Positions 1 to 64,000 of a DNA stretch of 64,000 nt are shown piece after piece. Made by a program: the position numbers and the translations under genes. The notes below the pieces were generated by a model. That model had not been told where the DNA came from, made no database searches, and saw only the letters and a program-made list of their open reading frames with translations. Each line of letters begins with the position of its first letter. Position 1 is the stretch's first letter. Source of the DNA: a virus; IMG/VR virus record IMGVR_UViG_3300030329_001630, positions 1 to 64,000 of that record, one strand, 5' to 3'.

Positions 1-3000
1 CAGAGTATTCTTTTCCGTTAGATTGATGTCCCCGCATAGAAGTCATAATTGTGAGGTTTTTAACATTAAGGGCAAAATTCTTTTGGATAAATTCTGCTCT
101 ATCAGACCCCGGTGGGAACAAGATCCGTACCTTGTTCTTAGACTCTGGGTTTTCTCCTTTAATCACTAGTGCTTTCTTTTCAGGGGCATTCTCACACCAA
201 GTAGTACTAAAACCCTGAGAAGAAGTAAAGGATTCTAGTGTACCTAAAGAGGGATCACCGGGATTTCTTTTGGCGTTCGGCCACCAATATTCAGCGGGTG
301 AGGCTGTAGTACCATCAACAAGAATAATCTCAGCGTCATGACGGGCCGTCCCTGTTACGTTATTTTTGAGATGAACAAAGGCTTCCCAAATAGTACCGAC
401 CAAAGGAGAACCTTCTGGTGCTTCAGCAGGCAAGCTAGTGCCTACCCATACTCTTGCAGGGGCGGGGTTGTAATTAAACCAATAACTTTCATAACCGTTT
501 TGTAATAATTTTTGTTGGTTTGTTGCACTAAAGATATACCTATTTGCAGGATAAGAAACAATAGTACCAGAACCATCACTTTGATAATTAAATCCGTTAT
601 TAGCTAAGTTCCATCTTTTAGTTGAACCAAAAATTGGGTTAGGATTAAGTGCTCTATCTGAAGTAGGACCACCGGGTTCTAACTCAGTACCATCTGGAAT
701 ACCATGAGGCCACACAGCTTTAGAGACAGGCCATGTTTTATTCTTAATCGGACCATAATTTACATAGTCTCCAGCAACTCGTCCATCCTTTGTCTGCCCT
801 TCTAATAAAACATCCGCGTCTCCTGTAGGAGGTTCTCCGTAAATAAAACGAGGAACTCCTACGAAACCTTCAGAGTTAGGCTTAGGATAAACTTTGGCTC
901 TAACTTCATGCGAACCAGTGGAAAGAGCCTCAGTAGGAATCTTAACAATATATTCTCGTAAACCTTCGTGAAATTCTCCAGTTGTTTCATCTCTAGTGAT
1001 CTTAGCTAAGACCGGCTCTAAGGGATGTTCTACTCTTTCAGTAACAACCGCTGCTCCTTCGTTATTACCAAACTGTAAATCACCACCATCTAAATAAAAC
1101 TCAACTCTATCAATACCATCCATATGAAAAGCAGTAATAGGTAAGTAAAAACCGGGGATAGTTTCATTATCATCTAAGAATCTATCATTAACATTAACAA
1201 AAGGCATCTCCGTAAAACGGGCAATTACCTGCGGCCTTCCCTTAGCAATCTGATCGAAATCGTGCTTAGGATCTGCATGATACCAGTTGGCTTCAGCAAC
1301 TGTACCGCCATCTTTCCAATCAGTATCTGGGCTTGAAGGCGGGTTTAACTGCTGAATGTTATCGTTAGTTTCTTCATTTTCATCGTCTTTTCCTTCTTTC
1401 GTGGAAATACCCTCAACAGACAAAGTAATTTTACGAGTTAAAGTACTATCGTCTACACCAGAAAAATTACAGGGTGTATTATTAGATTCATCACACCCTG
1501 TTAATTGCCAGACTTGATTCCAAGGTTCTAAAGTATCATCATCAGGTAAAATAAAAGCTCTCTTAATAGACTGGCGTGGTCCCTCGGTGATTGCTTTATG
1601 CGAGTGGTGATAAAATACTTCGCAAGTATCGTTATTACCGTTATTGTTGTTAAGAAGAGCCACATCGCCTACCGTCCTACATGAGGCGCAATCAGGAATT
1701 TCATTGATAATGCCCATTAACCTAAAGTTATCTGGGTAACTACGTGGTTCATCTGTATCGGCGCAGATTGTATCTCTTTCTCCGATATACCATAACTCAA
1801 GGCTATTTTCAGTCGGAACAATGGGATACCTGTAGTCACCATCGGTGGGATCTTCTGTTCGTAAATTACCTGAGCTATCCCAAGTAGCTTGCTGACCTTC
1901 ATTTCCTTCAGATACCCCTCCCGTATAAGGATTTCCCCATTTACAAGTCTCCGCATTTTCGCAAGAACCGATCCCATTATTTAGTTCCCCTCTTTCAGTC
2001 TGAGAATCGTTTTTATAATGCATATCTAAACGATAGTCTGTGTTGTCATCAGTAGGAATAGTCTGACAACATTGAGAAGAAGGTTGCGTCCTACGAAGAT
2101 CTTTTACAACAGTTCTATTTTTTTCTGTCCATACACGCAAGAAAACAGGATCTTCAGTATCCATAAGACGCGAGTACCATGCATTGTTTGCGGCATGGGC
2201 TGCAAACATTTCTCTATATCCGTCATTACCTAAACCCAGTTCTGAATTAACGTCTTCAAGACAATAAGTTTTCATGTTCCACGTAGTATCCATACGCTTC
2301 CAATCGTCTTCCATAAAAGCGAAAGCCTTTTGGTTTGCCGATCCTGCTGGATCACCGGGATGTCCCAAAACATTTTCGCCTTTGTAGATACCAGCGAGTC
2401 TATGAACACCATCTGATTCCGCGTAACTTGCGTTCGTAATAGGAATAGAGCGATTTGCGGATGGAACTCCGCCTTCATCTAAAGTTCTAGCCGTCATTTT
2501 ATTAACAAAAGTGTCTCTAACAAAACGAATACTATTGGCAGGAATTGTTAATGTACTATAAACAGGATACCAAAACTTAGGCATAACGTTCCAGTTATCT
2601 ACCGTATCCGCAGTAGGAAGAGCATCATCAAAAGGATTAGAATCTATGTTAGCGCAAGAAGATGATACACCTTCTTCTTGACAATTACAACAATCTCCGC
2701 AAATACCTAAACCAAAGCCTGCTCCAGTTTTGCCGCATCGTCTAAGAATATTTTTATAAGTTCCGCTTAAAAGAATGTGTTTGTTTTGTTGACAAAAATC
2801 CTGAGTTTGGCTGCCACTATAAGCTTTATCTAATTCTCCTACAGATTGGTCATCCTCTTGACAACAATCTTGGAAACAAAAGGCATCATCAAAAGAATCA
2901 CAATTCATGGGTCCACACGTTGTCGGAACAACTAAATTTTCATATACTCCTGTACTTCCTACTTTAAAGCCGTCTTGGACTACACCGCTTTTATTAAAAA

Positions 3001-3844
3001 AGGCGGGTTGAAATACAGTAGAATTAGAAATATTACATGTATCTAGAATCCCTCTTCCACACCCGCCGTTACATACTGCTACATCGTTAATACCATCATC
3101 AGTAGTGTCCCGCCAGCACCCACATTCATCAACTGTAGATCCTCCTTCAGAAGGACAAAGAATACAGGGTTCTTCGACAATCCAGCAAGTAGAATTAGAT
3201 CGTTCATTACAAGGAGCCTGCTGAATATAAGTACAACCTTCTTCATGATATAAATACAGAGGGTAAACAGCAATATCTGGTTTATCCCCCCATAAGTCTC
3301 TACCTTCGATAGAAAAATCAGGCCATAAGCTAGAGCCTTCTTGGAGATTTGATGCTAATAACACGACTTTATTATTATCTACTGTGGCTTGCCTAAAGGT
3401 GTAAAAATAAGTATCGCCTACTTCTGCATCAGTAGTATTATCAGTTTCTGTAACAGTGACACGAACAACAATTTGATTTTGAGTAGTAGGGCTATTATCC
3501 CAAGCCAAGTTTCTAGTTCCAATCCAACTAGTATAACGACTTGCGTTCTCTGGGGTTAAAAACTCAATATAAATACCCTGAAGACTTCCGTTTTCGCCTT
3601 GTCCTGTACCATTTAAATTACACCGAACAGATAAAGTTCTTGTCGTAACTGCGTCTTCAAAATTACCAAAACCAAATCCTAAACAGCTTTCTACACTTGT
3701 TTCGTCAGAGATTACGTATTGGTTTTCCGCCCCAGCGGTAGTAACTCTGTCCCCTAAAGAACTATAAACAACGTTTTCTAAGCCTTCTCCTTTAAAACAA
3801 CAAGCTCCCCAAGGAAGACAATTAGCGCAATGACAATTACTCAT
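1..3844 (-). CDS. Cys-rich tail/adhesion protein, C-terminus beyond window
   Basis: An open frame of 1281 codons runs from ATG 3844 to the left edge without a stop, so the protein is partial. The start has a good ribosome site (AAGGAG, about 9 nt upstream) and lies 14 nt after the stop of the tail-fibre gene. The first 400 or so residues are unusually rich in cysteine, with clusters such as CHCANC, CCF, ECGC, CNGGCG, CFQDCC and CGDCCNC. Around residues 890-970 there is a stretch with the pattern of a bacterial Ig-like module (VEFYLDGG, later GSHEVRAKVY). It has no membrane segment or signal peptide. Position after the fibre gene suggests a virion-surface or host-binding protein; this is inference. 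I do not recognise a family for the whole protein. Confidence 0.85.
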   Translation of the reverse strand, partial: MSNCHCANCLPWGACCFKGEGLENVVYSSLGDRVTTAGAENQYVISDETSVESCLGFGFGNFEDAVTTRTLSVRCNLNGTGQGENGSLQGIYIEFLTPENASRYTSWIGTRNLAWDNSPTTQNQIVVRVTVTETDNTTDAEVGDTYFYTFRQATVDNNKVVLLASNLQEGSSLWPDFSIEGRDLWGDKPDIAVYPLYLYHEEGCTYIQQAPCNERSNSTCWIVEEPCILCPSEGGSTVDECGCWRDTTDDGINDVAVCNGGCGRGILDTCNISNSTVFQPAFFNKSGVVQDGFKVGSTGVYENLVVPTTCGPMNCDSFDDAFCFQDCCQEDDQSVGELDKAYSGSQTQDFCQQNKHILLSGTYKNILRRCGKTGAGFGLGICGDCCNCQEEGVSSSCANIDSNPFDDALPTADTVDNWNVMPKFWYPVYSTLTIPANSIRFVRDTFVNKMTARTLDEGGVPSANRSIPITNASYAESDGVHRLAGIYKGENVLGHPGDPAGSANQKAFAFMEDDWKRMDTTWNMKTYCLEDVNSELGLGNDGYREMFAAHAANNAWYSRLMDTEDPVFLRVWTEKNRTVVKDLRRTQPSSQCCQTIPTDDNTDYRLDMHYKNDSQTERGELNNGIGSCENAETCKWGNPYTGGVSEGNEGQQATWDSSGNLRTEDPTDGDYRYPIVPTENSLELWYIGERDTICADTDEPRSYPDNFRLMGIINEIPDCASCRTVGDVALLNNNNGNNDTCEVFYHHSHKAITEGPRQSIKRAFILPDDDTLEPWNQVWQLTGCDESNNTPCNFSGVDDSTLTRKITLSVEGISTKEGKDDENEETNDNIQQLNPPSSPDTDWKDGGTVAEANWYHADPKHDFDQIAKGRPQVIARFTEMPFVNVNDRFLDDNETIPGFYLPITAFHMDGIDRVEFYLDGGDLQFGNNEGAAVVTERVEHPLEPVLAKITRDETTGEFHEGLREYIVKIPTEALSTGSHEVRAKVYPKPNSEGFVGVPRFIYGEPPTGDADVLLEGQTKDGRVAGDYVNYGPIKNKTWPVSKAVWPHGIPDGTELEPGGPTSDRALNPNPIFGSTKRWNLANNGFNYQSDGSGTIVSYPANRYIFSATNQQKLLQNGYESYWFNYNPAPARVWVGTSLPAEAPEGSPLVGTIWEAFVHLKNNVTGTARHDAEIILVDGTTASPAEYWWPNAKRNPGDPSLGTLESFTSSQGFSTTWCENAPEKKALVIKGENPESKNKVRILFPPGSDRAEFIQKNFALNVKNLTIMTSMRGHQSNGKEYS

Positions 3845-3857
3845 AACTTATTTCTCC

Positions 3858-6041
3858 TTATCCACATATAACAATATTAACAGGGTTTTGCATAGTAAAC
3901 CATTTTTGACCTGATGTTGCACTGTGGATCTTAATAAAAACAATAGTTCCAACAGGAATAGGCATTAATTTTACAATATCGCCAGTTGCTGTATGTACTC
4001 CATGTACTTTTTGAGTCTGAGATGTTATCCCCTCAGGCCAACTAGCGTTTCCGTCATATGTAATTCCTTGGAAAGTACGAGACGCTGTAGATGTAGTCCC
4101 AACATTAGACCACTCGGCTCCGTTTCTAACGCCAGTTGCCGTAGTGCCTGTACAACTAGCATCCCAAGCACTCGAATCATCTAAGCAAACAGAATAGGAA
4201 TATCGACCGTAATCAATAATAGTAGTATCTGTAATTCTACCTACAGTTACAGCAGTTTGATCCCAGCCAGCTAAATCAATTACAAGATCAGCAGGATCAG
4301 TACTGGGATTAGCAGGATCTTCCATTTCAAAAGTAAACCGTAAGTCATCTCCTACAGCAACTATTGAACCCCCTGTGTTCTTAAAGCCTTTACCCTGATC
4401 TCCCTGCGGTCCCACAACCGTTGAGTCAGCGCCTGTTTCACCCGTTTCTCCTTTATCTCCAGTAGGCAAGAAGCTAACCCATACCTTATCAGCATCACTA
4501 AATGAACCGTTAGACGCAATAAACGTTGTAGTAATAGTTCTAAAAGTAGAAGAACCTTCAGCAATAGATCCGGTTACTTTTAATAAAATATAGACTTGTG
4601 GAGATCCTTTTTTAAAAATCTTAAGAGTACCCCGTGCTGTTGTTTCGTTATTATCATCAAAACTTTCGAGCCACCCTGTCACAGTACCGCCGTTATCGTC
4701 TGTAGTATGGACGTAAACTTCAGAAACACTGGATAAACTTGCGTTATCAAATCGAATTTCGCCTGTACCAATACCGCTACTAGTAATAGCAGAATCAAAC
4801 TCATATAAGAAAGTGCTTCCCCCTGCTTGACCTTCAAGACCAGTAACAGACCCCGGAGTAACGTTAACCCAATTAGTTCCGTTATACTGAAGCAGGTTAT
4901 CAACCGCCGCAGATGTTATAGAAACATTAGATAAGGTTTCAATAGGAGCTTTAGTTAAACCACCGGTTGTTAAAAGAACGCTATTACTAGTTGACCATGA
5001 ATCAGTAGCAATAAGAGCATCTGTATATGCTTGCGTAGGGTGAGGACCACTAGCGTTACATAACTTAAGGGGATCTGCTAATTTTTCGCCGCAAGTAATA
5101 CCTAAAGCACTAGGAGATGCGTTAATCCACTTTGTTCCGTCGTAAGCAAGAACATGATTAAGAGTCAAACCTGATAATGTAACATCACTAAGCTTATTTA
5201 AAGAAATTAAATTATTAACAGGTGTTTCTTCCCAAAGAGGGGTAGAGCCTGATGTTCGCTTATAGAAAACCGTACCTGCTGTAGAAAGCTCAGAAGCACT
5301 TGTGTCATTGAGATCGTAAATACTAAGATTAATCTGATCAACAGGAATAGTACCATCGCCTTCTGCTGTAATAACGCTTCCCTTACCGGAGAGATCTGTA
5401 AACGTAACCATGTCCATTTCAATAGTCCATAAAATCTCCTGAAGGAGATACATTTCTTGCTCTTTTTGAAAATTAAGGACATTAGCTGTAAGCTTACTAC
5501 TAGGCTGATAAGTCACAAAATCGGTCTTAGAGTGAGTAAGACGCTTAACAGTATATTCCATACTCTCTGTAGGAGCAGGGAACTTAATTGTTTGGGCAGT
5601 ACCGTCGTAACCAATAATAAGAGATCCGTCTGGTCGTGTGGTTTTTTCGAGTAAAGCTACTTTAGCTTTTGAAATATATAAAATCGGAGAATCGGAAGTA
5701 CGTTCGGCTTTATAGACAGCTACCGTTTGAGCAGTATCAGACCACCGTGGCAGCCTAAACAATCCCTGTCGGTACTCAACAGGAACTAACGATAGCGGAT
5801 CAACAGGAGTTGTATCTGAAGTAAGAGTAAACTGAAAGAATACATCAATCTGAGATGTAATTGCAACATCTGGATTCCATACAGTATTCATTGGTCCTAA
5901 TTTAATCTTGATACAATCTTCAGCACCATTTCCGATATCTTTGGTTTCGGAAGAAACATTCCCATTGTCTTTATCTGTAGATGCTCCATTTTCGTTATAT
6001 GTATAACTACATTGTCTAAACGATAAGTTATCAAAAGCCAT
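3858..6041 (-). CDS. Tail fibre protein with T7-type N-terminal domain
   Basis: A 727-residue protein starting at MAFDN, where GGAG sits 8 nt upstream; the upstream in-frame Met at 6092 has no ribosome site and would overlap the previous gene. Residues about 1-200 fit the T7 fibre N-terminal domain that attaches to the tail: a decorated beta domain, then a YQPSSKLTANVLN segment followed by Q-x-LLQE, like the family's F-x-PGS-x-L-x-x-x-DLN and Q-rich motif. Residues about 525-555 hold a short collagen-like run of G-x-x triplets (GDKGETGETGAD, later GPQGDQGKG), a common phage fibre stalk. The C-terminal region (WPEGITSQTQ, MPIPVGTIVFI) is probably the receptor-binding tip. It lies between the gp12-like protein and the Cys-rich protein, as a fibre gene should. 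Confidence 0.85.
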   Translation of the reverse strand: MAFDNLSFRQCSYTYNENGASTDKDNGNVSSETKDIGNGAEDCIKIKLGPMNTVWNPDVAITSQIDVFFQFTLTSDTTPVDPLSLVPVEYRQGLFRLPRWSDTAQTVAVYKAERTSDSPILYISKAKVALLEKTTRPDGSLIIGYDGTAQTIKFPAPTESMEYTVKRLTHSKTDFVTYQPSSKLTANVLNFQKEQEMYLLQEILWTIEMDMVTFTDLSGKGSVITAEGDGTIPVDQINLSIYDLNDTSASELSTAGTVFYKRTSGSTPLWEETPVNNLISLNKLSDVTLSGLTLNHVLAYDGTKWINASPSALGITCGEKLADPLKLCNASGPHPTQAYTDALIATDSWSTSNSVLLTTGGLTKAPIETLSNVSITSAAVDNLLQYNGTNWVNVTPGSVTGLEGQAGGSTFLYEFDSAITSSGIGTGEIRFDNASLSSVSEVYVHTTDDNGGTVTGWLESFDDNNETTARGTLKIFKKGSPQVYILLKVTGSIAEGSSTFRTITTTFIASNGSFSDADKVWVSFLPTGDKGETGETGADSTVVGPQGDQGKGFKNTGGSIVAVGDDLRFTFEMEDPANPSTDPADLVIDLAGWDQTAVTVGRITDTTIIDYGRYSYSVCLDDSSAWDASCTGTTATGVRNGAEWSNVGTTSTASRTFQGITYDGNASWPEGITSQTQKVHGVHTATGDIVKLMPIPVGTIVFIKIHSATSGQKWFTMQNPVNIVICG

Positions 6042-6107
6042 AGTAAGATCTCCTGTAAGGTTAAAAGACCAGCACAGCCTATACAGCCGCACTGGCCCGG
6101 AGAACGA

Positions 6108-9100
6108 TTAGCGTACCCAAGAGCTATAGGTAGCGTTAAATCGTCCTTTTAATTCTATATTTGTGATATTCATCGGAGTAGCGTAATCAGAAATTAATTC
6201 AATTTTAACCTCATCGCTAAAACCTAAAATTTTAGAAACAGTCTCTCCGTTATTACTTAAATTTTCTAAAGGCATAAGATCAGTAGCAGCCCCTGTATCT
6301 TTAGATGTGTAAACAATAGGCGTAGTTTTACGACCTTGCTTTGTTACATCTACCCTATAGTTACCTGTATTATGATGCCTTAAATGCATTGTTCGTAAAG
6401 ATAAAACACCATCAACAACATTATTAGCCTCATCTCTATAAAAAACAGGAGATAATTCAATCAAAGTTTTAAATTTAGTTCCTGCGTTTACTTCCATTCC
6501 TTTATTAAAAGCAGCGTATTTACCGTTGACTACAATTTTTGTAGAAGAAGGTGTAATAGTTTTACTTTGAATCTCAAAAGACTCTCCCCGTCTTGGGTCA
6601 GTACCTTTAGGTAAGATAGAACAATGGTCAATTTTAGGATTAAAGAAGTAATCGAATGTAAACGTAGTTTCGTCTTTGTTTTCGTCATAAGTCGTATTAG
6701 AAGAAGAAACAGTAATCGTTTTACTATTATCTACTAACGGAATCGAAGTATCTAATTGTTTAAATGGTTGTTTTGTAACGTGATAAATAATTCTATCTTC
6801 GTACTGCGTTTGAATGACGGTATAAATATCAGTATCCCAGCAATTAATAGACTCAATTTCATTATTATAGGTGTATCTAAAGAAGGCATTTTGAATTACC
6901 TGCTCACCTGAGTATCTATTGGTGTAGCAATACATATCTTTTTTATTATCTTCGTCAAGAACAAGCATTGTATCGTAAGGAGAAACTACAGTAGCTTCTC
7001 CAAAGTTAAGTGGGAGGTAATCAGGACAGTGATAACTAACCTCAATAGCGTTGTTAATCGATACCGTCTTTTCGTTGAAATAGACATACACCCTCTTCTT
7101 ATCGAAGAAGTAAATCTGAGATCCCAATAAGACCGGCTGCACCAAGGGTGCGGTGGAATAAAACGAAGTGGGGGAAATCTCAGCAGTAAACGGAGTAATC
7201 TGATTATCTGATCCCTTTAATGTAAACTGGACATCAGATCCAGTATTAACAAACAAAAATTCTTCAAAGGGAGTAAGAGAAACAACTTCACTATACTTAT
7301 TAAAAGAACATGTAATATCAATAGGATCTTCATCTGTAATGGAAGTGGGGTCGGTAAGCCAGAAATTATTAATTTCATTTAACTTGGAAGAAAATACTTT
7401 ATCTTCTCCTGCCAACCACAACCTATTTCTAAAGAATCCCATAGCTTTAAGTTCTCTTTGAGCACCGTCTTTAAAAATAGTGGGTCCAGTATTAGTTTCT
7501 TCATCTCCCGTTCTTCTCATAAACCAATTTTCTGGAGTTAAAGCCCACCGCGCATTTTCATTTTCCGTAGGAAGAATAAATGCCATTTTATGAGGCATTC
7601 TTTTTTCATCGAGTCGGCTATGTTTAAACGGTGTTCTAATTTTTTCAATATAAGGTTTAATGGAGCTAGAATTAATTCTATAATATCCGGGGTCTAATCC
7701 AGCATAACTGTTTTCAACATATAGGATTTTACCTAAACCGTAAGTATGGTCTCCTGCGTGTGACTTGCTTTCTTGGGCTGCTCCCTCACAACTATCGTAA
7801 TAATCTTCTGGCGTTCTATTTTCATAAAGAATACCAATAGTTCTAGCCGCGTCTCCTGTTCTGTTAGCTAACTCCCCCACTTCGTCATAAAAACAAATCT
7901 CTTCTACTAAATCAATAATATCAGTAGGATCTGAGGGATGTGGAGGCAGTTTTACATTAGACCAATCAGTAAACGACTGTCCAATATACTGCTGGCTTTT
8001 ACTGACATATCTACTGTCTTGCACAGGAACCTGTTTAACATCACGTACATACTGCCAAAGAGGAATATAATGATTATTTTGCAAATCGTGACAAACTTCA
8101 CACGTTGTTCGATCTTCGTCCTCCCCGCAATCCGTACTATCATACTCACACGAAGCCCTAGAGTGGGCAATGTCGTATACAATATCACCGGGAGTTAATT
8201 CAATACCGTTAGAATCTTTGACGGTTTTTTTCCAAGTCCTAGTGTCTCCACTCGTAACTTCAGAAGGAGTCATACCTTCTTTCCAACAAGTGTGAGCAGG
8301 CACAGGTACAGGATCACTAGCTGGATCACACCTTTGAGTAATTGACGTACTTATTTTAATACGCCCTTTACCGTCTGCATTAATTGGTACAACGATATCA
8401 CCAGTTTGGTCGCAACTTGGTGCTTCGGTATCAAACGTCGTTCCTTCGCATTCTTTGTAAGGATACCAAAAATTATCAGAAGTTGTACTATAGTTAGGCG
8501 GACCCGGATCTGCGGGAGTAACCGTCTCATCTGCATCTAAGGCTGAAAACGTATTTGTTTCTTCTGCTCTGATATTAGTCAAAGCTTTCCAGACACCTTG
8601 CGCGTTATAAACTTCCGTACCAGCCGAGTATGTCTTATTAGGCACGTAGAGGAACGCAGTGCCATCAGGATCGACCACAGAAGAAGAATAGTACGTAATC
8701 TCTTTTCCTTTGTAGTCCGGCACATTGGTTTCTACGCCGTCTAAATCAAAGAGTTTACCGTTATCACTTGAACTATAACCAGCTTTAACAAACTTATTTA
8801 AAATATAAATATTAGTTCCAACTGTAATAGCGGTTAAAGCTTCACTAGCGGTTTTTGTATCATTCTTGTGGGTAATATACTGGTAGACCTCAGGTGCAGG
8901 CTGATCTTCAATAGAAGGGGTCTGATCTTCTACTTTGTTAGTATCGGTGTCTACTTTATAAATATAAAATAATTTATCACCCAGTTTAGCTTGATAGTTT
9001 ACTACTACAAGATAGCGTAAATCATCACTAACAGCAAACCAGTAATAGAAGAAATCGTTATCTCCTAAAGAACCGTTTTTAAATACTGTTGGCGTAAGAT

Positions 9101-11594
9101 AAGAAGTATCTGTTTTAACAGTTGTGCCGTTACCACCTGCGTCATCCATTTTTAGTTTAACAATAGTAGTGGTATCGGCGGAAGCTGTAATACGAATAAA
9201 CGTATTTAAATTAATTGCTTTAATGATTTCTGTAGCTACGTCTGCATTAGTAGTAGCATCCCTCAAAGCAATAATAGATTCCGTTGTAGTCACTTCGTTT
9301 TCTTTAAAATGAAATGTTTGGGTATTACCTTTAACATCTACTAATTTAATAAAACGATTATGAAATGCTTTTCCTAAAGACAAGCCACCAGTAAATACTA
9401 AAGCCATAGAAGTTACAGCGTTAGTAAAAAAGCTACCAGTAGTAATTGTAGTATTTCCGGCAACTCCTGTCGTAGCCTGAGTAAGAGTCACAGTACCCGA
9501 AGATTCAGTTACTGTTATTTTAGCCCCTAAGGCACTGTTTTCAATACCACCTCTAAATTCTTTTCCAAAATCTGAAGCTGAAGTACCTCTATTAATATAA
9601 GTATAATCTAATCTACTAAAGGTTGCGGGAAGAACAGACAAAGCATCTGTAAAGTTTGCTGCTGTGCCAATACTTTTATTACCTGTATCTCCGCCACTAG
9701 GCATTTCTAAATTAATTTTACCTGTAGTACCCACAACTTCGCAATGCATTTTTCCGAATCTTGCAGGAGGCTTTCCAGATAAAGACGCGCTAAATCTAGG
9801 AGATAACTGTACACGGCTGGTTGCAAATTTTGACTCAAGGACATTCGCTAAAGTTAAAACCCCTGACGAAGACGTAACGGTAAATTGAGTACCGCTTGCG
9901 CCACTGTTTGCGCCCCCAGTAAAAGCAGCCGGAGGAGCCGCACTACACGCGGACGCAAAATCTGTAGAATCTGTAATAGTTGTATTACCAGTAGTTTTAG
10001 CATAAGGCTGAGTAATAGTAATATCTCCTCCGCCAGCCCCAGAAGTAAAGTTAGTGGGGTTTACACTACATGCAGTATCCCAAGAAGCAGCACTAGTTAC
10101 CGTAGTATTACCTACAGTTCCGCTCATGGTTTGAGTTAAGACAACTACACCTGATCCAGTGTGGACTGCACGAATCGTACCGTTATGACCCACAGAACTA
10201 GTTACGGCCTCTACAAAATTATTAGCTGCGGCTACTTTGGATACACCATTACCACTATTAAATTCAATATTACCTGAGTTTAACTTAGGACAATCACTAC
10301 AACTGTCAATTGCTTTATAGGTTTTAGTCGTACCATAAGCGTCGGTTAAAGCTAAGGTGCCGTTATTAGTAGCAGCCCCACTAAAAGTAAAAGTAGTACT
10401 AGCAGCAACAGCCGAATTATTAACGACTACGTTATTAGGACCAAGTTGAGCACCGTGTCCGTTACTGCTTAAAAGAGCTTCTCGCAGGTTAGCTGCCACT
10501 TCATTAGCAGAATTACCTTGTAAAAACTTAACGCTGCCGCTGTCTAAGTCACCGTTGTTACCACTAGTAGCTGATTTATAAGTTTTACTAACTGTAGTTG
10601 AAGAATCGCTAGTAATTAATAAAGTAATAGTAGCGGTTCCCGCAGCGGGAGTACCTGTATTAAATGTCCAAGTAGCTGACCCATGAGTGTTAGTTTCGTT
10701 ATGACCATTAGTTGAGTTAATAGCAGCAGCTAAGTTATCAGAAGCTTCTGTCCCGTTAGTTCCAGCGTTGAACAACACAATGGACCCGGCAAGATCTCCG
10801 TTTGTAACTGTACCATTAGCTTGTGCTTTATAAGTTTTAGTTACATTATTAGCTGACGTAAAAGTAACGGTTTCTCCTACAGTAGCAGCGGCATTAAATG
10901 TCATTGCTAAAGAAGAGTTATTATTAAAACCGTTAGAACTATAAAACGCTTCTTGAAAGTTTAAAGCAGCTTGGTGGGCATTTTCTAAAGGAGAAGAGGA
11001 TTCATCATATCCAGAACTAAACTGTAAATACCCACTTCCATCAGGAGTACCGTTAGCACCAGACAGTTTATCTTTAGCGATAAATGTCTTTTTAGTACCA
11101 TCGTAAGCTTCAAGAGTAATAGTACTTTCGTGTACTGCTTGTTGTTTAAAGGTAAAAGAACTAGTAGATTCTGTTTCATAACCAGAGTTACCTAGTTTGG
11201 TTACAATATAATTAACAGTAGTAGCATCAGAGCTAATAAGTTTAATAGTACTTCCTACAATTCCTTGCGAGTTAAAAGCCCAAGAAGCTGTTGCAGAAGT
11301 GTCTGTTACAGTCCCGACTGTTAAAGTAGCGTTAGCACCGATTGAAGTAGGTAATCCTAATCCACCAAAATCTTTAATCTGGTTTGCAGCAATATTATCA
11401 TAAGTAGTTAACTGATTAGAGTTAGCTCTTTTTTCAATAGATTTTTCTAAGGTAGGAGTAGCGTTATCTATTACCTGAGCTTCACTGGGTAATCGTTTAG
11501 ATGGGGCTTGTCTCCCTACACCACCACTAAGGCTGTAAATAGGAATTCTAGTATTAAACCCCTTTTGTCTAGATCGTCTGTCATAGGGCGGCAT
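6108..11594 (-). CDS. Tail tubular protein B (gp12-like) with large repeat insertion
   Basis: An 1828-residue protein, more than twice T7 gp12 (794 aa). The N-terminus (SGGVGRQAPSKRLPSEAQ, then N-x-x-x-x-EKR) fits the gp12/nozzle start G-G-V-S-x-Q-x-P-x-x-R. Residues about 90-800 are an insertion of repeated beta modules with recurring K-T-Y-K-A, L-x-x-G-x-x-x-F-x-x-G and GNTT-I/V-T motifs, Thr/Ser/Asn/Gly-rich. From about 800 on the sequence returns to the gp12-like propeller (RYLVVVNYQAKLGDKLF, EFLFVNTGSDVQF, MHLRHHNTGNYRVDV). A Cys-rich loop near residues 1130-1170 includes CEVCH. The start has AAGGAG 8 nt upstream and follows gp11 by 11 nt. By T7 analogy it forms the tail tip channel; the insertion probably decorates its outside. 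Confidence 0.85.
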   Translation of the reverse strand: MPPYDRRSRQKGFNTRIPIYSLSGGVGRQAPSKRLPSEAQVIDNATPTLEKSIEKRANSNQLTTYDNIAANQIKDFGGLGLPTSIGANATLTVGTVTDTSATASWAFNSQGIVGSTIKLISSDATTVNYIVTKLGNSGYETESTSSFTFKQQAVHESTITLEAYDGTKKTFIAKDKLSGANGTPDGSGYLQFSSGYDESSSPLENAHQAALNFQEAFYSSNGFNNNSSLAMTFNAAATVGETVTFTSANNVTKTYKAQANGTVTNGDLAGSIVLFNAGTNGTEASDNLAAAINSTNGHNETNTHGSATWTFNTGTPAAGTATITLLITSDSSTTVSKTYKSATSGNNGDLDSGSVKFLQGNSANEVAANLREALLSSNGHGAQLGPNNVVVNNSAVAASTTFTFSGAATNNGTLALTDAYGTTKTYKAIDSCSDCPKLNSGNIEFNSGNGVSKVAAANNFVEAVTSSVGHNGTIRAVHTGSGVVVLTQTMSGTVGNTTVTSAASWDTACSVNPTNFTSGAGGGDITITQPYAKTTGNTTITDSTDFASACSAAPPAAFTGGANSGASGTQFTVTSSSGVLTLANVLESKFATSRVQLSPRFSASLSGKPPARFGKMHCEVVGTTGKINLEMPSGGDTGNKSIGTAANFTDALSVLPATFSRLDYTYINRGTSASDFGKEFRGGIENSALGAKITVTESSGTVTLTQATTGVAGNTTITTGSFFTNAVTSMALVFTGGLSLGKAFHNRFIKLVDVKGNTQTFHFKENEVTTTESIIALRDATTNADVATEIIKAINLNTFIRITASADTTTIVKLKMDDAGGNGTTVKTDTSYLTPTVFKNGSLGDNDFFYYWFAVSDDLRYLVVVNYQAKLGDKLFYIYKVDTDTNKVEDQTPSIEDQPAPEVYQYITHKNDTKTASEALTAITVGTNIYILNKFVKAGYSSSDNGKLFDLDGVETNVPDYKGKEITYYSSSVVDPDGTAFLYVPNKTYSAGTEVYNAQGVWKALTNIRAEETNTFSALDADETVTPADPGPPNYSTTSDNFWYPYKECEGTTFDTEAPSCDQTGDIVVPINADGKGRIKISTSITQRCDPASDPVPVPAHTCWKEGMTPSEVTSGDTRTWKKTVKDSNGIELTPGDIVYDIAHSRASCEYDSTDCGEDEDRTTCEVCHDLQNNHYIPLWQYVRDVKQVPVQDSRYVSKSQQYIGQSFTDWSNVKLPPHPSDPTDIIDLVEEICFYDEVGELANRTGDAARTIGILYENRTPEDYYDSCEGAAQESKSHAGDHTYGLGKILYVENSYAGLDPGYYRINSSSIKPYIEKIRTPFKHSRLDEKRMPHKMAFILPTENENARWALTPENWFMRRTGDEETNTGPTIFKDGAQRELKAMGFFRNRLWLAGEDKVFSSKLNEINNFWLTDPTSITDEDPIDITCSFNKYSEVVSLTPFEEFLFVNTGSDVQFTLKGSDNQITPFTAEISPTSFYSTAPLVQPVLLGSQIYFFDKKRVYVYFNEKTVSINNAIEVSYHCPDYLPLNFGEATVVSPYDTMLVLDEDNKKDMYCYTNRYSGEQVIQNAFFRYTYNNEIESINCWDTDIYTVIQTQYEDRIIYHVTKQPFKQLDTSIPLVDNSKTITVSSSNTTYDENKDETTFTFDYFFNPKIDHCSILPKGTDPRRGESFEIQSKTITPSSTKIVVNGKYAAFNKGMEVNAGTKFKTLIELSPVFYRDEANNVVDGVLSLRTMHLRHHNTGNYRVDVTKQGRKTTPIVYTSKDTGAATDLMPLENLSNNGETVSKILGFSDEVKIELISDYATPMNITNIELKGRFNATYSSWVR

Positions 11595-11605
11595 AAGTGT
11601 TCTCC

Positions 11606-12247
11606 TTAAGAACTAGGATATCTATATCGATTATAATTCCAAGTCCGGTTTCTATTGACAGCACCTGTGATAGAAGATTCAGGACCGCTAAAAATATTAT
11701 ATCGTTTTTGAGAGTTATCAGAACCCTTAGCCTGACTGTCATAATACAATGATAACTGAGCTAAATAATTATCGACTTCTCCGTCTCCTTGAGATAACAT
11801 TTGGTATTCTCGGGCAGCTTGCATTACAATAGCCTTTTGAATATTTGTATCCATGTCTTCCCACTCAAATTTTAAAACAAGATATACTAGATATTCAGTG
11901 TCTTTAGTCCACTGTTTAGTATTATCTGTTAAATTATATAAATAAGGAGGATTACCTCGGACAGTACCTCTAATAGGATCACCATTAGAATTGGTGTGGG
12001 TCGAAATAAGCCAACCACTTAAAGTATTGTTAGGAAGATCAATAGTTAAACCAGAATCAACTTTATATTTATTCTGTACTTGGTTATTAGCTAAACCCCT
12101 CATTTGGTAATCGATGATTTTTTGTTCCAACATAAATTCTGCAACACTTGTATCAACACTACCTTGATTTTCTAAATCACTAACAACACCTTCGCCTGAA
12201 GAAATCAACATTTGATTTACAGCGTCAAGTTTGGTCATATAACCCAT
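11606..12247 (-). CDS. Tail tubular protein A (gp11-like)
   Basis: A 213-residue protein, close to T7 gp11 (196 aa). It opens with MTKLDAVNQMLISSGE, the pattern of the T7 gatekeeper/tail-tubular A family, and has the family's Q-R-x-L-x-N-x-Q-type segment as MRGLANNQVQNKYKV. The middle has the typical LVYLVLKFEWEDMDTNIQKAIV helix. A GAGGAG ribosome site lies 7 nt before ATG 12247; a second Met four codons in could also serve. It is the first gene after the capsid terminator and is followed by the gp12-like gene, the T7 order. It is expected to form the ring between portal and nozzle. Confidence 0.88.
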   Translation of the reverse strand: MGYMTKLDAVNQMLISSGEGVVSDLENQGSVDTSVAEFMLEQKIIDYQMRGLANNQVQNKYKVDSGLTIDLPNNTLSGWLISTHTNSNGDPIRGTVRGNPPYLYNLTDNTKQWTKDTEYLVYLVLKFEWEDMDTNIQKAIVMQAAREYQMLSQGDGEVDNYLAQLSLYYDSQAKGSDNSQKRYNIFSGPESSITGAVNRNRTWNYNRYRYPSS

Positions 12248-12262
12248 AAGAATCTCCTCTCA

Positions 12263-12299
12263 AAGAAAAAACACCGCAGCCCCCCTTCGGGGGCCACGG
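12263..12299 (-). terminator. Rho-independent terminator after the capsid gene
   Basis: On the minus strand an 11-bp stem (CCGTG plus GCCCCC, loop GAAG, GGGGGC plus TGCGG, with two G-U pairs) is followed by TG and six T. It lies between the capsid and gp11 genes, the position of T-phi after T7 gene 10. Between the capsid stop and this hairpin (12300-12407) there is a GGAGG site and an ATG at 12376 but only a seven-codon frame. Confidence 0.85.
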
Positions 12300-12407
12300 C
12301 GATAGTTTTGCAGGTAACGGCAACTCCTGCTGCCGAGATAGGATCACCTCTTTCAATAAAAGAGTCTGCAAGACATAAAAAATATCCTCCAAAAGATCCT
12401 ATTTTAA

Positions 12408-13760
12408 TTACGACCCGGTAACAACGTACTCCGCAGTACCACCGAGAGCGGACATAATCTGCGCCTTAGTAGCCGCAGTTGCGCCAGATGCTCTATCACC
12501 TGCGTAGATAAGCGAAGCGCACTCGGGACGAAGAACGCCCGTACCAGCCATCATCGAAGCAACAGTAAAGTTGGTGTTACGACGGATGTCTTCCACCGAA
12601 TCAACCTTCATGCCCTGAAGCGACAGCGAAGCAATAGCCTTGCTTTGCCAAATCATACCCTTAACACCCTTCTGGGTGCGAGTGCCGGTAGTCAGAGTCA
12701 AGTTACCATCGGCTTCTAATAAGAAGTCAAGGTTGTAACGAGCTTCACCAATGACCTGCTTCTGATAAGGCACAGTAGCGGGAGGCGTAGACGTATCCTG
12801 AGCATCCCAGTTAGGAATGTGGTTAGACTTGATGATACGAGCACTCATGTACTCAAGCGAGTCACTAAGAGCCATCATACCATCACGAAGACCATTACCA
12901 AGACCACCGGCTTCAGCGACACCGCCGAAGAACGGACGGCCAGCACCGCCACCAAGGTCACCAGTGTCCCGAGCAACACCAAGCGCACGAATATCGTGGA
13001 AGGTCTGCGGGGTCACAGCGCAGTAAACACCCGAGGTGTCAGCGTTAATCTCCTGCAAGTGAATCATAAAGTCTTCAATTGCAGCGAGAACAGCCAAAGC
13101 ACCGTCAGCGCGTTCAGCGTCAGTAGCATCACTTGAATCAAGATATTCTAACTTCTGGCTAAATGCGCTACCGAAGCTAGGCGAATCTTTAAGCGTCTTG
13201 GTCCAGTCATCCCCATCCTGTGCGCGGGGATCGGTTGCAAGAATCGATTCAGCCGCAGCACGAACAAGGTAAGCACCGATCTGAAGGTCACGGGCGTTAG
13301 CAAGCGTCTGACCAGCCTGACGGGCCAGTTCCTGACGATACTGCCACTGCGTAATCATAAGGTCGATGTTATCAACTTCAAAGTAAGTTGCAATGGGACG
13401 ATTATCAAGGTTGACCGCAAAGGTCGTGCTTGCGTGATCGTTAGTGTTACCAAGCAGTTCTTCACCAGCAAACCATGCAGGCTTCAGAGCAACACTTCCC
13501 ATGATCGGGAATTCCATTGAACGACCAGAAGAAATAGTACGAGACTCAACAAGAGGCTCGAAAACACGATACTGATCGAAAGCATACATAACTTCGCCTG
13601 ACCAAATAGGAAGCCAAAGTTTGTTAGCACCGGCTGCACCGCCGGAGGTGGCACCAGCCATAGTAGTACGGAAGGGCTGCGAAGTCAGTGCATCAACGGA
13701 CGGCGTAACATTTGCCGATCCAGTGCCGCCAAAAGCAGCGTTATTAGTAACATAAGCCAT
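12408..13760 (-). CDS. Major capsid protein (gp10-like)
   Basis: A 450-residue protein between the scaffold and gp11 genes, where T7 has gene 10. It has the features of T7-like HK97-fold capsid proteins: a Gly/Thr/Asn-rich N-terminus, then EVMYAFDQYRVFEPLV, and FEVDNIDLMITQWQYRQELARQAGQTLANARD, the capsid segment rich in D-x-L and long helix; the end is VLRPECASLI. Start ATG 13760 has AAGGAG 8 nt upstream. The gene is more GC-rich than gp11 and gp12 and writes arginine mostly as CGN rather than AGA, as expected for a very highly expressed protein. A strong terminator follows. A possible second product by frameshift was considered and not supported. Confidence 0.9.
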   Translation of the reverse strand: MAYVTNNAAFGGTGSANVTPSVDALTSQPFRTTMAGATSGGAAGANKLWLPIWSGEVMYAFDQYRVFEPLVESRTISSGRSMEFPIMGSVALKPAWFAGEELLGNTNDHASTTFAVNLDNRPIATYFEVDNIDLMITQWQYRQELARQAGQTLANARDLQIGAYLVRAAAESILATDPRAQDGDDWTKTLKDSPSFGSAFSQKLEYLDSSDATDAERADGALAVLAAIEDFMIHLQEINADTSGVYCAVTPQTFHDIRALGVARDTGDLGGGAGRPFFGGVAEAGGLGNGLRDGMMALSDSLEYMSARIIKSNHIPNWDAQDTSTPPATVPYQKQVIGEARYNLDFLLEADGNLTLTTGTRTQKGVKGMIWQSKAIASLSLQGMKVDSVEDIRRNTNFTVASMMAGTGVLRPECASLIYAGDRASGATAATKAQIMSALGGTAEYVVTGS

Positions 13761-13810
13761 AATAATTCTCCTTGAGAATTGTGTAATTGTTTAATAATAG
13801 AATAAAATTA

Positions 13811-13849
13811 CAGCAATAGTCACGGTTGAATTATCCTTTCGGGTTCAAC
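13811..13849 (-). promoter_or_regulatory. Possible promoter and stem-loop before the capsid gene
   Basis: The 147-nt gap between scaffold and capsid genes holds no gene. On the minus strand GTGACTATTGC at about 13814-13824 resembles the CACTAT core of the other promoter-like sites in this window, with one change. Just upstream a 6-bp inverted repeat (GTTGAA/TTCAAC, 13825-13849) could form a stem-loop. Both are suggestive only. Confidence 0.3.
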
Positions 13850-13907
13850 GTTAGCTTGTCAATCCCACGATTAATATAAACATCTCTATTTAATAAAAAC
13901 CGCTTTC

Positions 13908-14792
13908 TCAACGTGGAAGACTTTGCCAATCAGTCTTCACCATACGTTCCTCTACAGCATTTCGATAGTTAGCATCTTGCATATACCGAGGGTCTGATCT
14001 TGCCTGAGTGAACTCGCCGTAAGAAGAAAAACCTTCCACGGTGGAACGCCCAGCCGGGTTGGGGGCACGATTCTGCGGAGGAACCGGCTCCTGCGCCTTA
14101 GGTGCAGCAGCCATCGCTTTATCGTACATAGAAGCAAGACCGTATAAAGTGACCTCGTAATCAGGACCAGCAAGCCTTTGATTAACAACATCTTGTTGTT
14201 CTTTCGGAAGGTTATTTGCTGCCCATTCAAACATGGAACCAAGTCTTTCTTCTCCCCCTACTAATTGGGCGGCTTGTCCAAAAGCTTCCCTTTGTTTTGC
14301 TTTTTGACCAACAGTCCAATCATTAATCATTTGATCTGTAAAATTGGTTTTAGCTTTGATCTCTGCAATAGTAGCTTCTGAAAACTCACCTTTAATTGCT
14401 AACTCATTACCCCAATTAACGTAATCTTCTTGAGTTAGCTCACTTTTAACCTCAGGCTCTTCACTTTCTAATTTATCCTGAATAGACGGAATACGAAGTT
14501 CCTGATCAGTAGGAATTTCTGTAGTAGGTTTCGGAGTTTCTTCCTTTGGAGCATGGAACTGTTTTTCAAGTTCTGCATAACTCTTAGCAAGAGCTTCCAT
14601 ATCTACTGTTCCGTCATCTCGCTTGAATTTCTCAGGAACAGCCGTCTGTTGAACGGCCTGTTCCGCCGTACCCCGAGCAGCCATAGCTGCGTCATATTCG
14701 GGAGTACCGGGCTGAATCACCACTTCTTGTGGCTGAGTTTCATTAGTAGGTGCAGAGTTATCTACAGGTTGAGTGATATTTTCTTCGGACAT
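13908..14792 (-). CDS. Capsid assembly scaffolding protein (gp9-like)
   Basis: A 294-residue, acidic and Pro/Gln/Glu-rich protein between portal and capsid genes, the place and size of T7 gp9 (307 aa). The first 90 residues are low-complexity (QPVDNSAPTNETQPQE), followed by helices (LTQEDYVNWGNELAIKGEFSEATIAEI, where the family has helical coil) and a C-terminal basic segment (RSDPRYMQDANYRNAVEERM) like the capsid-binding tail of scaffold proteins. GGAG lies 12 nt before ATG 14792. Assignment rests on position, composition and the conserved C-terminus type. Confidence 0.8.
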   Translation of the reverse strand: MSEENITQPVDNSAPTNETQPQEVVIQPGTPEYDAAMAARGTAEQAVQQTAVPEKFKRDDGTVDMEALAKSYAELEKQFHAPKEETPKPTTEIPTDQELRIPSIQDKLESEEPEVKSELTQEDYVNWGNELAIKGEFSEATIAEIKAKTNFTDQMINDWTVGQKAKQREAFGQAAQLVGGEERLGSMFEWAANNLPKEQQDVVNQRLAGPDYEVTLYGLASMYDKAMAAAPKAQEPVPPQNRAPNPAGRSTVEGFSSYGEFTQARSDPRYMQDANYRNAVEERMVKTDWQSLPR

Positions 14793-14810
14793 ATTAATTC
14801 GTTCTCCATA

Positions 14811-16373
14811 TTATGCGGTTCCCGGTGACATCATGCCACCGACAGCCTGTTGTGCCATACCTGAAGCAGCTTCCATGCCCATTTGGGCGGCCTGAGCTTC
14901 TGACTGCATAGCCATCTGCTGTGCCATAGCTGCTTGCTGTTCTTGCTGCACTTCCTGTTCAGACTTCACCCAGTTAGTTGGATCAAGACCGAGGGCAGTA
15001 ATAAGCGCTGTTGTGTAAGCATCCCATTTAAAGGTTGCTAATGATTCAGGTGGAAGGTTTCGCACCATTTCACCCATTTGAATAAGTTTAGTCAAATCAG
15101 AGTCCCTAGAAAGAGCCTGAAGACCTGTAATAATTTCAACCGAAAGGACTCCGCCTTCTGCAAATTGACTGGCTAATCTAGGATCGATTAACCGCTGATC
15201 AATCATTAAGAATACGGCTCTTTCAACAATAGGCTGCATCATTTCTCTAGCAATAGAAGAGAAAGCACCGCCAAGAATAGTTTCTAATTCAGATCCAATC
15301 ATGCGAACAGCCGTAGCAGTAACACGATCCCCAGAAGGAATAGCTCCTGCTGACATTAAAAATGAGGTAGATACTTCTCTACGCATTTGTTCGACTGCTG
15401 CCATGACAGATTGAATTTGAGGATTAAGAGTATCAGAAGGTGAAATAGTAAAGATGTCTTCTCGTCTAGCTGAAATATACGAACCATTATCTCGACCAGC
15501 GACATCTTCAACATTAGTTACACCTGCTGGATTAACTCCAATCCAGAATGCACTAGAAGCTGCCATCCCCTCAAGCATAGCCTGAGTATAAGACTCTAGG
15601 GTCTGGATGTCACCGTAAATCTCTTCACAATGAGATCGACCGTAGTTCTCTCCGGGGATAGCAGTCCATCGTAAACATGAATAAGGTAATACAGTATAAG
15701 TACCTTGATCAAGTACAGTACCATCAGTATCTTCTCTTCTGACACTCCAATTATTATTTGTTTCGTTATAGGTTAATCTAACAAACTGGGTTTTATAACC
15801 TTTACGCCCGTAAACATTAGAGCTATCGTACTGATCTAAAGCGGGTTCATTGGAATCGTCTGCAACAAACTCTAAATGAATAATTTCAACAGGATTACCG
15901 ACAATATCTCTACGAATAACATAGTGATCTTGTCGGATAACTCTGAAATTAAAATCATCTTCCATTACAACAATAACATCACCAGTAATAATAAGATGCT
16001 GTAATGCGGTAAATACTGTTTCTCTAAAATTACCACCAATGATTTTAGTGTAAACTTGGTTTGCAACAACGTCAAGAAAAGCAGCAACTTGTGGATCTAA
16101 TTCTTCTCCCGTTTTTACTTCAAACTGAAAGAAGGGTAAATCATTTAAAGGAATTAAAGCGGAAAGCATTCTTGAAGCAAGATTAGTTACTCCCCTTGCA
16201 GGCATTGAAGAACTAGGTTGAATAAGAGCGTCTTGCTCTGTCCATTCTTCTGGGGGCAAAATAGAAGGAATTGTAAGTTGGGAACAATCTCTTGCTCGAT
16301 CTAATTTACTAGTTCTATTTGTATCTAAAAGTCTAAATCTTTCGTAAATACTTCCTTCAGGGGGAATAGGCAT
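14811..16373 (-). CDS. Portal protein (gp8-like head-tail connector)
   Basis: A 520-residue protein, near T7 gp8 (536 aa). It begins with a helix (YERFRLLDTNRTSKLDRARDCSQLTIPSILPPE) typical of T7-like connectors, then GVTNLASRMLSALIPLNDLPFFQF, TALQHLIITGDVIV, and the C-terminal SLATFKWDAYTTALITALGLDP; the end is Gln/Met/Ala-rich. It forms the 12-mer at the capsid vertex through which DNA passes. The ATG shares bases with the stop of the upstream gene (TAATG) and has no clear ribosome site, so translation is probably coupled. The scaffold gene follows 18 nt downstream. Confidence 0.9.
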   Translation of the reverse strand: MPIPPEGSIYERFRLLDTNRTSKLDRARDCSQLTIPSILPPEEWTEQDALIQPSSSMPARGVTNLASRMLSALIPLNDLPFFQFEVKTGEELDPQVAAFLDVVANQVYTKIIGGNFRETVFTALQHLIITGDVIVVMEDDFNFRVIRQDHYVIRRDIVGNPVEIIHLEFVADDSNEPALDQYDSSNVYGRKGYKTQFVRLTYNETNNNWSVRREDTDGTVLDQGTYTVLPYSCLRWTAIPGENYGRSHCEEIYGDIQTLESYTQAMLEGMAASSAFWIGVNPAGVTNVEDVAGRDNGSYISARREDIFTISPSDTLNPQIQSVMAAVEQMRREVSTSFLMSAGAIPSGDRVTATAVRMIGSELETILGGAFSSIAREMMQPIVERAVFLMIDQRLIDPRLASQFAEGGVLSVEIITGLQALSRDSDLTKLIQMGEMVRNLPPESLATFKWDAYTTALITALGLDPTNWVKSEQEVQQEQQAAMAQQMAMQSEAQAAQMGMEAASGMAQQAVGGMMSPGTA

Positions 16374-16864
16374 TAAACGGGCCTCGCTCTAGCGCCGTAA
16401 ATCGGCGTACCAAATTCAGGACCGGCTGGACTGCCGCCTTGCATCCCGCCTCCTGTGGGTGCTTCGCCGGTCGCGGAGGGTGCGCCTGCAACGCCCATAC
16501 CCATACCAGCTAATAAACTGTTTTGAAATCCAGTAATCGTTGCCTGATTTTGGTCTTCTTCTTCTAAGTTTTCTTCGACTTCAGCAAGACCACTTTCCAA
16601 AGCTTCTGCCTGTCTCTGTAACTCAAGTTCATTCTGTTTTTCGCGGTCAGCTAAAGCAGTAGCGTAAGAATTACGCTGTGCTTCTAATTTTAACTGTAAT
16701 TCACTATTTCTTCTGTTAGTTTCTTCTGCTGCCAATGCACTTTGTCTGTTCATAGCTGCTATTTGGGCAGGACTCATAGCTGCTTGAGGAGAATTATTTG
16801 AAATGTAGTAAGGTCCGGGTAAACCATTAAACATACAACCCGGCGGCTTGAAAAATGTATTCAT
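16373..16864 (-). CDS. Ala/Gln-rich coiled-coil protein upstream of portal
   Basis: A 163-residue protein not assigned to a family. Residues about 30-110 are an Ala/Gln/Glu-rich helix with coiled-coil character (NRRNSELQLKLEAQRNSYAT, then an LAEVEENLEEED segment); the rest is Gly/Pro-rich. The N-terminus MNTFFKPPGCMFNGLPGPYY is Pro/Gly/aromatic. It starts at an ATGA overlap with the upstream gene, with AAAGGA 12 nt upstream, and its stop overlaps the portal start. Tight coupling to the portal gene suggests a virion or head-assembly role; that is inference. Confidence 0.75.
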   Translation of the reverse strand: MNTFFKPPGCMFNGLPGPYYISNNSPQAAMSPAQIAAMNRQSALAAEETNRRNSELQLKLEAQRNSYATALADREKQNELELQRQAEALESGLAEVEENLEEEDQNQATITGFQNSLLAGMGMGVAGAPSATGEAPTGGGMQGGSPAGPEFGTPIYGARARPV

Positions 16865-18120
16865 TCTGGGGTATCCTTTCTAAACCCTTTAAAGCGTGCT
16901 TTCGGGGTTTTTCTTTTACTTCCGCTTAATTTTCGTTTATTTTTGTGAAACACTTCTGTCATGTCTGACACTGATTTTCTTAATTTTTTTTGCTGTTCTT
17001 CTGCTGCCGCTACCTGATCGGCCATTAGTGTTTTAGTTTCATCTACACTTCTTGCTGTCATTTCCGATTGTAACAGACTACTTCCAACAGAATTAAAAGC
17101 AGCATCATAAAGATTACCGTAAGTTCCTCCAGCAACTGTAGCAAAAGAATGGAATAAATTATTAGCTAATGCTCGGGCATCGTCACTACCCTCTTGAAAG
17201 AACTGATGTGTTTCACCACTTCCACCAAAAAACTCATTTAAAGCGGTCATTCGATAGCTATAAGGGTTTTGCCACCTAAACCACTCCGTAGCTTCTGCTT
17301 CTCCCATCCAAGTAGAATTTCCGTCCTCATCAACGGGCAGTGGCATTCTATACGTAGTATTTCCAAAGAAATCTTGACCAGTTTCTAATTGAGAAAGTTG
17401 ATTATCTAAAATCCAATCATCTTGAACAACTAAATTATCGTATATAGCTTGCTGCTCTCCGATTCTTCGAGTGATGTAATCATAAGCTCCTTGATAAGCA
17501 TTTGTATTTTTTAGTCCGATTCTATCAGAAGCTGATTCAAGTTGTCCAACAGCGTGCGTTACTTGTTTTCCTGTGATGGGATCCCTATAACTGACAGTAG
17601 TGTCGCCTCCCGGTGCATCAACTGAAAGGGTAGAAATAGCTCTTTGTCTTTTTCTTTTTTCTTTAGTATAGGCTCTGGTTAAATCACCCATAGTTCTAAT
17701 AGGCTTATTTTTAGAGCTTAATAAGCCGGTAGCTTCCTCAATATTTTGAGTAATTTTAGCTAAAGTTTTATCGGACGCTTCTAAATATCCTCCATCGTCG
17801 ATTTGGATTCCGCCTAACATAGAAAAAAACTGATTATTTATATCTCTAGAAGCACCTTTCATTCTCTGTGTAAAATGAAACATTGCCCTATTAACCTGAC
17901 GTACTTGAGTTTCCCAAGTATGGCCTCCAGTTCCGTGCCACCCAGAACCGGCTCCCCATTGAGGGAGTCCTTCCTCTGCCATTTGACCGCCGCCTGTTCC
18001 AGCGTACATAGAACCCAAAAACCTATTTAGTGTATCATCAAAACCATATTGAGCGCGACCGTAGTCAACCATATCGCCCATCTCTTCTACATCACCTACA
18101 GCATCAAATCCAGCACCCAT
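16861..18120 (-). CDS. Putative structural protein upstream of portal
   Basis: A 419-residue protein I do not recognise. It has a Gly-rich, aromatic N-terminus (YAGTGGGQMAEEGLPQWGAG), a long helical middle and a strongly basic C-terminus (KNKRKLSGSKRKTPKARF). There is no signal peptide or membrane segment. AGGAG lies 8 nt before ATG 18120, directly after the stop of the 61-residue gene. It is immediately upstream of the portal cluster, so a virion or head-tail function is possible. Confidence 0.75.
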   Translation of the reverse strand: MGAGFDAVGDVEEMGDMVDYGRAQYGFDDTLNRFLGSMYAGTGGGQMAEEGLPQWGAGSGWHGTGGHTWETQVRQVNRAMFHFTQRMKGASRDINNQFFSMLGGIQIDDGGYLEASDKTLAKITQNIEEATGLLSSKNKPIRTMGDLTRAYTKEKRKRQRAISTLSVDAPGGDTTVSYRDPITGKQVTHAVGQLESASDRIGLKNTNAYQGAYDYITRRIGEQQAIYDNLVVQDDWILDNQLSQLETGQDFFGNTTYRMPLPVDEDGNSTWMGEAEATEWFRWQNPYSYRMTALNEFFGGSGETHQFFQEGSDDARALANNLFHSFATVAGGTYGNLYDAAFNSVGSSLLQSEMTARSVDETKTLMADQVAAAEEQQKKLRKSVSDMTEVFHKNKRKLSGSKRKTPKARFKGFRKDTPE

Positions 18121-18306
18121 TTATTCTCTCCTATTTTGTTTTTCGGAAATTCCTTTAAGCTTTAGAATCAGTTCCCTCGCTCCCGCTCGGTGAGCTACCT
18201 TTAGATTCAGACTTGGGTCTTCCGCGTCCTCTAAGTTTAGGTCCAGCAATGGAAACAGTTTCTCCAGATTTTCCACTAGCTTCGGATCTACATAAGGAAA
18301 TTTCAT
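18121..18306 (-). CDS. Small conserved-looking protein (61 aa)
   Basis: A 61-residue protein starting MKFPYVDPKLVENLEKLFP and containing VAHRAGARELI. It is helical and mostly charged. Its stop (TAA) abuts the ATG of the next gene and GAGG lies about 9 nt before its start, both signs of a real gene. It overlaps the 90-residue gene in another frame over most of its length; both frames look protein-like. Function unknown. Confidence 0.6.
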   Translation of the reverse strand: MKFPYVDPKLVENLEKLFPLLDLNLEDAEDPSLNLKVAHRAGARELILKLKGISEKQNRRE

Positions 18307-18427
18307 TTTCTAAGTCCTCTACTTTTTTAATTAAATGAATGAAAAGCATTCGTGCTTCTCCAGCAGAAAGAGCTACACCGCTTCCACTTAACCGAAGCCT
18401 TCTAATTACCTGTTCAATATTATGCAT
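18155..18427 (-). CDS. Small protein with AT-hook-like basic segment (90 aa)
   Basis: A 90-residue protein whose ATG 18427 has AGGAG 7 nt upstream and begins just after the RNR stop. The first half is helical (MHNIEQVIRRLRLSGSGVAL, then a LIKKVEDLENEISL helix); the second half includes KLRGRGRPKSESKGSS, an AT-hook-like R-G-R-P core followed by a Ser/Gly tail. This suggests DNA binding, but the motif is short. It overlaps the 61-residue gene in a different frame. Confidence 0.6.
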   Translation of the reverse strand: MHNIEQVIRRLRLSGSGVALSAGEARMLFIHLIKKVEDLENEISLCRSEASGKSGETVSIAGPKLRGRGRPKSESKGSSPSGSEGTDSKA

Positions 18428-18435
18428 TCGTTCTC

Positions 18436-20391
18436 CTAATCTGTTAAATCTACAAGTTCGCAAGATCCTCCAGTGCAAGCAAGTGTTTGGCTTGACTTTG
18501 TAGTATCTTCTAATTCATAAAGCGAGAGTTTATTCCATTTAATCAACGGCATCTTATCGCACTTTACCAAGAAGCTTACTTCGTCTACTGGCTCGAAGGG
18601 AGCTTGCTTGTAAACATGTTCGGTTTTTGGGAGGAAAGAGATTCCTTGGATATCATCGAAGTTACGATAGACCCAATCACCAATCTCCATGTATTCGTCA
18701 TCTGTATACTCAATCGTAACTGAAGGGTTGTGATCAGTCCAATATTTCTTGTATACCATCCAGAGTTCGAGGTGACGCATTGCCGAGACCTCATTACGAG
18801 TTAAGGCTCCGTTAGGCGCACCGATGGGGAACTCAAAGATGATAGTGGAATCCGGGTTGTTAGCGCACCGTTCGTGCGGCACGTTCTGATCAAGCATTAG
18901 GGTAGTCAGGGGGTCTTTGATATCCATTCTAACTCTTCTGATGTAGTGCTTGGCATACCTTGGGTGGATACCCGAGGCCGAGTCCACAAGGCACGACACC
19001 GTACCTGAGGGCTTGACCGTGGTAATTGCAGCACTTGGGTTAATACCGATTCGGTTGGCCCAATCAGCATTGACCTCATGTGTCAAATCTCGCCATCTCT
19101 TTAATCGCCCCCTAAGCTGACCCATTGAAATTTTTCCATAAGTAATAGGGTTATCCCAGATTCCGGTAAGTGAAACTCCAAGAAGTCTTTCTTCTTCGCT
19201 ATTCTTTTTCCATTCTTCTGAAAGGAAAGGGAAGTGCGTCAAGGATGACTGGAGTGTCCCAAGGATTGTTGCTTGTTCGATTTTGTTTTCGATATCGATG
19301 CTACAGTCTTCTGGTCTAATAACAACTTCAGTAAGATTACAAAACTGTTTGCTTCGGAGAGTAATCTCCCCACACGGATTAGTACCAAACTTGTAGTTAT
19401 TATCTCTCTGCGTGTTTTCCATGCACTTCTGAGTCCCGTATCGATTAAAGATACCCCGCTCACCGGAGCGTGACTCGTACAGATGTGCCCACTCCTGAAG
19501 GAACTCAGATACTGAGGGCTTGGAATTATAAATAGCAGAGTTGTTAGCAAGAGAACGTTGGCTTTCCTGCTCCCACCAGTTACCTGACTTGCACTTAGCC
19601 ATGTCGTAGTCCTTCAAATCTGACAGTGAGATCATAGCAGATCTACGCACCCCTCCAACAACAATAGCATTACCAATAGAACAAGCAATGTCATGAATGT
19701 CTACGGGCTTAAGCTTTTTGCCTCTCTTGTTATAAAACATATTAGTAATAAATCTGAACACATCTTCAAGAGGTCCGGGTCCAGAAGCTCGTCCACCGAA
19801 TGTCTTAAGCCTAGCCCCAGATGGACGTACTTTAGAAACATCCCATGTGGGATGACACCCTTCGTACAAATGCATCATAAGCTCGTAGATAGCAATAGAC
19901 CATCCTTCTTTGGAGTCTTCTACTTCAACGATCTCATCAATTCTTTCAATAGATTCGGGAACTGTAGGCCACTGATCGATTACACTTTCTTCGACAGAAA
20001 ATCCTACTCCGGTGCCATTCATCAGAATGTAACAAAGTTCCTGCATAGCCTTAGGACTATCCAATGCAATATAAGAACAATTATAAGTACACGTATTGTC
20101 CCTATCAGCAGCAGGGCCAGCAGTCATCATAGCTCTCATGCTAGGCATAATATTTTTATTTAAAATGGCTTCCCTAATGTCCCCTCTAGTTTTTAGAATA
20201 GGGAACTTTCCACACATCCAGTTCCAGTAGCGGTCAACCGTTTCAGTCCACGTTTCCCGCCTTGAGAGGTCATTACGCCACTTTGCGTAGCGGGACTGAT
20301 GAATAAAGTCACCGAAAAAATTCATAGTTCGTATCCCTTCGTAGCTAATATCTGGGTTTTTTAAACCATCCAGCTTGTTTGCCAAAGACAT
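18436..20391 (-). CDS. Class II (adenosylcobalamin) ribonucleotide reductase
   Basis: A 651-residue monomeric reductase of the RTPR type, which converts ribonucleotides to deoxyribonucleotides with vitamin B12 and needs no oxygen or second subunit. Visible: CTYNCSYIAL near residue 100 (active-site Cys), the NGTGVGFSVE loop, the PSGARLKTFGGRASGP segment, the GTNPCGEI thiyl-radical motif near 337 with CNLTEV after it, TVKPSGTVSCL, and a C-terminal CTGGSC pair like the swinging Cys of RTPR (which ends C-E-G-G-A-C). All catalytic Cys appear present. AAGAAG lies before ATG 20391; MNFFG at 20325 is an alternative start with GAAGGG upstream. It overlaps the exonuclease gene by 31 nt. Confidence 0.93.
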   Translation of the reverse strand: MSLANKLDGLKNPDISYEGIRTMNFFGDFIHQSRYAKWRNDLSRRETWTETVDRYWNWMCGKFPILKTRGDIREAILNKNIMPSMRAMMTAGPAADRDNTCTYNCSYIALDSPKAMQELCYILMNGTGVGFSVEESVIDQWPTVPESIERIDEIVEVEDSKEGWSIAIYELMMHLYEGCHPTWDVSKVRPSGARLKTFGGRASGPGPLEDVFRFITNMFYNKRGKKLKPVDIHDIACSIGNAIVVGGVRRSAMISLSDLKDYDMAKCKSGNWWEQESQRSLANNSAIYNSKPSVSEFLQEWAHLYESRSGERGIFNRYGTQKCMENTQRDNNYKFGTNPCGEITLRSKQFCNLTEVVIRPEDCSIDIENKIEQATILGTLQSSLTHFPFLSEEWKKNSEEERLLGVSLTGIWDNPITYGKISMGQLRGRLKRWRDLTHEVNADWANRIGINPSAAITTVKPSGTVSCLVDSASGIHPRYAKHYIRRVRMDIKDPLTTLMLDQNVPHERCANNPDSTIIFEFPIGAPNGALTRNEVSAMRHLELWMVYKKYWTDHNPSVTIEYTDDEYMEIGDWVYRNFDDIQGISFLPKTEHVYKQAPFEPVDEVSFLVKCDKMPLIKWNKLSLYELEDTTKSSQTLACTGGSCELVDLTD

Positions 20392-21059
20392 GGTTCTTCT
20401 TTATCTCTTAAAATTCTAACTGAGGTCGCTTGACTCAGGGCATATTCTTCTGTCAAGCCCCTTTTTTCATACTCTGCCATTACAATAGCCTCCCAATTGG
20501 CGGGGCTATTTTGTTCCAAAAGTCTATCTGCTTTTACTGGACCCACCTTAGGAATGCCCGGTATCTTATCTGTACTATCTCCCATAAGCCATTGCTTGTA
20601 AAAGAACCGATCTGCTTGCTCAACCGTAACATAGCGAGGCTCCCATTCCTTATCAGGATTCCAGTGCCAGCCGGGAGTACATCTTAAATCTTTGTCGATA
20701 GTCACAGCGATAGCTCTTTCGCCAGAAGCTTCTTTACCCATTAGATCGTCCGCTTCTAAGTGAGGAGTATAAGCAATCTTATACAATGCTTTCATTGAGT
20801 CGATAACATCAATCATCGAGTCGGGTTTGGATACACTACTTCGGTGTTCCTTGTAGGCAGGCCAATATTTTCTGCGGTAATTATCTTCTCGACTACAGCT
20901 AAAAGCCAGTACAGCTTCATTACATTCATAAGGAGTCCAACTAGCTACGTATTCTCTAATGTTCTGAAGAAGATACTCATCGCCGTACACATCTACTTTA
21001 CACGCTAATTTATAAGCAATGATATCCCCATCAAGGATCGCTATCGTCGGCATCTGCAT
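20361..21059 (-). CDS. 5'-3' exonuclease (FEN/gp6-like)
   Basis: A 232-residue nuclease of the T7 gp6 / FEN family, which removes RNA primers and recombines or degrades DNA ends. Motifs: ILDGDIIAYK at the N-terminus, EADDLMG near residue 105, TIDKDLRC, and the helix-hairpin region GDSTDKIPGIPKVGPVKAD. The ATG at 21059 has GGAG 7 nt upstream; a TTG one codon earlier is possible. It overlaps both neighbours, in a nucleotide-metabolism block of kinase, exonuclease and RNR. Confidence 0.9.
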   Translation of the reverse strand: MQMPTIAILDGDIIAYKLACKVDVYGDEYLLQNIREYVASWTPYECNEAVLAFSCSREDNYRRKYWPAYKEHRSSVSKPDSMIDVIDSMKALYKIAYTPHLEADDLMGKEASGERAIAVTIDKDLRCTPGWHWNPDKEWEPRYVTVEQADRFFYKQWLMGDSTDKIPGIPKVGPVKADRLLEQNSPANWEAIVMAEYEKRGLTEEYALSQATSVRILRDKEEPCLWQTSWMV

Positions 21060-21768
21060 CAAAAATCTCCGAAGGGTCGATATTTTCTTCTAACAAGATC
21101 TGTTTAATTTCCTTAAATACAGCGTCCATATCGGGATCCCTGTTTTCTCTTCTTGACTTACATAACTCACAAGTACACGGAACTTCTTCAAGCCAATCTT
21201 CGTAGGCAAATACTAAATTCTCTTCTAGTTCTTCGAGGCTTCGGTTGTTCCAGAACAAATGACAAAACGGAGTCAAAGCGTTAGGTCGATGCTTAATAGT
21301 TTTTTCAATAAGGTTTGCAAGTGCTTCGGACTCATGTTTTCTCCAAGCTCCATCCTCATCAAAAAGAGTTCGGTCTCCTGCCGCAACAAATATTGTCTTG
21401 CCTCCTCTATGTTTAATTGCCTCTGTTTCATTAACGTATCTGCAATCGTCAATGAGAATAACCGTTTCTGATTCTCGTTCTCCAGACGTTTCTTTAAGCA
21501 AGTGTTTTTCATATTGCTCTGTCCACCTCTCTACCCAGTAGTCTTGATTTTGTTCACGCATCTTTGCGCCCCAATTTTGGCAGTATTTTCTATACCCTTC
21601 CGGATCTTCAGCTTTACCGTATCCAGCCTTATCGGCTTCTTCTTTAAGGGCAGCGGCAAATGGCAAATAGACGGGCGTGTAACCATCTTCATACAGATGA
21701 CGCATCAGTTCCCTTACTATCGTTGTCTTTCCTGTACCGGCCCTCCCAGAGAACGAAATTATTTTCAT
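21031..21768 (-). CDS. Deoxynucleoside monophosphate kinase
   Basis: A 245-residue P-loop kinase. The N-terminus MKIISFSGRAGTGKTT holds the ATP-binding loop, followed by ALKEEADKAGYG and a WGAKMREQNQDYWVERW segment typical of phage dNMP kinases, and ILIDDCRYVNE (Walker B plus Arg). It phosphorylates dNMPs for phage DNA synthesis. A CTCELCKSRR motif near the C-terminus is an unusual Cys pair; the tail is acidic. GGAG lies 9 nt before ATG 21768. Confidence 0.85.
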   Translation of the reverse strand: MKIISFSGRAGTGKTTIVRELMRHLYEDGYTPVYLPFAAALKEEADKAGYGKAEDPEGYRKYCQNWGAKMREQNQDYWVERWTEQYEKHLLKETSGERESETVILIDDCRYVNETEAIKHRGGKTIFVAAGDRTLFDEDGAWRKHESEALANLIEKTIKHRPNALTPFCHLFWNNRSLEELEENLVFAYEDWLEEVPCTCELCKSRRENRDPDMDAVFKEIKQILLEENIDPSEIFDADADDSDP

Positions 21769-22231
21769 ATAGCCATCTCCTAATTTTGTTTAAACTATCT
21801 CCACCGTAAGATGGGATCGGGATTCCGTTTTTATTTAACACATCACACACTAGATCAGCGCAAGTCTTTGGTCTTTTTACGCCTAAATAATTAAGCCACT
21901 TGAAATGTTTTACAACACCCCACTTAGCTAAGACAAAGAAACTATAGTTACCATCGTATCTAGGAAGATCTTGCTCTACTTTTTCTAGAGAAGATTCTAC
22001 ATCTCCTAAGTACATAAACAAATCAAATTTTTTTATTTTATGCACTGCTTTATTTGTAGTAAGGTAAGGATATTTCTTATTAACACCAAACCAATAATGA
22101 CACGGCCCGACTGATATACCTGCGTGCGTATGCGTCATTCGTGGGGCTAAGACTTTAAATGCAATTCTAGCCCACAAAGGTTCTTTCTTTGAAGTCTTGT
22201 AAAAGAAAACCACTAATGGGTATCTGCCCAT
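21689..22231 (-). CDS. Permuted papain-like (NlpC/P60, YiiX-type) hydrolase
   Basis: A 180-residue protein with the order of a circularly permuted papain-like enzyme: a His in MTHTHAGISVG (about residues 33-43) comes before the likely nucleophile in TCADLVCDVLNKNGI (about 123-137). Members of this fold cut peptidoglycan peptides or amide/ester bonds. It has no clear signal peptide. GGAG precedes ATG 22231, and the gene overlaps the DNA polymerase end by 19 nt and the kinase start by 80 nt. No other endolysin candidate is visible, so a lysis or cell-wall role is worth considering; an accessory role in the host is equally possible. Confidence 0.6.
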   Translation of the reverse strand: MGRYPLVVFFYKTSKKEPLWARIAFKVLAPRMTHTHAGISVGPCHYWFGVNKKYPYLTTNKAVHKIKKFDLFMYLGDVESSLEKVEQDLPRYDGNYSFFVLAKWGVVKHFKWLNYLGVKRPKTCADLVCDVLNKNGIPIPSYGGDSLNKIRRWLYENNFVLWEGRYRKDNDSKGTDASSV

Positions 22232-23925
22232 GATTCTCCAATCACATACTCTGCGTCCACCGGCATTCTAATACCAAGTTTTCTTCCTGCTTCTTGGGCG
22301 CAGCGTACCAGTTCCTTGCCAGTTTCTTCGGCAATCTCTGGAGGACAAGACGTTTGGATCTCGTCATGGATCCAACCCATCATCTTTACCCCCTTGGGGG
22401 AAAGGGACCGATGGGCCAAAACGATCCAGAGTTTAGAAACAACTGCGCCATTTCCCTGTAGTAGAGTGTTAAGAGCTGCGTGATCACTCCGTACAGGAAC
22501 ACGGCGACCATCCAAGAGAACAACACTACCATACTTAGCCGATTGGAATTGGACATTCTGAATTACTTTCTTAAGTGCAGGCAATCGCCTTAGGAATTTA
22601 TCTTTAAGTTGTTGACCATCACGGGCATTACCGCCAACGATCTGACCAATCTTTTCTGATCCGGCACCATAAAGGAAACCGTAAATAAATGTCTTTGCTT
22701 GATCTCTGTTGGTCAAGCCTGCTGCTTCCATGTTGGTAGTATGAATATCACCTTCAAGGATTTCCTTGGCATAAGCACCGCCGTCAAACTCGGCCATCTG
22801 ATGAGCCAACATACGTAGCTCAAGGCCACTTAGGTCAGAGCCAACTTGGACATGACCGTCGTGAGGCTTCCAAAGCCTGCGTGACTTAGGGTTCTTATCT
22901 ACTTGTGCAATGTTTGGTTGTGAGTGCGTAGCGCGACCAGTTGCAGCACCTTGGTGATTGAACTGCCCATGAATCGTACCAGTACCAGACACACAAGCCC
23001 GCAACATCCAATCGTCCACCATACCTAGCAGCTTCTGGGCATCACGGTACTCAAGGATAGAACGGGCTTCAGGAAACTTCAATGATTTCAATACCTTTGT
23101 ATCACAGTTGGGATTCCCCTTCTCACTGACAGGGGCTTTCCAACTGTACTTCACTTTAAACCGCTCGGCAATCTGCTTGGTACTAGCAGGATTAAAGATA
23201 GTAACCTTATCTTTCAATCGCTTACCAGTCTTTTCTGACCAACGTTCTTCAACAATCGCAGGAAACGTAGCCTGAAGATTATCTTCGATGTCAGCTTTAA
23301 CTCCTTGTAGTTCTCTCTGTAGTTCACTTGCTCCATTGCAATCAAACTTAAACCCATTCTTTGTCATATCGGCACACACGTGTCCGACAAGATGCTCGAA
23401 TTGAACTACTTTTTTATTGTCTTGTACCCAAGATTTTTGATAGTCGTAAATCTTTTCGTTTACAATTACATCTTGAATACAGTACTCCATCATTTCATCA
23501 GAGTATTCTTCCCATCCGCCATCGTAGTCTTGTTTGTCTTCTCCGAGTTTCCTGCCCCATGCCTCCAAGGAGTGGCTATGTCGCCCTTTCTTGTCGTGTA
23601 GAGGGAACTTGACATCCTGTTTATCAGGATACATCAATCTAGAAACAATGAGAGTATCAAGTACAGGGCAGCTACGAACAAGACCACATCGAGCAAGAAC
23701 GGGGATGTCGTACCCGATAAGATTATGACCGATCCAAAGAGAAGCCCGATTAAGAAACGCAATACCTGATTGGATTTCGTCGGGATTGAACGTGTAGACT
23801 CTATCTGAGCCTGCTTCTTTTGCCACGATGCACCAAACATGCTCGGCTCGTTGAATGGGTTCCCCTCGTTTATTGATTGACGGATACGCGAGGCCGTTTG
23901 CCTCGATGTCCCAGATGATTTCCAT
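22213..23925 (-). CDS. DNA polymerase, family A with 3'-5' exonuclease
   Basis: A 570-residue polymerase of the T7 gp5 type, shorter than T7 (704 aa). Exonuclease: DIEANGL (residues 6-12), HNLIGYD near 65, YCIQDV near 148. Polymerase: motif A SDLSGLELR near 360, motif B RDQAKTFIYGFLYGAG near 407, motif C WIHDEIQ near 517. The start at 23925 has GAGG 10 nt upstream, six nt after the primase stop. It works with the primase-helicase and SSB encoded upstream. Confidence 0.95.
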   Translation of the reverse strand: MEIIWDIEANGLAYPSINKRGEPIQRAEHVWCIVAKEAGSDRVYTFNPDEIQSGIAFLNRASLWIGHNLIGYDIPVLARCGLVRSCPVLDTLIVSRLMYPDKQDVKFPLHDKKGRHSHSLEAWGRKLGEDKQDYDGGWEEYSDEMMEYCIQDVIVNEKIYDYQKSWVQDNKKVVQFEHLVGHVCADMTKNGFKFDCNGASELQRELQGVKADIEDNLQATFPAIVEERWSEKTGKRLKDKVTIFNPASTKQIAERFKVKYSWKAPVSEKGNPNCDTKVLKSLKFPEARSILEYRDAQKLLGMVDDWMLRACVSGTGTIHGQFNHQGAATGRATHSQPNIAQVDKNPKSRRLWKPHDGHVQVGSDLSGLELRMLAHQMAEFDGGAYAKEILEGDIHTTNMEAAGLTNRDQAKTFIYGFLYGAGSEKIGQIVGGNARDGQQLKDKFLRRLPALKKVIQNVQFQSAKYGSVVLLDGRRVPVRSDHAALNTLLQGNGAVVSKLWIVLAHRSLSPKGVKMMGWIHDEIQTSCPPEIAEETGKELVRCAQEAGRKLGIRMPVDAEYVIGESWADTH

Positions 23926-23930
23926 GTCAT

Positions 23931-25730
23931 TTAATCCTCATTAATGGACTTGCCTTCCCCAAAGGGGTTGGCTTCAAACATAACTTCACCATCATCTCCA
24001 AATGCAAAGTCCTTTTCTGTAAGCCTTGAAGTAGTGCGGTCGTAGAACAGTGCAGATGCAATGCCGCAACGACCAGTAAGTCTGTTTTTAAGCACACGAA
24101 CAATAGTAGTGTTACTGACAACAGGATCGGGGTCTTGTCGATTGCGTTCGAGTGCAACAACCGTGTTGGGTACAGACGCGAGAGCGCCTGAACCACGCAG
24201 ATCCTGCAAGGTAATACGATTACCTTCCTCGTAAGCTTTGTCTGTCTTCTTAAGCTGAGAAACAATATCAATATGAACACCAGTGCGAACACACAATGCA
24301 CGAAGTTCTTTCATAATACTGTCAATGATAATTCTTTCTGAGCTACCACCTTCAACATCCTTGTTGGCAAGACCCATCAGTCCTGCGGCTGCGGCAGTAA
24401 TGTGGTCCAGAACAATAACCTCGACCCCGAGAGAGATTGCCATGAATTCCATTCGTGCGAGAAGGTTTGCCATACCATTGTTTCCCAAATGATCGTAAAC
24501 GTAGAAGCTTGTGGCGGAAAGTCTCTTTCGAGCATCCGCATATTCTTCATCGGTAAGATCATCTACAATCTCGATATCAATAGGATCTTTACCCATCTTA
24601 TTTCTCAGTTCATTCATCATTCGTGATGCTCGAATAGCACGAACAGGTTTGTTCAACATCAATGAAACCATATCATCAATAGTTTCTTTGGGAGATTCTT
24701 CAAGCATGATAGCACCAACAGAACGTCCTTCGCTCAGGTGGTGGTGCATAATCTCACGAAGGATCGTAGACTTACCTGAACCAGTGCCCGAGCAGTGCAG
24801 AGTGATTTCGCCTGAGCGTTGTCCAAGACAAAACTCTGACATCTTATCCCACGGGAATGCCCACACTTTAGCGTCAACAAGATCGTTTGATGAATCTTCA
24901 ACATCACTGACATGAAGGATTTCATCTGGGCTATACGCTTGAGCTTCCCATACAGCGTTCACCACAGCCTTGGAGTTGCCCTTAACGTAGCAGTCACTGG
25001 CATCCTTGTATGGAAGCTTGGCAATCTTAGCGCGGCCCGGAGGAAGGATCTCAGCCACCTTACGAGCAGCCTCTTGACCGGCATCATCCATGTCAAACAT
25101 CAGAACGATTTCTTCATAGCTATTAACAAATTCAAGGTTACCCTTGATGTACTTCAGCGCAGATGAAGCCCCATTCGGTACAGACACAACAGGCCACGTA
25201 CCCAGAAGCTGGCTGACAGTCAAGCAGTCCAGTTCACCTTCAGTAATCACCAGTCTTTTACCGCCATTACTCTTAAAGAGATTCTGGCCGAACAGTTCGC
25301 AGTTACTTGGTGAACCGGACCACTTAAACTGCTTGTCAGGTCCGCGCAGATGTTGCGCCACAAGTTCTCCATTACGATAGTAAGGAGCGATGTGCATCTC
25401 CTTGCCGTTGACATTAGCCACCTGATAGCCGTACTTTCGGCAGGTCTTGTGATCAATCTTACGATCAGAGATATCTACACAAGAACCAGTGTACTTCTTG
25501 AAATCAATAATGGTGGGTTCCATCGCAATTTTCTCCTTGCTGTTGCTTGAGGGAACATAGTATTCACAACGAAAACAATACTTGTGGTCATCTGAATAAA
25601 CAACCAGATTATCGCCAGAGCGGTCGAACCCCTGTTCGGCACACTTAGGACACTGCTCTCTATCAACGACGTAGCTATCTTCTTCAATCATCTGAGTTAA
25701 GCTTTCTAACAATGTTTTCCATAGACTCAT
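23931..25730 (-). CDS. DNA primase/helicase (gp4-like)
   Basis: A 599-residue bifunctional protein. A zinc-binding primase module has Cys 27, 30, 52 and 55 (CPKC and CFRC). The Toprim region shows TEGELDCLTV near 160 and LMFDMDDAGQEA near 210. The hexameric helicase has Walker A GTGSGKST near 315 and VIVLDHITAAAAG. It unwinds DNA and primes the lagging strand. The start could be 25730, or ATG 25691 (MIEEDS), which sits in the stop region of the upstream 50-residue gene and gives a zinc site at a T7-like distance from the N-terminus. Neither has a strong ribosome site. Confidence 0.93.
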   Translation of the reverse strand: MSLWKTLLESLTQMIEEDSYVVDREQCPKCAEQGFDRSGDNLVVYSDDHKYCFRCEYYVPSSNSKEKIAMEPTIIDFKKYTGSCVDISDRKIDHKTCRKYGYQVANVNGKEMHIAPYYRNGELVAQHLRGPDKQFKWSGSPSNCELFGQNLFKSNGGKRLVITEGELDCLTVSQLLGTWPVVSVPNGASSALKYIKGNLEFVNSYEEIVLMFDMDDAGQEAARKVAEILPPGRAKIAKLPYKDASDCYVKGNSKAVVNAVWEAQAYSPDEILHVSDVEDSSNDLVDAKVWAFPWDKMSEFCLGQRSGEITLHCSGTGSGKSTILREIMHHHLSEGRSVGAIMLEESPKETIDDMVSLMLNKPVRAIRASRMMNELRNKMGKDPIDIEIVDDLTDEEYADARKRLSATSFYVYDHLGNNGMANLLARMEFMAISLGVEVIVLDHITAAAAGLMGLANKDVEGGSSERIIIDSIMKELRALCVRTGVHIDIVSQLKKTDKAYEEGNRITLQDLRGSGALASVPNTVVALERNRQDPDPVVSNTTIVRVLKNRLTGRCGIASALFYDRTTSRLTEKDFAFGDDGEVMFEANPFGEGKSINED

Positions 25731-25836
25731 CAGTCATAGTGATTTCCCAATAGTAACCAGCGGGATCGCCATCAGACTCAACCTGAATGGCATCGTCAAC
25801 TAACTCAGTAAGAATCTTTTTGAATACATTAATCAA
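25684..25836 (-). CDS. Small hypothetical protein with TTG start (50 aa)
   Basis: A 50-residue acidic protein, helical at the N-terminus (INVFKKILTELVDDAIQ) and ending NSDD. The TTG start at 25836 has GGAG 9 nt upstream and overlaps the RusA stop by 8 nt; the stop overlaps the primase start region. It fills the only gap between RusA and primase. A stretch at 25735-25752 resembles the promoter at 42204. Function unknown. Confidence 0.65.
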   Translation of the reverse strand: MINVFKKILTELVDDAIQVESDGDPAGYYWEITMTDESMENIVRKLNSDD

Positions 25837-26218
25837 TTTGGTTTACTCCAATTTTAAACCAACCGTCTTGTTCAGGACTCTCGGTCCAACACTTCACAAC
25901 ATAAAGCTTTTCTACTTGCCTGTCATCCTCCCATAGTATTCCATTGAGGGAATCAAAAACAGCTTTAGTAAAGTTATCAATGTCACCTCTAGGTGAAGAC
26001 AACTTAGTAGTCTTAGGTTTGCAGACATATAGCTCCAGATCAACCGATAACGGCCCTTGGAGAGGTTCAAACTCCCCAAGGACCGCCTCGGCCACATCGA
26101 TCATATCTTTTCTGAATTGTTTATACGCACCAGTGAAGTACGCATGTCCATGTTTGGATACCCGAGGACGGCTGGCTGCAACTGGATTTATATTAAAAGT
26201 CCATTCACCAGCATTCAT
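25829..26218 (-). CDS. RusA-like Holliday junction resolvase
   Basis: A 129-residue protein with the RusA pattern: VAASRPRVSKHG at the N-terminus, then the acidic catalytic segment D-x-D-N-FTKAVFDSLNGILWEDDRQV, which carries the family's conserved Asp residues and Lys. RusA enzymes cut four-way DNA junctions. It probably takes the place of T7 endonuclease I (gp3), which resolves branched DNA before packaging. AGGAGG lies 5 nt before the start. Confidence 0.9.
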   Translation of the reverse strand: MNAGEWTFNINPVAASRPRVSKHGHAYFTGAYKQFRKDMIDVAEAVLGEFEPLQGPLSVDLELYVCKPKTTKLSSPRGDIDNFTKAVFDSLNGILWEDDRQVEKLYVVKCWTESPEQDGWFKIGVNQID

Positions 26219-26227
26219 GTAGCCTCC

Positions 26228-26755
26228 TTAATCGAATGGGATTTCATCAGTGATGACAGTAGGAGCATCAGGCTGTTCGCCGTCAGTCTCACTCACATCA
26301 CTGGCCGACACTGCGCTACCAGTTCCGAACGGGTTACTAGTTTCTCGCTGTTCTGATTCGTTCACACTCTTGAGGAGTACAGCGTTAAACTTCATTGAGA
26401 GGTAGGTCTTACCCATGACCTCAACGGGGTAGCAAACAGAATTAATGTTAACCGTATCACCAGACCAACAGAACCCCTTGGGTCGCGCTTCAACATTGTC
26501 AGCAGTATACATCTTGGGTGCATACTTTGACTTGAAGGTAATAACCTTGGAGCCATCCTTGACGGTCTTGACAAAAGGCTGGTCAACCTTCCACTCGTCA
26601 GCAAGCTTCTGGAGCTTGGCTTCGAGCTCCTCGTCATGCATCACGGTGATCTTATACTCACCTTCAGCATTGAACTTGGTGTCAGGGACGGCGACATGAG
26701 AATACTTTACAGTCAGGTCACCAGTCTTAATGGTAGCAGTAGGTCGATCAGTCAT
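26228..26755 (-). CDS. Single-stranded DNA-binding protein (gp2.5-like)
   Basis: A 175-residue protein between RusA and a small acidic gene. Start MTDRPTATIKTG with GGAG 11 nt upstream; a longer frame to 26848 lacks a site. The core has VTVNINSVCYPVEVMGKTYLSMKFN-type OB-fold strands (seen as DTVNINSVCYPVEV) and the C-terminus is acidic, ending TDEIPFD, the type of tail that recruits polymerase and helicase. The gene is comparatively GC-rich. Confidence 0.8.
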   Translation of the reverse strand: MTDRPTATIKTGDLTVKYSHVAVPDTKFNAEGEYKITVMHDEELEAKLQKLADEWKVDQPFVKTVKDGSKVITFKSKYAPKMYTADNVEARPKGFCWSGDTVNINSVCYPVEVMGKTYLSMKFNAVLLKSVNESEQRETSNPFGTGSAVSASDVSETDGEQPDAPTVITDEIPFD

Positions 26756-26951
26756 TAGTTTCGTTCTCCTTGTTAGCGTTAGCAATGACTTCTGCGAGAG
26801 ACTTAATCTGATTATTGAGGTTACTACTAAGCATAGTAATTCCCCCATAGAGTTCTTCCAGATAGGTAAGAACTACCTGTGCCTGTACACCAATCGGCTG
26901 CTCAGGCATCTCTTCTTGAATGGTTTCTTCAACAACGGTTTCTTCACTCAT
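26748..26951 (-). CDS. Small acidic protein upstream of SSB (67 aa)
   Basis: A 67-residue protein; start MSEETVVEE at 26951 has AAAGGA about 7 nt upstream. The N-terminus is Glu-rich, the rest a helix (VQAQVVLTYLEELYGGITML). Its stop overlaps the SSB start. Function unknown; possibly an SSB partner. Confidence 0.7.
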   Translation of the reverse strand: MSEETVVEETIQEEMPEQPIGVQAQVVLTYLEELYGGITMLSSNLNNQIKSLAEVIANANKENETND

Positions 26952-26985
26952 AGTTATCCTTTCCGGCACAGTAAGTGCCTATTGT

Positions 26986-27000
26986 AATAGCATGGGTTTT
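26986..27000 (-). promoter_or_regulatory. AAAACCCA-N3-TATT motif, copy A
   Basis: This gap before the 67-residue gene carries AAAACCCATGCTATT on the minus strand. The same pattern, with only three variable bases, is found in two other gaps (35976-35990 and 42265-42279). A short hairpin (GGCAC/GTGCC, 26965-26979) follows. It may be a promoter or operator. Confidence 0.4.
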
Positions 27001-27658
27001 ATGGCATCAGTTCGAGATACGGATGTCCATTCACAACTACTCCACATGCGTGAATTGGTTTAACAAGATAGTGCTCAGAATAGAGCATAGCAAGATGATC
27101 ATTGTCCACCCCGCACCCAACAGACATACCAAAGATGCGGTGATTGTTAGCACCAGACATCCAATTAATAGCTGCTTTTGTATGATGATGCCCCATGACC
27201 ACTGACTGGTTACGTGTTCGAGCCGCATTAAATGCCGGATAAGCAGAAGCAGCACCAGTCCCATGATAATAATAAACACCATCGATTTCAACATTCTGTT
27301 TCCACTCCCAGTTCTTTGTTTTATATAGTTCTTTATATTCCTTCAGGTACATAGCAGGAATACCGGCATCGGCTGCAATCCTATGGACACGACAGTCATG
27401 ATTACCAATAGTGACGGTAGCGTTTGGGTACGCCTTGTACCAACGCTTAACTGTATCAAAGGCAAGTTCGTATTCCCTGATCGCGTCGGGCGATTCAGGG
27501 TTTGCTTTATGATACGAAATGACATGGTGATCGATAACGTCACCAATGAATACTGTTTGGTCAGTCCTATATTTCCTTCGTATACTTCTGACGAAATCAA
27601 AGTAGTCGTCTTTAACAGCAGGGGCGTGTAAGTCCCCGATTACTAATACTCTACTCAT
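26999..27658 (-). CDS. Metallophosphoesterase
   Basis: A 219-residue calcineurin-type phosphoesterase with GDLHAP (residues 8-13), GDVIDHH, GNHD and GHHH, the five metal and catalytic motifs. Substrate unknown; phage relatives act on nucleotides or phosphoproteins. Start ATG 27658 has GGAG 10 nt upstream and overlaps the sigma-like gene by 8 nt. A longer frame to 27706 is not supported. Confidence 0.85.
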   Translation of the reverse strand: MSRVLVIGDLHAPAVKDDYFDFVRSIRRKYRTDQTVFIGDVIDHHVISYHKANPESPDAIREYELAFDTVKRWYKAYPNATVTIGNHDCRVHRIAADAGIPAMYLKEYKELYKTKNWEWKQNVEIDGVYYYHGTGAASAYPAFNAARTRNQSVVMGHHHTKAAINWMSGANNHRIFGMSVGCGVDNDHLAMLYSEHYLVKPIHACGVVVNGHPYLELMP

Positions 27659-28229
27659 TGATTTTACTCCTAATGTCTCTGCACTTACGGGAAACCATAG
27701 ACTCACTTATGTCCATCATTACACCAATGGTTTTCATTGTGGTTCCCTGAGCAATTTGGTTGACAATAAACCGTTCGTGTTTTGTAATACTCGGTTTATT
27801 GACGATTTGTTCTCTGAAAGTTTCTTTTGAATCCAAAGGGTTATTGCATTCACTTGCACCGTTGCATTCATTAGAATGGGGGATATCACTTTCTGCGAAC
27901 TGTTGCATTTTGTGGATATAACGGCCTTCTTCCTTACCTTCCCAGTTTCTGTGCATACCTTCCTCAAATGACCTCATGCCATCTGAGATTCTTCCCCCAA
28001 GGTAAAGGAAACAGTACTTAGTAAACGGAACACCTTTGCTTTCGTCCCACGACTTTAGCAAATTTTGAATCTGAATCCATCCCTCACTGAGCAATGCTTC
28101 TTTAGACCATCGATTGAAGTAATTGCTTTTGAGCTTCTGACCGACAATAATCTGAATCAACTCAACAAGATCATTTTCGTTAGCGATGTCAATTGGGTTC
28201 TTTTCGTAATCTCTGAATTTATTCCGCAT
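27651..28229 (-). CDS. FliA-like sigma factor
   Basis: A 192-residue protein with the layout of a sigma-70-family (FliA/sigma-28-like) factor. Region 2 is seen at about residues 45-90: LLSEGWIQIQNLLKSWDESKG, then VPFTKYCFLYLGGRISDGMR, closely matching the family's D-L-x-x-x-G-x-x-G-L-x-x-A-x-x-x-F/Y-D-x-x-x-G-V-x-F-x-x-Y-A. Region 4 at the C-terminus (ITKHERFIVNQIAQG..TMKTIGVMMDISESMVSRKCRDIRSKI) has a helix-turn-helix with S-E-S-x-V-S. Region 3 appears short or absent. The start 28229 has GAGG 10 nt upstream. It lies downstream of the phage's own polymerase, so it may redirect host RNA polymerase; this is inference. Confidence 0.72.
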   Translation of the reverse strand: MRNKFRDYEKNPIDIANENDLVELIQIIVGQKLKSNYFNRWSKEALLSEGWIQIQNLLKSWDESKGVPFTKYCFLYLGGRISDGMRSFEEGMHRNWEGKEEGRYIHKMQQFAESDIPHSNECNGASECNNPLDSKETFREQIVNKPSITKHERFIVNQIAQGTTMKTIGVMMDISESMVSRKCRDIRSKINE

Positions 28230-28494
28230 TAAAGTAATCCTCTTCTGTAAAGTTATCGTCAGGACCATCTACTACAAATTCAATGTTTACAAGATCTTCT
28301 GGAAGATCGTCTTCTTTAGACAGGTGTTTATCACCAATAGTCTGTACGTTATCAAGAATAATGTTTACCCAAGAAATATGAGGTAACATAATCTGATACG
28401 TAGCGTTTTCTCCTTCTAGGATATTAAACTCGATTGTATCAAGAAGCTCCTCCATTGTGTGCTCCGAATTGATCGTTGTTGTGTGTTTGAACAT
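28219..28494 (-). CDS. Acidic hypothetical protein (91 aa)
   Basis: A 91-residue acidic protein; start MFKHTTTINSE at 28494 has AGGAGG 6 nt upstream. It has a Glu/Asp-rich C-terminus (VVDGPDDNFTEEDYFNAE) and a central ISWVNIILDNV strand. It overlaps the sigma-like gene start by 11 nt. No family recognised. Confidence 0.7.
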   Translation of the reverse strand: MFKHTTTINSEHTMEELLDTIEFNILEGENATYQIMLPHISWVNIILDNVQTIGDKHLSKEDDLPEDLVNIEFVVDGPDDNFTEEDYFNAE

Positions 28495-28738
28495 CAGAAT
28501 CCTCCTTGAGGTAATGAATTTCTTGTACCATTTCAATAGGGATGAGATGCACAGCACCTCCTGCTTGCCCATCATGTTGGATCGTATCCGTCAAAACAAT
28601 CCGGTCTTCTGTGAAATTAATGACGTAACCAATAGTGTTTACAATACAAATTTCAGCAGAAGCTGCTTCTTTAATATCTTCGGCATCTTCCCATCCGGGT
28701 CCGCCGGTTGACTGCGCGTCCTTCCATTTGACTCTCAT
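28439..28738 (-). CDS. Small hypothetical protein after RNA polymerase (99 aa)
   Basis: A 99-residue protein whose ATG 28738 (MRVKWKDAQ) lies just after the polymerase stop with GAAGG 9 nt upstream. The larger in-frame start at 28912 would overlap the polymerase and is less likely. It is beta-rich (VNTIGYVINFTEDRIVLTDT, and IPIEMVQEIHYL), resembling small proteins seen near early genes of other podoviruses. Function unknown. Confidence 0.65.
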   Translation of the reverse strand: MRVKWKDAQSTGGPGWEDAEDIKEAASAEICIVNTIGYVINFTEDRIVLTDTIQHDGQAGGAVHLIPIEMVQEIHYLKEDSDVQTHNNDQFGAHNGGAS

Positions 28739-28772
28739 GATTCTACCTTCGTTAAGGATAGATTTCAACCAC

Positions 28773-31337
28773 TCAGCAGAAGAGATATTCAGATTCGAGA
28801 ATTTCTTCTGGAACGAGGCCACCTTGTTCTGGAATGTCTGGGAGTTCGTGACCGGAAAAGTTTTCGAGATCTTGTTTAAATAATTCGAGTTGGCTTTCTT
28901 TGTGAATTTCATAAAATGTTTCCCTTGATATACGTGTTAGATACTTTAGGTAAATAATAGGTACTCCGAAGCTATCGTGGATCATGCAAAAGTTTCTGCA
29001 CCCCATTGCCAGCAAACGCAATACCACAAATACCATATGAGCAGCGTCAATTGAGTGGACCCAGTTAGGAGGGATAGCCGTAGCCATTTTCCTAACGTCC
29101 ATGTCCTCAGTAAACTGCCACATTTCTGCCGTAGATCTAATACGTACATCATTCTTTAGCAGTAAAGCAATATCAGTGATATACTCTACATGTTCAGTGT
29201 AATACTGCCTGACTTTAAATCCAGAAGGAGTTGTCCATTGAAGAGGCTTTTTCTTTCTGTCATCACTATTATAACAAACTTCAACACATGCTTTAATATA
29301 CTCTTTAGCTTCGTTAGGAAGAATTAAGGCTTCTTGGAGTGCTTCCCAAATTACAGACGTACATTCCATGATGGCCCCTTGCCAGCTTAGGCCACGCCCT
29401 TCGAGCAATGGTCTACACCAGTCAAGATGTCCCTCAGATCGGATGTACTGTCTTGCACTGTAGAATGTGACTCCGTAAGGATCACACATTACAGTCCTTT
29501 TAGGTAACCCTCTTGGCATCTTCTTGTCTTTTTCTGTGTGCTCCCAATGGGTTAAAAACATATCAAAGTATTGATTAGCATCACGTTCTGCTTCCATTTT
29601 TGCAGTAGCGTTATGAGCAATAAACTTATACATATCACCCGGTTTAGAGGTTTTACTAACATTAACAAGTTCAGCTAAGTTTTCAGCTTTAGTTGTACCT
29701 ACCCAATGTTGAATACCATTGCATGTCCCGTCAAGATTCTTAGGGACATACGAGTATCCTGTTTCTAAAGCAATAAAGAAATCAATAGTATCAGCCAGTC
29801 GCCTGAATGATATATTCTTTTTAGCTTTATCATCTTTCCAAAGATTTACAGTACCTTCAGGGTCTTCGTATACTTGACGAAGCATACTCATATTGTCATC
29901 GACCCATTGAGCACGTTCTTCAAAAGACGCTTTATCAAAGTCCCACCTGTTAGCTAAGTGAACCTTTAACCAGAAGTAGTCACATTCTTCTTTAACTTCA
30001 TTTGATTCTAACTTAACTCCTTCAGCGAATTGAATTATACCGCAGTCGAAGTCCCCACTTTGAGGAGATAGAAACGATGACTGCGTATAGCATCTCCCCC
30101 TAAAGTCAGAAGAATAAGCGTGCCAAAATATCAAGTCTTTAAGATCATCCGCAATAAGTAAACGCATTTCCATTTGCATTCTCTTTTGCTTAGTCTTTTC
30201 CCATAGACCCCATGCTTCAGCACGTTCGTTTTTCCATTTAGCTATTACTTCTTTTTCTTCTCCTTCAGGGAAAGGTCTACTGAATACAAACTCATCGTGG
30301 TCGTAAGGAGGCAGGTTACACACCTGTCGATTAGACTTGTACAGATTAGTCATTACCTCAAGAACTCTTTTGTTGATGCTCCATTCAGTACCTTGCAATG
30401 CATTAAGGGCATTGATTGACTGTTGGCTATGCTCACTATTGTTCTTGTAGTAATTGCCTGCTCTTGTGTTATGAACAGATGACTTCCTGTATTCTAAGTG
30501 TAAAGCACCACCCCAGTCCTCCGCTGTCTTGTTAGGATAGTCGTGAGGAATAGGTGGGCACACCATTGGATAATACAACCACTTATAATATTGGTAAAAA
30601 TTATGAAATGCCTCGAAGTTTTTCGTAAACTCTTCTCGCAGTGAGATAATAGTATGTCTTTTAATCTGTCCGTTTTTTACAATAGCGATAGGGTTTTCAA
30701 CAAAGGGCATAATACTTTCTTTGTTTCCTACCATTAAGGTATAGAACGATAAGGCAACCACATTTCTCTTTTGGTTATCCCATGTAGGTAACGTTTGACA
30801 CTTACGTGCAAACGCTTTCATTCTTTTCTTGTTCCAATTCTTAAAGTAATGCGACTGTCGGGCAAACTCATTGCTGTAGTTTTCTTTAGCCAGTCGTATG
30901 CCGATAGCCAGCCACAGTTCTCTTGATATAACACCTAGTATATTCTGTTTAGTTTGTGATCTTAAGTCTCCTAAGTTATAGTTATCGTACTTAATACCGT
31001 CCGATGCTTGGATCAGACGAGACGATAAGCAGCTATCAAGCAATGCCTTGACAACAATAGCAGCACATCGTTCAGCACCCAACAAGTGAGCAATAGTAAG
31101 CCAGTAAGGCTTCTTTTTTACTTTTTCATATTGTTCTTCTGTCCAATTAATGTAATCGCTAAGGTATTCTGTGTAATCAAACACGAATTCCTTCTCGCGT
31201 GGAGATGCACTAGGGGACATGTTAACATTGTTGAGGTACTTTTCAATGGATTGTTTAGCTGCTTTGTCTTCGTTGGCTAACTGAAGATTTGTTAGCCTTC
31301 TTCTTTCTTCTTTTGTGTACGTTTCCCATATTGTCAT
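28773..31337 (-). CDS. Single-subunit DNA-dependent RNA polymerase (T7-like)
   Basis: An 854-residue polymerase, like T7 gp1 (883 aa). Catalytic motifs: DGTCNGIQHW near 532 (metal Asp), PKRTVMCDPYG near 611 (Lys and Tyr), PNWVHSIDAAH near 756 and IHDSFG near 786 (second metal Asp). It transcribes the phage genes from its own promoters. ATG 31337 has AAGGAG 5 nt upstream; MIRSP at 31352 is less likely. The C-terminus ends EYLFC, where T7 has FAFA. It is unusually far from the first gene of the window because the accessory block lies upstream. Confidence 0.95.
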   Translation of the reverse strand: MTIWETYTKEERRRLTNLQLANEDKAAKQSIEKYLNNVNMSPSASPREKEFVFDYTEYLSDYINWTEEQYEKVKKKPYWLTIAHLLGAERCAAIVVKALLDSCLSSRLIQASDGIKYDNYNLGDLRSQTKQNILGVISRELWLAIGIRLAKENYSNEFARQSHYFKNWNKKRMKAFARKCQTLPTWDNQKRNVVALSFYTLMVGNKESIMPFVENPIAIVKNGQIKRHTIISLREEFTKNFEAFHNFYQYYKWLYYPMVCPPIPHDYPNKTAEDWGGALHLEYRKSSVHNTRAGNYYKNNSEHSQQSINALNALQGTEWSINKRVLEVMTNLYKSNRQVCNLPPYDHDEFVFSRPFPEGEEKEVIAKWKNERAEAWGLWEKTKQKRMQMEMRLLIADDLKDLIFWHAYSSDFRGRCYTQSSFLSPQSGDFDCGIIQFAEGVKLESNEVKEECDYFWLKVHLANRWDFDKASFEERAQWVDDNMSMLRQVYEDPEGTVNLWKDDKAKKNISFRRLADTIDFFIALETGYSYVPKNLDGTCNGIQHWVGTTKAENLAELVNVSKTSKPGDMYKFIAHNATAKMEAERDANQYFDMFLTHWEHTEKDKKMPRGLPKRTVMCDPYGVTFYSARQYIRSEGHLDWCRPLLEGRGLSWQGAIMECTSVIWEALQEALILPNEAKEYIKACVEVCYNSDDRKKKPLQWTTPSGFKVRQYYTEHVEYITDIALLLKNDVRIRSTAEMWQFTEDMDVRKMATAIPPNWVHSIDAAHMVFVVLRLLAMGCRNFCMIHDSFGVPIIYLKYLTRISRETFYEIHKESQLELFKQDLENFSGHELPDIPEQGGLVPEEILESEYLFC

Positions 31338-31449
31338 TGGACTCCTTATCACTCATAATGTTAAGTTTCTTCTTTCCAAAAATTTTCTCATATTCTTTAT
31401 CATACTTTTTTCTATCTACATCTCTGTATCTATCGCCTTTACCGCTCAT
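31255..31449 (-). CDS. Small basic protein (64 aa) before RNA polymerase
   Basis: A 64-residue, very basic protein; start MSGKGDRYRDVD has AAAGGAG 8 nt upstream. C-terminus is KRRKKKANKSSVSQRRQSS, mostly Lys/Arg. It overlaps the first 28 codons of the polymerase in another frame. It may bind nucleic acid. A longer frame to 31545 is only the tRNA-Leu read through. Confidence 0.65.
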   Translation of the reverse strand: MSGKGDRYRDVDRKKYDKEYEKIFGKKKLNIMSDKESNDNMGNVHKRRKKKANKSSVSQRRQSS

Positions 31450-31466
31450 AAGGTACTCCTTTCTAA

Positions 31467-31551
31467 TAGCTCCGGGGGGACTCGAACCCCCATGAGGTTT
31501 ACCCTCGACGGATTTTAAGTCCGTTGCGTCTGCCAATTCCGCCACAGAGCC
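31467..31551 (-). tRNA. tRNA-Leu (UAA anticodon)
   Basis: An 85-nt cloverleaf with a long variable arm. The anticodon loop is CTTAAAA (UAA). D arm GCGGAATTGGCAGACGC and T arm GGGGG-TTCGAGT-CCCCC are seen. Acceptor GGCTCTG pairs CGGAGCT; the first pair is G-U. No CCA is encoded. Confidence 0.93.
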
Positions 31552-31555
31552 ATCA

Positions 31556-31629
31556 CACTTCGGGAAGGACTCGAACCTTCGACCTGCGGATTAGAAGTCC
31601 GCTGCTCTATCCGACTGAGCTACCGAAGC
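31556..31629 (-). tRNA. tRNA-Arg (UCU anticodon)
   Basis: A 74-nt cloverleaf with anticodon loop CTTCTAA (UCU, reads AGA/AGG). T arm GAAGG-TTCGAGT-CCTTC; acceptor GCTTCGG with CCGAAGT, first pair G-U; no CCA. It overlaps the last codons of the citrate-synthase-like gene by 10 nt. AGA is common in the late genes. Confidence 0.93.
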
Positions 31630-32150
31630 CCTTTCTTCTTAGAGATTTTCCACAATTCAGTCCAAGCAGGAAGCCTAGCATTTACTAAATGGAACGCTGC
31701 TTCTTCAATAGGTACGCCAGATTCAATACAGCAAGCTACAGTATAATAAGAAGCATTAGGGTACAACATTAAGCCTTCATTATGTAAAAATTTAGTAACT
31801 CTCTTTTCTGTTTCTTTTGTTGCACTACCTTCTAAGATACAATCAACAGCGAAGAATACAGAATCTGGTTCTCCTTTAACGAAAGAAGATCCCCAGCCCG
31901 GAATCTTGTAATGATTTAACAGATGGGTTTTGATTTCATTCTCGTAGTTTAATTCAGAGCACCTCGAAATAAATTTATGTGTTTGCATAAGAGGGGCATG
32001 AATTTCTCCAAGTGTAAGAAGCCCTCCTGCAATGGAGGTAAAGTAATCTTTTCCGACTTCCGCAAGCGCTGCTACCGAAGCCGCCGAAGCGTTATTCCTT
32101 AATGCAATTTCATTTTGAAATGAATACATTTCTTCTAATAAGGTGTGCAT
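31620..32150 (-). CDS. Citrate-synthase-like protein, active-site residues lost
   Basis: A 176-residue protein that matches three blocks of citrate synthase. Block 1, IAGGLLTLGEIHAPL, aligns with the AAG-x-x-x-L-x-G-P-x-HGG segment and keeps the His. Block 2, IPGWGSSFVKGEPD, aligns with x-GFGHRVYK-x-x-DPR but has Ser in place of the catalytic His. Block 3, LYPNASYYTVACCIESGVPIEE and then FHLVNARLPAWTELW, aligns with the LYPNVDFYSG and ARTVGWIAHW segments but has Ser for the catalytic Asp. The N-terminal half of normal citrate synthase is missing. Start ATG 32150 has AAAGGAG 7 nt upstream. It sits between tRNA-Arg and tRNA-Lys. Probably not a catalyst; role unknown. Confidence 0.7.
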   Translation of the reverse strand: MHTLLEEMYSFQNEIALRNNASAASVAALAEVGKDYFTSIAGGLLTLGEIHAPLMQTHKFISRCSELNYENEIKTHLLNHYKIPGWGSSFVKGEPDSVFFAVDCILEGSATKETEKRVTKFLHNEGLMLYPNASYYTVACCIESGVPIEEAAFHLVNARLPAWTELWKISKKKGLR

Positions 32151-32169
32151 AATTTCTCCTTTCTGAGAA

Positions 32170-32241
32170 TACCCTCGGCAGGACTCGAACCTGCGACCGA
32201 TCGGTTAAAAGCCGAATGCTCTACCACTGAGCTACGAGGGC
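32170..32241 (-). tRNA. tRNA-Lys (UUU anticodon)
   Basis: A 72-nt cloverleaf with anticodon loop CTTTTAA (UUU). D arm GCTCAGTGGTAGAGC and T arm GCAGG-TTCGAGT-CCTGC. Acceptor GCCCTCG with CGAGGGT, first pair G-U; no CCA. The outermost pair of the anticodon stem is U-U. Confidence 0.93.
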
Positions 32242-32245
32242 AGGT

Positions 32246-32267
32246 GCCCCTTGAGTGTTCAAGGGGC
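32246..32267 (-). terminator. Strong stem-loop between DUF932 gene and tRNA-Lys
   Basis: A perfect 9-bp stem GCCCCTTGA / TCAAGGGGC with a 4-nt loop, right before tRNA-Lys. There is no T run after it, so it may be a processing site or barrier rather than a terminator. The remaining gap (32268-32348) has no gene, but it holds an 8-bp inverted repeat, CATGGTGT / ACACCATG, at 32275-32282 and 32332-32339. Confidence 0.5.
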
Positions 32268-32348
32268 GGGGGGACATGGTGTAAGTTTTGAGGAAACTAG
32301 GCATCCCCCCTTTCATTATAAGAGGTTATGCACACCATGCCATAAAAC

Positions 32349-33332
32349 TTAGAAAGCCAACGCGGCCTTCATGATTTTGTTAGAAGTTTCTGCCTTCTTA
32401 CCCATCAGCATTTCACCAGCCCGATTCTCGTAAGAAGCCTTACGCCCTCGGGTTGAGATCTTGTGCTGAACATCGGAGGTTACTGCGTTAGCAGCAAGCC
32501 ACATTGAGGGTCGGATCCCGTCGATTTCACGTTCGTTCTCAAACGTGATCTTGACGCTTTCCATGAATCTCGTTGCTTCCTTAACAGCAGCGGTCTCATT
32601 CTTGAGGATCTTGGGATCAGTCACCATCGTAAATGCCTGTCGCCAGAATTCATTGAGGCGATCATGAGTGACATCCTTCTGAGCGAGGGAGTTTACGGTA
32701 GTGTAGAACCACTCACGGTTCTTCTTGTATTCTCCAAGCGCAGTACGCATGTCAGCCAGCTTGGTCTGGAAGTCTCCGTTGTGGCTGATCGAGTAGGTCT
32801 GGCCCTTAGCATTGCTCAGTGCCATCTGAAGAGTGTTCTGGCAAACGATACGAATTGACGTACCGAAGCCACGAAGAGAGAACTTGCCGTCGTGCCCATT
32901 GCACAGGCAGAAGTAAGTATCAAGAACGTCACGCTCTTCCTTGCCAACCTCAATGCTGGATCCCTTGAGCAGGATCACGACACGCTTGCCGCCCATCATT
33001 GAGAAAGCTGACTCGACTTTGACATCATCGGACACGGAGTACGCAAGTTCTGCAAGCTCCACATTCTGGAAGATGTTGTAGTCACTGGAGACATAACCAA
33101 GGGCTTCCTTGGTGTCTTCACGGTACGTCATGCACCGGTCGGAATCCATCACAGTAACACCATTGCTGGTGTAGCCAAACACGCCATCCGTCTTGTAGAC
33201 GTACCAATCGAGTCCGGCCTTTTCAACCGCACCGAGAGGACTCATCTCATCCTGAATAACGTAGCCCAGCCCGTGCCAAGCCTTGTTCTTGTGAAAGACA
33301 GCGCCGTCAGTGGTGGTAATTTCGTGTGACAT
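32349..33332 (-). CDS. DUF932 / TIGR03299 phage-plasmid protein
   Basis: A 327-residue protein with the TIGR03299 hallmarks: AWHGLGYVI near the N-terminus, AGLDWYV, YRDxxxxxLGYVSSDY as YREDTKEALGYVSSDYNIFQN, and FGTSIRIVCQNTLQMAL. The family is widespread in phages and plasmids, function unclear. Start ATG 33332 has AAAGG about 11 nt upstream; a TTG at 33356 is weaker. The gene is clearly more GC-rich than its neighbours, as are capsid and SSB, suggesting heavy expression or different origin. Confidence 0.85.
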   Translation of the reverse strand: MSHEITTTDGAVFHKNKAWHGLGYVIQDEMSPLGAVEKAGLDWYVYKTDGVFGYTSNGVTVMDSDRCMTYREDTKEALGYVSSDYNIFQNVELAELAYSVSDDVKVESAFSMMGGKRVVILLKGSSIEVGKEERDVLDTYFCLCNGHDGKFSLRGFGTSIRIVCQNTLQMALSNAKGQTYSISHNGDFQTKLADMRTALGEYKKNREWFYTTVNSLAQKDVTHDRLNEFWRQAFTMVTDPKILKNETAAVKEATRFMESVKITFENEREIDGIRPSMWLAANAVTSDVQHKISTRGRKASYENRAGEMLMGKKAETSNKIMKAALAF

Positions 33333-33348
33333 AGTATGTTGACCTTTC

Positions 33349-33468
33349 TTAGTCAAAGAGATCTAGGGCTTTACCGATAAAGCCCAAAATGATACCAGTA
33401 AAAACAAGAAACAAAAAGTAATCAAAACAACCTATTCCATACAGTAAAAATCCATCTGCTCCGTTCAT
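33349..33468 (-). CDS. 39-aa membrane peptide
   Basis: A 39-residue peptide (MNGADGFLLYGIGCFDYFLF start) with one hydrophobic span through LVFTGIILGFIG and a charged tail KALDLFD. AAGG lies 10 nt before ATG 33468. It fills the gap upstream of the DUF932 gene. Confidence 0.6.
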   Translation of the reverse strand: MNGADGFLLYGIGCFDYFLFLVFTGIILGFIGKALDLFD

Positions 33469-33475
33469 TATATCG

Positions 33476-33811
33476 TCACCTTAGGTACACCTTCTTTACA
33501 AATTCTTTTTCTAACATGATACTATCTATCCCAAGTCTTCCTGCCGTTTCTTCATGATAAATCCATTCTTCTGCCCAAATAGCAACACGATGGAATACTG
33601 CTTCTGCGGAATGAAGAGGTACAGTAAACTTCCATTCTTTGTAACCAAGTACATCACCATCTTGGATTATACATTTGCAGGGAAATTCTCTTATTACAGC
33701 TTGCCTGCACTCATCAAAAATAACTTCCTTTAATTCTGCTTGCACTTTTTCATCTGTTGCAACAGTGTTAGGGACCATTATTGTGTAACGAACACAATCA
33801 CGTTCAGTCAT
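33476..33811 (-). CDS. Hypothetical protein (111 aa)
   Basis: A 111-residue protein starting MTERDCVRYTIMVPN at 33811, with AAAGGA 9 nt upstream; ATG 33817 is another choice. It has strands in the first and last thirds and a helix AEAVFHRVAIWAEEWIYH. No family recognised. It overlaps its upstream neighbour by 8 nt. Confidence 0.65.
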   Translation of the reverse strand: MTERDCVRYTIMVPNTVATDEKVQAELKEVIFDECRQAVIREFPCKCIIQDGDVLGYKEWKFTVPLHSAEAVFHRVAIWAEEWIYHEETAGRLGIDSIMLEKEFVKKVYLR

Positions 33812-33980
33812 CTGCATATTCCTTTAAACCGATTTCATGTACGGGATCAATGTCTTTAGGTGAGCTTCCTTCACATAACATATCGTGCTGTTCGGGTGTA
33901 ATAAAGCAAATCGAACAGCCGTCTACTCCTGTGTATGTCTCACCATCGCTTAATACCAAGATTGTCATTAGCTTACTCAT
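33804..33980 (-). CDS. Hypothetical protein (58 aa)
   Basis: A 58-residue protein starting MSKLMTILVLSDGETYTG. Its start and ribosome site (AAGGA) lie inside the end of the upstream gene (EGNSDE), in an 18-nt sequence repeated exactly at 40670-40687. No family recognised. Confidence 0.65.
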   Translation of the reverse strand: MSKLMTILVLSDGETYTGVDGCSICFITPEQHDMLCEGSSPKDIDPVHEIGLKEYADD

Positions 33981-34167
33981 CTGAGTTTCCTTCAAGAAAA
34001 TTTTCCCATTCCTGTTGAGTCATATCTACTGAATCATCAGTATGGGCCGGGTTATCGCCAGCCCACTCGGACCAGTGTTTCTTTTGAGGCTTAGGTTTCT
34101 TTTGTTTTTTAATCTTATCTTTTGCACGATCAGTTTTACGCCAATCGTTATGATCCTTGGGACTCAT
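33973..34167 (-). CDS. Basic hypothetical protein (64 aa)
   Basis: A 64-residue protein. The N-terminal half is Lys-rich (KTDRAKDKIKKQKKPKPQKK), the C-terminal half acidic, ending EGNSDE. AGGAAG lies 10 nt before ATG 34167. Function unknown. Confidence 0.6.
   Translation of the reverse strand: MSPKDHNDWRKTDRAKDKIKKQKKPKPQKKHWSEWAGDNPAHTDDSVDMTQQEWENFLEGNSDE
33977..33994 (-). repeat. 18-nt repeat at a gene junction, copy 1
   Basis: The minus-strand sequence TGAAGGAAACTCAGATGA occurs here and, identically, at 40670-40687. In both it codes for the end of one protein (E-G-N-S-D) and supplies ribosome site and ATG for the next. Confidence 0.8.
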
Positions 34168-34170
34168 ACG

Positions 34171-34281
34171 TCAATTCTTCCTGCCTCTCTTTCTAAGGCC
34201 ATACTTGTTTTTCTTTGAACGCCTCGGCTTACCCGCAGTACGTCCCCTAAACTCTTTAAACTTAATGCTCTTTTTCGCCAA
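34171..34281 (-). CDS. Very basic 36-aa peptide, TTG start
   Basis: A 36-residue peptide, about half Lys/Arg (GKPRRSKKNKYGLRKRGRKN at the end). The TTG start at 34281 has AGGAG 7 nt upstream, in the end of ThyX, whose stop it overlaps by 20 nt. A longer in-frame opening to 34401 lacks a good start. It may bind nucleic acid. Confidence 0.55.
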   Translation of the reverse strand: MAKKSIKFKEFRGRTAGKPRRSKKNKYGLRKRGRKN

Positions 34282-34936
34282 AGTTCCACTCCTGTGGTTG
34301 ACATTTATTGCAAAGGGCTGCCCAACCGTTGGGGAATTTATCAGCCGTGATAGTGGAAACTTGCTCGGCGCACCATTGGATCTCGTGCTGGGCGTGGTCA
34401 TCAGACCTCAGGTTGTAGAACCTTGCCCATGCTGCCAAGCTGCCACTTACGATGAACTCAGTCATGGCTGCCTGAGGCAACACCATCCGTGCCATCTCAG
34501 GCGCAATGCCTTGATTAATAAGAGTATTGTAATGATGGACCATTGACTCCATGAGTTCAATAGTTTCATCGCTTACGTATTCAATCCTTGATGAACTTCC
34601 TTGTTTAATGCTACCTTCTGGCTTTCCACGCCAGACTTCGGCCCTAAACAATTCAGGCTCATAAGAAACATATCTCCTGCTTACCTCATTATAGGCAAAG
34701 CCAACAGTATGTTTAAACCATTGGCGTGCCACGAAGATAGGAACCTTTACTCGTAGCTTAAGAAAGCAGTGAGCATAGGGGGTCCAATGATCGTTCTTTG
34801 CAAGGTAATGTAAGAGCTTAGTATCCTGCTCTCTGAGATTTTCAGTTTCCTTATTAAAAGAAACACGGGCAGCATTAACAATATCTTTGTCATCACCCAT
34901 GTGATCGACATAGTTAACACTCATTTCTGTGAACAT
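34262..34936 (-). CDS. thyX: Flavin-dependent thymidylate synthase ThyX
   Basis: A 224-residue enzyme that makes dTMP from dUMP with FAD and folate. Visible: DIVNAARVSF, HWTPYAHCFLKLRVKVPIFVARQWFKHT, then NEVSRRYV, and the C-terminal AWARFYNLRSDDHAQHEI (FAD/dUMP contact). The signature RHR-x-7-S of most ThyX is KHT here, with eight residues before the Ser. GGAG lies 7 nt before ATG 34936; ATG 34924 at the stop of the preceding gene is possible. Confidence 0.9.
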   Translation of the reverse strand: MFTEMSVNYVDHMGDDKDIVNAARVSFNKETENLREQDTKLLHYLAKNDHWTPYAHCFLKLRVKVPIFVARQWFKHTVGFAYNEVSRRYVSYEPELFRAEVWRGKPEGSIKQGSSSRIEYVSDETIELMESMVHHYNTLINQGIAPEMARMVLPQAAMTEFIVSGSLAAWARFYNLRSDDHAQHEIQWCAEQVSTITADKFPNGWAALCNKCQPQEWNFGEKEH

Positions 34937-35130
34937 GTAACTTCTCCAGTAATATCCTCTCGTTCATCTGTATCCTGATTAATCAAGGTAACCCGAACGT
35001 GATCCTCCTCACCGGGATAGGTCAACTCAATCTCTTGTCGAATGACATCGAGATTGTTATCTCGGTTATCGCTGTGCATGTCAACGGTGTGACCTATAGA
35101 ACCACGGTACATAATTTCTGCGATATACAT
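34921..35130 (-). CDS. Hypothetical protein (69 aa) upstream of ThyX
   Basis: A 69-residue, slightly acidic protein (MYIAEIMYRGSIGHTVDM start; TYPGEEDHVRVTLINQD). AAGGAG lies 7 nt before ATG 35130; the stop overlaps ThyX. Function unknown. Confidence 0.65.
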   Translation of the reverse strand: MYIAEIMYRGSIGHTVDMHSDNRDNNLDVIRQEIELTYPGEEDHVRVTLINQDTDEREDITGEVTCSQK

Positions 35131-35139
35131 ACTCGCTCC

Positions 35140-35397
35140 TTATTCAAGAATATTAATAATACGAGCAACAATGCTCTGTGCTTTTTTTGCTGTTTCCAAA
35201 GTGCTTCTATTCAGTTCTTCGTTCTCGTACTGCATGTGCATCTGACCTGCGATTTGATCGAGGTCGATGAACAAGTAACGAAGATCATTTTCGCTACCTT
35301 CGTAGTCACTAAGGTGCTCCTTCTTGACGCTGCAAGACTTAGCCTTAGCGAAGTGGTTGTTAATGTCATTGAAGATGTTGTTCAAAGGGTCAGTCAT
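35140..35397 (-). CDS. Helical hypothetical protein (85 aa)
   Basis: An 85-residue helical protein (NELNRSTLETAKKAQSIVARI-type C-terminus, seen as NRSTLETAKKAQSIVARI). Start at 35397 shares a base with the previous gene's stop (TAATG), so translation is likely coupled. Function unknown. Confidence 0.65.
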   Translation of the reverse strand: MTDPLNNIFNDINNHFAKAKSCSVKKEHLSDYEGSENDLRYLFIDLDQIAGQMHMQYENEELNRSTLETAKKAQSIVARIINILE

Positions 35398-35561
35398 TAC
35401 TTAGTTCTTTCTGATTCAAAAATGTGCTTGTTGTCTTCTGATTCGAGGTGTGCCATGAACCGCTCGGCATCCTCACGATTATCGAAACCATCTTCAATAG
35501 TATTGGTGGAATCAACTACAACGTTGAACCACTTGCCGGTCTGAACAATCTTGTAAATCAT
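35397..35561 (-). CDS. Small hypothetical protein (54 aa)
   Basis: A 54-residue protein (MIYKIVQTGKWFNVVVDSTN start), followed by a helix NREDAERFMAHLESE. GGAG lies 6 nt before ATG 35561. It fills what otherwise would be a gap and is coupled to the next gene through TAATG. Confidence 0.65.
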   Translation of the reverse strand: MIYKIVQTGKWFNVVVDSTNTIEDGFDNREDAERFMAHLESEDNKHIFESERTK

Positions 35562-35570
35562 TTGCACTCC

Positions 35571-35951
35571 TTAGTGCTTGGTTAGATAGGACTTAAGAAC
35601 TTCCCAATACTTATCTTCACCCATCTTATCAGGGTTATCAGTCATATAAGTCTTGGGCTTGATGTACTTACCTTTCATCTGATTTTTCCATTGCTGTGCA
35701 ATAGAAGGGAACACATTCAGCATCCCTTTATCGGTAGACTTTCCTTTCTTGTCAGTGACAGCCCTCCAGTCCACATAAGGATCGTGGACATTCAGCAGCC
35801 CTTGCATGTGCAACTGCTGTGCTTCATTCAGGTTGTCTTGGTTACGCCTACGGTCAACGATGAGATACACCTGCTCGTTAGCAACCAGCGTAGTAGCAGC
35901 GGGTTGGGTTCCGAACACGCAGAATCCATCACGGTCATACAGTTTACTCAT
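35571..35951 (-). CDS. Hypothetical protein (126 aa)
   Basis: A 126-residue, rather basic protein (VYLIVDRRRNQDNLNEA; MKGKYIKPKTYM). AAGGA lies 7 nt before ATG 35951. No family recognised. Confidence 0.65.
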   Translation of the reverse strand: MSKLYDRDGFCVFGTQPAATTLVANEQVYLIVDRRRNQDNLNEAQQLHMQGLLNVHDPYVDWRAVTDKKGKSTDKGMLNVFPSIAQQWKNQMKGKYIKPKTYMTDNPDKMGEDKYWEVLKSYLTKH

Positions 35952-35975
35952 AGCTTTTCCTTATGTAGCTATACC

Positions 35976-35990
35976 AATAACGTGGGTTTT
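35976..35990 (-). promoter_or_regulatory. AAAACCCA-N3-TATT motif, copy B
   Basis: AAAACCCACGTTATT on the minus strand, in the gap before the 126-residue gene. Matches copies at 26986-27000 and 42265-42279 at 12 of 15 positions. Confidence 0.4.
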
Positions 35991-36013
35991 TTGGACGCTA
36001 CATATCTATCGGA

Positions 36014-36178
36014 TTAGTTTTTGCTACTCTTGAGCAATCTATAGCATAATAAAACTACTAGTATCAATACAAGTAGAGCAGCCCCTGTATCAACAGGTTG
36101 GTCATAAGGCCCGGAGACCCCCTCTGAGCCGCTTGGCCCAGAGGGGACTCGGGATACCTCGAAAGCCTTGCAACCCAT
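36014..36178 (-). CDS. Small tail-anchored membrane protein (54 aa)
   Basis: A 54-residue protein with one C-terminal membrane span (GAALLVLILVVLLCYRLL) and a basic tail KSSKN; the first half is Ser/Gly/Pro-rich. Its ATG shares bases with the upstream stop (TAATG), so it is likely coupled. It could be a holin or membrane modulator. Inside the coding sequence (36118-36145) is an 8-bp GC-rich stem, CCCCTCTG / CAGAGGGG, with a second GCC/GGC stem inside. Confidence 0.6.
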   Translation of the reverse strand: MGCKAFEVSRVPSGPSGSEGVSGPYDQPVDTGAALLVLILVVLLCYRLLKSSKN

Positions 36179-36450
36179 TAGGCGGTCGCACCGTTGGCGA
36201 TAGCCCATGCCTTCTGCTCACGCTTGCGCTGATCCATCAGGCGGTTGAATCCATCAGGCCCGGAGTACTTCCAAGTCTTGCAAGTGGACTTGCCGTGCTT
36301 GGCCTCGTAATTCTTCTTGATTCGGATCACCTCATCCATGAGGCCGCCCTGAGTATCTGCGAAGATCTTGACCTTCCAACTCTTGTTGCCTTCACCGTTG
36401 GTGAGGTAGAAAGTGACGGTGGCGAAGTACTTCTTGTTGTCGTTACGCAT
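36178..36450 (-). CDS. Hypothetical protein (90 aa)
   Basis: A 90-residue basic protein (ATVTFYLTNGEGNKSWKVKIF strand-rich, then a helical C-terminus RLMDQRKREQKAWAIANG). The ribosome site is weak. It lies after a terminator, so it needs its own promoter; a palindrome TGCCA-CAT-TGGCA lies at about 36464-36476 in the short leader. Confidence 0.65.
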   Translation of the reverse strand: MRNDNKKYFATVTFYLTNGEGNKSWKVKIFADTQGGLMDEVIRIKKNYEAKHGKSTCKTWKYSGPDGFNRLMDQRKREQKAWAIANGATA

Positions 36451-36480
36451 GGTATAAAACTTTCTGCCAATGTGGCATAG

Positions 36481-36515
36481 AAAAAAAAGAGGGGACGGCC
36501 AACATGACCGCCCCC
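36481..36515 (-). terminator. Rho-independent terminator
   Basis: On the minus strand: a GGGG/CCCC and CGG/CCG stem (one mismatch, 9-nt loop) followed by TC and eight T. It ends the unit containing the 36538-36927 gene. Confidence 0.85.
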
Positions 36516-36537
36516 TTGGAATTACATTTCAAACAAT

Positions 36538-36927
36538 TCAAGAACCGGGTACAGCCTGAAGCATTCCAAGCGTCCAGTCAATTTTGCTCTTAGCTCGACC
36601 TGTTGTACGCTTGATTACGGGACAACCCTGTCTGCACCAGAGGCATACCTCATGGATTTCTGCATCTCTCTTGACAGACGCAAAATCACGACGCGGAGAG
36701 CACGCAGAGAAATCACCCAAGTGAGTGACGTACCAAACGACATCCTCCGAACCGTAGGAACCCGATTTTTCGTCGTAGTCTTTTTGGTCAATGTCCCTTT
36801 CGATGAAGTACCATTCTTGGCCGTGAAGGCCACTCTGAAAGAAGTACTTTTCGCGTCCATCCAACCCAGCCCTAATGCTGAAAAGGATTTCATTTTTGTA
36901 AAGCCATTCGTATTCCAACTTATGCAT
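36538..36927 (-). CDS. Hypothetical protein with Cys cluster (129 aa)
   Basis: A 129-residue protein with a C-terminal CLWCRQGC cluster, possibly metal-binding, and several aromatic segments (EWYFIERD, DVVWYVTHLGDFS). ATG 36927 has AAGGA 9 nt upstream; 36933 is possible. The stop of the preceding gene overlaps. It is followed by a terminator. Function unknown. Confidence 0.65.
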   Translation of the reverse strand: MHKLEYEWLYKNEILFSIRAGLDGREKYFFQSGLHGQEWYFIERDIDQKDYDEKSGSYGSEDVVWYVTHLGDFSACSPRRDFASVKRDAEIHEVCLWCRQGCPVIKRTTGRAKSKIDWTLGMLQAVPGS

Positions 36928-37174
36928 GTGCATATTCCTTGTAAGAGTCAAAGATAGGGTCATCCCTGAACTTCAGGTTAGTTCCCCAAAAGCGGTACAC
37001 CGTTATAGAGTACCTAGTAAGATTCCGAAGAAAGTCTTTTTCTTTACTAAGTTTATCACACAGTTCCTTAGCGTGTCTAAGTGCGTCCTCCTTTTTGTCG
37101 AAGTGCCACCTTGCGATAAAAGTAGCACACTCTGAAGTATGGTCATGTACGTAGATACGAAACTCTTCAGTCAT
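36920..37174 (-). CDS. Hypothetical protein (84 aa)
   Basis: An 84-residue protein with a helix DALRHAKELCDKLSKEKDF and aromatic strands. It starts at an ATGA overlap with the previous gene, GAGG 7 nt upstream. Function unknown. Confidence 0.65.
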   Translation of the reverse strand: MTEEFRIYVHDHTSECATFIARWHFDKKEDALRHAKELCDKLSKEKDFLRNLTRYSITVYRFWGTNLKFRDDPIFDSYKEYAHA

Positions 37175-37410
37175 TCGTCATCCTCAGGTTCATGGTTTTT
37201 TACAAATGTTTCTACAGTTTCTTTAGTCAAGCCGGGGATACTAGACCTAAAGTAATTCTGCGCGACGGCAATAATATCACAATGAAAGCTATCGTAAAGT
37301 TCTGTCAGCAGGTCATCGAGATCCTCGATACCCTCAAGCTTATCACCGTAGTCTTCACGAAGAAGATCAGTAAGAGCATCTTCAAGTTCTTGTTCGAGAC
37401 AAATATTCAT
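37171..37410 (-). CDS. Acidic hypothetical protein (79 aa)
   Basis: A 79-residue very acidic helical protein (ELEDALTDLLREDYGDKLEG; DLDDLLTELYDSF). Start at 37410 has AAGGA about 11 nt upstream; the TTG at 37434 is less likely. Function unknown. Confidence 0.6.
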   Translation of the reverse strand: MNICLEQELEDALTDLLREDYGDKLEGIEDLDDLLTELYDSFHCDIIAVAQNYFRSSIPGLTKETVETFVKNHEPEDDE

Positions 37411-37430
37411 CGGTTCAGTTTCCTTACCGT

Positions 37431-37655
37431 TCAAAGATATGGAGCAATACGCTCAAAAGATTTAAGATCCACTACGTCGTGGTCTCTCCACAAGTCATCC
37501 AGATTCAAGGTGATCAAACTACAAGTGATCTTTGCTTCGGGCCGCCGACGCTGCTCTTGAGCAAGCCACTTGTGTTTTTGTTTGTTGATCTCACGAATTC
37601 TCTTCTTGATTTCTTCCCCGTCTCTTACTTCAATATTTTTCCTAGAACTAGCCAT
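37431..37655 (-). CDS. Basic hypothetical protein (74 aa)
   Basis: A 74-residue protein with a Lys/Arg-rich helix (KKRIREINKQKHKWLAQEQ). AAAGGG lies 5 nt before ATG 37655. It overlaps the previous gene's end. Function unknown. Confidence 0.6.
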   Translation of the reverse strand: MASSRKNIEVRDGEEIKKRIREINKQKHKWLAQEQRRRPEAKITCSLITLNLDDLWRDHDVVDLKSFERIAPYL

Positions 37656-37998
37656 CAATCAAATCCCTTTCGTAATCTTCGGCTTCCATTCGTGATTGTT
37701 CCCAATCACTTACCATATTACAACAATAATCCACAACAAAATCAGTAACCACCTTGAGGCACCAGCTACTATAGCCAAGCTCCAAGGGAGAAGGAAACGG
37801 ATTGTACTCATCGTGGTACGAGTGACGGAGACTATAGCAAACAGAATCTCCGTACTTGTTCATAACTTCTACTGCCAAACCAATCGTGATCATCCCCGTA
37901 AGTTGTGACTCTTTGGCTATGTCAGCAATCTTCCAAATGTCCCAGTCATTCTTTTTGGTGATGAAATTAATAGCTTCACGGGCTTCGTCAATATCCAT
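37648..37998 (-). CDS. Hypothetical protein (116 aa)
   Basis: A 116-residue acidic protein with helices (AREAINFITKKNDWDIWKIA; TDFVVDYCCNMVSDWEQSR). AAAGGA lies 9 nt before ATG 37998. Function unknown. Confidence 0.65.
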   Translation of the reverse strand: MDIDEAREAINFITKKNDWDIWKIADIAKESQLTGMITIGLAVEVMNKYGDSVCYSLRHSYHDEYNPFPSPLELGYSSWCLKVVTDFVVDYCCNMVSDWEQSRMEAEDYERDLIDG

Positions 37999-38012
37999 TG
38001 GTCAAGTTCCTT

Positions 38013-38387
38013 TCAACAATCGTGTCTATTTTCGTCGGGGACAATCGCAAGCTTCCCGCCAATATTAGTGTCTTGGATGAGGTTCACATGGATCATCCAA
38101 AGACGGAAAATGTTCGGCTTCCAGTTGATGAGATTGGGAACACTTCCCTGCGCGTGCTCACCCGGCGAGTCACCCCACCGAGCAGTGTACTCCCAGTTCT
38201 CGGGGTTACGCCACCCATAATATTCGTCGAACTGCCCTACCGTGTAAAAGTAAAGATCGTGCAAACGATCAGGGAACTCAGGGTCGAAGCTCACTCGACC
38301 AACAAAATGCTCTTCATACTCCGGCCACTCAGGACCGCCGTCAGGGTGTCCAAGAGGTTTGAACTGAGGGGATTTATCAAAACTCAT
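38013..38387 (-). CDS. Hypothetical protein rich in aromatics (124 aa)
   Basis: A 124-residue protein with many Trp/Tyr/Pro (GQFDEYYGWRNPENWEYTARW). AAAGGAG lies 9 nt before ATG 38387. No family recognised. Confidence 0.65.
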   Translation of the reverse strand: MSFDKSPQFKPLGHPDGGPEWPEYEEHFVGRVSFDPEFPDRLHDLYFYTVGQFDEYYGWRNPENWEYTARWGDSPGEHAQGSVPNLINWKPNIFRLWMIHVNLIQDTNIGGKLAIVPDENRHDC

Positions 38388-38449
38388 CGATCAAGTCTCC
38401 TTTCTAAAGTGAAAGGGCAGTTTATACTGATGCCCAGCAGTAGAATCAA

Positions 38450-38869
38450 TTAGTCACGGTTCTTCGCCTGCGAGGCAAAGTGCCTGAATTCTCCCTTTTC
38501 CAGAATTCGCCTTTCGGCGTAAGCCGCACCGAGATCGAAAATGGTCGAGTAGTGGGCATCGTCAGCCTCCTCAATTTCAGCACGAATGTCAGCCTGACGA
38601 ACCCGAAGTGGCTGACCAAACTCTGCTGCGCGAGTCAGGTCACGGAGAACCTTTGCGGGCATCTGGACAGTGACCGTATCGTAGTCGGGAACATCCTTAG
38701 TGATTTCACGCCAGTGGTTGCAGTTCTCGATGGCGAGCTTGAGGTATTCACGCTCGAAGATCAGGGCGTGAAAGCGTTCACGCGCTTCCCTCTGCTTTTC
38801 GTGGAGGCAATCGATCCGATCTTCAAAGGGATCGGCATTGGGATCAGAGAGATCAATCTTATCAGACAT
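38450..38869 (-). CDS. Helical hypothetical protein (139 aa)
   Basis: A 139-residue, largely helical protein (CLHEKQREARERFHALIFER; QMPAKVLRDLTRAAEFG). AAAGGA lies 8 nt before ATG 38869. The gene is GC-rich compared with the late genes. Function unknown. Confidence 0.65.
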   Translation of the reverse strand: MSDKIDLSDPNADPFEDRIDCLHEKQREARERFHALIFEREYLKLAIENCNHWREITKDVPDYDTVTVQMPAKVLRDLTRAAEFGQPLRVRQADIRAEIEEADDAHYSTIFDLGAAYAERRILEKGEFRHFASQAKNRD

Positions 38870-38899
38870 GTTGTTTCCTTTCGAGAAACAGGGTTGGGT

Positions 38900-39169
38900 T
38901 TAGTTGGAGAGACGAGTCTCAATTTCGTGCATTTGCATCTTTTGAAGAAGCAAAGCAAACTCCTCGCCAGAAAGGTCATCTCGAAGGTCGAACAGATCTA
39001 CGCCGCTGACGAAGTCCGGTTCCAAGGGGAAGTTGCGATTCTTTACCGAACCGTGAAAAATGACCTCAGCACCGTTGACCTGCTGGATCTTGGCAGAGTA
39101 CCAGTCACCAACGGGAGCTTTGAGCATACGACGAACGACGTTGAGGGCAGGAGTGTCACACTTTTGCAT
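38900..39169 (-). CDS. Hypothetical protein (89 aa)
   Basis: An 89-residue protein starting MQKCDTPALNVVRRMLK; AAAGG lies 9 nt before ATG 39169. A longer frame to 39277 runs into the GC-rich leader and has no ribosome site. Function unknown. Confidence 0.65.
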   Translation of the reverse strand: MQKCDTPALNVVRRMLKAPVGDWYSAKIQQVNGAEVIFHGSVKNRNFPLEPDFVSGVDLFDLRDDLSGEEFALLLQKMQMHEIETRLSN

Positions 39170-39469
39170 TGTTGTTGCCTTTCGTGAAAGAAATAAGCAG
39201 GGGCCACCATACGAACAGGTGTACCCAGAAATGCCGTGAGAGGGCCGGAGAGGCCGCCTGACGGACGAGAAGAACAAACAAGGGGGAACTGCCCGAGTCC
39301 GGGCGGGGGCCGCAGTCGGGATTCTACGGCTTCTGAGGGGTAGTTGTGCTTAAGGGGGAGGTGCCGAGTCCGTGGCTGCCCACGCGGAGGGCCTGTGATA
39401 GTGGAAGGAGGCGGACGGGGCTTGTACCACGGGGGTTGTAGCACGGGGAGGGGTGATGAGGTGATCATT
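39170..39469 (-). promoter_or_regulatory. GC-rich intergenic leader with promoter-like motif
   Basis: A 300-nt GC-rich stretch without a credible gene. On the minus strand it holds TTCCACTATCACAG (core at 39396-39404), which recurs at 40233 and 40877, and beside it one copy of the GCTGCC-Y-ACGCGGA repeat (39374-39388, given as + strand). The following transcript would have a leader of about 220 nt. Confidence 0.45.
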
Positions 39470-40120
39470 TTAGGCCGTCACGTCAACAATGTTGTTGAGA
39501 GGGGTGTGATTGTGCTCATTTGCGGCTCGGTAGTCGCTCTCGAAGCGATTCAGAGCGAATCCCTTACCCCGAGCGGCGCAAAGAGTGGTGTGAGTACCGA
39601 ACGGCTGCATCCCGTTGTCGGGCGTGTACGTGACACGCAGGGATCCGATCTCGAACCAAGCCGTGACCTTCAGGACACGCGCCTTCTCGCTCTTGGCGTA
39701 GAAGCAGGAACGAGCATGACACGGCAGAGCCTCACCATCAGCGAGGGTCCAGTTCTGGATCGATGTCGTGCCGTCAGCGAAGAAGATCTTCACCTTCGAC
39801 TTCAGACGCGAGTGGCTCTCCGCGTTGTTGACCGTCACGACCGTACCATCCGAGTGGGTGATAGTGGAGATGTCGCCATTGTAGTTGATCACGCTGTCAC
39901 GGGTCTCCGCGTTGGGTCGGAAGAAAGCCTCCAGCATGTCAGCCTCGTACTTGAGGTCGGACATGGTGTGGAACGAGATCAGATCATCGCCCCTCTTGTG
40001 GTAGGCGAAGCACTCCTTCTCCTCCGAGCGGAACTGCTTGCCCCTCTCGTACTTGATGAAGTCTCCGTTGGGAGTCGAGACGCTGAACGAAATGGCTGAC
40101 GATTTGAGACCAATATGCAT
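39470..40120 (-). CDS. Hypothetical protein (216 aa)
   Basis: A 216-residue beta-rich protein (MHIGLKSSAISFSVSTPNG start; ISTITHSDGTVVTVNNAES; VKIFFADGTTSIQNWTLADG). No signal peptide or membrane span. AAAGGAG lies 9 nt before ATG 40120. GC-rich. Function unknown. Confidence 0.7.
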   Translation of the reverse strand: MHIGLKSSAISFSVSTPNGDFIKYERGKQFRSEEKECFAYHKRGDDLISFHTMSDLKYEADMLEAFFRPNAETRDSVINYNGDISTITHSDGTVVTVNNAESHSRLKSKVKIFFADGTTSIQNWTLADGEALPCHARSCFYAKSEKARVLKVTAWFEIGSLRVTYTPDNGMQPFGTHTTLCAARGKGFALNRFESDYRAANEHNHTPLNNIVDVTA

Positions 40121-40344
40121 TGGTGTGCTCCTTTCAAGAGCATGATAGAAAAAGGCTGCCTACGCGGATTCGTTGGCAACCGATGAAGGTGAAACGCTGC
40201 CTACGCGGAGGCTACCTCCGAGGACAGACTGATGATAGTGGATCAGACTCCTCCGAAGAGGGCTGATCGATCCTTGGAACCGGGTGAAGGCCGCATCCTT
40301 GCTTGAGATCATCCGTGATCTCCCTACGCTAGAGGCTCATCTCC
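40121..40344 (-). promoter_or_regulatory. Leader with promoter-like motif, repeats and palindrome
   Basis: No confident gene in 224 nt. It holds ATCCACTATCATC (core 40233-40241), two copies of GCTGCCTACGCGGA (40155-40168 and 40196-40209 on the + strand), and a perfect 7-bp palindrome GAGATCA-N4-TGATCTC (40305-40322). A 50-codon frame (40160-40312) starts inside the palindrome but looks unlike a protein. Confidence 0.45.
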
Positions 40345-40416
40345 TTACAGCATTGCGATGAATGCTAATAGTGTGAAAAAAGGAATCCATTCAAACGGGT
40401 TGATGCGCTCTTCCAT
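40345..40416 (-). CDS. 23-aa membrane peptide
   Basis: A 23-residue peptide, a charged start (MEERINPFEW) followed by IPFFTLLAFIAML. It has a near-perfect AAGGAGG 7 nt before ATG 40416, directly after a terminator. The strong ribosome site is the main evidence. Confidence 0.55.
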   Translation of the reverse strand: MEERINPFEWIPFFTLLAFIAML

Positions 40417-40429
40417 GAGGCACCTCCTT

Positions 40430-40458
40430 AAAAAAAGCAATGCCCTCGTTGGAGGGCA
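40430..40458 (-). terminator. Rho-independent terminator
   Basis: A 7-bp stem TGCCCTC / GAGGGCA with a 4-nt loop, followed by TTGC and seven T on the minus strand. It follows the 40470-40673 gene; the next ribosome site begins right after the T run. Confidence 0.85.
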
Positions 40459-40469
40459 CGCTTCATGAC

Positions 40470-40673
40470 TCACCAGACAGGAGGGATTTCCTCCTCCTCA
40501 GTCAAGCAAGTAGCAAACGTTTCATCCAACTGCTTGTTGAGAGTGGCACGGAAGTTCTCACAGTCTTCTACAGTGAGCTTCTTTTTTCTTGCCTTCTGCT
40601 TGAGAAGCTCCGTAAGAAGAGAAAACTTCCGAGAGAACAACTCAATAGCGTTGATGGTTTTCATGTCAATCAT
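40470..40673 (-). CDS. Helical hypothetical protein (67 aa)
   Basis: A 67-residue helical protein (MIDMKTINAIELFSRKFSLL start; LKQKARKKKLTVEDCENF). Start and ribosome site are inside the end of the upstream gene in the 18-nt repeat. Followed by a terminator. Confidence 0.65.
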   Translation of the reverse strand: MIDMKTINAIELFSRKFSLLTELLKQKARKKKLTVEDCENFRATLNKQLDETFATCLTEEEEIPPVW

Positions 40674-40767
40674 CTGAGTTTCCTTCATTTATCGAACTTT
40701 CAAGAACGTAGTAAAGAACAGCCATACTAAACGCAGTGAAACCAAAGCAGGTAAGATATCCAATCAT
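40666..40767 (-). CDS. 33-aa membrane peptide
   Basis: A 33-residue peptide with one membrane span (LTCFGFTAFSMAVLYYVL) and an acidic tail ending EGNSDD. The ATG overlaps the previous stop (ATGA), so it is probably coupled. Downstream start lies in its last codons. Confidence 0.6.
   Translation of the reverse strand: MIGYLTCFGFTAFSMAVLYYVLESSINEGNSDD
40670..40687 (-). repeat. 18-nt repeat at a gene junction, copy 2
   Basis: Identical to 33977-33994. Codes for the EGNSD end of the 33-aa peptide and supplies the next start. Confidence 0.8.
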
Positions 40768-40853
40768 CGGTCGTTGTATCCAATGAACAGAGGTGCGAAA
40801 GCCATAACGGCACAAACAACAATCAACAGCGTCAACATGATGCAAGCATACAT
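40764..40853 (-). CDS. 29-aa membrane peptide
   Basis: A 29-residue peptide with a membrane span (CIMLTLLIVVCAVMAFAPLF). AAGGAG lies 7 nt before ATG 40853. It sits 24 nt after a promoter-like core and is coupled to the 33-aa peptide: a possible small membrane pair. Confidence 0.6.
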   Translation of the reverse strand: MYACIMLTLLIVVCAVMAFAPLFIGYNDR

Positions 40854-40876
40854 GATGTGCTCCTTCCAGAGCGAGG

Positions 40877-40885
40877 TGATAGTGG
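40877..40885 (-). promoter_or_regulatory. CCACTATCA promoter-like motif
   Basis: TTTCCACTATCACC on the minus strand, in the 85-nt gap before the 29-aa peptide. The CACTAT core is that of T7-type promoters. Two other gaps (39396, 40233) have it with CCACTATCA exact. Confidence 0.45.
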
Positions 40886-40938
40886 AAAGACAAAACAAGC
40901 CGTCATCCCCGGTAGGGGATGGGCTTGTGCGTGTGCGA

Positions 40939-41364
40939 TTAACGGGTAGGTACTGCGCGATCACCCGCGTACGAATCGGTGCTGAAACGACCGTGGCTGG
41001 TGACTGAGGCGAGATCGGAGAACGCCTTCTTAAGCTCCAAGTTGATCTTATCGATGTTAGCACCGGCTTCTTCGATTCTCTCGGTAAAGACCTGAAACAT
41101 CTTGTCGTACTGATAGTCTTCCTTCGTCCACTTCATGTATTCATTGCCTTCCCTCTCGGCAGTGTCAGTGTCGCCCGCATCAAGAGCCGCGTACATCGCG
41201 CGGCCGTGAGTCTTAAGGCCCTCTGAGATCGCGGGCTTGGAGGTCGTGTGAGTCTTACGCTGTTCCACGAACACATCAAAAGCGGCCTCGCACTCAGCCT
41301 TGCGGGACTGAAGAGAAACGATGAGTTCGAGAACAGCACGGAGAGTGAGGGTAACATTAGACAT
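40939..41364 (-). CDS. Helical hypothetical protein (141 aa)
   Basis: A 141-residue largely helical protein (MSNVTLTLRAVLELIVSLQS; ERIEEAGANIDKINLELKKAF). AAAGGA lies 9 nt before ATG 41364. GC-rich. Function unknown. Confidence 0.65.
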   Translation of the reverse strand: MSNVTLTLRAVLELIVSLQSRKAECEAAFDVFVEQRKTHTTSKPAISEGLKTHGRAMYAALDAGDTDTAEREGNEYMKWTKEDYQYDKMFQVFTERIEEAGANIDKINLELKKAFSDLASVTSHGRFSTDSYAGDRAVPTR

Positions 41365-41399
41365 GGTGTGATCCTTTCAGATCGGGGGGTACGGGGGGA

Positions 41400-41419
41400 A
41401 AGAGGATACGTTTCCTCTT
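41400..41419 (-). promoter_or_regulatory. Stem-loop between genes
   Basis: A perfect 7-bp stem AAGAGGA / TCCTCTT with a 6-nt loop, in the 83-nt gap between the 164-residue and 141-residue genes. No T run; may be an RNA processing site or barrier. Confidence 0.4.
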
Positions 41420-41447
41420 ATCTCCCCCTCTGTAAATTTCCGACCCC

Positions 41448-41942
41448 CTAATCGATTTTCCACCCACCTAACACAAGGGAAAGGTCGGTTCCACCGACTG
41501 TATTATCACCATCAAGATCCCAAACAGAGTTTTCCTTACCCCAGTCATTCAAGAGATCACTTAAGTCATCAGCAGTAAACTCTGTTTTAATAATATAAAA
41601 TATAAAATACCGGGGGCACTGCGTAGGGTTATCCTGCAAGTCAGTGCGGTTCCGCTCCCAGCTAACGAAGAGATGATCGTCAAAGATCTGTACTTCATCA
41701 AACGAAAGCATGGGTTGGCCCGGATCTGAAGAGATCCAAGGACCGGCCAAGCGGCCCGGTACAAGATCAAAAGTGTAGTTTATACAAGCAGTTGTATTCT
41801 CGTCCCAATGCAATCGGGCCTCACCCTTGTACACAGTACGTGGACCTTCTTCGTAAACTTCATAATATATTTCTGAATTATCATCCCAAGAATACTCAGA
41901 AAAGAACAACGGGAGCGTAGCCAGAACAAGGTACTTAATCAC
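41448..41942 (-). CDS. Secreted protein with dockerin-like C-terminus
   Basis: A 164-residue protein. GTG 41942 has AGGAG 6 nt upstream; the longer frame to 41966 uses TTG without a site. The N-terminus (IKYLVLATLPLFFSEYS) resembles a short signal sequence. The C-terminal 35 residues, LSDLLNDWGKENSVWDLDGD, then TVGGTDLSLVLGGW, follow the calcium-binding dockerin/EF-hand pattern D-x-D-G-D-x-x-V-x-x-x-D-L-x-x-x-L-x-x-W that is very abundant in secreted planctomycete proteins. It may be exported and attach to the host surface or lie in the lysis set with the holin-like protein. Confidence 0.65.
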   Translation of the reverse strand: MIKYLVLATLPLFFSEYSWDDNSEIYYEVYEEGPRTVYKGEARLHWDENTTACINYTFDLVPGRLAGPWISSDPGQPMLSFDEVQIFDDHLFVSWERNRTDLQDNPTQCPRYFIFYIIKTEFTADDLSDLLNDWGKENSVWDLDGDNTVGGTDLSLVLGGWKID

Positions 41943-41978
41943 GATAGACTCCTGACAGCGGTCCAAGCCGCAGTAAAA

Positions 41979-42185
41979 TTACATTTTAATATTTTTAACA
42001 ATAGAGTATTGTTTATCATCGAGTTTCTGAAGGCGGGATGTACAATCCCTGATACGCCTGTCGTGTGCTTCAATCTGTTTTTCATGGAGGCTCACCTTAG
42101 AGGTTAACCTCCAGATCAGCCCGAAGATGCCCAGTAGAGCGGGTCCAGCGATGCTGATTGCAATAGTAATAATGATCTCTTCCAT
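41979..42185 (-). CDS. Holin-like / XhlA-like membrane protein (68 aa)
   Basis: A 68-residue protein with an N-terminal membrane span (IIITIAISIAGPALLGIFGL) and a cytoplasmic coiled coil (SLHEKQIEAHDRRIRDCTSR). This layout is that of XhlA-type or small holin-associated phage proteins. GGGGGG lies before ATG 42185, 19 nt after the T7-like promoter. Confidence 0.6.
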   Translation of the reverse strand: MEEIIITIAISIAGPALLGIFGLIWRLTSKVSLHEKQIEAHDRRIRDCTSRLQKLDDKQYSIVKNIKM

Positions 42186-42203
42186 AGTAATCCCCCCGGT
42201 TAT

Positions 42204-42221
42204 CTATAGTGATCCCTAATA
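42204..42221 (-). promoter_or_regulatory. T7-like promoter
   Basis: On the minus strand TATTAGGGATCACTATAG, matching the T7 promoter TAATACGACTCACTATAG at 14 of 18 positions, including the whole TCACTATAG end. It lies 19 nt before ATG 42185. Confidence 0.7.
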
Positions 42222-42241
42222 ATAAAATAACTAATAATATA

Positions 42242-42255
42242 TGTAGTGAGTAACC
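42242..42255 (-). promoter_or_regulatory. Second T7-like promoter element
   Basis: GGTTACTCACTACA on the minus strand contains ACTCACTA of the T7 promoter; it is 38 nt upstream of the first. A 5-bp inverted repeat GTAAC/GTTAC overlaps it. Confidence 0.45.
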
Positions 42256-42264
42256 TTTAGTTAC

Positions 42265-42279
42265 AATACACTGGGTTTT
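42265..42279 (-). promoter_or_regulatory. AAAACCCA-N3-TATT motif, copy C
   Basis: AAAACCCAGTGTATT on the minus strand, just after the giant gene. Third copy of the motif seen at 26986-27000 and 35976-35990. Confidence 0.4.
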
Positions 42280-42283
42280 TAAT

Positions 42284-45200
42284 TTACTCCGTTTGTTTCT
42301 GGATTATATTAAGAACATCTAAAGTCTGCCTTAAGGCTTCTCTAGATGCTGTCCCTTGCTTAATGACCCCTATAGCATCTACGATGTCTTGAGGCTGTTC
42401 CGTCTTTATGTCGGGCTGTACTGCCTGTGTCTTAGGAATAAGAGGACTAATACCCGTACCAGTATTTTTGGTGGGATCAGAGACAGGAACAGGGGTTCTA
42501 CCTGAGGGATCCATGATACCAATGGGGTGCTCCCATGCTGATAATGCATCGATCTGTCTAAACCCTGCCTGAAGAAGCCATCCCCAAGGGATAGGCATCC
42601 TATGCATCGAGTTGGCAGCACCTTCAGTAATGTTACCTTCAGACATGTCCTTGATTCCTCCCATGATTCGGGGGATAGTCTGAAGAAGACCATTGATCTG
42701 CATGATACCAGCCGAGTTAAACGGAGTAGTATTCACAGCCCTATCTCCTCGTAACATCTGTAAGAAGAACGCAGCAGCCATCTGGTTGGCTCCCAAGAAG
42801 GGAACTGCCATAAGAGCTTCCTGAATTTCTGTCCAAGGATCTTTCTTGATTTCAGCAATCATGTCATCAATATTTTTATGGGTCTGCAATTGAACTAACT
42901 TATAGTATAACCATCCGGTTAAGGTATGAGCCAGAACCGTATTTGCCAGAACAAGAGGGCCAGCTAAACCTGCTCTTCTGATTCCGTGGAAAGTAGAAGA
43001 GGAATAGGTAATAAGCCTAGACAAGAGGGTAGCTAAAATACCACCAGATTTAGTACCCACTGGGGCATTAGAGAGTACGGGCTGTTTAGCGTACTTGACA
43101 GCAGCATTAAATGCTAGTTCTCTTACGGCGTTTACTGTTTGGAACTGCTTTGCCCTAATAACAGCCGGGTTAATTTCCTTCCCGTCTGCGTCAAGAACTT
43201 TTTCGGGCAAACCGAACGTAATGTTCTTTCTGAGTTCATCGAAGGGAATCCCAGTCTTTCGGATAACGTCATAGTTATCAACAAAAAGCTTTTCAAAGAA
43301 TGGGAACAGTTCTTCGCTGAATAAACCAACCTTAATCATCTCCATAACATCCATAGACGTAAGAGCATCTACTTTCATCTTTTTAAGCTCTTGTCTGACA
43401 ATACGGGGAGAAAGATTTACAAAGTCGCCCCCAGAAGCCTCGATAAGCCTGCTTCTGATTTCAGACATACTAGCTTTAATTCTTCTGGTAGGAACTATTC
43501 CTGTTGGGGACTCAGCTTGAATAAAGGTATCTGCGATTCTGTTTACGAACTGCCTTACGCCAATACTTCTAGCTGATGCTGTTTGTTTATCCATACCGAA
43601 AGCTAAAACCCTATACAATTCCTTAATCTTTACGTTGGCTTTAACAGATTCATCAGGTGAAATATCCATCCCAGACCTTTGGATCAAAGTAGCAGCATGG
43701 TGTAAAGCATTCATCGTAAGGAAACCCAAGCCTTCTAAGGTTTGATCCACATCTTTCCTGCTCTTAACTAAAGTAAACGCATCGACCATATCACTCTGGA
43801 ATCCAGTAAGATTATGTTTAAGTGCTGACACCATACTGTGAGGAGTTTCTTCAATAGCAGTAGCAATAGCCAAGCGTGGTGCAATACTAAGAGCAGTACC
43901 AAACTCAGACGCTAAGTTAATGACATGTAAGAACGTATTATCCGTGGGTTTATCGTCTGTTTTAAAAGTACCGATAGAGTAATCATACATTCTTTCCATG
44001 TGCTTTAAGGCACTTGAGAATTTATGGCGTTCGTCTTGTGTGAGAGTACGCATAACAGAATTAGGATCTACTTCAAAGTTCTTATCGTGTACTAAGAACT
44101 TAATAATTTCTTTTCCGGTAGTTCCAGTTTGAGCGATATCCTGATACATCTTAATAACATCTCTCATACCGAGACCTTTAACCCCAAAGGCGGGGCCGAA
44201 CGTTGACTTATCATAAGCCTGCGCTGCAACGCCTCTTCTGATTGATGAAATAAACTGAAGAGGGTCTGTTTCAATAAACATACCAAGTTGGCGGTTTCTA
44301 AGGAAATCTCTAGGCGTTAAGAAGTTATCTCCTATAAAGGAATAACTAGAGGAACCAACTTTAACCATATATTTCCATGCCAGATACTCTGCTGGGGTAA
44401 ACTTAGATAAGTTAGCTCCGGCCTTTAACTGAGAGTCTCCATATCTTGTGTTTACTTGCTGAATAAGATCAGTTAATACATTATTCTGATTAACTTCTTG
44501 ATCTCCAAAAAGTTCGCCTCTACTTAAAAGATTTCTATATTTAGTTTGAATCTCTTCGGGAAGATCCTTAAATAAGACATTTCCTCTATCTACTTCAGAT
44601 AAGAATTTACCTAATTTGCCATTACCTTTGGCTTGGATAAGCCCTGCTAATACGTTATCTAAGTCATTGATATCAATACCCTCTCCTCTTCGGGACGGTC
44701 TAATAAGGTTATCAGCTAAAGCTATCTGTAAAAGATCGGAATCTACGTATGAATTAGGAGTAGGATCAAGTTTTTCACGAATGATATCAACTAATGTGTT
44801 TCTGAGTTGCTCTCTTAATATACCCGAATCAGGGGAACTTTCTAAATCTGCGTCATCAAAAACGGCTTTTCTAAACTTAATGGGATAAGCACCTTTTTCT
44901 AAAAGTTCGTCGCCCATTCGAGGAGAAACCATTCCGCTATCTACCATCTTGCGTACCACGGTTGACCAGAGACCTGTCTTAGGATCAGCCCACATTTCCA
45001 CAATAGGTACAACAAGATTGGCGTACTCATCAAAGTCTTTACCATTGTTTTGTTCGATTAGCTGTTTACCGATAGGTACTTCCTCATATTCTAACGCCCT
45101 TACTCTTTCTTTAAGCCGTGCTGTGATCCCCTCTTTATTGGTATAGTTTAAAGTTAAATCTTGGAAAACAGACTCAAAGAACTCCCAAGGTAAGAACGTA

Positions 45201-48200
45201 CCACTACGCTGGCCGCCGGTTGGGCCGACCGTAATGTTTGCTCTTTTCATGTTAATAAGGGCGTGCTGCAACGAATCAAAATCTCCGGCTAAAGCCGTAC
45301 CTAACGCATGGATAGTAGGCATGTTTGTAGTAAACGCACCACTTGTAAAATAACTTGTTGCGTCAGCAGCAGAAATTAAAGCGGTGGTTAAAACCGTTTG
45401 CGGCACTGATGCATCCGTCTGATAAGCAAAGTTTCTAGCACCGAACGGAGAAGCCAGCGTATCTGTTATTCTAGCAACTTCGTTAGGACTAATAAGTCCC
45501 AAAGCCATGCGCGAAATAAACGTAGAAGCCGGAGTTTCAATTCTATTACCTAACCCTGCTGGAATCAGCTTTTCTTCTGCTGCTCGGAGGATAACTGCTC
45601 TTTCCATATCTGCATCATTTTCGGTCAGTCTCTTAATTGTTTCTAAATCTACCATACCGGTTTCAGCATCTCTAGCCTCTTCAGCAATTTCCCGAGCTTT
45701 CGTATCGTATTCAGCAGCATTTCTTCTACTTGCCTGAGCAGCCGATGGGAATTCCATTCCTCTAGTAAGGTCATCCATAGTTAGAGGATCAACACCATCT
45801 GGAAGTTCTAAGGGATCGTGATCGGTGCCATACATTATGCGATTTTCTTCTTCCCTCTTCCTAATAATAGGAGTTCGGGTCGGTTGCATTCTACCAGAAA
45901 GAGTCTCAAGAGGAGCCGAGAATAATGCATCCGCATCTCCTAAGTTTAAAATCTCGGTTATTTCTCTTGCAGCACTAATAAACGTATAGCTATCTTCAAT
46001 TCCGTCTGCTAAGTCCTTACTGGCTTTGATGGTATCAAAAGCAGAAGGAATCTTTTTAATAGCTGAAATAGCAAACATCGCCCCAAACAACTCACTTGTA
46101 GCAACGTTTAAATCGTCCTTAGTAAGAAGCTCTTCTCCTAATTGTTTAAGTCTAGCGATGTATTTTGCATCTGTTGTGACTTCTTCACCGTGAATCTTTT
46201 GTTCGGCTGTTTTGACACTTTCCAGCTCTACGCGCCTAACTTCATTAATAAAAGCTCTTTTCTGCTCCGTATCAAGACGAGTACCTACGTGGTGCCCGAT
46301 TTCTTCAAGAATTACGGCAGCAGGCCCAAGCTCAACTTCCTCTCCGTAGAGACTACGTAATGCCGAATGAACGGACAGGACGTTGGTATTAGGATCGTAA
46401 TGACCTGCTGATTTTAAGTGAGGCGTTACGTTTAACTCGAAACCGCCTGAATCTCGGTGAGAAACAAACAATTTGAGTAGGCTTTCTTGAGATGTAGTAA
46501 AGAAGGCTAATTTAAGAATTATAGCGTCGTTGTTGTTTAGCGTTCCGTTAGCAACAAGCCCGTCCCAGTAGTTTCCTACAGTTTTATGTACTGCGCTTTG
46601 TTTTTCAAAAGCACTTGCTCGATGGTGAGCCGTGTTTACTTTTACTTCATTACCGTCTTTCATTGGAGAAGTAGGAGCAACTTGTTCTCTAATCCTTATT
46701 TCATCTACTGCTTGCATTGCACCTTCTGTTCTAGGTGAGTAGTAAATATTATTAACTTCTCTTGAAACTTCCCGTGCTACTCGCCATGACTCAGCAAAAA
46801 CAGCTATTCTAGAATTGTGGTTATAAACGTCAGTAATTTTAGCTCCTTCAAAAGCTGTACCAGCGAAGTCATTAAGATTCTGTGTTATTTGACCATCAGA
46901 ATTCCATTTTCTGTTTATAGCGAATATCATTTTGCTTAACTCGGCCCACTCTTCCTCAATCTCAGCCTTAAGCGGCATTCCGTTGGATCTATGGTTTGGG
47001 TTAAACAAGTAATCTTCTTGTTGTCTCAGATTAATGTAAGTTTCTTTCGGTGCTTTGTTGCCGTCCGTAAGGAAATAAGCTTTAATAGCAAGCCCCCACT
47101 TATAGGAACCGTCCTTGCTTAACGCTGTTTTATAGGATTTAATGTTGGTAATAATACCCTCGTCCCAACTCAACCCAGCTAAAAGCTCATCACCCAGAAG
47201 CTCAGTAGCCTGCTTCTTGTACTTCCACGTATCTTCTTTACTGTTAAGCTCTAAGAACCGAGCGGGTCGAGCCTTTCCGTTTACAATTGTCTTGTACCTG
47301 TTATCTGATACAAACTTTCTAGTTAAATTTCGTTTTTTCATGTTTGCAGCTAACTGCTCAAAGCCAATAGAAAGAGCGGCAGCATTTTCTCTGGCTTTGT
47401 TAATACTTAAACCAGCGTATTTAGTAAACGGATCGTATCCTCCCATGTTAGAAGAACGTTCAGCGTTCATAGGAAGGTCTCTCTTAAGTAAGGAAGCCAA
47501 CAGCATTCTGTCAACCACTCTACTATTTTGGGTAAAGTTCAATGCTTTAATCTTATCTTGCATAGTAAGTCTAACAATACCCTGACCTGTAACCTTGTGA
47601 GGATAGATTAAATTACCAAAAGCATCAACGAAAAATCTCTGATCTCTATCATACTTTATTTGATTTATCTTAGCATTCATCGCCTCTTCAAAAGTTTTAC
47701 CGGGATAATTCTTACTGATAAACTCATCAATGTCTCCCAACTGCTCTGATAAGTTAGCCATAACAGCTTCTTTGATTGCGGGTTTAGACATGTAAGCGAT
47801 TGCAGAGTGGTTATCTCCAAACTTAGTTACAACGTTTTCTTCGCCTTCCTTGAAGTAACGAAGAATGTCCTCTACGTCTGCCTTATTGAAAGCTTCAAGG
47901 ATGTGCTCATAATTCTCGTTCCTTTTCCTAAACTCTATTCCCTCGTCTAAGCCTTCTTGTCCTCTTACTTTAAGATCCCACCATTCTACGAATAAACTGA
48001 TGTGATTTGCTGTAATCTCATCCTCATCAATCACACCATCAAGCATCCTCTTAACAGCCTGATGCCACATTCCTACTTGGGCATAATTAGTAAAGAAAAG
48101 ACCAGACGAGTCTTTAGTTTGTACGCTGGCTGGGGCGTGATAGAGAGTAGAGGCTTCTTTTACTGTCACAGGGTTTAACGGAGAATCAAGAATAATTGTA

Positions 48201-51200
48201 CCCGGTACTTCAGCTTCTCCCATTAACCACGCGGCCATGTTTCCAGCATCAAGGTTTTTAAGAGCAGTGTTTTCCATTGCTTCACCAAATGTTTTACCAT
48301 GACCGATGGTTTTTAACCTATCGCCGGTAAAGCTAAGGGGAGACCAAATGCCATTCTTGGCATCGTCTGCCCACCCACCGTCAATAGTTAAAATCTCTGA
48401 GTATCTCAATTCTGCATCAGCCTGTACTTCTCGTATGTTCTCGATAATTGAGAGATACTCAAGATCCTCAAGGGCTTCTTTTTCTGCTTCTTCGGGTGAA
48501 TAATCCCGAGTAAGTAATCTTTCTTCTACTTCCCTTTTTCGTGTATTAGCCATAGACTGGAGCGATGCAATATCAGACAACATTTTGTTCTGTTCTCGTT
48601 CTGCATTTAAGTGACGATAAATCTGATATACTTCAAAGTATTCTCCGTTTCCTATGTGGTCATTCACGGCTTTTATATTAACCTGATTAGCCCAAGTCTC
48701 TAAAGAGGCTTTCAAAGATTTAGCCATAATCTCAGGACTGGGTGCTGACTTTAAGTCCCCAAACATTCTCTCTGCAAGAGGAATATCGGTTCCCTTGCCT
48801 TGGTAAAGAGGAATTGTAGTAAGATCTTCTGGGGGAACAGTCCTTAATTCTTTAGCGGTGAAAACAGGAGGTCGTTGAGTTTTATCTAATTCCTCGCTTC
48901 GATCCCTAAGAGTAATAAAATCAGAAACTTCTTGAGATCTGTTTATCTGTGACTTTCTTAAAGATGGAACAGGCGAATCTTTAAACGGTCTTAAAATAGT
49001 CTTGGGGAGGTGACCTAAAATATGAGGCATTCTTCCCGTTGACATTACAATATCCCCGATCTGTTCTTTCATGAAATTACCGATGTTGTCGGGTCTTTCT
49101 TCTCTAGCTGAATCAATGATTTCGCCCACAACACGAAGAAGTTTAGTAGCCCTTTTTAATTTGAACTCTTCGTCGTTTAACTTATTTTTAATATTTGTAT
49201 CTGTTGGATTCTCGGCAAGCTGTTGCTTAAGACCTCTTACCCTTACTGCTAAGTTTTTTACTTCTATGTCGTATTGATTAGCTAAAATCCTTGCTTGAGT
49301 TCTAAGATCATCCCCCAGTTTTGAGGTCTCTTCCCACGCAGAATACCATCTATCTGCTGTTAAGTCTTCAAACTCGTCTCCAAAACGTTTATTTAAGAGC
49401 GGGGTAATATCGTAAATTTCGCTAAGTTCTTTAATTACTTGGAGAATTGTCCTATCCCTTACTTGTTCGTCAGTAAGGTCACCTTTCGCAATTCGTCCCA
49501 CACCAATAGGAGCATCTGTACCTAAAGTACGGTGCCCTGTACTAGGAGTAGGATCAAGGGCACTGGTAGCAAAGATACGACCCTCAAAAGCTAGGTTAAG
49601 TCTTCTAAATACTTCGTCTCCCCCTGCTGCAAACTTAAACAAGGGCGACATAACGGCTTTTAATCTGTCTTTTAGAGTACCGTCTCCAATATCCCCAGTT
49701 ACAATAGTAAGGAACTTATCCAGTTCTGCTTCATCGAAACCATAACCAGTCCTGCTATAGCTATCCAAGGAATTAAGAACAGCGTTGTCATCCATGTATT
49801 TAATAAAAAGCTCGTCAATTTGTCTTTGTTTTTCGGTTGCGTTTAAGCTTTTATTATTTACGATTTTCGTAACTTGTGTTTGAATACCGTTTACTTCCTT
49901 TTCCAGCAATTTAGCAGCTTGGTTTCTCTTGCCTGAGTCTAAGGCATGTAATTTATTCATTACAACAGTAATCATTTCATCTTCTGGATCAACTGATTTC
50001 CCTAAAATTAAACCGCCACGATTAATCTCTGCTAAATCTTCAAACTTCATTAAGGATTCTGCTGCCGGTACATCTCTTTGAGCTTTAGCAAAATTATTAA
50101 GAATGTTACCTAATTCTTTGTTACTTATTCCGCTGGTAGGACCGTATACGTTGTCTTTAATCCAACCCAAAGATGCGTGAGAACTGCGATCAGCTAAAAG
50201 ATGGCCCCATAATTCGGAAACACCACCGATATGCTCTCGCCAGTCTGCGCCTAAAGCTCCTTGTACAATACCTTGGTACTGTTCTTCTACTAATACATCT
50301 TTAAGCTTTGCAATCAGAGAGTCACGACCAGCCCCGTAAGAGTCTGTCATAACCGCAGATTTAAACATAGCCTTAGCTTCACCTTCGTCATCAAACGCTG
50401 TTACAAGTTTACCGAGATTGTCCCAAGCTTCTTTATTTACACCCGCTGGAGGCGTACCCTCAAGATTACGCATAACGCCCTTTGTAACTTCGTTATAAAC
50501 AGTGGTTTGTTCCCTCGCCCACCAGTCCTGTAAGTCTTTTCTGAGTTGAATTCCTTCTTCGCCTAAACTATCAGCAATTTCCCCAAAAAGTTTATTAATG
50601 CTTTCTGGATTTGCTCTACTGCCCATAACTAAAGAAAGCATAATGTTTGCACCGGATGCGTCTGCATCCACCTGCATATCATCAGGGAAAAACATTTTTG
50701 TTACAATGTCTTTATCGTCATCGGACAGGTCATTAAAGTGTTTTGCCATCCACCCAACAAACTCTGCTTCAGTTTTAGGTAAAGTAGTTTTGTACTTCTC
50801 TTTAATCGGCCTAAGCTTATTTTTTAAAAGTTTATTAAAGTTTGCGCGTCCAAGTTCTACAAGGTTATCGTAACCGAACTCTACTTTATACATGATGTTT
50901 AACGCATCTCCTAAAGAGCCAGTCATTGAGGCTAACGTTGAGAATCCAAGGCCAATACCACGGAAAGGGTAAACAATGTTTGGCCGTTCTGTGGTTCCGG
51001 CGTTTAAATCATACGCAAAGTCCCAATGCGGTGTTCCCGCTGCATCGTCCACTCTTCCTAACTGAGTTCTAAACATAGTTGATACAGAGTCGTGAACCGT
51101 TAACATAAGGGCCGGGGTGATATTCCTCATCCTCACTTGATTACGTAAAATAAGATCATCAATCGATGTCCTCATTGTATCGTCCGGTCCTTTAACCGAC

Positions 51201-54200
51201 CATTGGGGAATAAACCGGAAAGACTCGTTTTGAATAGAAGACCCTCTAATGGGGACGGAATCAATATCCTTAGATAAGTCTCTAATAACTTCTTCTAATT
51301 TATTAATATACTCAGCGTCATTCCCTGCTTCCCTCGCTGCTGTGTATTTCTGTACAATCTGATCTAAGATATAAGCATTTCTTGCTTGTTCAAAGTTAGC
51401 CTGCACCTTTTCATCTGTATCAGCCTGAATATAAATACTTCTGTCTCGCGCTGTGTCTAGAGTTCGCGCTGCGACTACACCCTTTTTACTCGGCTTTATT
51501 TCAGTAACAGCGTTAATTTTCTTAGTGTAACCGTCGCCTATAATAGAGGCTACGACAGCCGTTGCTGCTCTTTGCGGCCCGATGTAATCTCTTGTGCTAC
51601 CTAACTCAGAAAAGTCGTTTAGCTCATCCTTAGGGGGTAAACTATTATTAACGTATTCTAAGATAAGCTTAGGAACACTATCGTCGCCCGTTTTAAGGGG
51701 TACACCGCCTGTGTCAATAAGTGTTTTCAGAGCTTCGTGGCCTCTCGCGCCCTCGTTATTATAGATGCTTGTTAATCTTCTTACCAGACTAGTGTTAAAT
51801 TCATTTTTCCAATCCTCTTGCGTATAGCCGTCTACATCGGCTCCCTCATCAGCAGCGTATCTTTCATTGTTTTGGCTGAATTTTCTAGCTGCCCAAAGGG
51901 ATTTTCCTTCATCCTGTTGATCAAGGTGATTTAAAACATTTCTGATGTTTCCTCCAGCAGTATAGACAACTTCGCCGTTTTCTGTACCAGCGATTGCATG
52001 ACCAAAACGATTATTAATGCTGTACTTCATTCCTGCATTAACGTAATCTTTCATTTCGTCATTAACACGGCCTAACCTGTTGATTAAAGCGTCTAAGACT
52101 TCTCTACCGTTATACACACCACGGTTAGAATACTGAATGATATCTGGCAGATTAATTAAAAAGCCGTACCCCTTTTCAGCCGTTTCAATAATACTCAATA
52201 AGTCTAATCTGCTAATAGAAGCATCGATCTCTAACCCGGACTCTGATAAAACAGATCTAACTGTAGAGTGGGCGTGGAGATGTGCCCGAAGCATAGTAAT
52301 GATTTTAAGAAGAGGTTCTGCGTGTGCTTCAGAAGATCTTAATTCGATAGCAAATCTACCTAACTGTCTGTCAATCCACTGCTGCCTTATAGTGCTTTCC
52401 CACTCGTTTTTAGCAGCCGTCGTAAAGATATCAAATAGTCTTCTTTGTTCGTTTTTTGCTACTCTTAGGTTTTCTGCGTCAGTCGCACCAAGTGTTTCCC
52501 CCTTTTCTCTAGCCACCCTTTGTTTTCTTGAAAGCCTCAAACGTGTTTCAACAACATCGGAGTACTCCTTACTTGTGTGGGCTTTCGTTCTTACCATCCG
52601 TCTAATCATAGCGTCAGAGACGGTTGGTGAGTCAGCAGCGTCCTCGATGAGACCCCTAAGGTGGGCTTTCGCAAACTCTGACATCTGACCAAGATCATCA
52701 TACGGTTCAAAGTCTGCGAATAAGCCCTTAGTACTATCGTCTGCACCTTCAAAGTATTCTTTTAACTCGTAAGCTTTTTGTTCTTTAAGTGTTCTATTGG
52801 CTTTTTTTGCTCTTGACTTAAGACCTCTTCCCCACTTGACCCCTACTCTTTTAGCTATAAGATCTAACACAGGGACTGATAAATCATTAACAACGCTGCT
52901 AAAGTCTTCATCACCGATTCTTCTTAAAGTCTCTGCTAAGTCAACTTCTGATCGGGCAATTACTTTAGCAACTACATTCGGGTCTGCGCCGTACACCCAC
53001 GTAACATTAGGATTGTTACGGTTAACAGGAGTAGCTTGCTGTACTTTATTCCAATTATTCTCCAGTGTTTTTATTTCTTGGTAAGTACGCATAATGACAG
53101 CTTCGTTGTGTATCGGTGCGCCTTCTTCTTGTGCATCCAAAAGTCTTTTCACAAAGCCCAGTTCTGCGAGGAAGGACGATTCTGACTTAGATACATCTTT
53201 GGTAGAAAACTCTTTTACAAGAATATCTCCCATTTCTCGTGTCATGTCGCTAAGTTTTTGTTTGGTGTATTCTACTGCTGCCGCTTCTTTATTTGGATTA
53301 AGAAGATAGTTAATAAACTCTCTTACGTCCTCTGATGTTTCCTGTGCGCTGGCGATCCTTCTTAATTCTTTTTCAGTAAAGGCGTTCCTAACCCACAGTT
53401 CTCTTCGAGCCACAAGCGATACTGGTGTTTCAGGGTCAAGAAGATACGAAAGAATAGGGCGCATTCCTAACTCGTTCGGTTCTCCGTATAAGCGACTACG
53501 AACAGTTTGCCGCCTGTACCATGCTACCCATCTCCATGCTTCATTCGGGTTTTTCTGGAAAAAGTTTGCAACGTTATGTGCAAGGTTCACATCCGCTAAA
53601 AGAACGTCAGATTCTGCCGCCTTTAAGTCGTCTTTAACTTTTTCTACAGGTCTAAGATCATCAACTTCTTCAGTTGGAATTTGTTTAGCTTGAAGCCCTT
53701 CTTTTTGTTTTTCAAGCTTATTAGCTTTTGCATTTAAAGCGCTTTTCTTTGTGTTCCATTTTTTTAGAGCAGCTTTTTCTTCTTTAGTTCTGTCTTTAGG
53801 CTTTTTGCCCATAATTTCCTGAGGTTTAGCTTCCTCATGCTCTTCTCTGGCGGCTCTAGTTTGAGTAAGGTCTTCCTCGATTGCCTCAATGCGGTCTGCG
53901 TTTTCTTTAGCTGCTGCTTCAGACTGTGTTTTTCTTTCCAGTGCAGCTTCTGTTTGTTTTAGTTCTTCTTCGAGTGATGCTACCTTTTCTTGCGTCTGTG
54001 CCTTTTGTTCTTCGCCGCCTCTTACTGTTTCCACAAAAGAATCACTTAGAGGCATGTTTGAATCATCGTCTCTAAGGGGTCGTGATAATTCCTCTTCCAT
54101 AATTGCTGTGGGTTCTTCGGATTCATACTGTTTTGCTGCTAAACGAATATAGGTTTTTTTAGCAACACTGTATTTTTCAAGGATATTCTCATCTGTACTT

Positions 54201-56491
54201 AAACCGAGTCTTTCTCGTTTTGCATCGTGCTGCCTCTGCAACGCCATAGTAAGATCATTGTTTAATTCATCAAAGGAAGAAGACTCCAAACGTTTGCCGC
54301 CCCAAGCATTTTCAACCGCCGCAGTAAAGTCTAAATCAGCATCTTCTGCTAAGTCATAAAGAGCATCTACTCTGCTTTCAAAACCTTCCATAAGACTTGC
54401 TAAGTCATCTTGAGCCGCTGTTCTTGCGTCTTCGTCTAAGTTTGTGTCTTCGATTTTTGCTTTTAAGGTAGTAATCTCAGTTTTATCTAAAGCGTCCCAA
54501 GCTTGGGTTAAAGCCATTTGTTTTTTAGCCGTGATTATATCAGGAGGAGTCATTAAAAATCTTACTGTATCTCCGGCCCATTTGACTGGCTTACCCCACC
54601 ACGATCTAGTAGCTTCTCCACTGTCCGGCCCATTTAAGCTTTTCAGTACCTGTCTTGTTGCAATTGCTCTGCTTAATCTACCTGTTTGCGTGAAAACCTC
54701 ACCAATAGTGGGCGACAGGACCGCACCCAGTCCAGTACTAGCAATCATCATAGTGCCGAATACACCGGCCTGCTTCCTTTCAAAAGCAATCATGGCAGCT
54801 TCTTCTTCTCCTAAGATAAGCCTGTTAAACTCATCTTCATAAGAAGTCATGTAGTTGTATTCAATCGCACCCCACGCTGCTCCTTCCAAGCCACCCGCAA
54901 TAGCTCTCCAACTTGCACGGGCCTTAAAAGATTTTCCTAAATATTCTTCTTTATTTAAATACCTCCACAAGTTTTTTCCGTTTGCTCCTACTCCCAATCC
55001 TTTTACTCTACCGCCTCCTAATGTAAACTTAATAGACGGGAATAAAAGCTCAGAAGCAATCTGAGTGGGTAAAAATCTTCTAGTAAAGCCAACACCCTCC
55101 ATTACATTTGGAGTCCATTTACTGATAGCAGCTTTAATTTTAGTGGCTCTTGAGTTGCCCTTGCCCATCGTCTCAATAACTTTCATTGCTCTGGCAAATC
55201 TTGAGGTTTCTTTAGCAACCCTTAATCCTAAAAGACCGGTACGAGCAACTAACGCACCACCTAAAGAAACAGCAGTTAATCCTACTGTAGCTGCAATATC
55301 TAAGGCAAGAGCCGGATCTGTAGTAAAGCCGTACCCAAGCATGTTAAGCATACCAGAAGCACCCCACTGCCCCTCACTTCGCTGTAAGAAATTGCCTAAA
55401 ACTTGTCCTTCTCTTGCTCTATTGACAGCAGCAAAGAACTGATACGAGTTTTTGCTTCTCTTTAAAGCGTCAACGATTTGTGGGTTATCTGCTAAAAACG
55501 CAGCCATATCCTCACCAAGAACATCAGCCCCAAGTAAATTACCGCTACCATCTGTAATTGCTTTGAGCATTTTAGCAGCATCCGCTTCCCATCCCTCTTC
55601 TGTTTGTTTTAAAAGAGCATCAGCGCGGGTTTCTGTCCAGAAGGGAGCAGCAGGGCCGTCTTCGGGTATTTGTCCCGTTGCCCAATCCCACCCAAGAGTA
55701 AAAGGACTTAAAGGAGTAAAATAAGAAAGTTCCCACATATTTCGGAAGAACCACCAATCGTTTGGTCCTTCATCCATATTATCAATATATTTTCTAATCG
55801 CTGCCTGACGATCTCTCATTTCTTTGGCTTTGTCTTCTCCAAGAAAAGCCTCAAAAATACTATCGATACCTTTAAGTTGGGCCTCTTGTAACTGAAGTTG
55901 GACCGCCCTTGATGCTCTAACTCTAACTGTAGAGCCTAACGCAGATCCGTAGTTCCTTGCTGCCACTCTGTTTTGATAACGCGACATCGAATAGCCGTTA
56001 GCTAAATTATACATTCTAACCTGACCATCGCCCGAATAGTTCGCTACAAAATCTTCGGGGTTAATAACCTGAGAAAGGTCTTTCCCTGTACTAGCCGCCT
56101 CTCGAAGGCGTTCAACTACATTAGCCTCGGTTAAATCGTGTATATCTGGGCCGTCTTCTTCGGAAGACCTTTCAACTAATGCTTGTAAAGCCGCCAATCT
56201 TTTTTTATTAGCTTCTTTTCTTTCTAACGTTTCTGTGACACTAAACCTAAACGGAGACATAAGATTTTCGTATTTAGCTTGGATAAGATCCTTGTAAGCA
56301 AATTTGGTTTTAAGATCAACTAGCTGGCTAACAGCAAAGAAATCAACATCGTTAATATGGTTTTCGTAGGCATCTGCCCTATCTAAATGGTCTTTAATAG
56401 AAGGTGGATTAAAAAGTTTCATCCTATCCTGCATTTTTTCAGCTTCTAAGTAATTCTTATACCAATCCGAGTTATACGCAAGTCTTGTCAT
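42284..56491 (-). CDS. Giant internal virion/ejection protein (gp16 position)
   Basis: A single uninterrupted 4735-residue frame, more than 3 times T7 gp16 (1318 aa). GGAG lies 6 nt before ATG 56491. Visible parts: hydrophobic segments about 378-420 and 570-600; a long coiled coil about 825-930; an ADP-ribosyltransferase-like patch near 2784 (TLYHAPASV, GLFFTNYAQ); a metallopeptidase-like patch near 3395 (VILEEIGHHVG) where the first ligand His is Glu; amphipathic C-terminus near 4517 (PLVLANTVLAHTLTGWLYY). No polymerase or T7-type lytic transglycosylase motif was recognised. Position at the end of the internal protein genes suggests ejection with DNA into the cell. Confidence 0.85.
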   Translation of the reverse strand: MTRLAYNSDWYKNYLEAEKMQDRMKLFNPPSIKDHLDRADAYENHINDVDFFAVSQLVDLKTKFAYKDLIQAKYENLMSPFRFSVTETLERKEANKKRLAALQALVERSSEEDGPDIHDLTEANVVERLREAASTGKDLSQVINPEDFVANYSGDGQVRMYNLANGYSMSRYQNRVAARNYGSALGSTVRVRASRAVQLQLQEAQLKGIDSIFEAFLGEDKAKEMRDRQAAIRKYIDNMDEGPNDWWFFRNMWELSYFTPLSPFTLGWDWATGQIPEDGPAAPFWTETRADALLKQTEEGWEADAAKMLKAITDGSGNLLGADVLGEDMAAFLADNPQIVDALKRSKNSYQFFAAVNRAREGQVLGNFLQRSEGQWGASGMLNMLGYGFTTDPALALDIAATVGLTAVSLGGALVARTGLLGLRVAKETSRFARAMKVIETMGKGNSRATKIKAAISKWTPNVMEGVGFTRRFLPTQIASELLFPSIKFTLGGGRVKGLGVGANGKNLWRYLNKEEYLGKSFKARASWRAIAGGLEGAAWGAIEYNYMTSYEDEFNRLILGEEEAAMIAFERKQAGVFGTMMIASTGLGAVLSPTIGEVFTQTGRLSRAIATRQVLKSLNGPDSGEATRSWWGKPVKWAGDTVRFLMTPPDIITAKKQMALTQAWDALDKTEITTLKAKIEDTNLDEDARTAAQDDLASLMEGFESRVDALYDLAEDADLDFTAAVENAWGGKRLESSSFDELNNDLTMALQRQHDAKRERLGLSTDENILEKYSVAKKTYIRLAAKQYESEEPTAIMEEELSRPLRDDDSNMPLSDSFVETVRGGEEQKAQTQEKVASLEEELKQTEAALERKTQSEAAAKENADRIEAIEEDLTQTRAAREEHEEAKPQEIMGKKPKDRTKEEKAALKKWNTKKSALNAKANKLEKQKEGLQAKQIPTEEVDDLRPVEKVKDDLKAAESDVLLADVNLAHNVANFFQKNPNEAWRWVAWYRRQTVRSRLYGEPNELGMRPILSYLLDPETPVSLVARRELWVRNAFTEKELRRIASAQETSEDVREFINYLLNPNKEAAAVEYTKQKLSDMTREMGDILVKEFSTKDVSKSESSFLAELGFVKRLLDAQEEGAPIHNEAVIMRTYQEIKTLENNWNKVQQATPVNRNNPNVTWVYGADPNVVAKVIARSEVDLAETLRRIGDEDFSSVVNDLSVPVLDLIAKRVGVKWGRGLKSRAKKANRTLKEQKAYELKEYFEGADDSTKGLFADFEPYDDLGQMSEFAKAHLRGLIEDAADSPTVSDAMIRRMVRTKAHTSKEYSDVVETRLRLSRKQRVAREKGETLGATDAENLRVAKNEQRRLFDIFTTAAKNEWESTIRQQWIDRQLGRFAIELRSSEAHAEPLLKIITMLRAHLHAHSTVRSVLSESGLEIDASISRLDLLSIIETAEKGYGFLINLPDIIQYSNRGVYNGREVLDALINRLGRVNDEMKDYVNAGMKYSINNRFGHAIAGTENGEVVYTAGGNIRNVLNHLDQQDEGKSLWAARKFSQNNERYAADEGADVDGYTQEDWKNEFNTSLVRRLTSIYNNEGARGHEALKTLIDTGGVPLKTGDDSVPKLILEYVNNSLPPKDELNDFSELGSTRDYIGPQRAATAVVASIIGDGYTKKINAVTEIKPSKKGVVAARTLDTARDRSIYIQADTDEKVQANFEQARNAYILDQIVQKYTAAREAGNDAEYINKLEEVIRDLSKDIDSVPIRGSSIQNESFRFIPQWSVKGPDDTMRTSIDDLILRNQVRMRNITPALMLTVHDSVSTMFRTQLGRVDDAAGTPHWDFAYDLNAGTTERPNIVYPFRGIGLGFSTLASMTGSLGDALNIMYKVEFGYDNLVELGRANFNKLLKNKLRPIKEKYKTTLPKTEAEFVGWMAKHFNDLSDDDKDIVTKMFFPDDMQVDADASGANIMLSLVMGSRANPESINKLFGEIADSLGEEGIQLRKDLQDWWAREQTTVYNEVTKGVMRNLEGTPPAGVNKEAWDNLGKLVTAFDDEGEAKAMFKSAVMTDSYGAGRDSLIAKLKDVLVEEQYQGIVQGALGADWREHIGGVSELWGHLLADRSSHASLGWIKDNVYGPTSGISNKELGNILNNFAKAQRDVPAAESLMKFEDLAEINRGGLILGKSVDPEDEMITVVMNKLHALDSGKRNQAAKLLEKEVNGIQTQVTKIVNNKSLNATEKQRQIDELFIKYMDDNAVLNSLDSYSRTGYGFDEAELDKFLTIVTGDIGDGTLKDRLKAVMSPLFKFAAGGDEVFRRLNLAFEGRIFATSALDPTPSTGHRTLGTDAPIGVGRIAKGDLTDEQVRDRTILQVIKELSEIYDITPLLNKRFGDEFEDLTADRWYSAWEETSKLGDDLRTQARILANQYDIEVKNLAVRVRGLKQQLAENPTDTNIKNKLNDEEFKLKRATKLLRVVGEIIDSAREERPDNIGNFMKEQIGDIVMSTGRMPHILGHLPKTILRPFKDSPVPSLRKSQINRSQEVSDFITLRDRSEELDKTQRPPVFTAKELRTVPPEDLTTIPLYQGKGTDIPLAERMFGDLKSAPSPEIMAKSLKASLETWANQVNIKAVNDHIGNGEYFEVYQIYRHLNAEREQNKMLSDIASLQSMANTRKREVEERLLTRDYSPEEAEKEALEDLEYLSIIENIREVQADAELRYSEILTIDGGWADDAKNGIWSPLSFTGDRLKTIGHGKTFGEAMENTALKNLDAGNMAAWLMGEAEVPGTIILDSPLNPVTVKEASTLYHAPASVQTKDSSGLFFTNYAQVGMWHQAVKRMLDGVIDEDEITANHISLFVEWWDLKVRGQEGLDEGIEFRKRNENYEHILEAFNKADVEDILRYFKEGEENVVTKFGDNHSAIAYMSKPAIKEAVMANLSEQLGDIDEFISKNYPGKTFEEAMNAKINQIKYDRDQRFFVDAFGNLIYPHKVTGQGIVRLTMQDKIKALNFTQNSRVVDRMLLASLLKRDLPMNAERSSNMGGYDPFTKYAGLSINKARENAAALSIGFEQLAANMKKRNLTRKFVSDNRYKTIVNGKARPARFLELNSKEDTWKYKKQATELLGDELLAGLSWDEGIITNIKSYKTALSKDGSYKWGLAIKAYFLTDGNKAPKETYINLRQQEDYLFNPNHRSNGMPLKAEIEEEWAELSKMIFAINRKWNSDGQITQNLNDFAGTAFEGAKITDVYNHNSRIAVFAESWRVAREVSREVNNIYYSPRTEGAMQAVDEIRIREQVAPTSPMKDGNEVKVNTAHHRASAFEKQSAVHKTVGNYWDGLVANGTLNNNDAIILKLAFFTTSQESLLKLFVSHRDSGGFELNVTPHLKSAGHYDPNTNVLSVHSALRSLYGEEVELGPAAVILEEIGHHVGTRLDTEQKRAFINEVRRVELESVKTAEQKIHGEEVTTDAKYIARLKQLGEELLTKDDLNVATSELFGAMFAISAIKKIPSAFDTIKASKDLADGIEDSYTFISAAREITEILNLGDADALFSAPLETLSGRMQPTRTPIIRKREEENRIMYGTDHDPLELPDGVDPLTMDDLTRGMEFPSAAQASRRNAAEYDTKAREIAEEARDAETGMVDLETIKRLTENDADMERAVILRAAEEKLIPAGLGNRIETPASTFISRMALGLISPNEVARITDTLASPFGARNFAYQTDASVPQTVLTTALISAADATSYFTSGAFTTNMPTIHALGTALAGDFDSLQHALINMKRANITVGPTGGQRSGTFLPWEFFESVFQDLTLNYTNKEGITARLKERVRALEYEEVPIGKQLIEQNNGKDFDEYANLVVPIVEMWADPKTGLWSTVVRKMVDSGMVSPRMGDELLEKGAYPIKFRKAVFDDADLESSPDSGILREQLRNTLVDIIREKLDPTPNSYVDSDLLQIALADNLIRPSRRGEGIDINDLDNVLAGLIQAKGNGKLGKFLSEVDRGNVLFKDLPEEIQTKYRNLLSRGELFGDQEVNQNNVLTDLIQQVNTRYGDSQLKAGANLSKFTPAEYLAWKYMVKVGSSSYSFIGDNFLTPRDFLRNRQLGMFIETDPLQFISSIRRGVAAQAYDKSTFGPAFGVKGLGMRDVIKMYQDIAQTGTTGKEIIKFLVHDKNFEVDPNSVMRTLTQDERHKFSSALKHMERMYDYSIGTFKTDDKPTDNTFLHVINLASEFGTALSIAPRLAIATAIEETPHSMVSALKHNLTGFQSDMVDAFTLVKSRKDVDQTLEGLGFLTMNALHHAATLIQRSGMDISPDESVKANVKIKELYRVLAFGMDKQTASARSIGVRQFVNRIADTFIQAESPTGIVPTRRIKASMSEIRSRLIEASGGDFVNLSPRIVRQELKKMKVDALTSMDVMEMIKVGLFSEELFPFFEKLFVDNYDVIRKTGIPFDELRKNITFGLPEKVLDADGKEINPAVIRAKQFQTVNAVRELAFNAAVKYAKQPVLSNAPVGTKSGGILATLLSRLITYSSSTFHGIRRAGLAGPLVLANTVLAHTLTGWLYYKLVQLQTHKNIDDMIAEIKKDPWTEIQEALMAVPFLGANQMAAAFFLQMLRGDRAVNTTPFNSAGIMQINGLLQTIPRIMGGIKDMSEGNITEGAANSMHRMPIPWGWLLQAGFRQIDALSAWEHPIGIMDPSGRTPVPVSDPTKNTGTGISPLIPKTQAVQPDIKTEQPQDIVDAIGVIKQGTASREALRQTLDVLNIIQKQTE

Positions 56492-56514
56492 TTTATCTCC
56501 ATTCTCATGGTTTG

Positions 56515-59500
56515 TTATCGCGTGTTAGTATCGCCTAAAATAAATCTATTTACATTTGTTGCCATAGTGGCATTTCTTTCTTGTTTTTCAATACTTCCTC
56601 CGAGTCCGGGGATAATTAAGTTCCACGGAAATCCGAGGGAGGGATAGTGATCAAGCAAGTTTCTTGATTGTCCTCCGCTTAATGCCATATATCCATTAGA
56701 GGCATAATCAGTGTTAATCCACTCCTTGGGGTGGGCAAATGTTCGGGATACGGCCCAACTAGGATGGCCCTCCCACTCAGGGTTAGATCTGTCGTTCAAT
56801 CGCAACCAGCTTGTATTTTCTGATGACATTCGGGGATAGGCATCACCGCCTTGGTAGATACTCCCCTTTTGGCCTGTCATCCACTGAGTAAAATCTACAA
56901 CGGCATTTAGAGCAGGTTCCACATTTTGCTTAACATCGTAATTAATCCTACCTAAGTTTCTTTTCTGGCTTTGGTAAACCGCCGCATCATATAGTTTTAA
57001 AACCTCATCAGGGATAGTAAAAAATCTTTTTGCTTCTGAAGACGCTACTTGAGAAAGATCTTCTGGATTTCCGACAGAAACTTTACCTACATAAGTGACG
57101 TTATCTCCGGCCTTACCTCGGCTAAGAACGGCCTTAATTCGAGGGCGGACTATAACATTTGTTTTTTGGTCTAACCCGGCTTCAAACATATCAGTTTTAA
57201 TAACTTCTAACAACCCAATGACTGTTTTTCTACGCTCTTCGGGAGTAGCTTCCGCGTATTCTTCAGTTTGAGCGTAGTCTTGTAAAGCTCGAACAGCTAA
57301 TTCATAACCAATCATCTGCTGCTCTTGCGAAGCACGGTTTGATCCGTATTCTGTTACGTCATAAGCTGCTAGACCTTCGCCTGATAAGGGCGATCCACCT
57401 GTCATAACTCCCGGTATACTAGAACGGACAGTTGTATCTTGTGTAAAGACTTTAGTTGTACCAATGGTATCAGTTTGGCTTTTATATGTTTCTTGATATT
57501 TTTCAGCACCACCTTGGTAATTAATTCCCGCAGACATTAAAGAAACGGACATTTCTCCTGTTCCTAACTCCATTTGAGAAAGTTGTCCCTCTAGTCTTTT
57601 TCTACCAATTTCGCTTGTAGCTAATCTTGCCCCGGCGGGAACCGGAGACTTCGACGCTGAAAAATGATCTCCTCTTTCTCTACTAGCTAGCTCTAATTTC
57701 GGATCGAAGAACATATAAAGAGGATCTGTCATTACTTGGTTTGTTTCAGAGTCAAGAGGAGGATCTAATACCCTAAAAGTGGGGTGAGCTTCAGACACTT
57801 CTTCTGCATTTAGGGGAATAATTGAAACACTAATTTCAAGATGTCCTTCCTTAATATCCTTAATTATTGCTTCCGTAAGTTCGTGATGATTTCCTTTATA
57901 GTACTCTCCATTTTTTGAGGCAAACCACTTAGCTCTAGCGTCTGATCCGGGTGTTCTTTTTCGGAACACTCTACGAGTCGTATCTCCTTCAGAACCCACA
58001 ACACTTGTATTCCATGTAGGCACTAATTGAATTGTAATCTGAGAGCGATTAGGTAAAGAAGAAACTATTGTTCGACCTGTATCATCGTCTAGGATTGTTT
58101 CTATTGGGCGGCCTCCCCCCATCGTATGATTATAAATGGCTTTAACTTCGCTTACATCATCAAATCCATCTCTTAGTTCGGCGTTGGCTCCATCGTGTAC
58201 TACGTCTAAAAGAGCTTTCATAGTAAGTTCAGATAAAGTATCTACCTGTTGAGGAGACGGTCCTACGTCTCCTTCTGGTGTAAATGAATGTAAAAGTTGA
58301 CTAACAAATTTATTGGCTTCTCCGCGATGAGCGTCTTCATTGCCGTAATAAGGCATATTTGTATTCCAATGATGGGAATAGTCTACATCGCTGTCCTTCA
58401 CCTCACCTCGGCTTGTGCTAAGGTGTGGTGCCAGCATTCCCATGTTGTTTGGTCCACCAAGAGTCTTATACAGATATCCGATGTTTGCTGAAGGATTAGA
58501 TACCCTCATATCCGCAATAAAAGCCGGATTTGGTGTTAAATGCGTAGGAGGATTCTCCATCCAATTAAAGAAACGAATATGGTTATTAACATACGTATCT
58601 CTTTGTGGTCCTATACGAGAATCGCTTTCATTCCCCTCTAACCTAATAGGCACAACAGAGGTTGATTCGATTAACATCTTGTCAACAATCATACTTCTCC
58701 ATTTTTCAGAAGCGTCCGGTGTTCTTGATCTTTCGTAAAATCTGTTAAAGAAAGCTTTATCATTATCTGAATTCATGCCCATTAACGTAGGTAAAATACC
58801 CGTAAAAAATGTACGCTTAAGTTCTCGGGGCACATAAGCTATACCCTGATCATTAAAAGAATTAGTCAGTCTTCTTACGATTTCAAAATCATTATCTAAA
58901 GCAGGATCATCGCCTCCTTCTAAATAAGCGGCTAAATCTTTATCCTCAACGTTGTTAATTCTACTTGCAATACCCTTTAAGTGATTATCCAATACTACAG
59001 TTGTTTGAGGATTTCTTGCTGATCCTTCACTCATTACAACACTTTCAACAAGAGATTCAAAAACATCGGGGTTATCAATATTAAGTTTAGTTTTATCATC
59101 GCTTTGTACAAACAAAGGTTGACCGTTTTTAGTTCGTGCAGTTAAAGCTGTAGTTCGTAAATCTGTTTTTAAATTATCTAAGATTTCTTGCGCTCTCGTA
59201 AGCTCGACTAATAATTCGTCTTGACCTTGGAATTTATCTTGGCCTTCTCTTGTCGAATCATCAATTGCTCCTTGAACAGAAGTTAAATAATCCATGTTAG
59301 GGAAATACGTAAAATCGCCTGCTTCGGTAGTTTCTTGGTCGGGTACAGAATATCCATGCTTTTCTAAAATAGCTGGAAGAATCTCAAATTCGCTAATCTC
59401 AGCAACAGCGTTTCTTACCGATGCGTTAATTTCTTTTGGCACGTTATTACGTGACCACGACATAAACTCATAAGGATAAGAATTCTCGGTAAAGGAAGTA

Positions 59501-61401
59501 CTTACCCCCAACTGCCAACCTTCTATAAGACCGGTTGATCTTCGTTGGTCTCCTTCTCTTACTTCCGCTACCGTTTCTGGGGAAGTTGCTAAAAGTATTC
59601 CGTTATCTTGGGCTATTTTTCGTACATCTTCAGCCGCTCTTTGTTTTTCTTCTGGAGAAGACTGATCTGGGTTAGCTACTAAAACGTTTCTTGCCATTGA
59701 CAGTTTTTGCCGCCGGTCAGTTTCCATTTTTGTGAGCATACCTGTTCCAAAGTGAAACATATAATCCATAGGCGAAGGGGAGTAAGCCGCGTTTATTAAC
59801 CTATTTTCTAGACCTTCTAAAATAACAGACGTATTATCTACAGGTCCGTCCGTTAGCTTAGTCAAAATATCTACCTCATTCCCCTTTGCGGGTGCTTTTC
59901 GCTCTGTATCTACCTCGGCCTCTATAACCTGAGTAGAAACTTCTGCATCATCCGCTGATGGGGTATTCACCGCTGGGTTTCTGGCTTGTTCGTAGGAATC
60001 CATAAAAATTCCCCCGCTTTGGGCATCTAATCCAGCCGATACTTCGGCTCGTACAGTAGCGTCATTGGCTTCTACAATAATGTTACGCCAAGAGTTTATA
60101 CGCCCAATATAGGCAGCCGCATCTTCTTTCGGAATTGGATCTCCCTCAGGAATAGTCGCAATTTTCTTAGCGTCTTCTACTTCTTTTTGTCTTTCTGGAG
60201 AAAGACTTTCAAACCACATTTGAACAGGCGCAGAGTTCCAATCAATATTATTAATTTCTTGACTAAGGATATTACCATCCACCGTTTTTAAAATATAAGC
60301 CTGATGTCCGCCTAAAAGTTTACCTACTTGTCCTAATTTATAGAGATCTGCTCCTCTTTCTCCTGTGGACTCCGCACCACGGGCAATAAGAGATCTAATA
60401 GGATTTCTTGTTTTGTAGGTGTCACCGAACGTCGTAAGCCAGTTTTCTTTAAAAACCGTTTCAGAAGGAGTATTAATAAGATTATCTAATTTAACAGCAA
60501 AAGTAATTTCTCTATTTGTGACTTCACGTTCCAGTTTCTTATCAGTAGCAAACTGGGATGCCATGATTTCAATATCTTGGTAATAAAGGCTACCTTCGTC
60601 AGGTATTTCGTCTTCTTCAAAAGAATTTAAAATCCAGTTTCGTACAAAATCCGGGGTCTCTAAATCTTCTGGTTCTAATCCGGGTTCTTGTTGAAGAAGA
60701 ACTAAAGCCCTTTGAGCATTTAACTGATTTGTGGTCCTAACATTTTCTGTTGCTTTTACTGTAGCTTTATCTACTTCTTGCCCAATAAGCTCTTTAATCC
60801 CTTGTGCATATTGGGGATATCTTTCCGTTAAAGAATCTAAAGCATCTTCCCACATCATCATTTGAGATTCTGCTGACCTATCTAAAGTATTCTTTTTAAC
60901 CTCAGCAATAGCATTAGAAATATTTTCCGTATCTGTTAAAGCCTCACTACGGGTTCCATAAACAATTGACTGTATTTCTGCTTTACTTTTTCCACCAACA
61001 GTTACAGCCTTATCTTGTACACCAGCCCACAGGAGTTTCTTTTCCCAGTCTTTTTCTTTTTCGGGTATCTTTTGAGCGTCAATTTTAGCTTCTTCAATTC
61101 TAGCAATTTCTCTTTCTCTCTCGTCTTCAACAAGGGCTGAATCAAATTGTACTTTTTTTACTTTTGCGTAGTCTTGAGTACCCGTAGTAATACCCTCTGC
61201 TGCTGCTAAAATAAGATCAACTGGAGTAATATCATCGGTGGCAAAAGCAAGAGGGGAATCTTTTCCAAAAGTTGTTCCTAAGTTTTCTGATTGGGCGACT
61301 CTTTTTGGTGTGATTAACTCTCTTGTTTGCATTTCTTGGTTAAAAGGTAAATTAGCGTCGATTCTACCTGTACCTTCTTCTCTTTGCTTTTTAATAGGCA
61401 T
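56515..61401 (-). CDS. Internal virion protein (gp15 position)
   Basis: A 1628-residue protein, about twice T7 gp15 (747 aa). It is helical and charged throughout, with Gln/Asp/Glu-rich runs, and has an aromatic C-terminus (DYASNGYMALSGGQSRNLLD). AAGGAG lies 8 nt before ATG 61401. Position between the gp14-like and giant genes supports a place in the ejection apparatus. No enzyme motif seen. Confidence 0.75.
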   Translation of the reverse strand: MPIKKQREEGTGRIDANLPFNQEMQTRELITPKRVAQSENLGTTFGKDSPLAFATDDITPVDLILAAAEGITTGTQDYAKVKKVQFDSALVEDEREREIARIEEAKIDAQKIPEKEKDWEKKLLWAGVQDKAVTVGGKSKAEIQSIVYGTRSEALTDTENISNAIAEVKKNTLDRSAESQMMMWEDALDSLTERYPQYAQGIKELIGQEVDKATVKATENVRTTNQLNAQRALVLLQQEPGLEPEDLETPDFVRNWILNSFEEDEIPDEGSLYYQDIEIMASQFATDKKLEREVTNREITFAVKLDNLINTPSETVFKENWLTTFGDTYKTRNPIRSLIARGAESTGERGADLYKLGQVGKLLGGHQAYILKTVDGNILSQEINNIDWNSAPVQMWFESLSPERQKEVEDAKKIATIPEGDPIPKEDAAAYIGRINSWRNIIVEANDATVRAEVSAGLDAQSGGIFMDSYEQARNPAVNTPSADDAEVSTQVIEAEVDTERKAPAKGNEVDILTKLTDGPVDNTSVILEGLENRLINAAYSPSPMDYMFHFGTGMLTKMETDRRQKLSMARNVLVANPDQSSPEEKQRAAEDVRKIAQDNGILLATSPETVAEVREGDQRRSTGLIEGWQLGVSTSFTENSYPYEFMSWSRNNVPKEINASVRNAVAEISEFEILPAILEKHGYSVPDQETTEAGDFTYFPNMDYLTSVQGAIDDSTREGQDKFQGQDELLVELTRAQEILDNLKTDLRTTALTARTKNGQPLFVQSDDKTKLNIDNPDVFESLVESVVMSEGSARNPQTTVVLDNHLKGIASRINNVEDKDLAAYLEGGDDPALDNDFEIVRRLTNSFNDQGIAYVPRELKRTFFTGILPTLMGMNSDNDKAFFNRFYERSRTPDASEKWRSMIVDKMLIESTSVVPIRLEGNESDSRIGPQRDTYVNNHIRFFNWMENPPTHLTPNPAFIADMRVSNPSANIGYLYKTLGGPNNMGMLAPHLSTSRGEVKDSDVDYSHHWNTNMPYYGNEDAHRGEANKFVSQLLHSFTPEGDVGPSPQQVDTLSELTMKALLDVVHDGANAELRDGFDDVSEVKAIYNHTMGGGRPIETILDDDTGRTIVSSLPNRSQITIQLVPTWNTSVVGSEGDTTRRVFRKRTPGSDARAKWFASKNGEYYKGNHHELTEAIIKDIKEGHLEISVSIIPLNAEEVSEAHPTFRVLDPPLDSETNQVMTDPLYMFFDPKLELASRERGDHFSASKSPVPAGARLATSEIGRKRLEGQLSQMELGTGEMSVSLMSAGINYQGGAEKYQETYKSQTDTIGTTKVFTQDTTVRSSIPGVMTGGSPLSGEGLAAYDVTEYGSNRASQEQQMIGYELAVRALQDYAQTEEYAEATPEERRKTVIGLLEVIKTDMFEAGLDQKTNVIVRPRIKAVLSRGKAGDNVTYVGKVSVGNPEDLSQVASSEAKRFFTIPDEVLKLYDAAVYQSQKRNLGRINYDVKQNVEPALNAVVDFTQWMTGQKGSIYQGGDAYPRMSSENTSWLRLNDRSNPEWEGHPSWAVSRTFAHPKEWINTDYASNGYMALSGGQSRNLLDHYPSLGFPWNLIIPGLGGSIEKQERNATMATNVNRFILGDTNTR

Positions 61402-61413
61402 TGTTGATCTCCT

Positions 61414-62118
61414 TTATTGTTGAATAGTGATCGGTGTCCAGCCACCGCCGCCACCGCCGCCGCCAGCCATCCCTCCGCTATATTGCTGGGCAGCATTCAA
61501 AGCACCGTAAATGCCTCCTACCATAGAAATTCCTTGAGCAGCACCTTTAATGCCTCCCATCATGGTAGCCATACCGACATCTTGCATCTGGGGAGGCAGG
61601 CCCGGAATAAAGGCACCCATCGTAGTGGTAGATAAATCTGTGCCTTGTCGGAGATTATTTTCATAGTTTTGTTTTAAAGCTCTCGATGCGTTTATCTTAG
61701 AGAAAAACTCATTCTTCCAGTTTTCTCCTCCCTGTAATTCCATTTGCTTTTTAATCTGCTGGGCAGTACCAGAGGATAAACTCATTTTAGCTGAAAGCTG
61801 TGAAGTAACAGATGAGTTAATAGCTTTTTGCTGTTTACTTAATTGTTTAGCTCTTTGTTCAAAAGTTTTTGCTAAATCAATTTGCTGTAATGCGTAATTT
61901 CTAGTTGATGCTTCAAATAAATGTCTATTTTGGGCATTTCTTGCTGCGTTTTTTTGTGCTACCTGTACCTGCTGCTCCCCATAACGCCAAGCCTCTAAAG
62001 CTGTATTATGATTATATTGCCCCATTGCCGCCGCGTTTTGAGATTTTGCAGCAGAGTTAGCGGCATATGCGCCGACACCTGCCATAGCTACCGCACCAAC
62101 TGCTAATGCTACACCCAT
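61414..62118 (-). CDS. Internal virion protein B (gp14-like)
   Basis: A 234-residue protein. Ala-rich N-terminus with a hydrophobic start (ALAVGAVAMAGVGAYAANSA) and long Gln/Ala helices (QVQVAQKNAARNAQ; QRAKQLSKQQKAINSS), a Gly-rich end (GGGGGGGW). This is the type of T7 gp14 (196 aa), which forms an outer-membrane pore on ejection. GGAG lies 8 nt before the ATG. Confidence 0.78.
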   Translation of the reverse strand: MGVALAVGAVAMAGVGAYAANSAAKSQNAAAMGQYNHNTALEAWRYGEQQVQVAQKNAARNAQNRHLFEASTRNYALQQIDLAKTFEQRAKQLSKQQKAINSSVTSQLSAKMSLSSGTAQQIKKQMELQGGENWKNEFFSKINASRALKQNYENNLRQGTDLSTTTMGAFIPGLPPQMQDVGMATMMGGIKGAAQGISMVGGIYGALNAAQQYSGGMAGGGGGGGGWTPITIQQ

Positions 62119-62119
62119 A

Positions 62120-62611
62120 TTATTTCTCCATAAATTTGATTATCTTATTTATATTATTAGAAAGATCCTCAGTATACACCCTAAGTATGGGACAGTTAGC
62201 TTCCTCTAATACTCTAGACAGACACCACCTAGACCAATCAATAATGTCAGTAACTGGATTAAAAGGATTATAAAAATTTACTAATTTCTGTTCCTTTTCT
62301 TCTACCCTAATGACACTCTTATCTTGTTGTTGTCTATCTTGTCTTTCCAAGACAACCATACGGTCTATGTTATATACTGGGGTTTTTAGCAACGAGCTAG
62401 GCCAAAGTTTTATAATCTTATTTTTCCATCTATCTGTATTAATATATTTATTTACTTCAATAGGATGAGGCTCCCAATAACCATCGGGGTTTTCGTCCCT
62501 AGCTGTAAATTCCCAAAACTTTCTACCTATTACAGGTAACCCTGAATCTCGTAAAGATTTCATTACAAAAGAAGAACCGACACGCGGTCCTATTCCCGTT
62601 ACAATTCTCAT
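62120..62611 (-). CDS. Sulfotransferase-like P-loop protein
   Basis: A 163-residue protein. It starts MRIVTGIGPRVGSSFVMKSL, like the phosphosulfate-binding loop (G-x-P-R-S-G-T-S) of sulfotransferases, then ENPDGYWE and RMVVLERQDR, which occupy places of family motifs. It is shorter than normal sulfotransferases. GAGG lies before ATG 62611, which overlaps the terminase stop (ATGA). Substrate unknown. Confidence 0.55.
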   Translation of the reverse strand: MRIVTGIGPRVGSSFVMKSLRDSGLPVIGRKFWEFTARDENPDGYWEPHPIEVNKYINTDRWKNKIIKLWPSSLLKTPVYNIDRMVVLERQDRQQQDKSVIRVEEKEQKLVNFYNPFNPVTDIIDWSRWCLSRVLEEANCPILRVYTEDLSNNINKIIKFMEK

Positions 62612-64000
62612 TGTTTAAATTTCCTCAACAACCTATTCCTAAACGGCTCGGGGGTCTTCATCCGAAACTCCTTACCGTTAACTTCTACTTTACCAATAGT
62701 ACGGTCATAGGCAATAGCCATAATACGCCTATCGTCGTTCATCCAGTCTTTCACTACGGCCTCCTGACGGGCGATCTCAGACGTTTCAATCATCTTATCG
62801 ACGTTGACCCCCATTGCTTCCTCCCAATAGCTCACAGAGGCTGCTAGTGCGTCTACGCGGTCATCGTGAGCAAGGCTTCCCCGTACCTCTGTGATACGAG
62901 TTATTTGTTTCTGGGTCTTTTCCTGACGGATAGACTTTCGGTCAATAACTAAACGATGGGAAGCCATGACTGGTTCAAGGGTATCGATAATTCTTTTATT
63001 CTTATTTCCGGTGACCCGATACTCTTCGATTCCCGCTTTACAGCCCATGCGCTGCATGACGGGCAGCAGAATCTGACCGAACATAGCGTCACCAAAGTTT
63101 GACTCAAATCGAATTAACTTTACATCCGTTTCGATTGCGACTTGTACGATCTTTTTAAGCGTCCCTTCGTCGTACCCACCTTCGTAACCCAATAGCTCCG
63201 TAACAAAAACATAACCATTAAGATAACCACTAACGCAAACGGCTGTTTCATCAGCCCCTCTTCCGCTTGGGTCAATATGCATGACTTTTTGGACATAAGG
63301 TTGGTAATTTTGAGAAATCCACATAGGTTCATAAATGACATCTCCGCTTAACCCAAAAGAGGGCATTGATTTATTAATCTGTTTAGAGGCCCACACTACT
63401 TTCTCGGGGGCTACCTCATAATCAAGATCTAATACCACCAAATCAGCCAACTTAAGAGGATATCTTTCGGCATCCGCTAAGGTCGTATCGAGGTGGTAGT
63501 GCAAAGAAAACAATTTAGGTCCAACTTTTGCTTTACGCTCCATTAGGAGATCCAGCGGGAATCGCTCAGGTTGAGTGGATTCTCCGGGCTGAAGATCTAA
63601 TTCTTTAATGTAATCCGCGCAGTTTTCAATCTGACCTTCTACAGAAGCGTCAGGCATCAGAGCCGGGAACTTGTGGATCGGATACCCATCAGCCATCTTA
63701 CGGTAGATAGACTCCGAGGTTTGAGGCGTACCCAGAATGCGTACACCGCCTTCTCCGGGGTTACGGATCTGCTCGATCTCCCAGACTTTCGTGAGAAGCC
63801 GCTCACGGCTCTCTGCCGTCTCGGAGTTCTTTTCGATCTCCACATCATCTAGAATCACCCAATCGGCGTGTGACCCGGTTATCTGGCCTGTAACACCACG
63901 GGCAAAGCAACTCATATCCTGACCGTGGGCAGTACGGTTTTCGACGTTGAATCCAAAAGCATTATCCTTAGTGTTTGGTCCGGGTTCCATGTGTTGACAA
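62608..64000 (-). CDS. Terminase large subunit, N-terminus beyond window
   Basis: The frame continues past the right edge, so the start is outside; ATG 63990 is only the first Met in the window. Seen: FARGVTGQITGSHADWVILDDVE (Walker B), ILGTPQ (coupling motif), and the nuclease HIDPSGRGADETA, RFESNFGD and HDDRVDALA, which bear metal-binding Asp. This is the T7 gp19 pattern; the Walker A part is missing here. It packages DNA into the head with the portal. Confidence 0.92.
   Translation of the reverse strand, partial: CQHMEPGPNTKDNAFGFNVENRTAHGQDMSCFARGVTGQITGSHADWVILDDVEIEKNSETAESRERLLTKVWEIEQIRNPGEGGVRILGTPQTSESIYRKMADGYPIHKFPALMPDASVEGQIENCADYIKELDLQPGESTQPERFPLDLLMERKAKVGPKLFSLHYHLDTTLADAERYPLKLADLVVLDLDYEVAPEKVVWASKQINKSMPSFGLSGDVIYEPMWISQNYQPYVQKVMHIDPSGRGADETAVCVSGYLNGYVFVTELLGYEGGYDEGTLKKIVQVAIETDVKLIRFESNFGDAMFGQILLPVMQRMGCKAGIEEYRVTGNKNKRIIDTLEPVMASHRLVIDRKSIRQEKTQKQITRITEVRGSLAHDDRVDALAASVSYWEEAMGVNVDKMIETSEIARQEAVVKDWMNDDRRIMAIAYDRTIGKVEVNGKEFRMKTPEPFRNRLLRKFKQ

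Follow-up and report, generated by a model that had tools for sequence, protein, structure and literature searches.

A two-domain sigma-70-family factor encoded beside a T7-type RNA polymerase in a phage clade

Phage sigma factors and T7-type RNA polymerases are each already well known. In phages phiEco32 and 7-11, a phage-encoded sigma factor is thought to redirect the host core polymerase for the expression of the middle and late genes (PMC4331800). Most accounts have a phage supply either a polymerase of its own or a sigma factor redirecting that of the host, and a survey of jumbo phages treats these as converse strategies (PMC7824862). No report of a T7-type RNA polymerase (RNAP) and a sigma factor in one phage was found in the open-access literature searched. 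The present analysis concerns a phage lineage in which both are encoded within a few genes of each other. The product of one of these genes is a two-domain factor of the sigma-70 family, and the main model proposed here is that it probably redirects the host RNA polymerase beside the phage's own polymerase.

The source record, IMGVR_UViG_3300030329_001630, is an IMG/VR virus of 71,591 bp, of which 64 kb (hereafter referred to as the window) was analysed. Nearly all the phage genes lie on the minus strand. They encode the T7-type RNA polymerase, a Gp2.5-like SSB, RusA, a primase-helicase, a DNA polymerase, an exonuclease, a ribonucleotide reductase, a head-tail connector, the capsid, a tail protein and the terminase; ThyX, tRNAs and a 4735-aa ORF are also encoded. 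The sigma gene is located three genes downstream of the RNAP gene, and the features of the region are as follows.

28773..31337, minus strand: T7-type single-subunit RNA polymerase, 854 aa (PF00940, 6e-64; catalytic residues present)
28439..28738, minus strand: small ORF after the RNAP gene, unknown, 99 aa from an internal ATG, conserved across the clade
28219..28494, minus strand: 91-aa ORF, overlapping the sigma start by 11 nt
27651..28229, minus strand: sigma factor, 192 aa (region 2 at ~14-95, disordered linker at 97-136, region 4 at ~137-192)
26999..27658, minus strand: metallophosphoesterase, the syntenic anchor (PF00149, 8e-10), overlapping the sigma stop by 8 nt

The sigma ORF is provided with a GAGG ribosome-binding site. 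As no copy of the promoter-like motif AAAACCCA-N3-TATT lies between the RNAP and the sigma genes, the two probably belong to one transcription unit, and given a shared unit the timing of sigma synthesis should be close to that of the polymerase. The 91-aa gene was considered as a cognate anti-sigma and rejected; a possible weak homologue is present after the RNAP gene in sigma-less sister phages (hhalign E 2e-4, probability 49), and thus the 91-aa ORF is not obviously the partner of the sigma factor.

The preliminary description of this DNA had recognised a 192-residue sigma-type protein, which is borne out by the ORF at 27651-28229, by the sigma HMM matches and by the sigma2 and sigma4 helices of the predicted model. 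Used directly as a query, the window protein retrieved only chance matches in the phage records and no homologue in the viral contigs; its relatives, in seven contigs, were reached only via the RNA polymerase and constitute with it a family of eight members. All eight match the sigma-70 and the FliA/WhiG profiles, namely sigma70-ECF (TIGR02937, best 5.6e-12), FliA_WhiG (TIGR02479, best 1.9e-9) and the phrog_351 sigma profile (best 2e-11), and the best Pfam Sigma70_r4 match among the relatives is 1.8e-6. Taken alone, the window protein gives modest matches to FliA_WhiG (1.4e-6), sigma70-ECF (6e-5) and phrog_351 (7e-5), and matches Sigma70_r4 and Sigma70_r2 of Pfam at 0.025 and 0.17, respectively. 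It falls below every curated HMM cut-off, with 28.3 bits against 189.6 for TIGR02479 and 22.7 bits against 42.9 for TIGR02937 (a superfamily model, not confined to ECF factors, for which the G002 relative scores 45.1 bits), and this was counted against the main model. When the family profile was compared with PDB profiles, WhiG led and FliA was included among the matches, while NarL-type HTH domains matched region 4 only. The L006 sigma, used as a query, gave marginal matches (E 0.03-0.06) to the sigma factors of Brevibacillus phage Emery and Bacillus phage G.

In the AlphaFold2 model of the window protein, sigma2 (about 14-95) and sigma4 (about 138-191) are confidently predicted, with pLDDT of about 85-93 over most of both, and the helix sets of regions 2 and 4 are both present; residues 97-136 form a low-confidence, disordered linker of about 40 residues and sigma3 is absent. 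Each of the best 50 Foldseek matches listed was a sigma factor or an RNAP complex containing one, at E > 0.001 for the whole two-domain model. Per-domain comparison (VIA) superposed residues 14-89 of sigma2 on residues 375-447 of sigma70 with an rmsd of 2.3 Å over 72 residues, and residues 134-192 of sigma4 with an rmsd of 1.9 Å over 57 residues, with Z near 8. The label of a FliA-like or sigma-28-type factor given earlier to this protein holds for region 2 and fails for the protein as a whole, since sigma3 is lacking and the score is far below the FliA cut-off.

The conservation of the individual regions bears on whether the factor is active. Identity between the two subclades of the family is 0.44, 0.46 and 0.42 in regions 2.3, 2.4 and 4.2, respectively, and 0.25, 0.30 and 0.15 in regions 2.1, 2.2 and 4.1 (permutation p 0.0007, with the columns taken as independent and eight sequences in two subclades). 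F69 and Y72 of region 2.3 and much of regions 2.4 and 4.2 are invariant in the family. Since region 2.2 ordinarily ranks with the best-conserved parts of the sigma-70 family, the pattern suggests that what is being preserved is DNA reading. The weak conservation of the core-facing regions was counted against the main model. Because the promoter-reading regions (2.3, 2.4, 4.2) are better kept than the core-binding ones, an active sigma is favoured over a decoy. Between the alternatives offered earlier, a host polymerase that is also reprogrammed is thus preferred, and an inactive sigma that blocks host transcription is less favoured. According to the latter explanation, which we regard as unlikely, the protein would serve in the role of T7 Gp2, occupying the sigma site of the host core but not directing initiation. 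With a polymerase of its own and promoter-like sites across its genome, the phage may be able to dispense with the host enzyme at late times, and the search for sigma targets described below found none. However, a decoy would be expected to retain its core-binding and lose its DNA-reading regions, the reverse of what is observed, and the invariance of F69, Y72 and much of regions 2.4 and 4.2 likewise argues against a mere blocker.

Scans for FliA-, sigma70- and ECF-like promoters in three focal and five sister genomes revealed no conserved site, the counts being mostly alike on both strands, and this too was counted against the main model of a redirected host polymerase. Since the phage genomes yielded no sigma promoter, the factor may act on host genes or on a motif of an unfamiliar kind; no host was identified via the genome contigs. 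A further candidate sigma promoter, the conserved leader that precedes the capsid gene (13761-13907), was rejected because its -35/-10 spacing is not kept in G001, a compensatory change is seen in one of its stems and the sister phages likewise possess a structured-looking leader upstream of the capsid gene. Rfam gave nothing for the leader at the gathering level.

The sigma gene occupies the same slot in every clade member covering the region (the window, L002-L008, L019 and L029), with RNAP identity within the clade extending down to about 69%. A scan with the phosphoesterase uncovered a wider phage family, comprising at least 33 sister loci (some of them near-duplicates) that carry the RNAP gene, one or more small ORFs and the phosphoesterase with no sigma between them. 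The sigma70-ECF profile had no match in 11 of the 12 longer sister records, and in the twelfth, G011, it matched weakly inside a 3544-aa ORF; the sigma-like signals in the giant ORFs of G007 and G011 were judged unconvincing. In the RNAP tree, the sigma-bearing clade forms one group (100/100) adjoining a sigma-less group (94/94). A distant lineage (L066, L079 and L083), with RNAPs 20-23% identical, has a sigma of another, ECF-like type, encoded about 1-2 kb upstream of the RNAP gene, and comparison of the profiles of the clade sigma and the distant-lineage sigma gave a probability of 16 and an E-value of 0.0016. The different type of sigma and its different place suggest separate acquisitions in the two lineages, an interpretation limited by this profile comparison as well as by the long branches of the tree.

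Comparison of the L002 and L007 sigma genes (dN 0.10, dS 0.61, dN/dS about 0.17) indicates purifying selection on the sigma. The window allele is more divergent, its protein being 55-57% identical as against 84-96% for the neighbouring genes, and relative to L002 its synonymous sites are saturated, as compared with dS values of 0.57 and 0.93 in the flanking genes. These values are better explained by replacement of the allele with a diverged one than by rapid amino-acid substitution alone. Such an allele, seemingly swapped in, would suit a gene of recent acquisition that is dispensable cargo and has no fixed part in the infection; this explanation is nonetheless very improbable, as the gene keeps the same slot clade-wide and is under purifying selection.

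The single-subunit polymerase recognised earlier, three genes upstream of the sigma gene, is a genuine T7-type RNAP that scores 216.9 bits against a cut-off of 22 with PF00940, and its catalytic D/K/Y/D residues align with D537, K631, Y639 and D812 of T7. The three copies of AAAACCCA-N3-TATT reported in the preliminary description are exactly the number found in the window, and the looser form AAACCCA-N3-TATW also occurs three times, as against 0.04 expected per strand by shuffling. This form is present in 3 copies per genome in 3 genomes (0.04-0.08 in shuffles), syntenic and always on the coding strand, with zero copies on the non-coding strand of the three genomes. Weaker variants of the site, found at 20359, 15793, 62384 and 152, likewise all lie on the coding strand, and their conservation is partial. 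The candidate promoters are listed below.

42265..42279, minus strand: P1, promoter-like AAAACCCAGTGTATT, candidate phage-RNAP promoter
35976..35990, minus strand: P2, promoter-like AAAACCCACGTTATT, upstream of the RNAP-sigma unit, candidate phage-RNAP promoter
26986..27000, minus strand: P3, promoter-like AAAACCCATGCTATT, followed by a hairpin, candidate phage-RNAP promoter
62370..62384, minus strand: second-tier variant CCCA-N3-TATA, position kept in three genomes, weaker candidate phage-RNAP promoter

These copies had earlier been put forward as targets of the sigma factor, a proposal that finds some favour in the confinement of both the motif and the sigma family to this clade among the records searched, the AAAACCCA-type motif being absent from the sigma-less sister phages. 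The proposal is not supported, and there is very little chance that the sigma recognises these sites. Our alignment to the T3 and T7 promoters places AACCC at -13..-9, its position in T3, and TATW at -4..-1, with G or A at +1; AAAACCCA-N3-TATW thus has the form of the T3/T7 class, a recurrent site of ~20 bp on one strand, before genes and AT-rich at -4..-1, and its 15-bp core is without the separated -35 and -10 boxes of a sigma promoter. The residue at the position of T7 N748 controls the choice at -11/-10 in T7 and T3; it is Asp in the phage RNAP, the same as in T3, whereas the RNAPs of the sigma-less sisters have V, I, L or T here and a different specificity loop. In several of these sisters, the coding strand has 3-4 copies of RGTTGGGGCTACWG at matching places, namely immediately after the phosphoesterase, at roughly 4-5 kb upstream of the RNAP and near the reductase; in G007, one copy is at 50925, with the RNAP at 56044, and another about 10 kb upstream. 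The comparison applies to the subgroup carrying this motif, which was not seen in G003, G004 and others of the sister group. A different motif at matching places together with a different specificity loop implies that the motif tracks the polymerase, and AAAACCCA-N3-TATT is best read, from these sequence comparisons, as the candidate promoter of the phage polymerase itself.

That the protein is a LuxR/GerE-type HTH regulator with an unrelated N-terminal domain is scarcely credible, for although GerE outranks Sigma70_r4 in Pfam with the window protein alone, it reaches 20.6 bits against a cut-off of 23.5, the relatives score better as sigma factors (Sigma70_r4 1.8e-6, sigma70-ECF 5.6e-12), region 2 can be aligned with FliA/WhiG and the structures matched by the two domains are those of sigma factors.

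The main model, a host polymerase redirected by the phage sigma, builds on the identity and fold of the sigma factor, its position by the RNAP gene, its clade-wide retention and lineage-specific presence, the conservation of its DNA-reading regions, and a promoter motif that suits the phage polymerase. The two-domain sigma and the T7-type RNAP would be made from one transcription unit, and the phage RNAP would use some three strong promoters (AAAACCCA-N3-TATW). The phage sigma would displace the host sigma on the host core polymerase, and the sigma-bound core might then be switched to a limited number of promoters, either phage or host; as a side effect, host polymerase would be drawn off the host genes. 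On a more tentative note, with chances that we place slightly below even, the T7-class lineage may run two transcription systems simultaneously, its own polymerase and a host-reprogramming sigma, an arrangement arisen at least twice in the wider family with different types of sigma on either side of the RNAP gene. A clade with both in neighbouring genes, along with sigma-less sisters, lets the need for the host polymerase be tested, and the pairs of promoter and specificity loop are candidate new orthogonal transcription pairs.

Among known sigma factors, the phage protein resembles FliA/WhiG in region 2, which aligns along 2.2-2.4 (for example at F69, Y72, D83 and R86), and its SES[R/M] motif in region 4.2 resembles the ESR of FliA; it differs from them in being without sigma3 and in its two-domain size, like that of an ECF factor. 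With the ECF (group 4) factors it shares the organisation of sigma2, linker and sigma4 in about 190 aa and the match of all members to TIGR02937, but its region 2 is closer to sigma-28 in look. The sigma-less phages of the wider family, such as G003 and G007, have the same order of RNAP, small ORFs, phosphoesterase and primase-helicase, and differ in an RNAP 33-36% identical with another specificity loop and, in part, another promoter motif. T7 and T3 have in common with the present phage the T7-type RNAP, Gp2.5-like SSB, primase-helicase, DNA polymerase, head-tail connector and tail protein, and the promoter core is T3-like; the present phage is distinguished by its size of ~71.6 kb, the ribonucleotide reductase, ThyX, tRNAs and the 4735-aa ORF, and by having only about 3 strong promoter-like sites plus a sigma factor. 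Like phiEco32 and 7-11, it encodes a sigma factor (PMC4331800); 7-11, however, runs on a sigma and an anti-sigma (PMC4331800), whereas here a complete T7-type RNAP is encoded three genes upstream.

The allele of the sigma factor gene carried in the window (27651-28229, minus strand) appears to have been exchanged, as judged from a comparison with the closest genome, since its synonymous sites are saturated despite the close similarity of the flanks. Within this phage group, a distant lineage carries ECF-like sigma genes (loci L066, 3303-3794; L079, 262-702; and L083, 1249-1713), with a T7-type RNA polymerase gene lying roughly 1-2 kb downstream in each of the three. Other features are as follows.

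Window 152, 15793, 20359 and 62384, 4/4 on the coding strand: second-tier promoter-like sites
Window 13761-13907: leader preceding the capsid gene, non-coding and strongly conserved in three genomes
Window 26950-26990: hairpin directly downstream of promoter-like site P3
Window 31466-32242: genes for tRNA-Leu (TAA), tRNA-Arg (TCT) and tRNA-Lys (TTT), all three immediately upstream of the RNA polymerase gene
Window 31620-32150: 176-residue ORF with a weak, sub-threshold match (E 0.0013) to the C-terminal domain of citrate synthase
Window 41448-41942: dockerin-like ending, DLDGDNTVGGTDLSLVLGGW, recognised by eye
Window 42210-42268: hairpin directly downstream of promoter-like site P1
Window 42284-56491: ORF of 4735 residues, counterparts about 30 percent identical
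Record 64894-64984 (locus L010, 1894-1984): non-coding block with a strong hairpin, 5' of the terminase genes, conserved in three genomes

Some of the second-tier sites keep their position across genomes. Both sides of the stem adjoining P3 differ between the two subclades of the sigma-bearing clade (GGCAC/GTGCC versus CTACGG/CCGTAG), and a compensatory change is observed in the stem GTTRAA/TTYAAC of the capsid-gene leader, for which the Rfam search returned no match at gathering level.

The GC content is raised, up to 0.54, at 38000-41000, where orthologues are scarce in the two closest genomes. The 4735-residue ORF possibly encodes an internal virion protein or a polyvalent protein. The Pfam search of 41448-41942 gave zero matches; by eye, the dockerin-like ending is also present in L083 (2161-2790), and its occurrence might hint at a planctomycete-like host.
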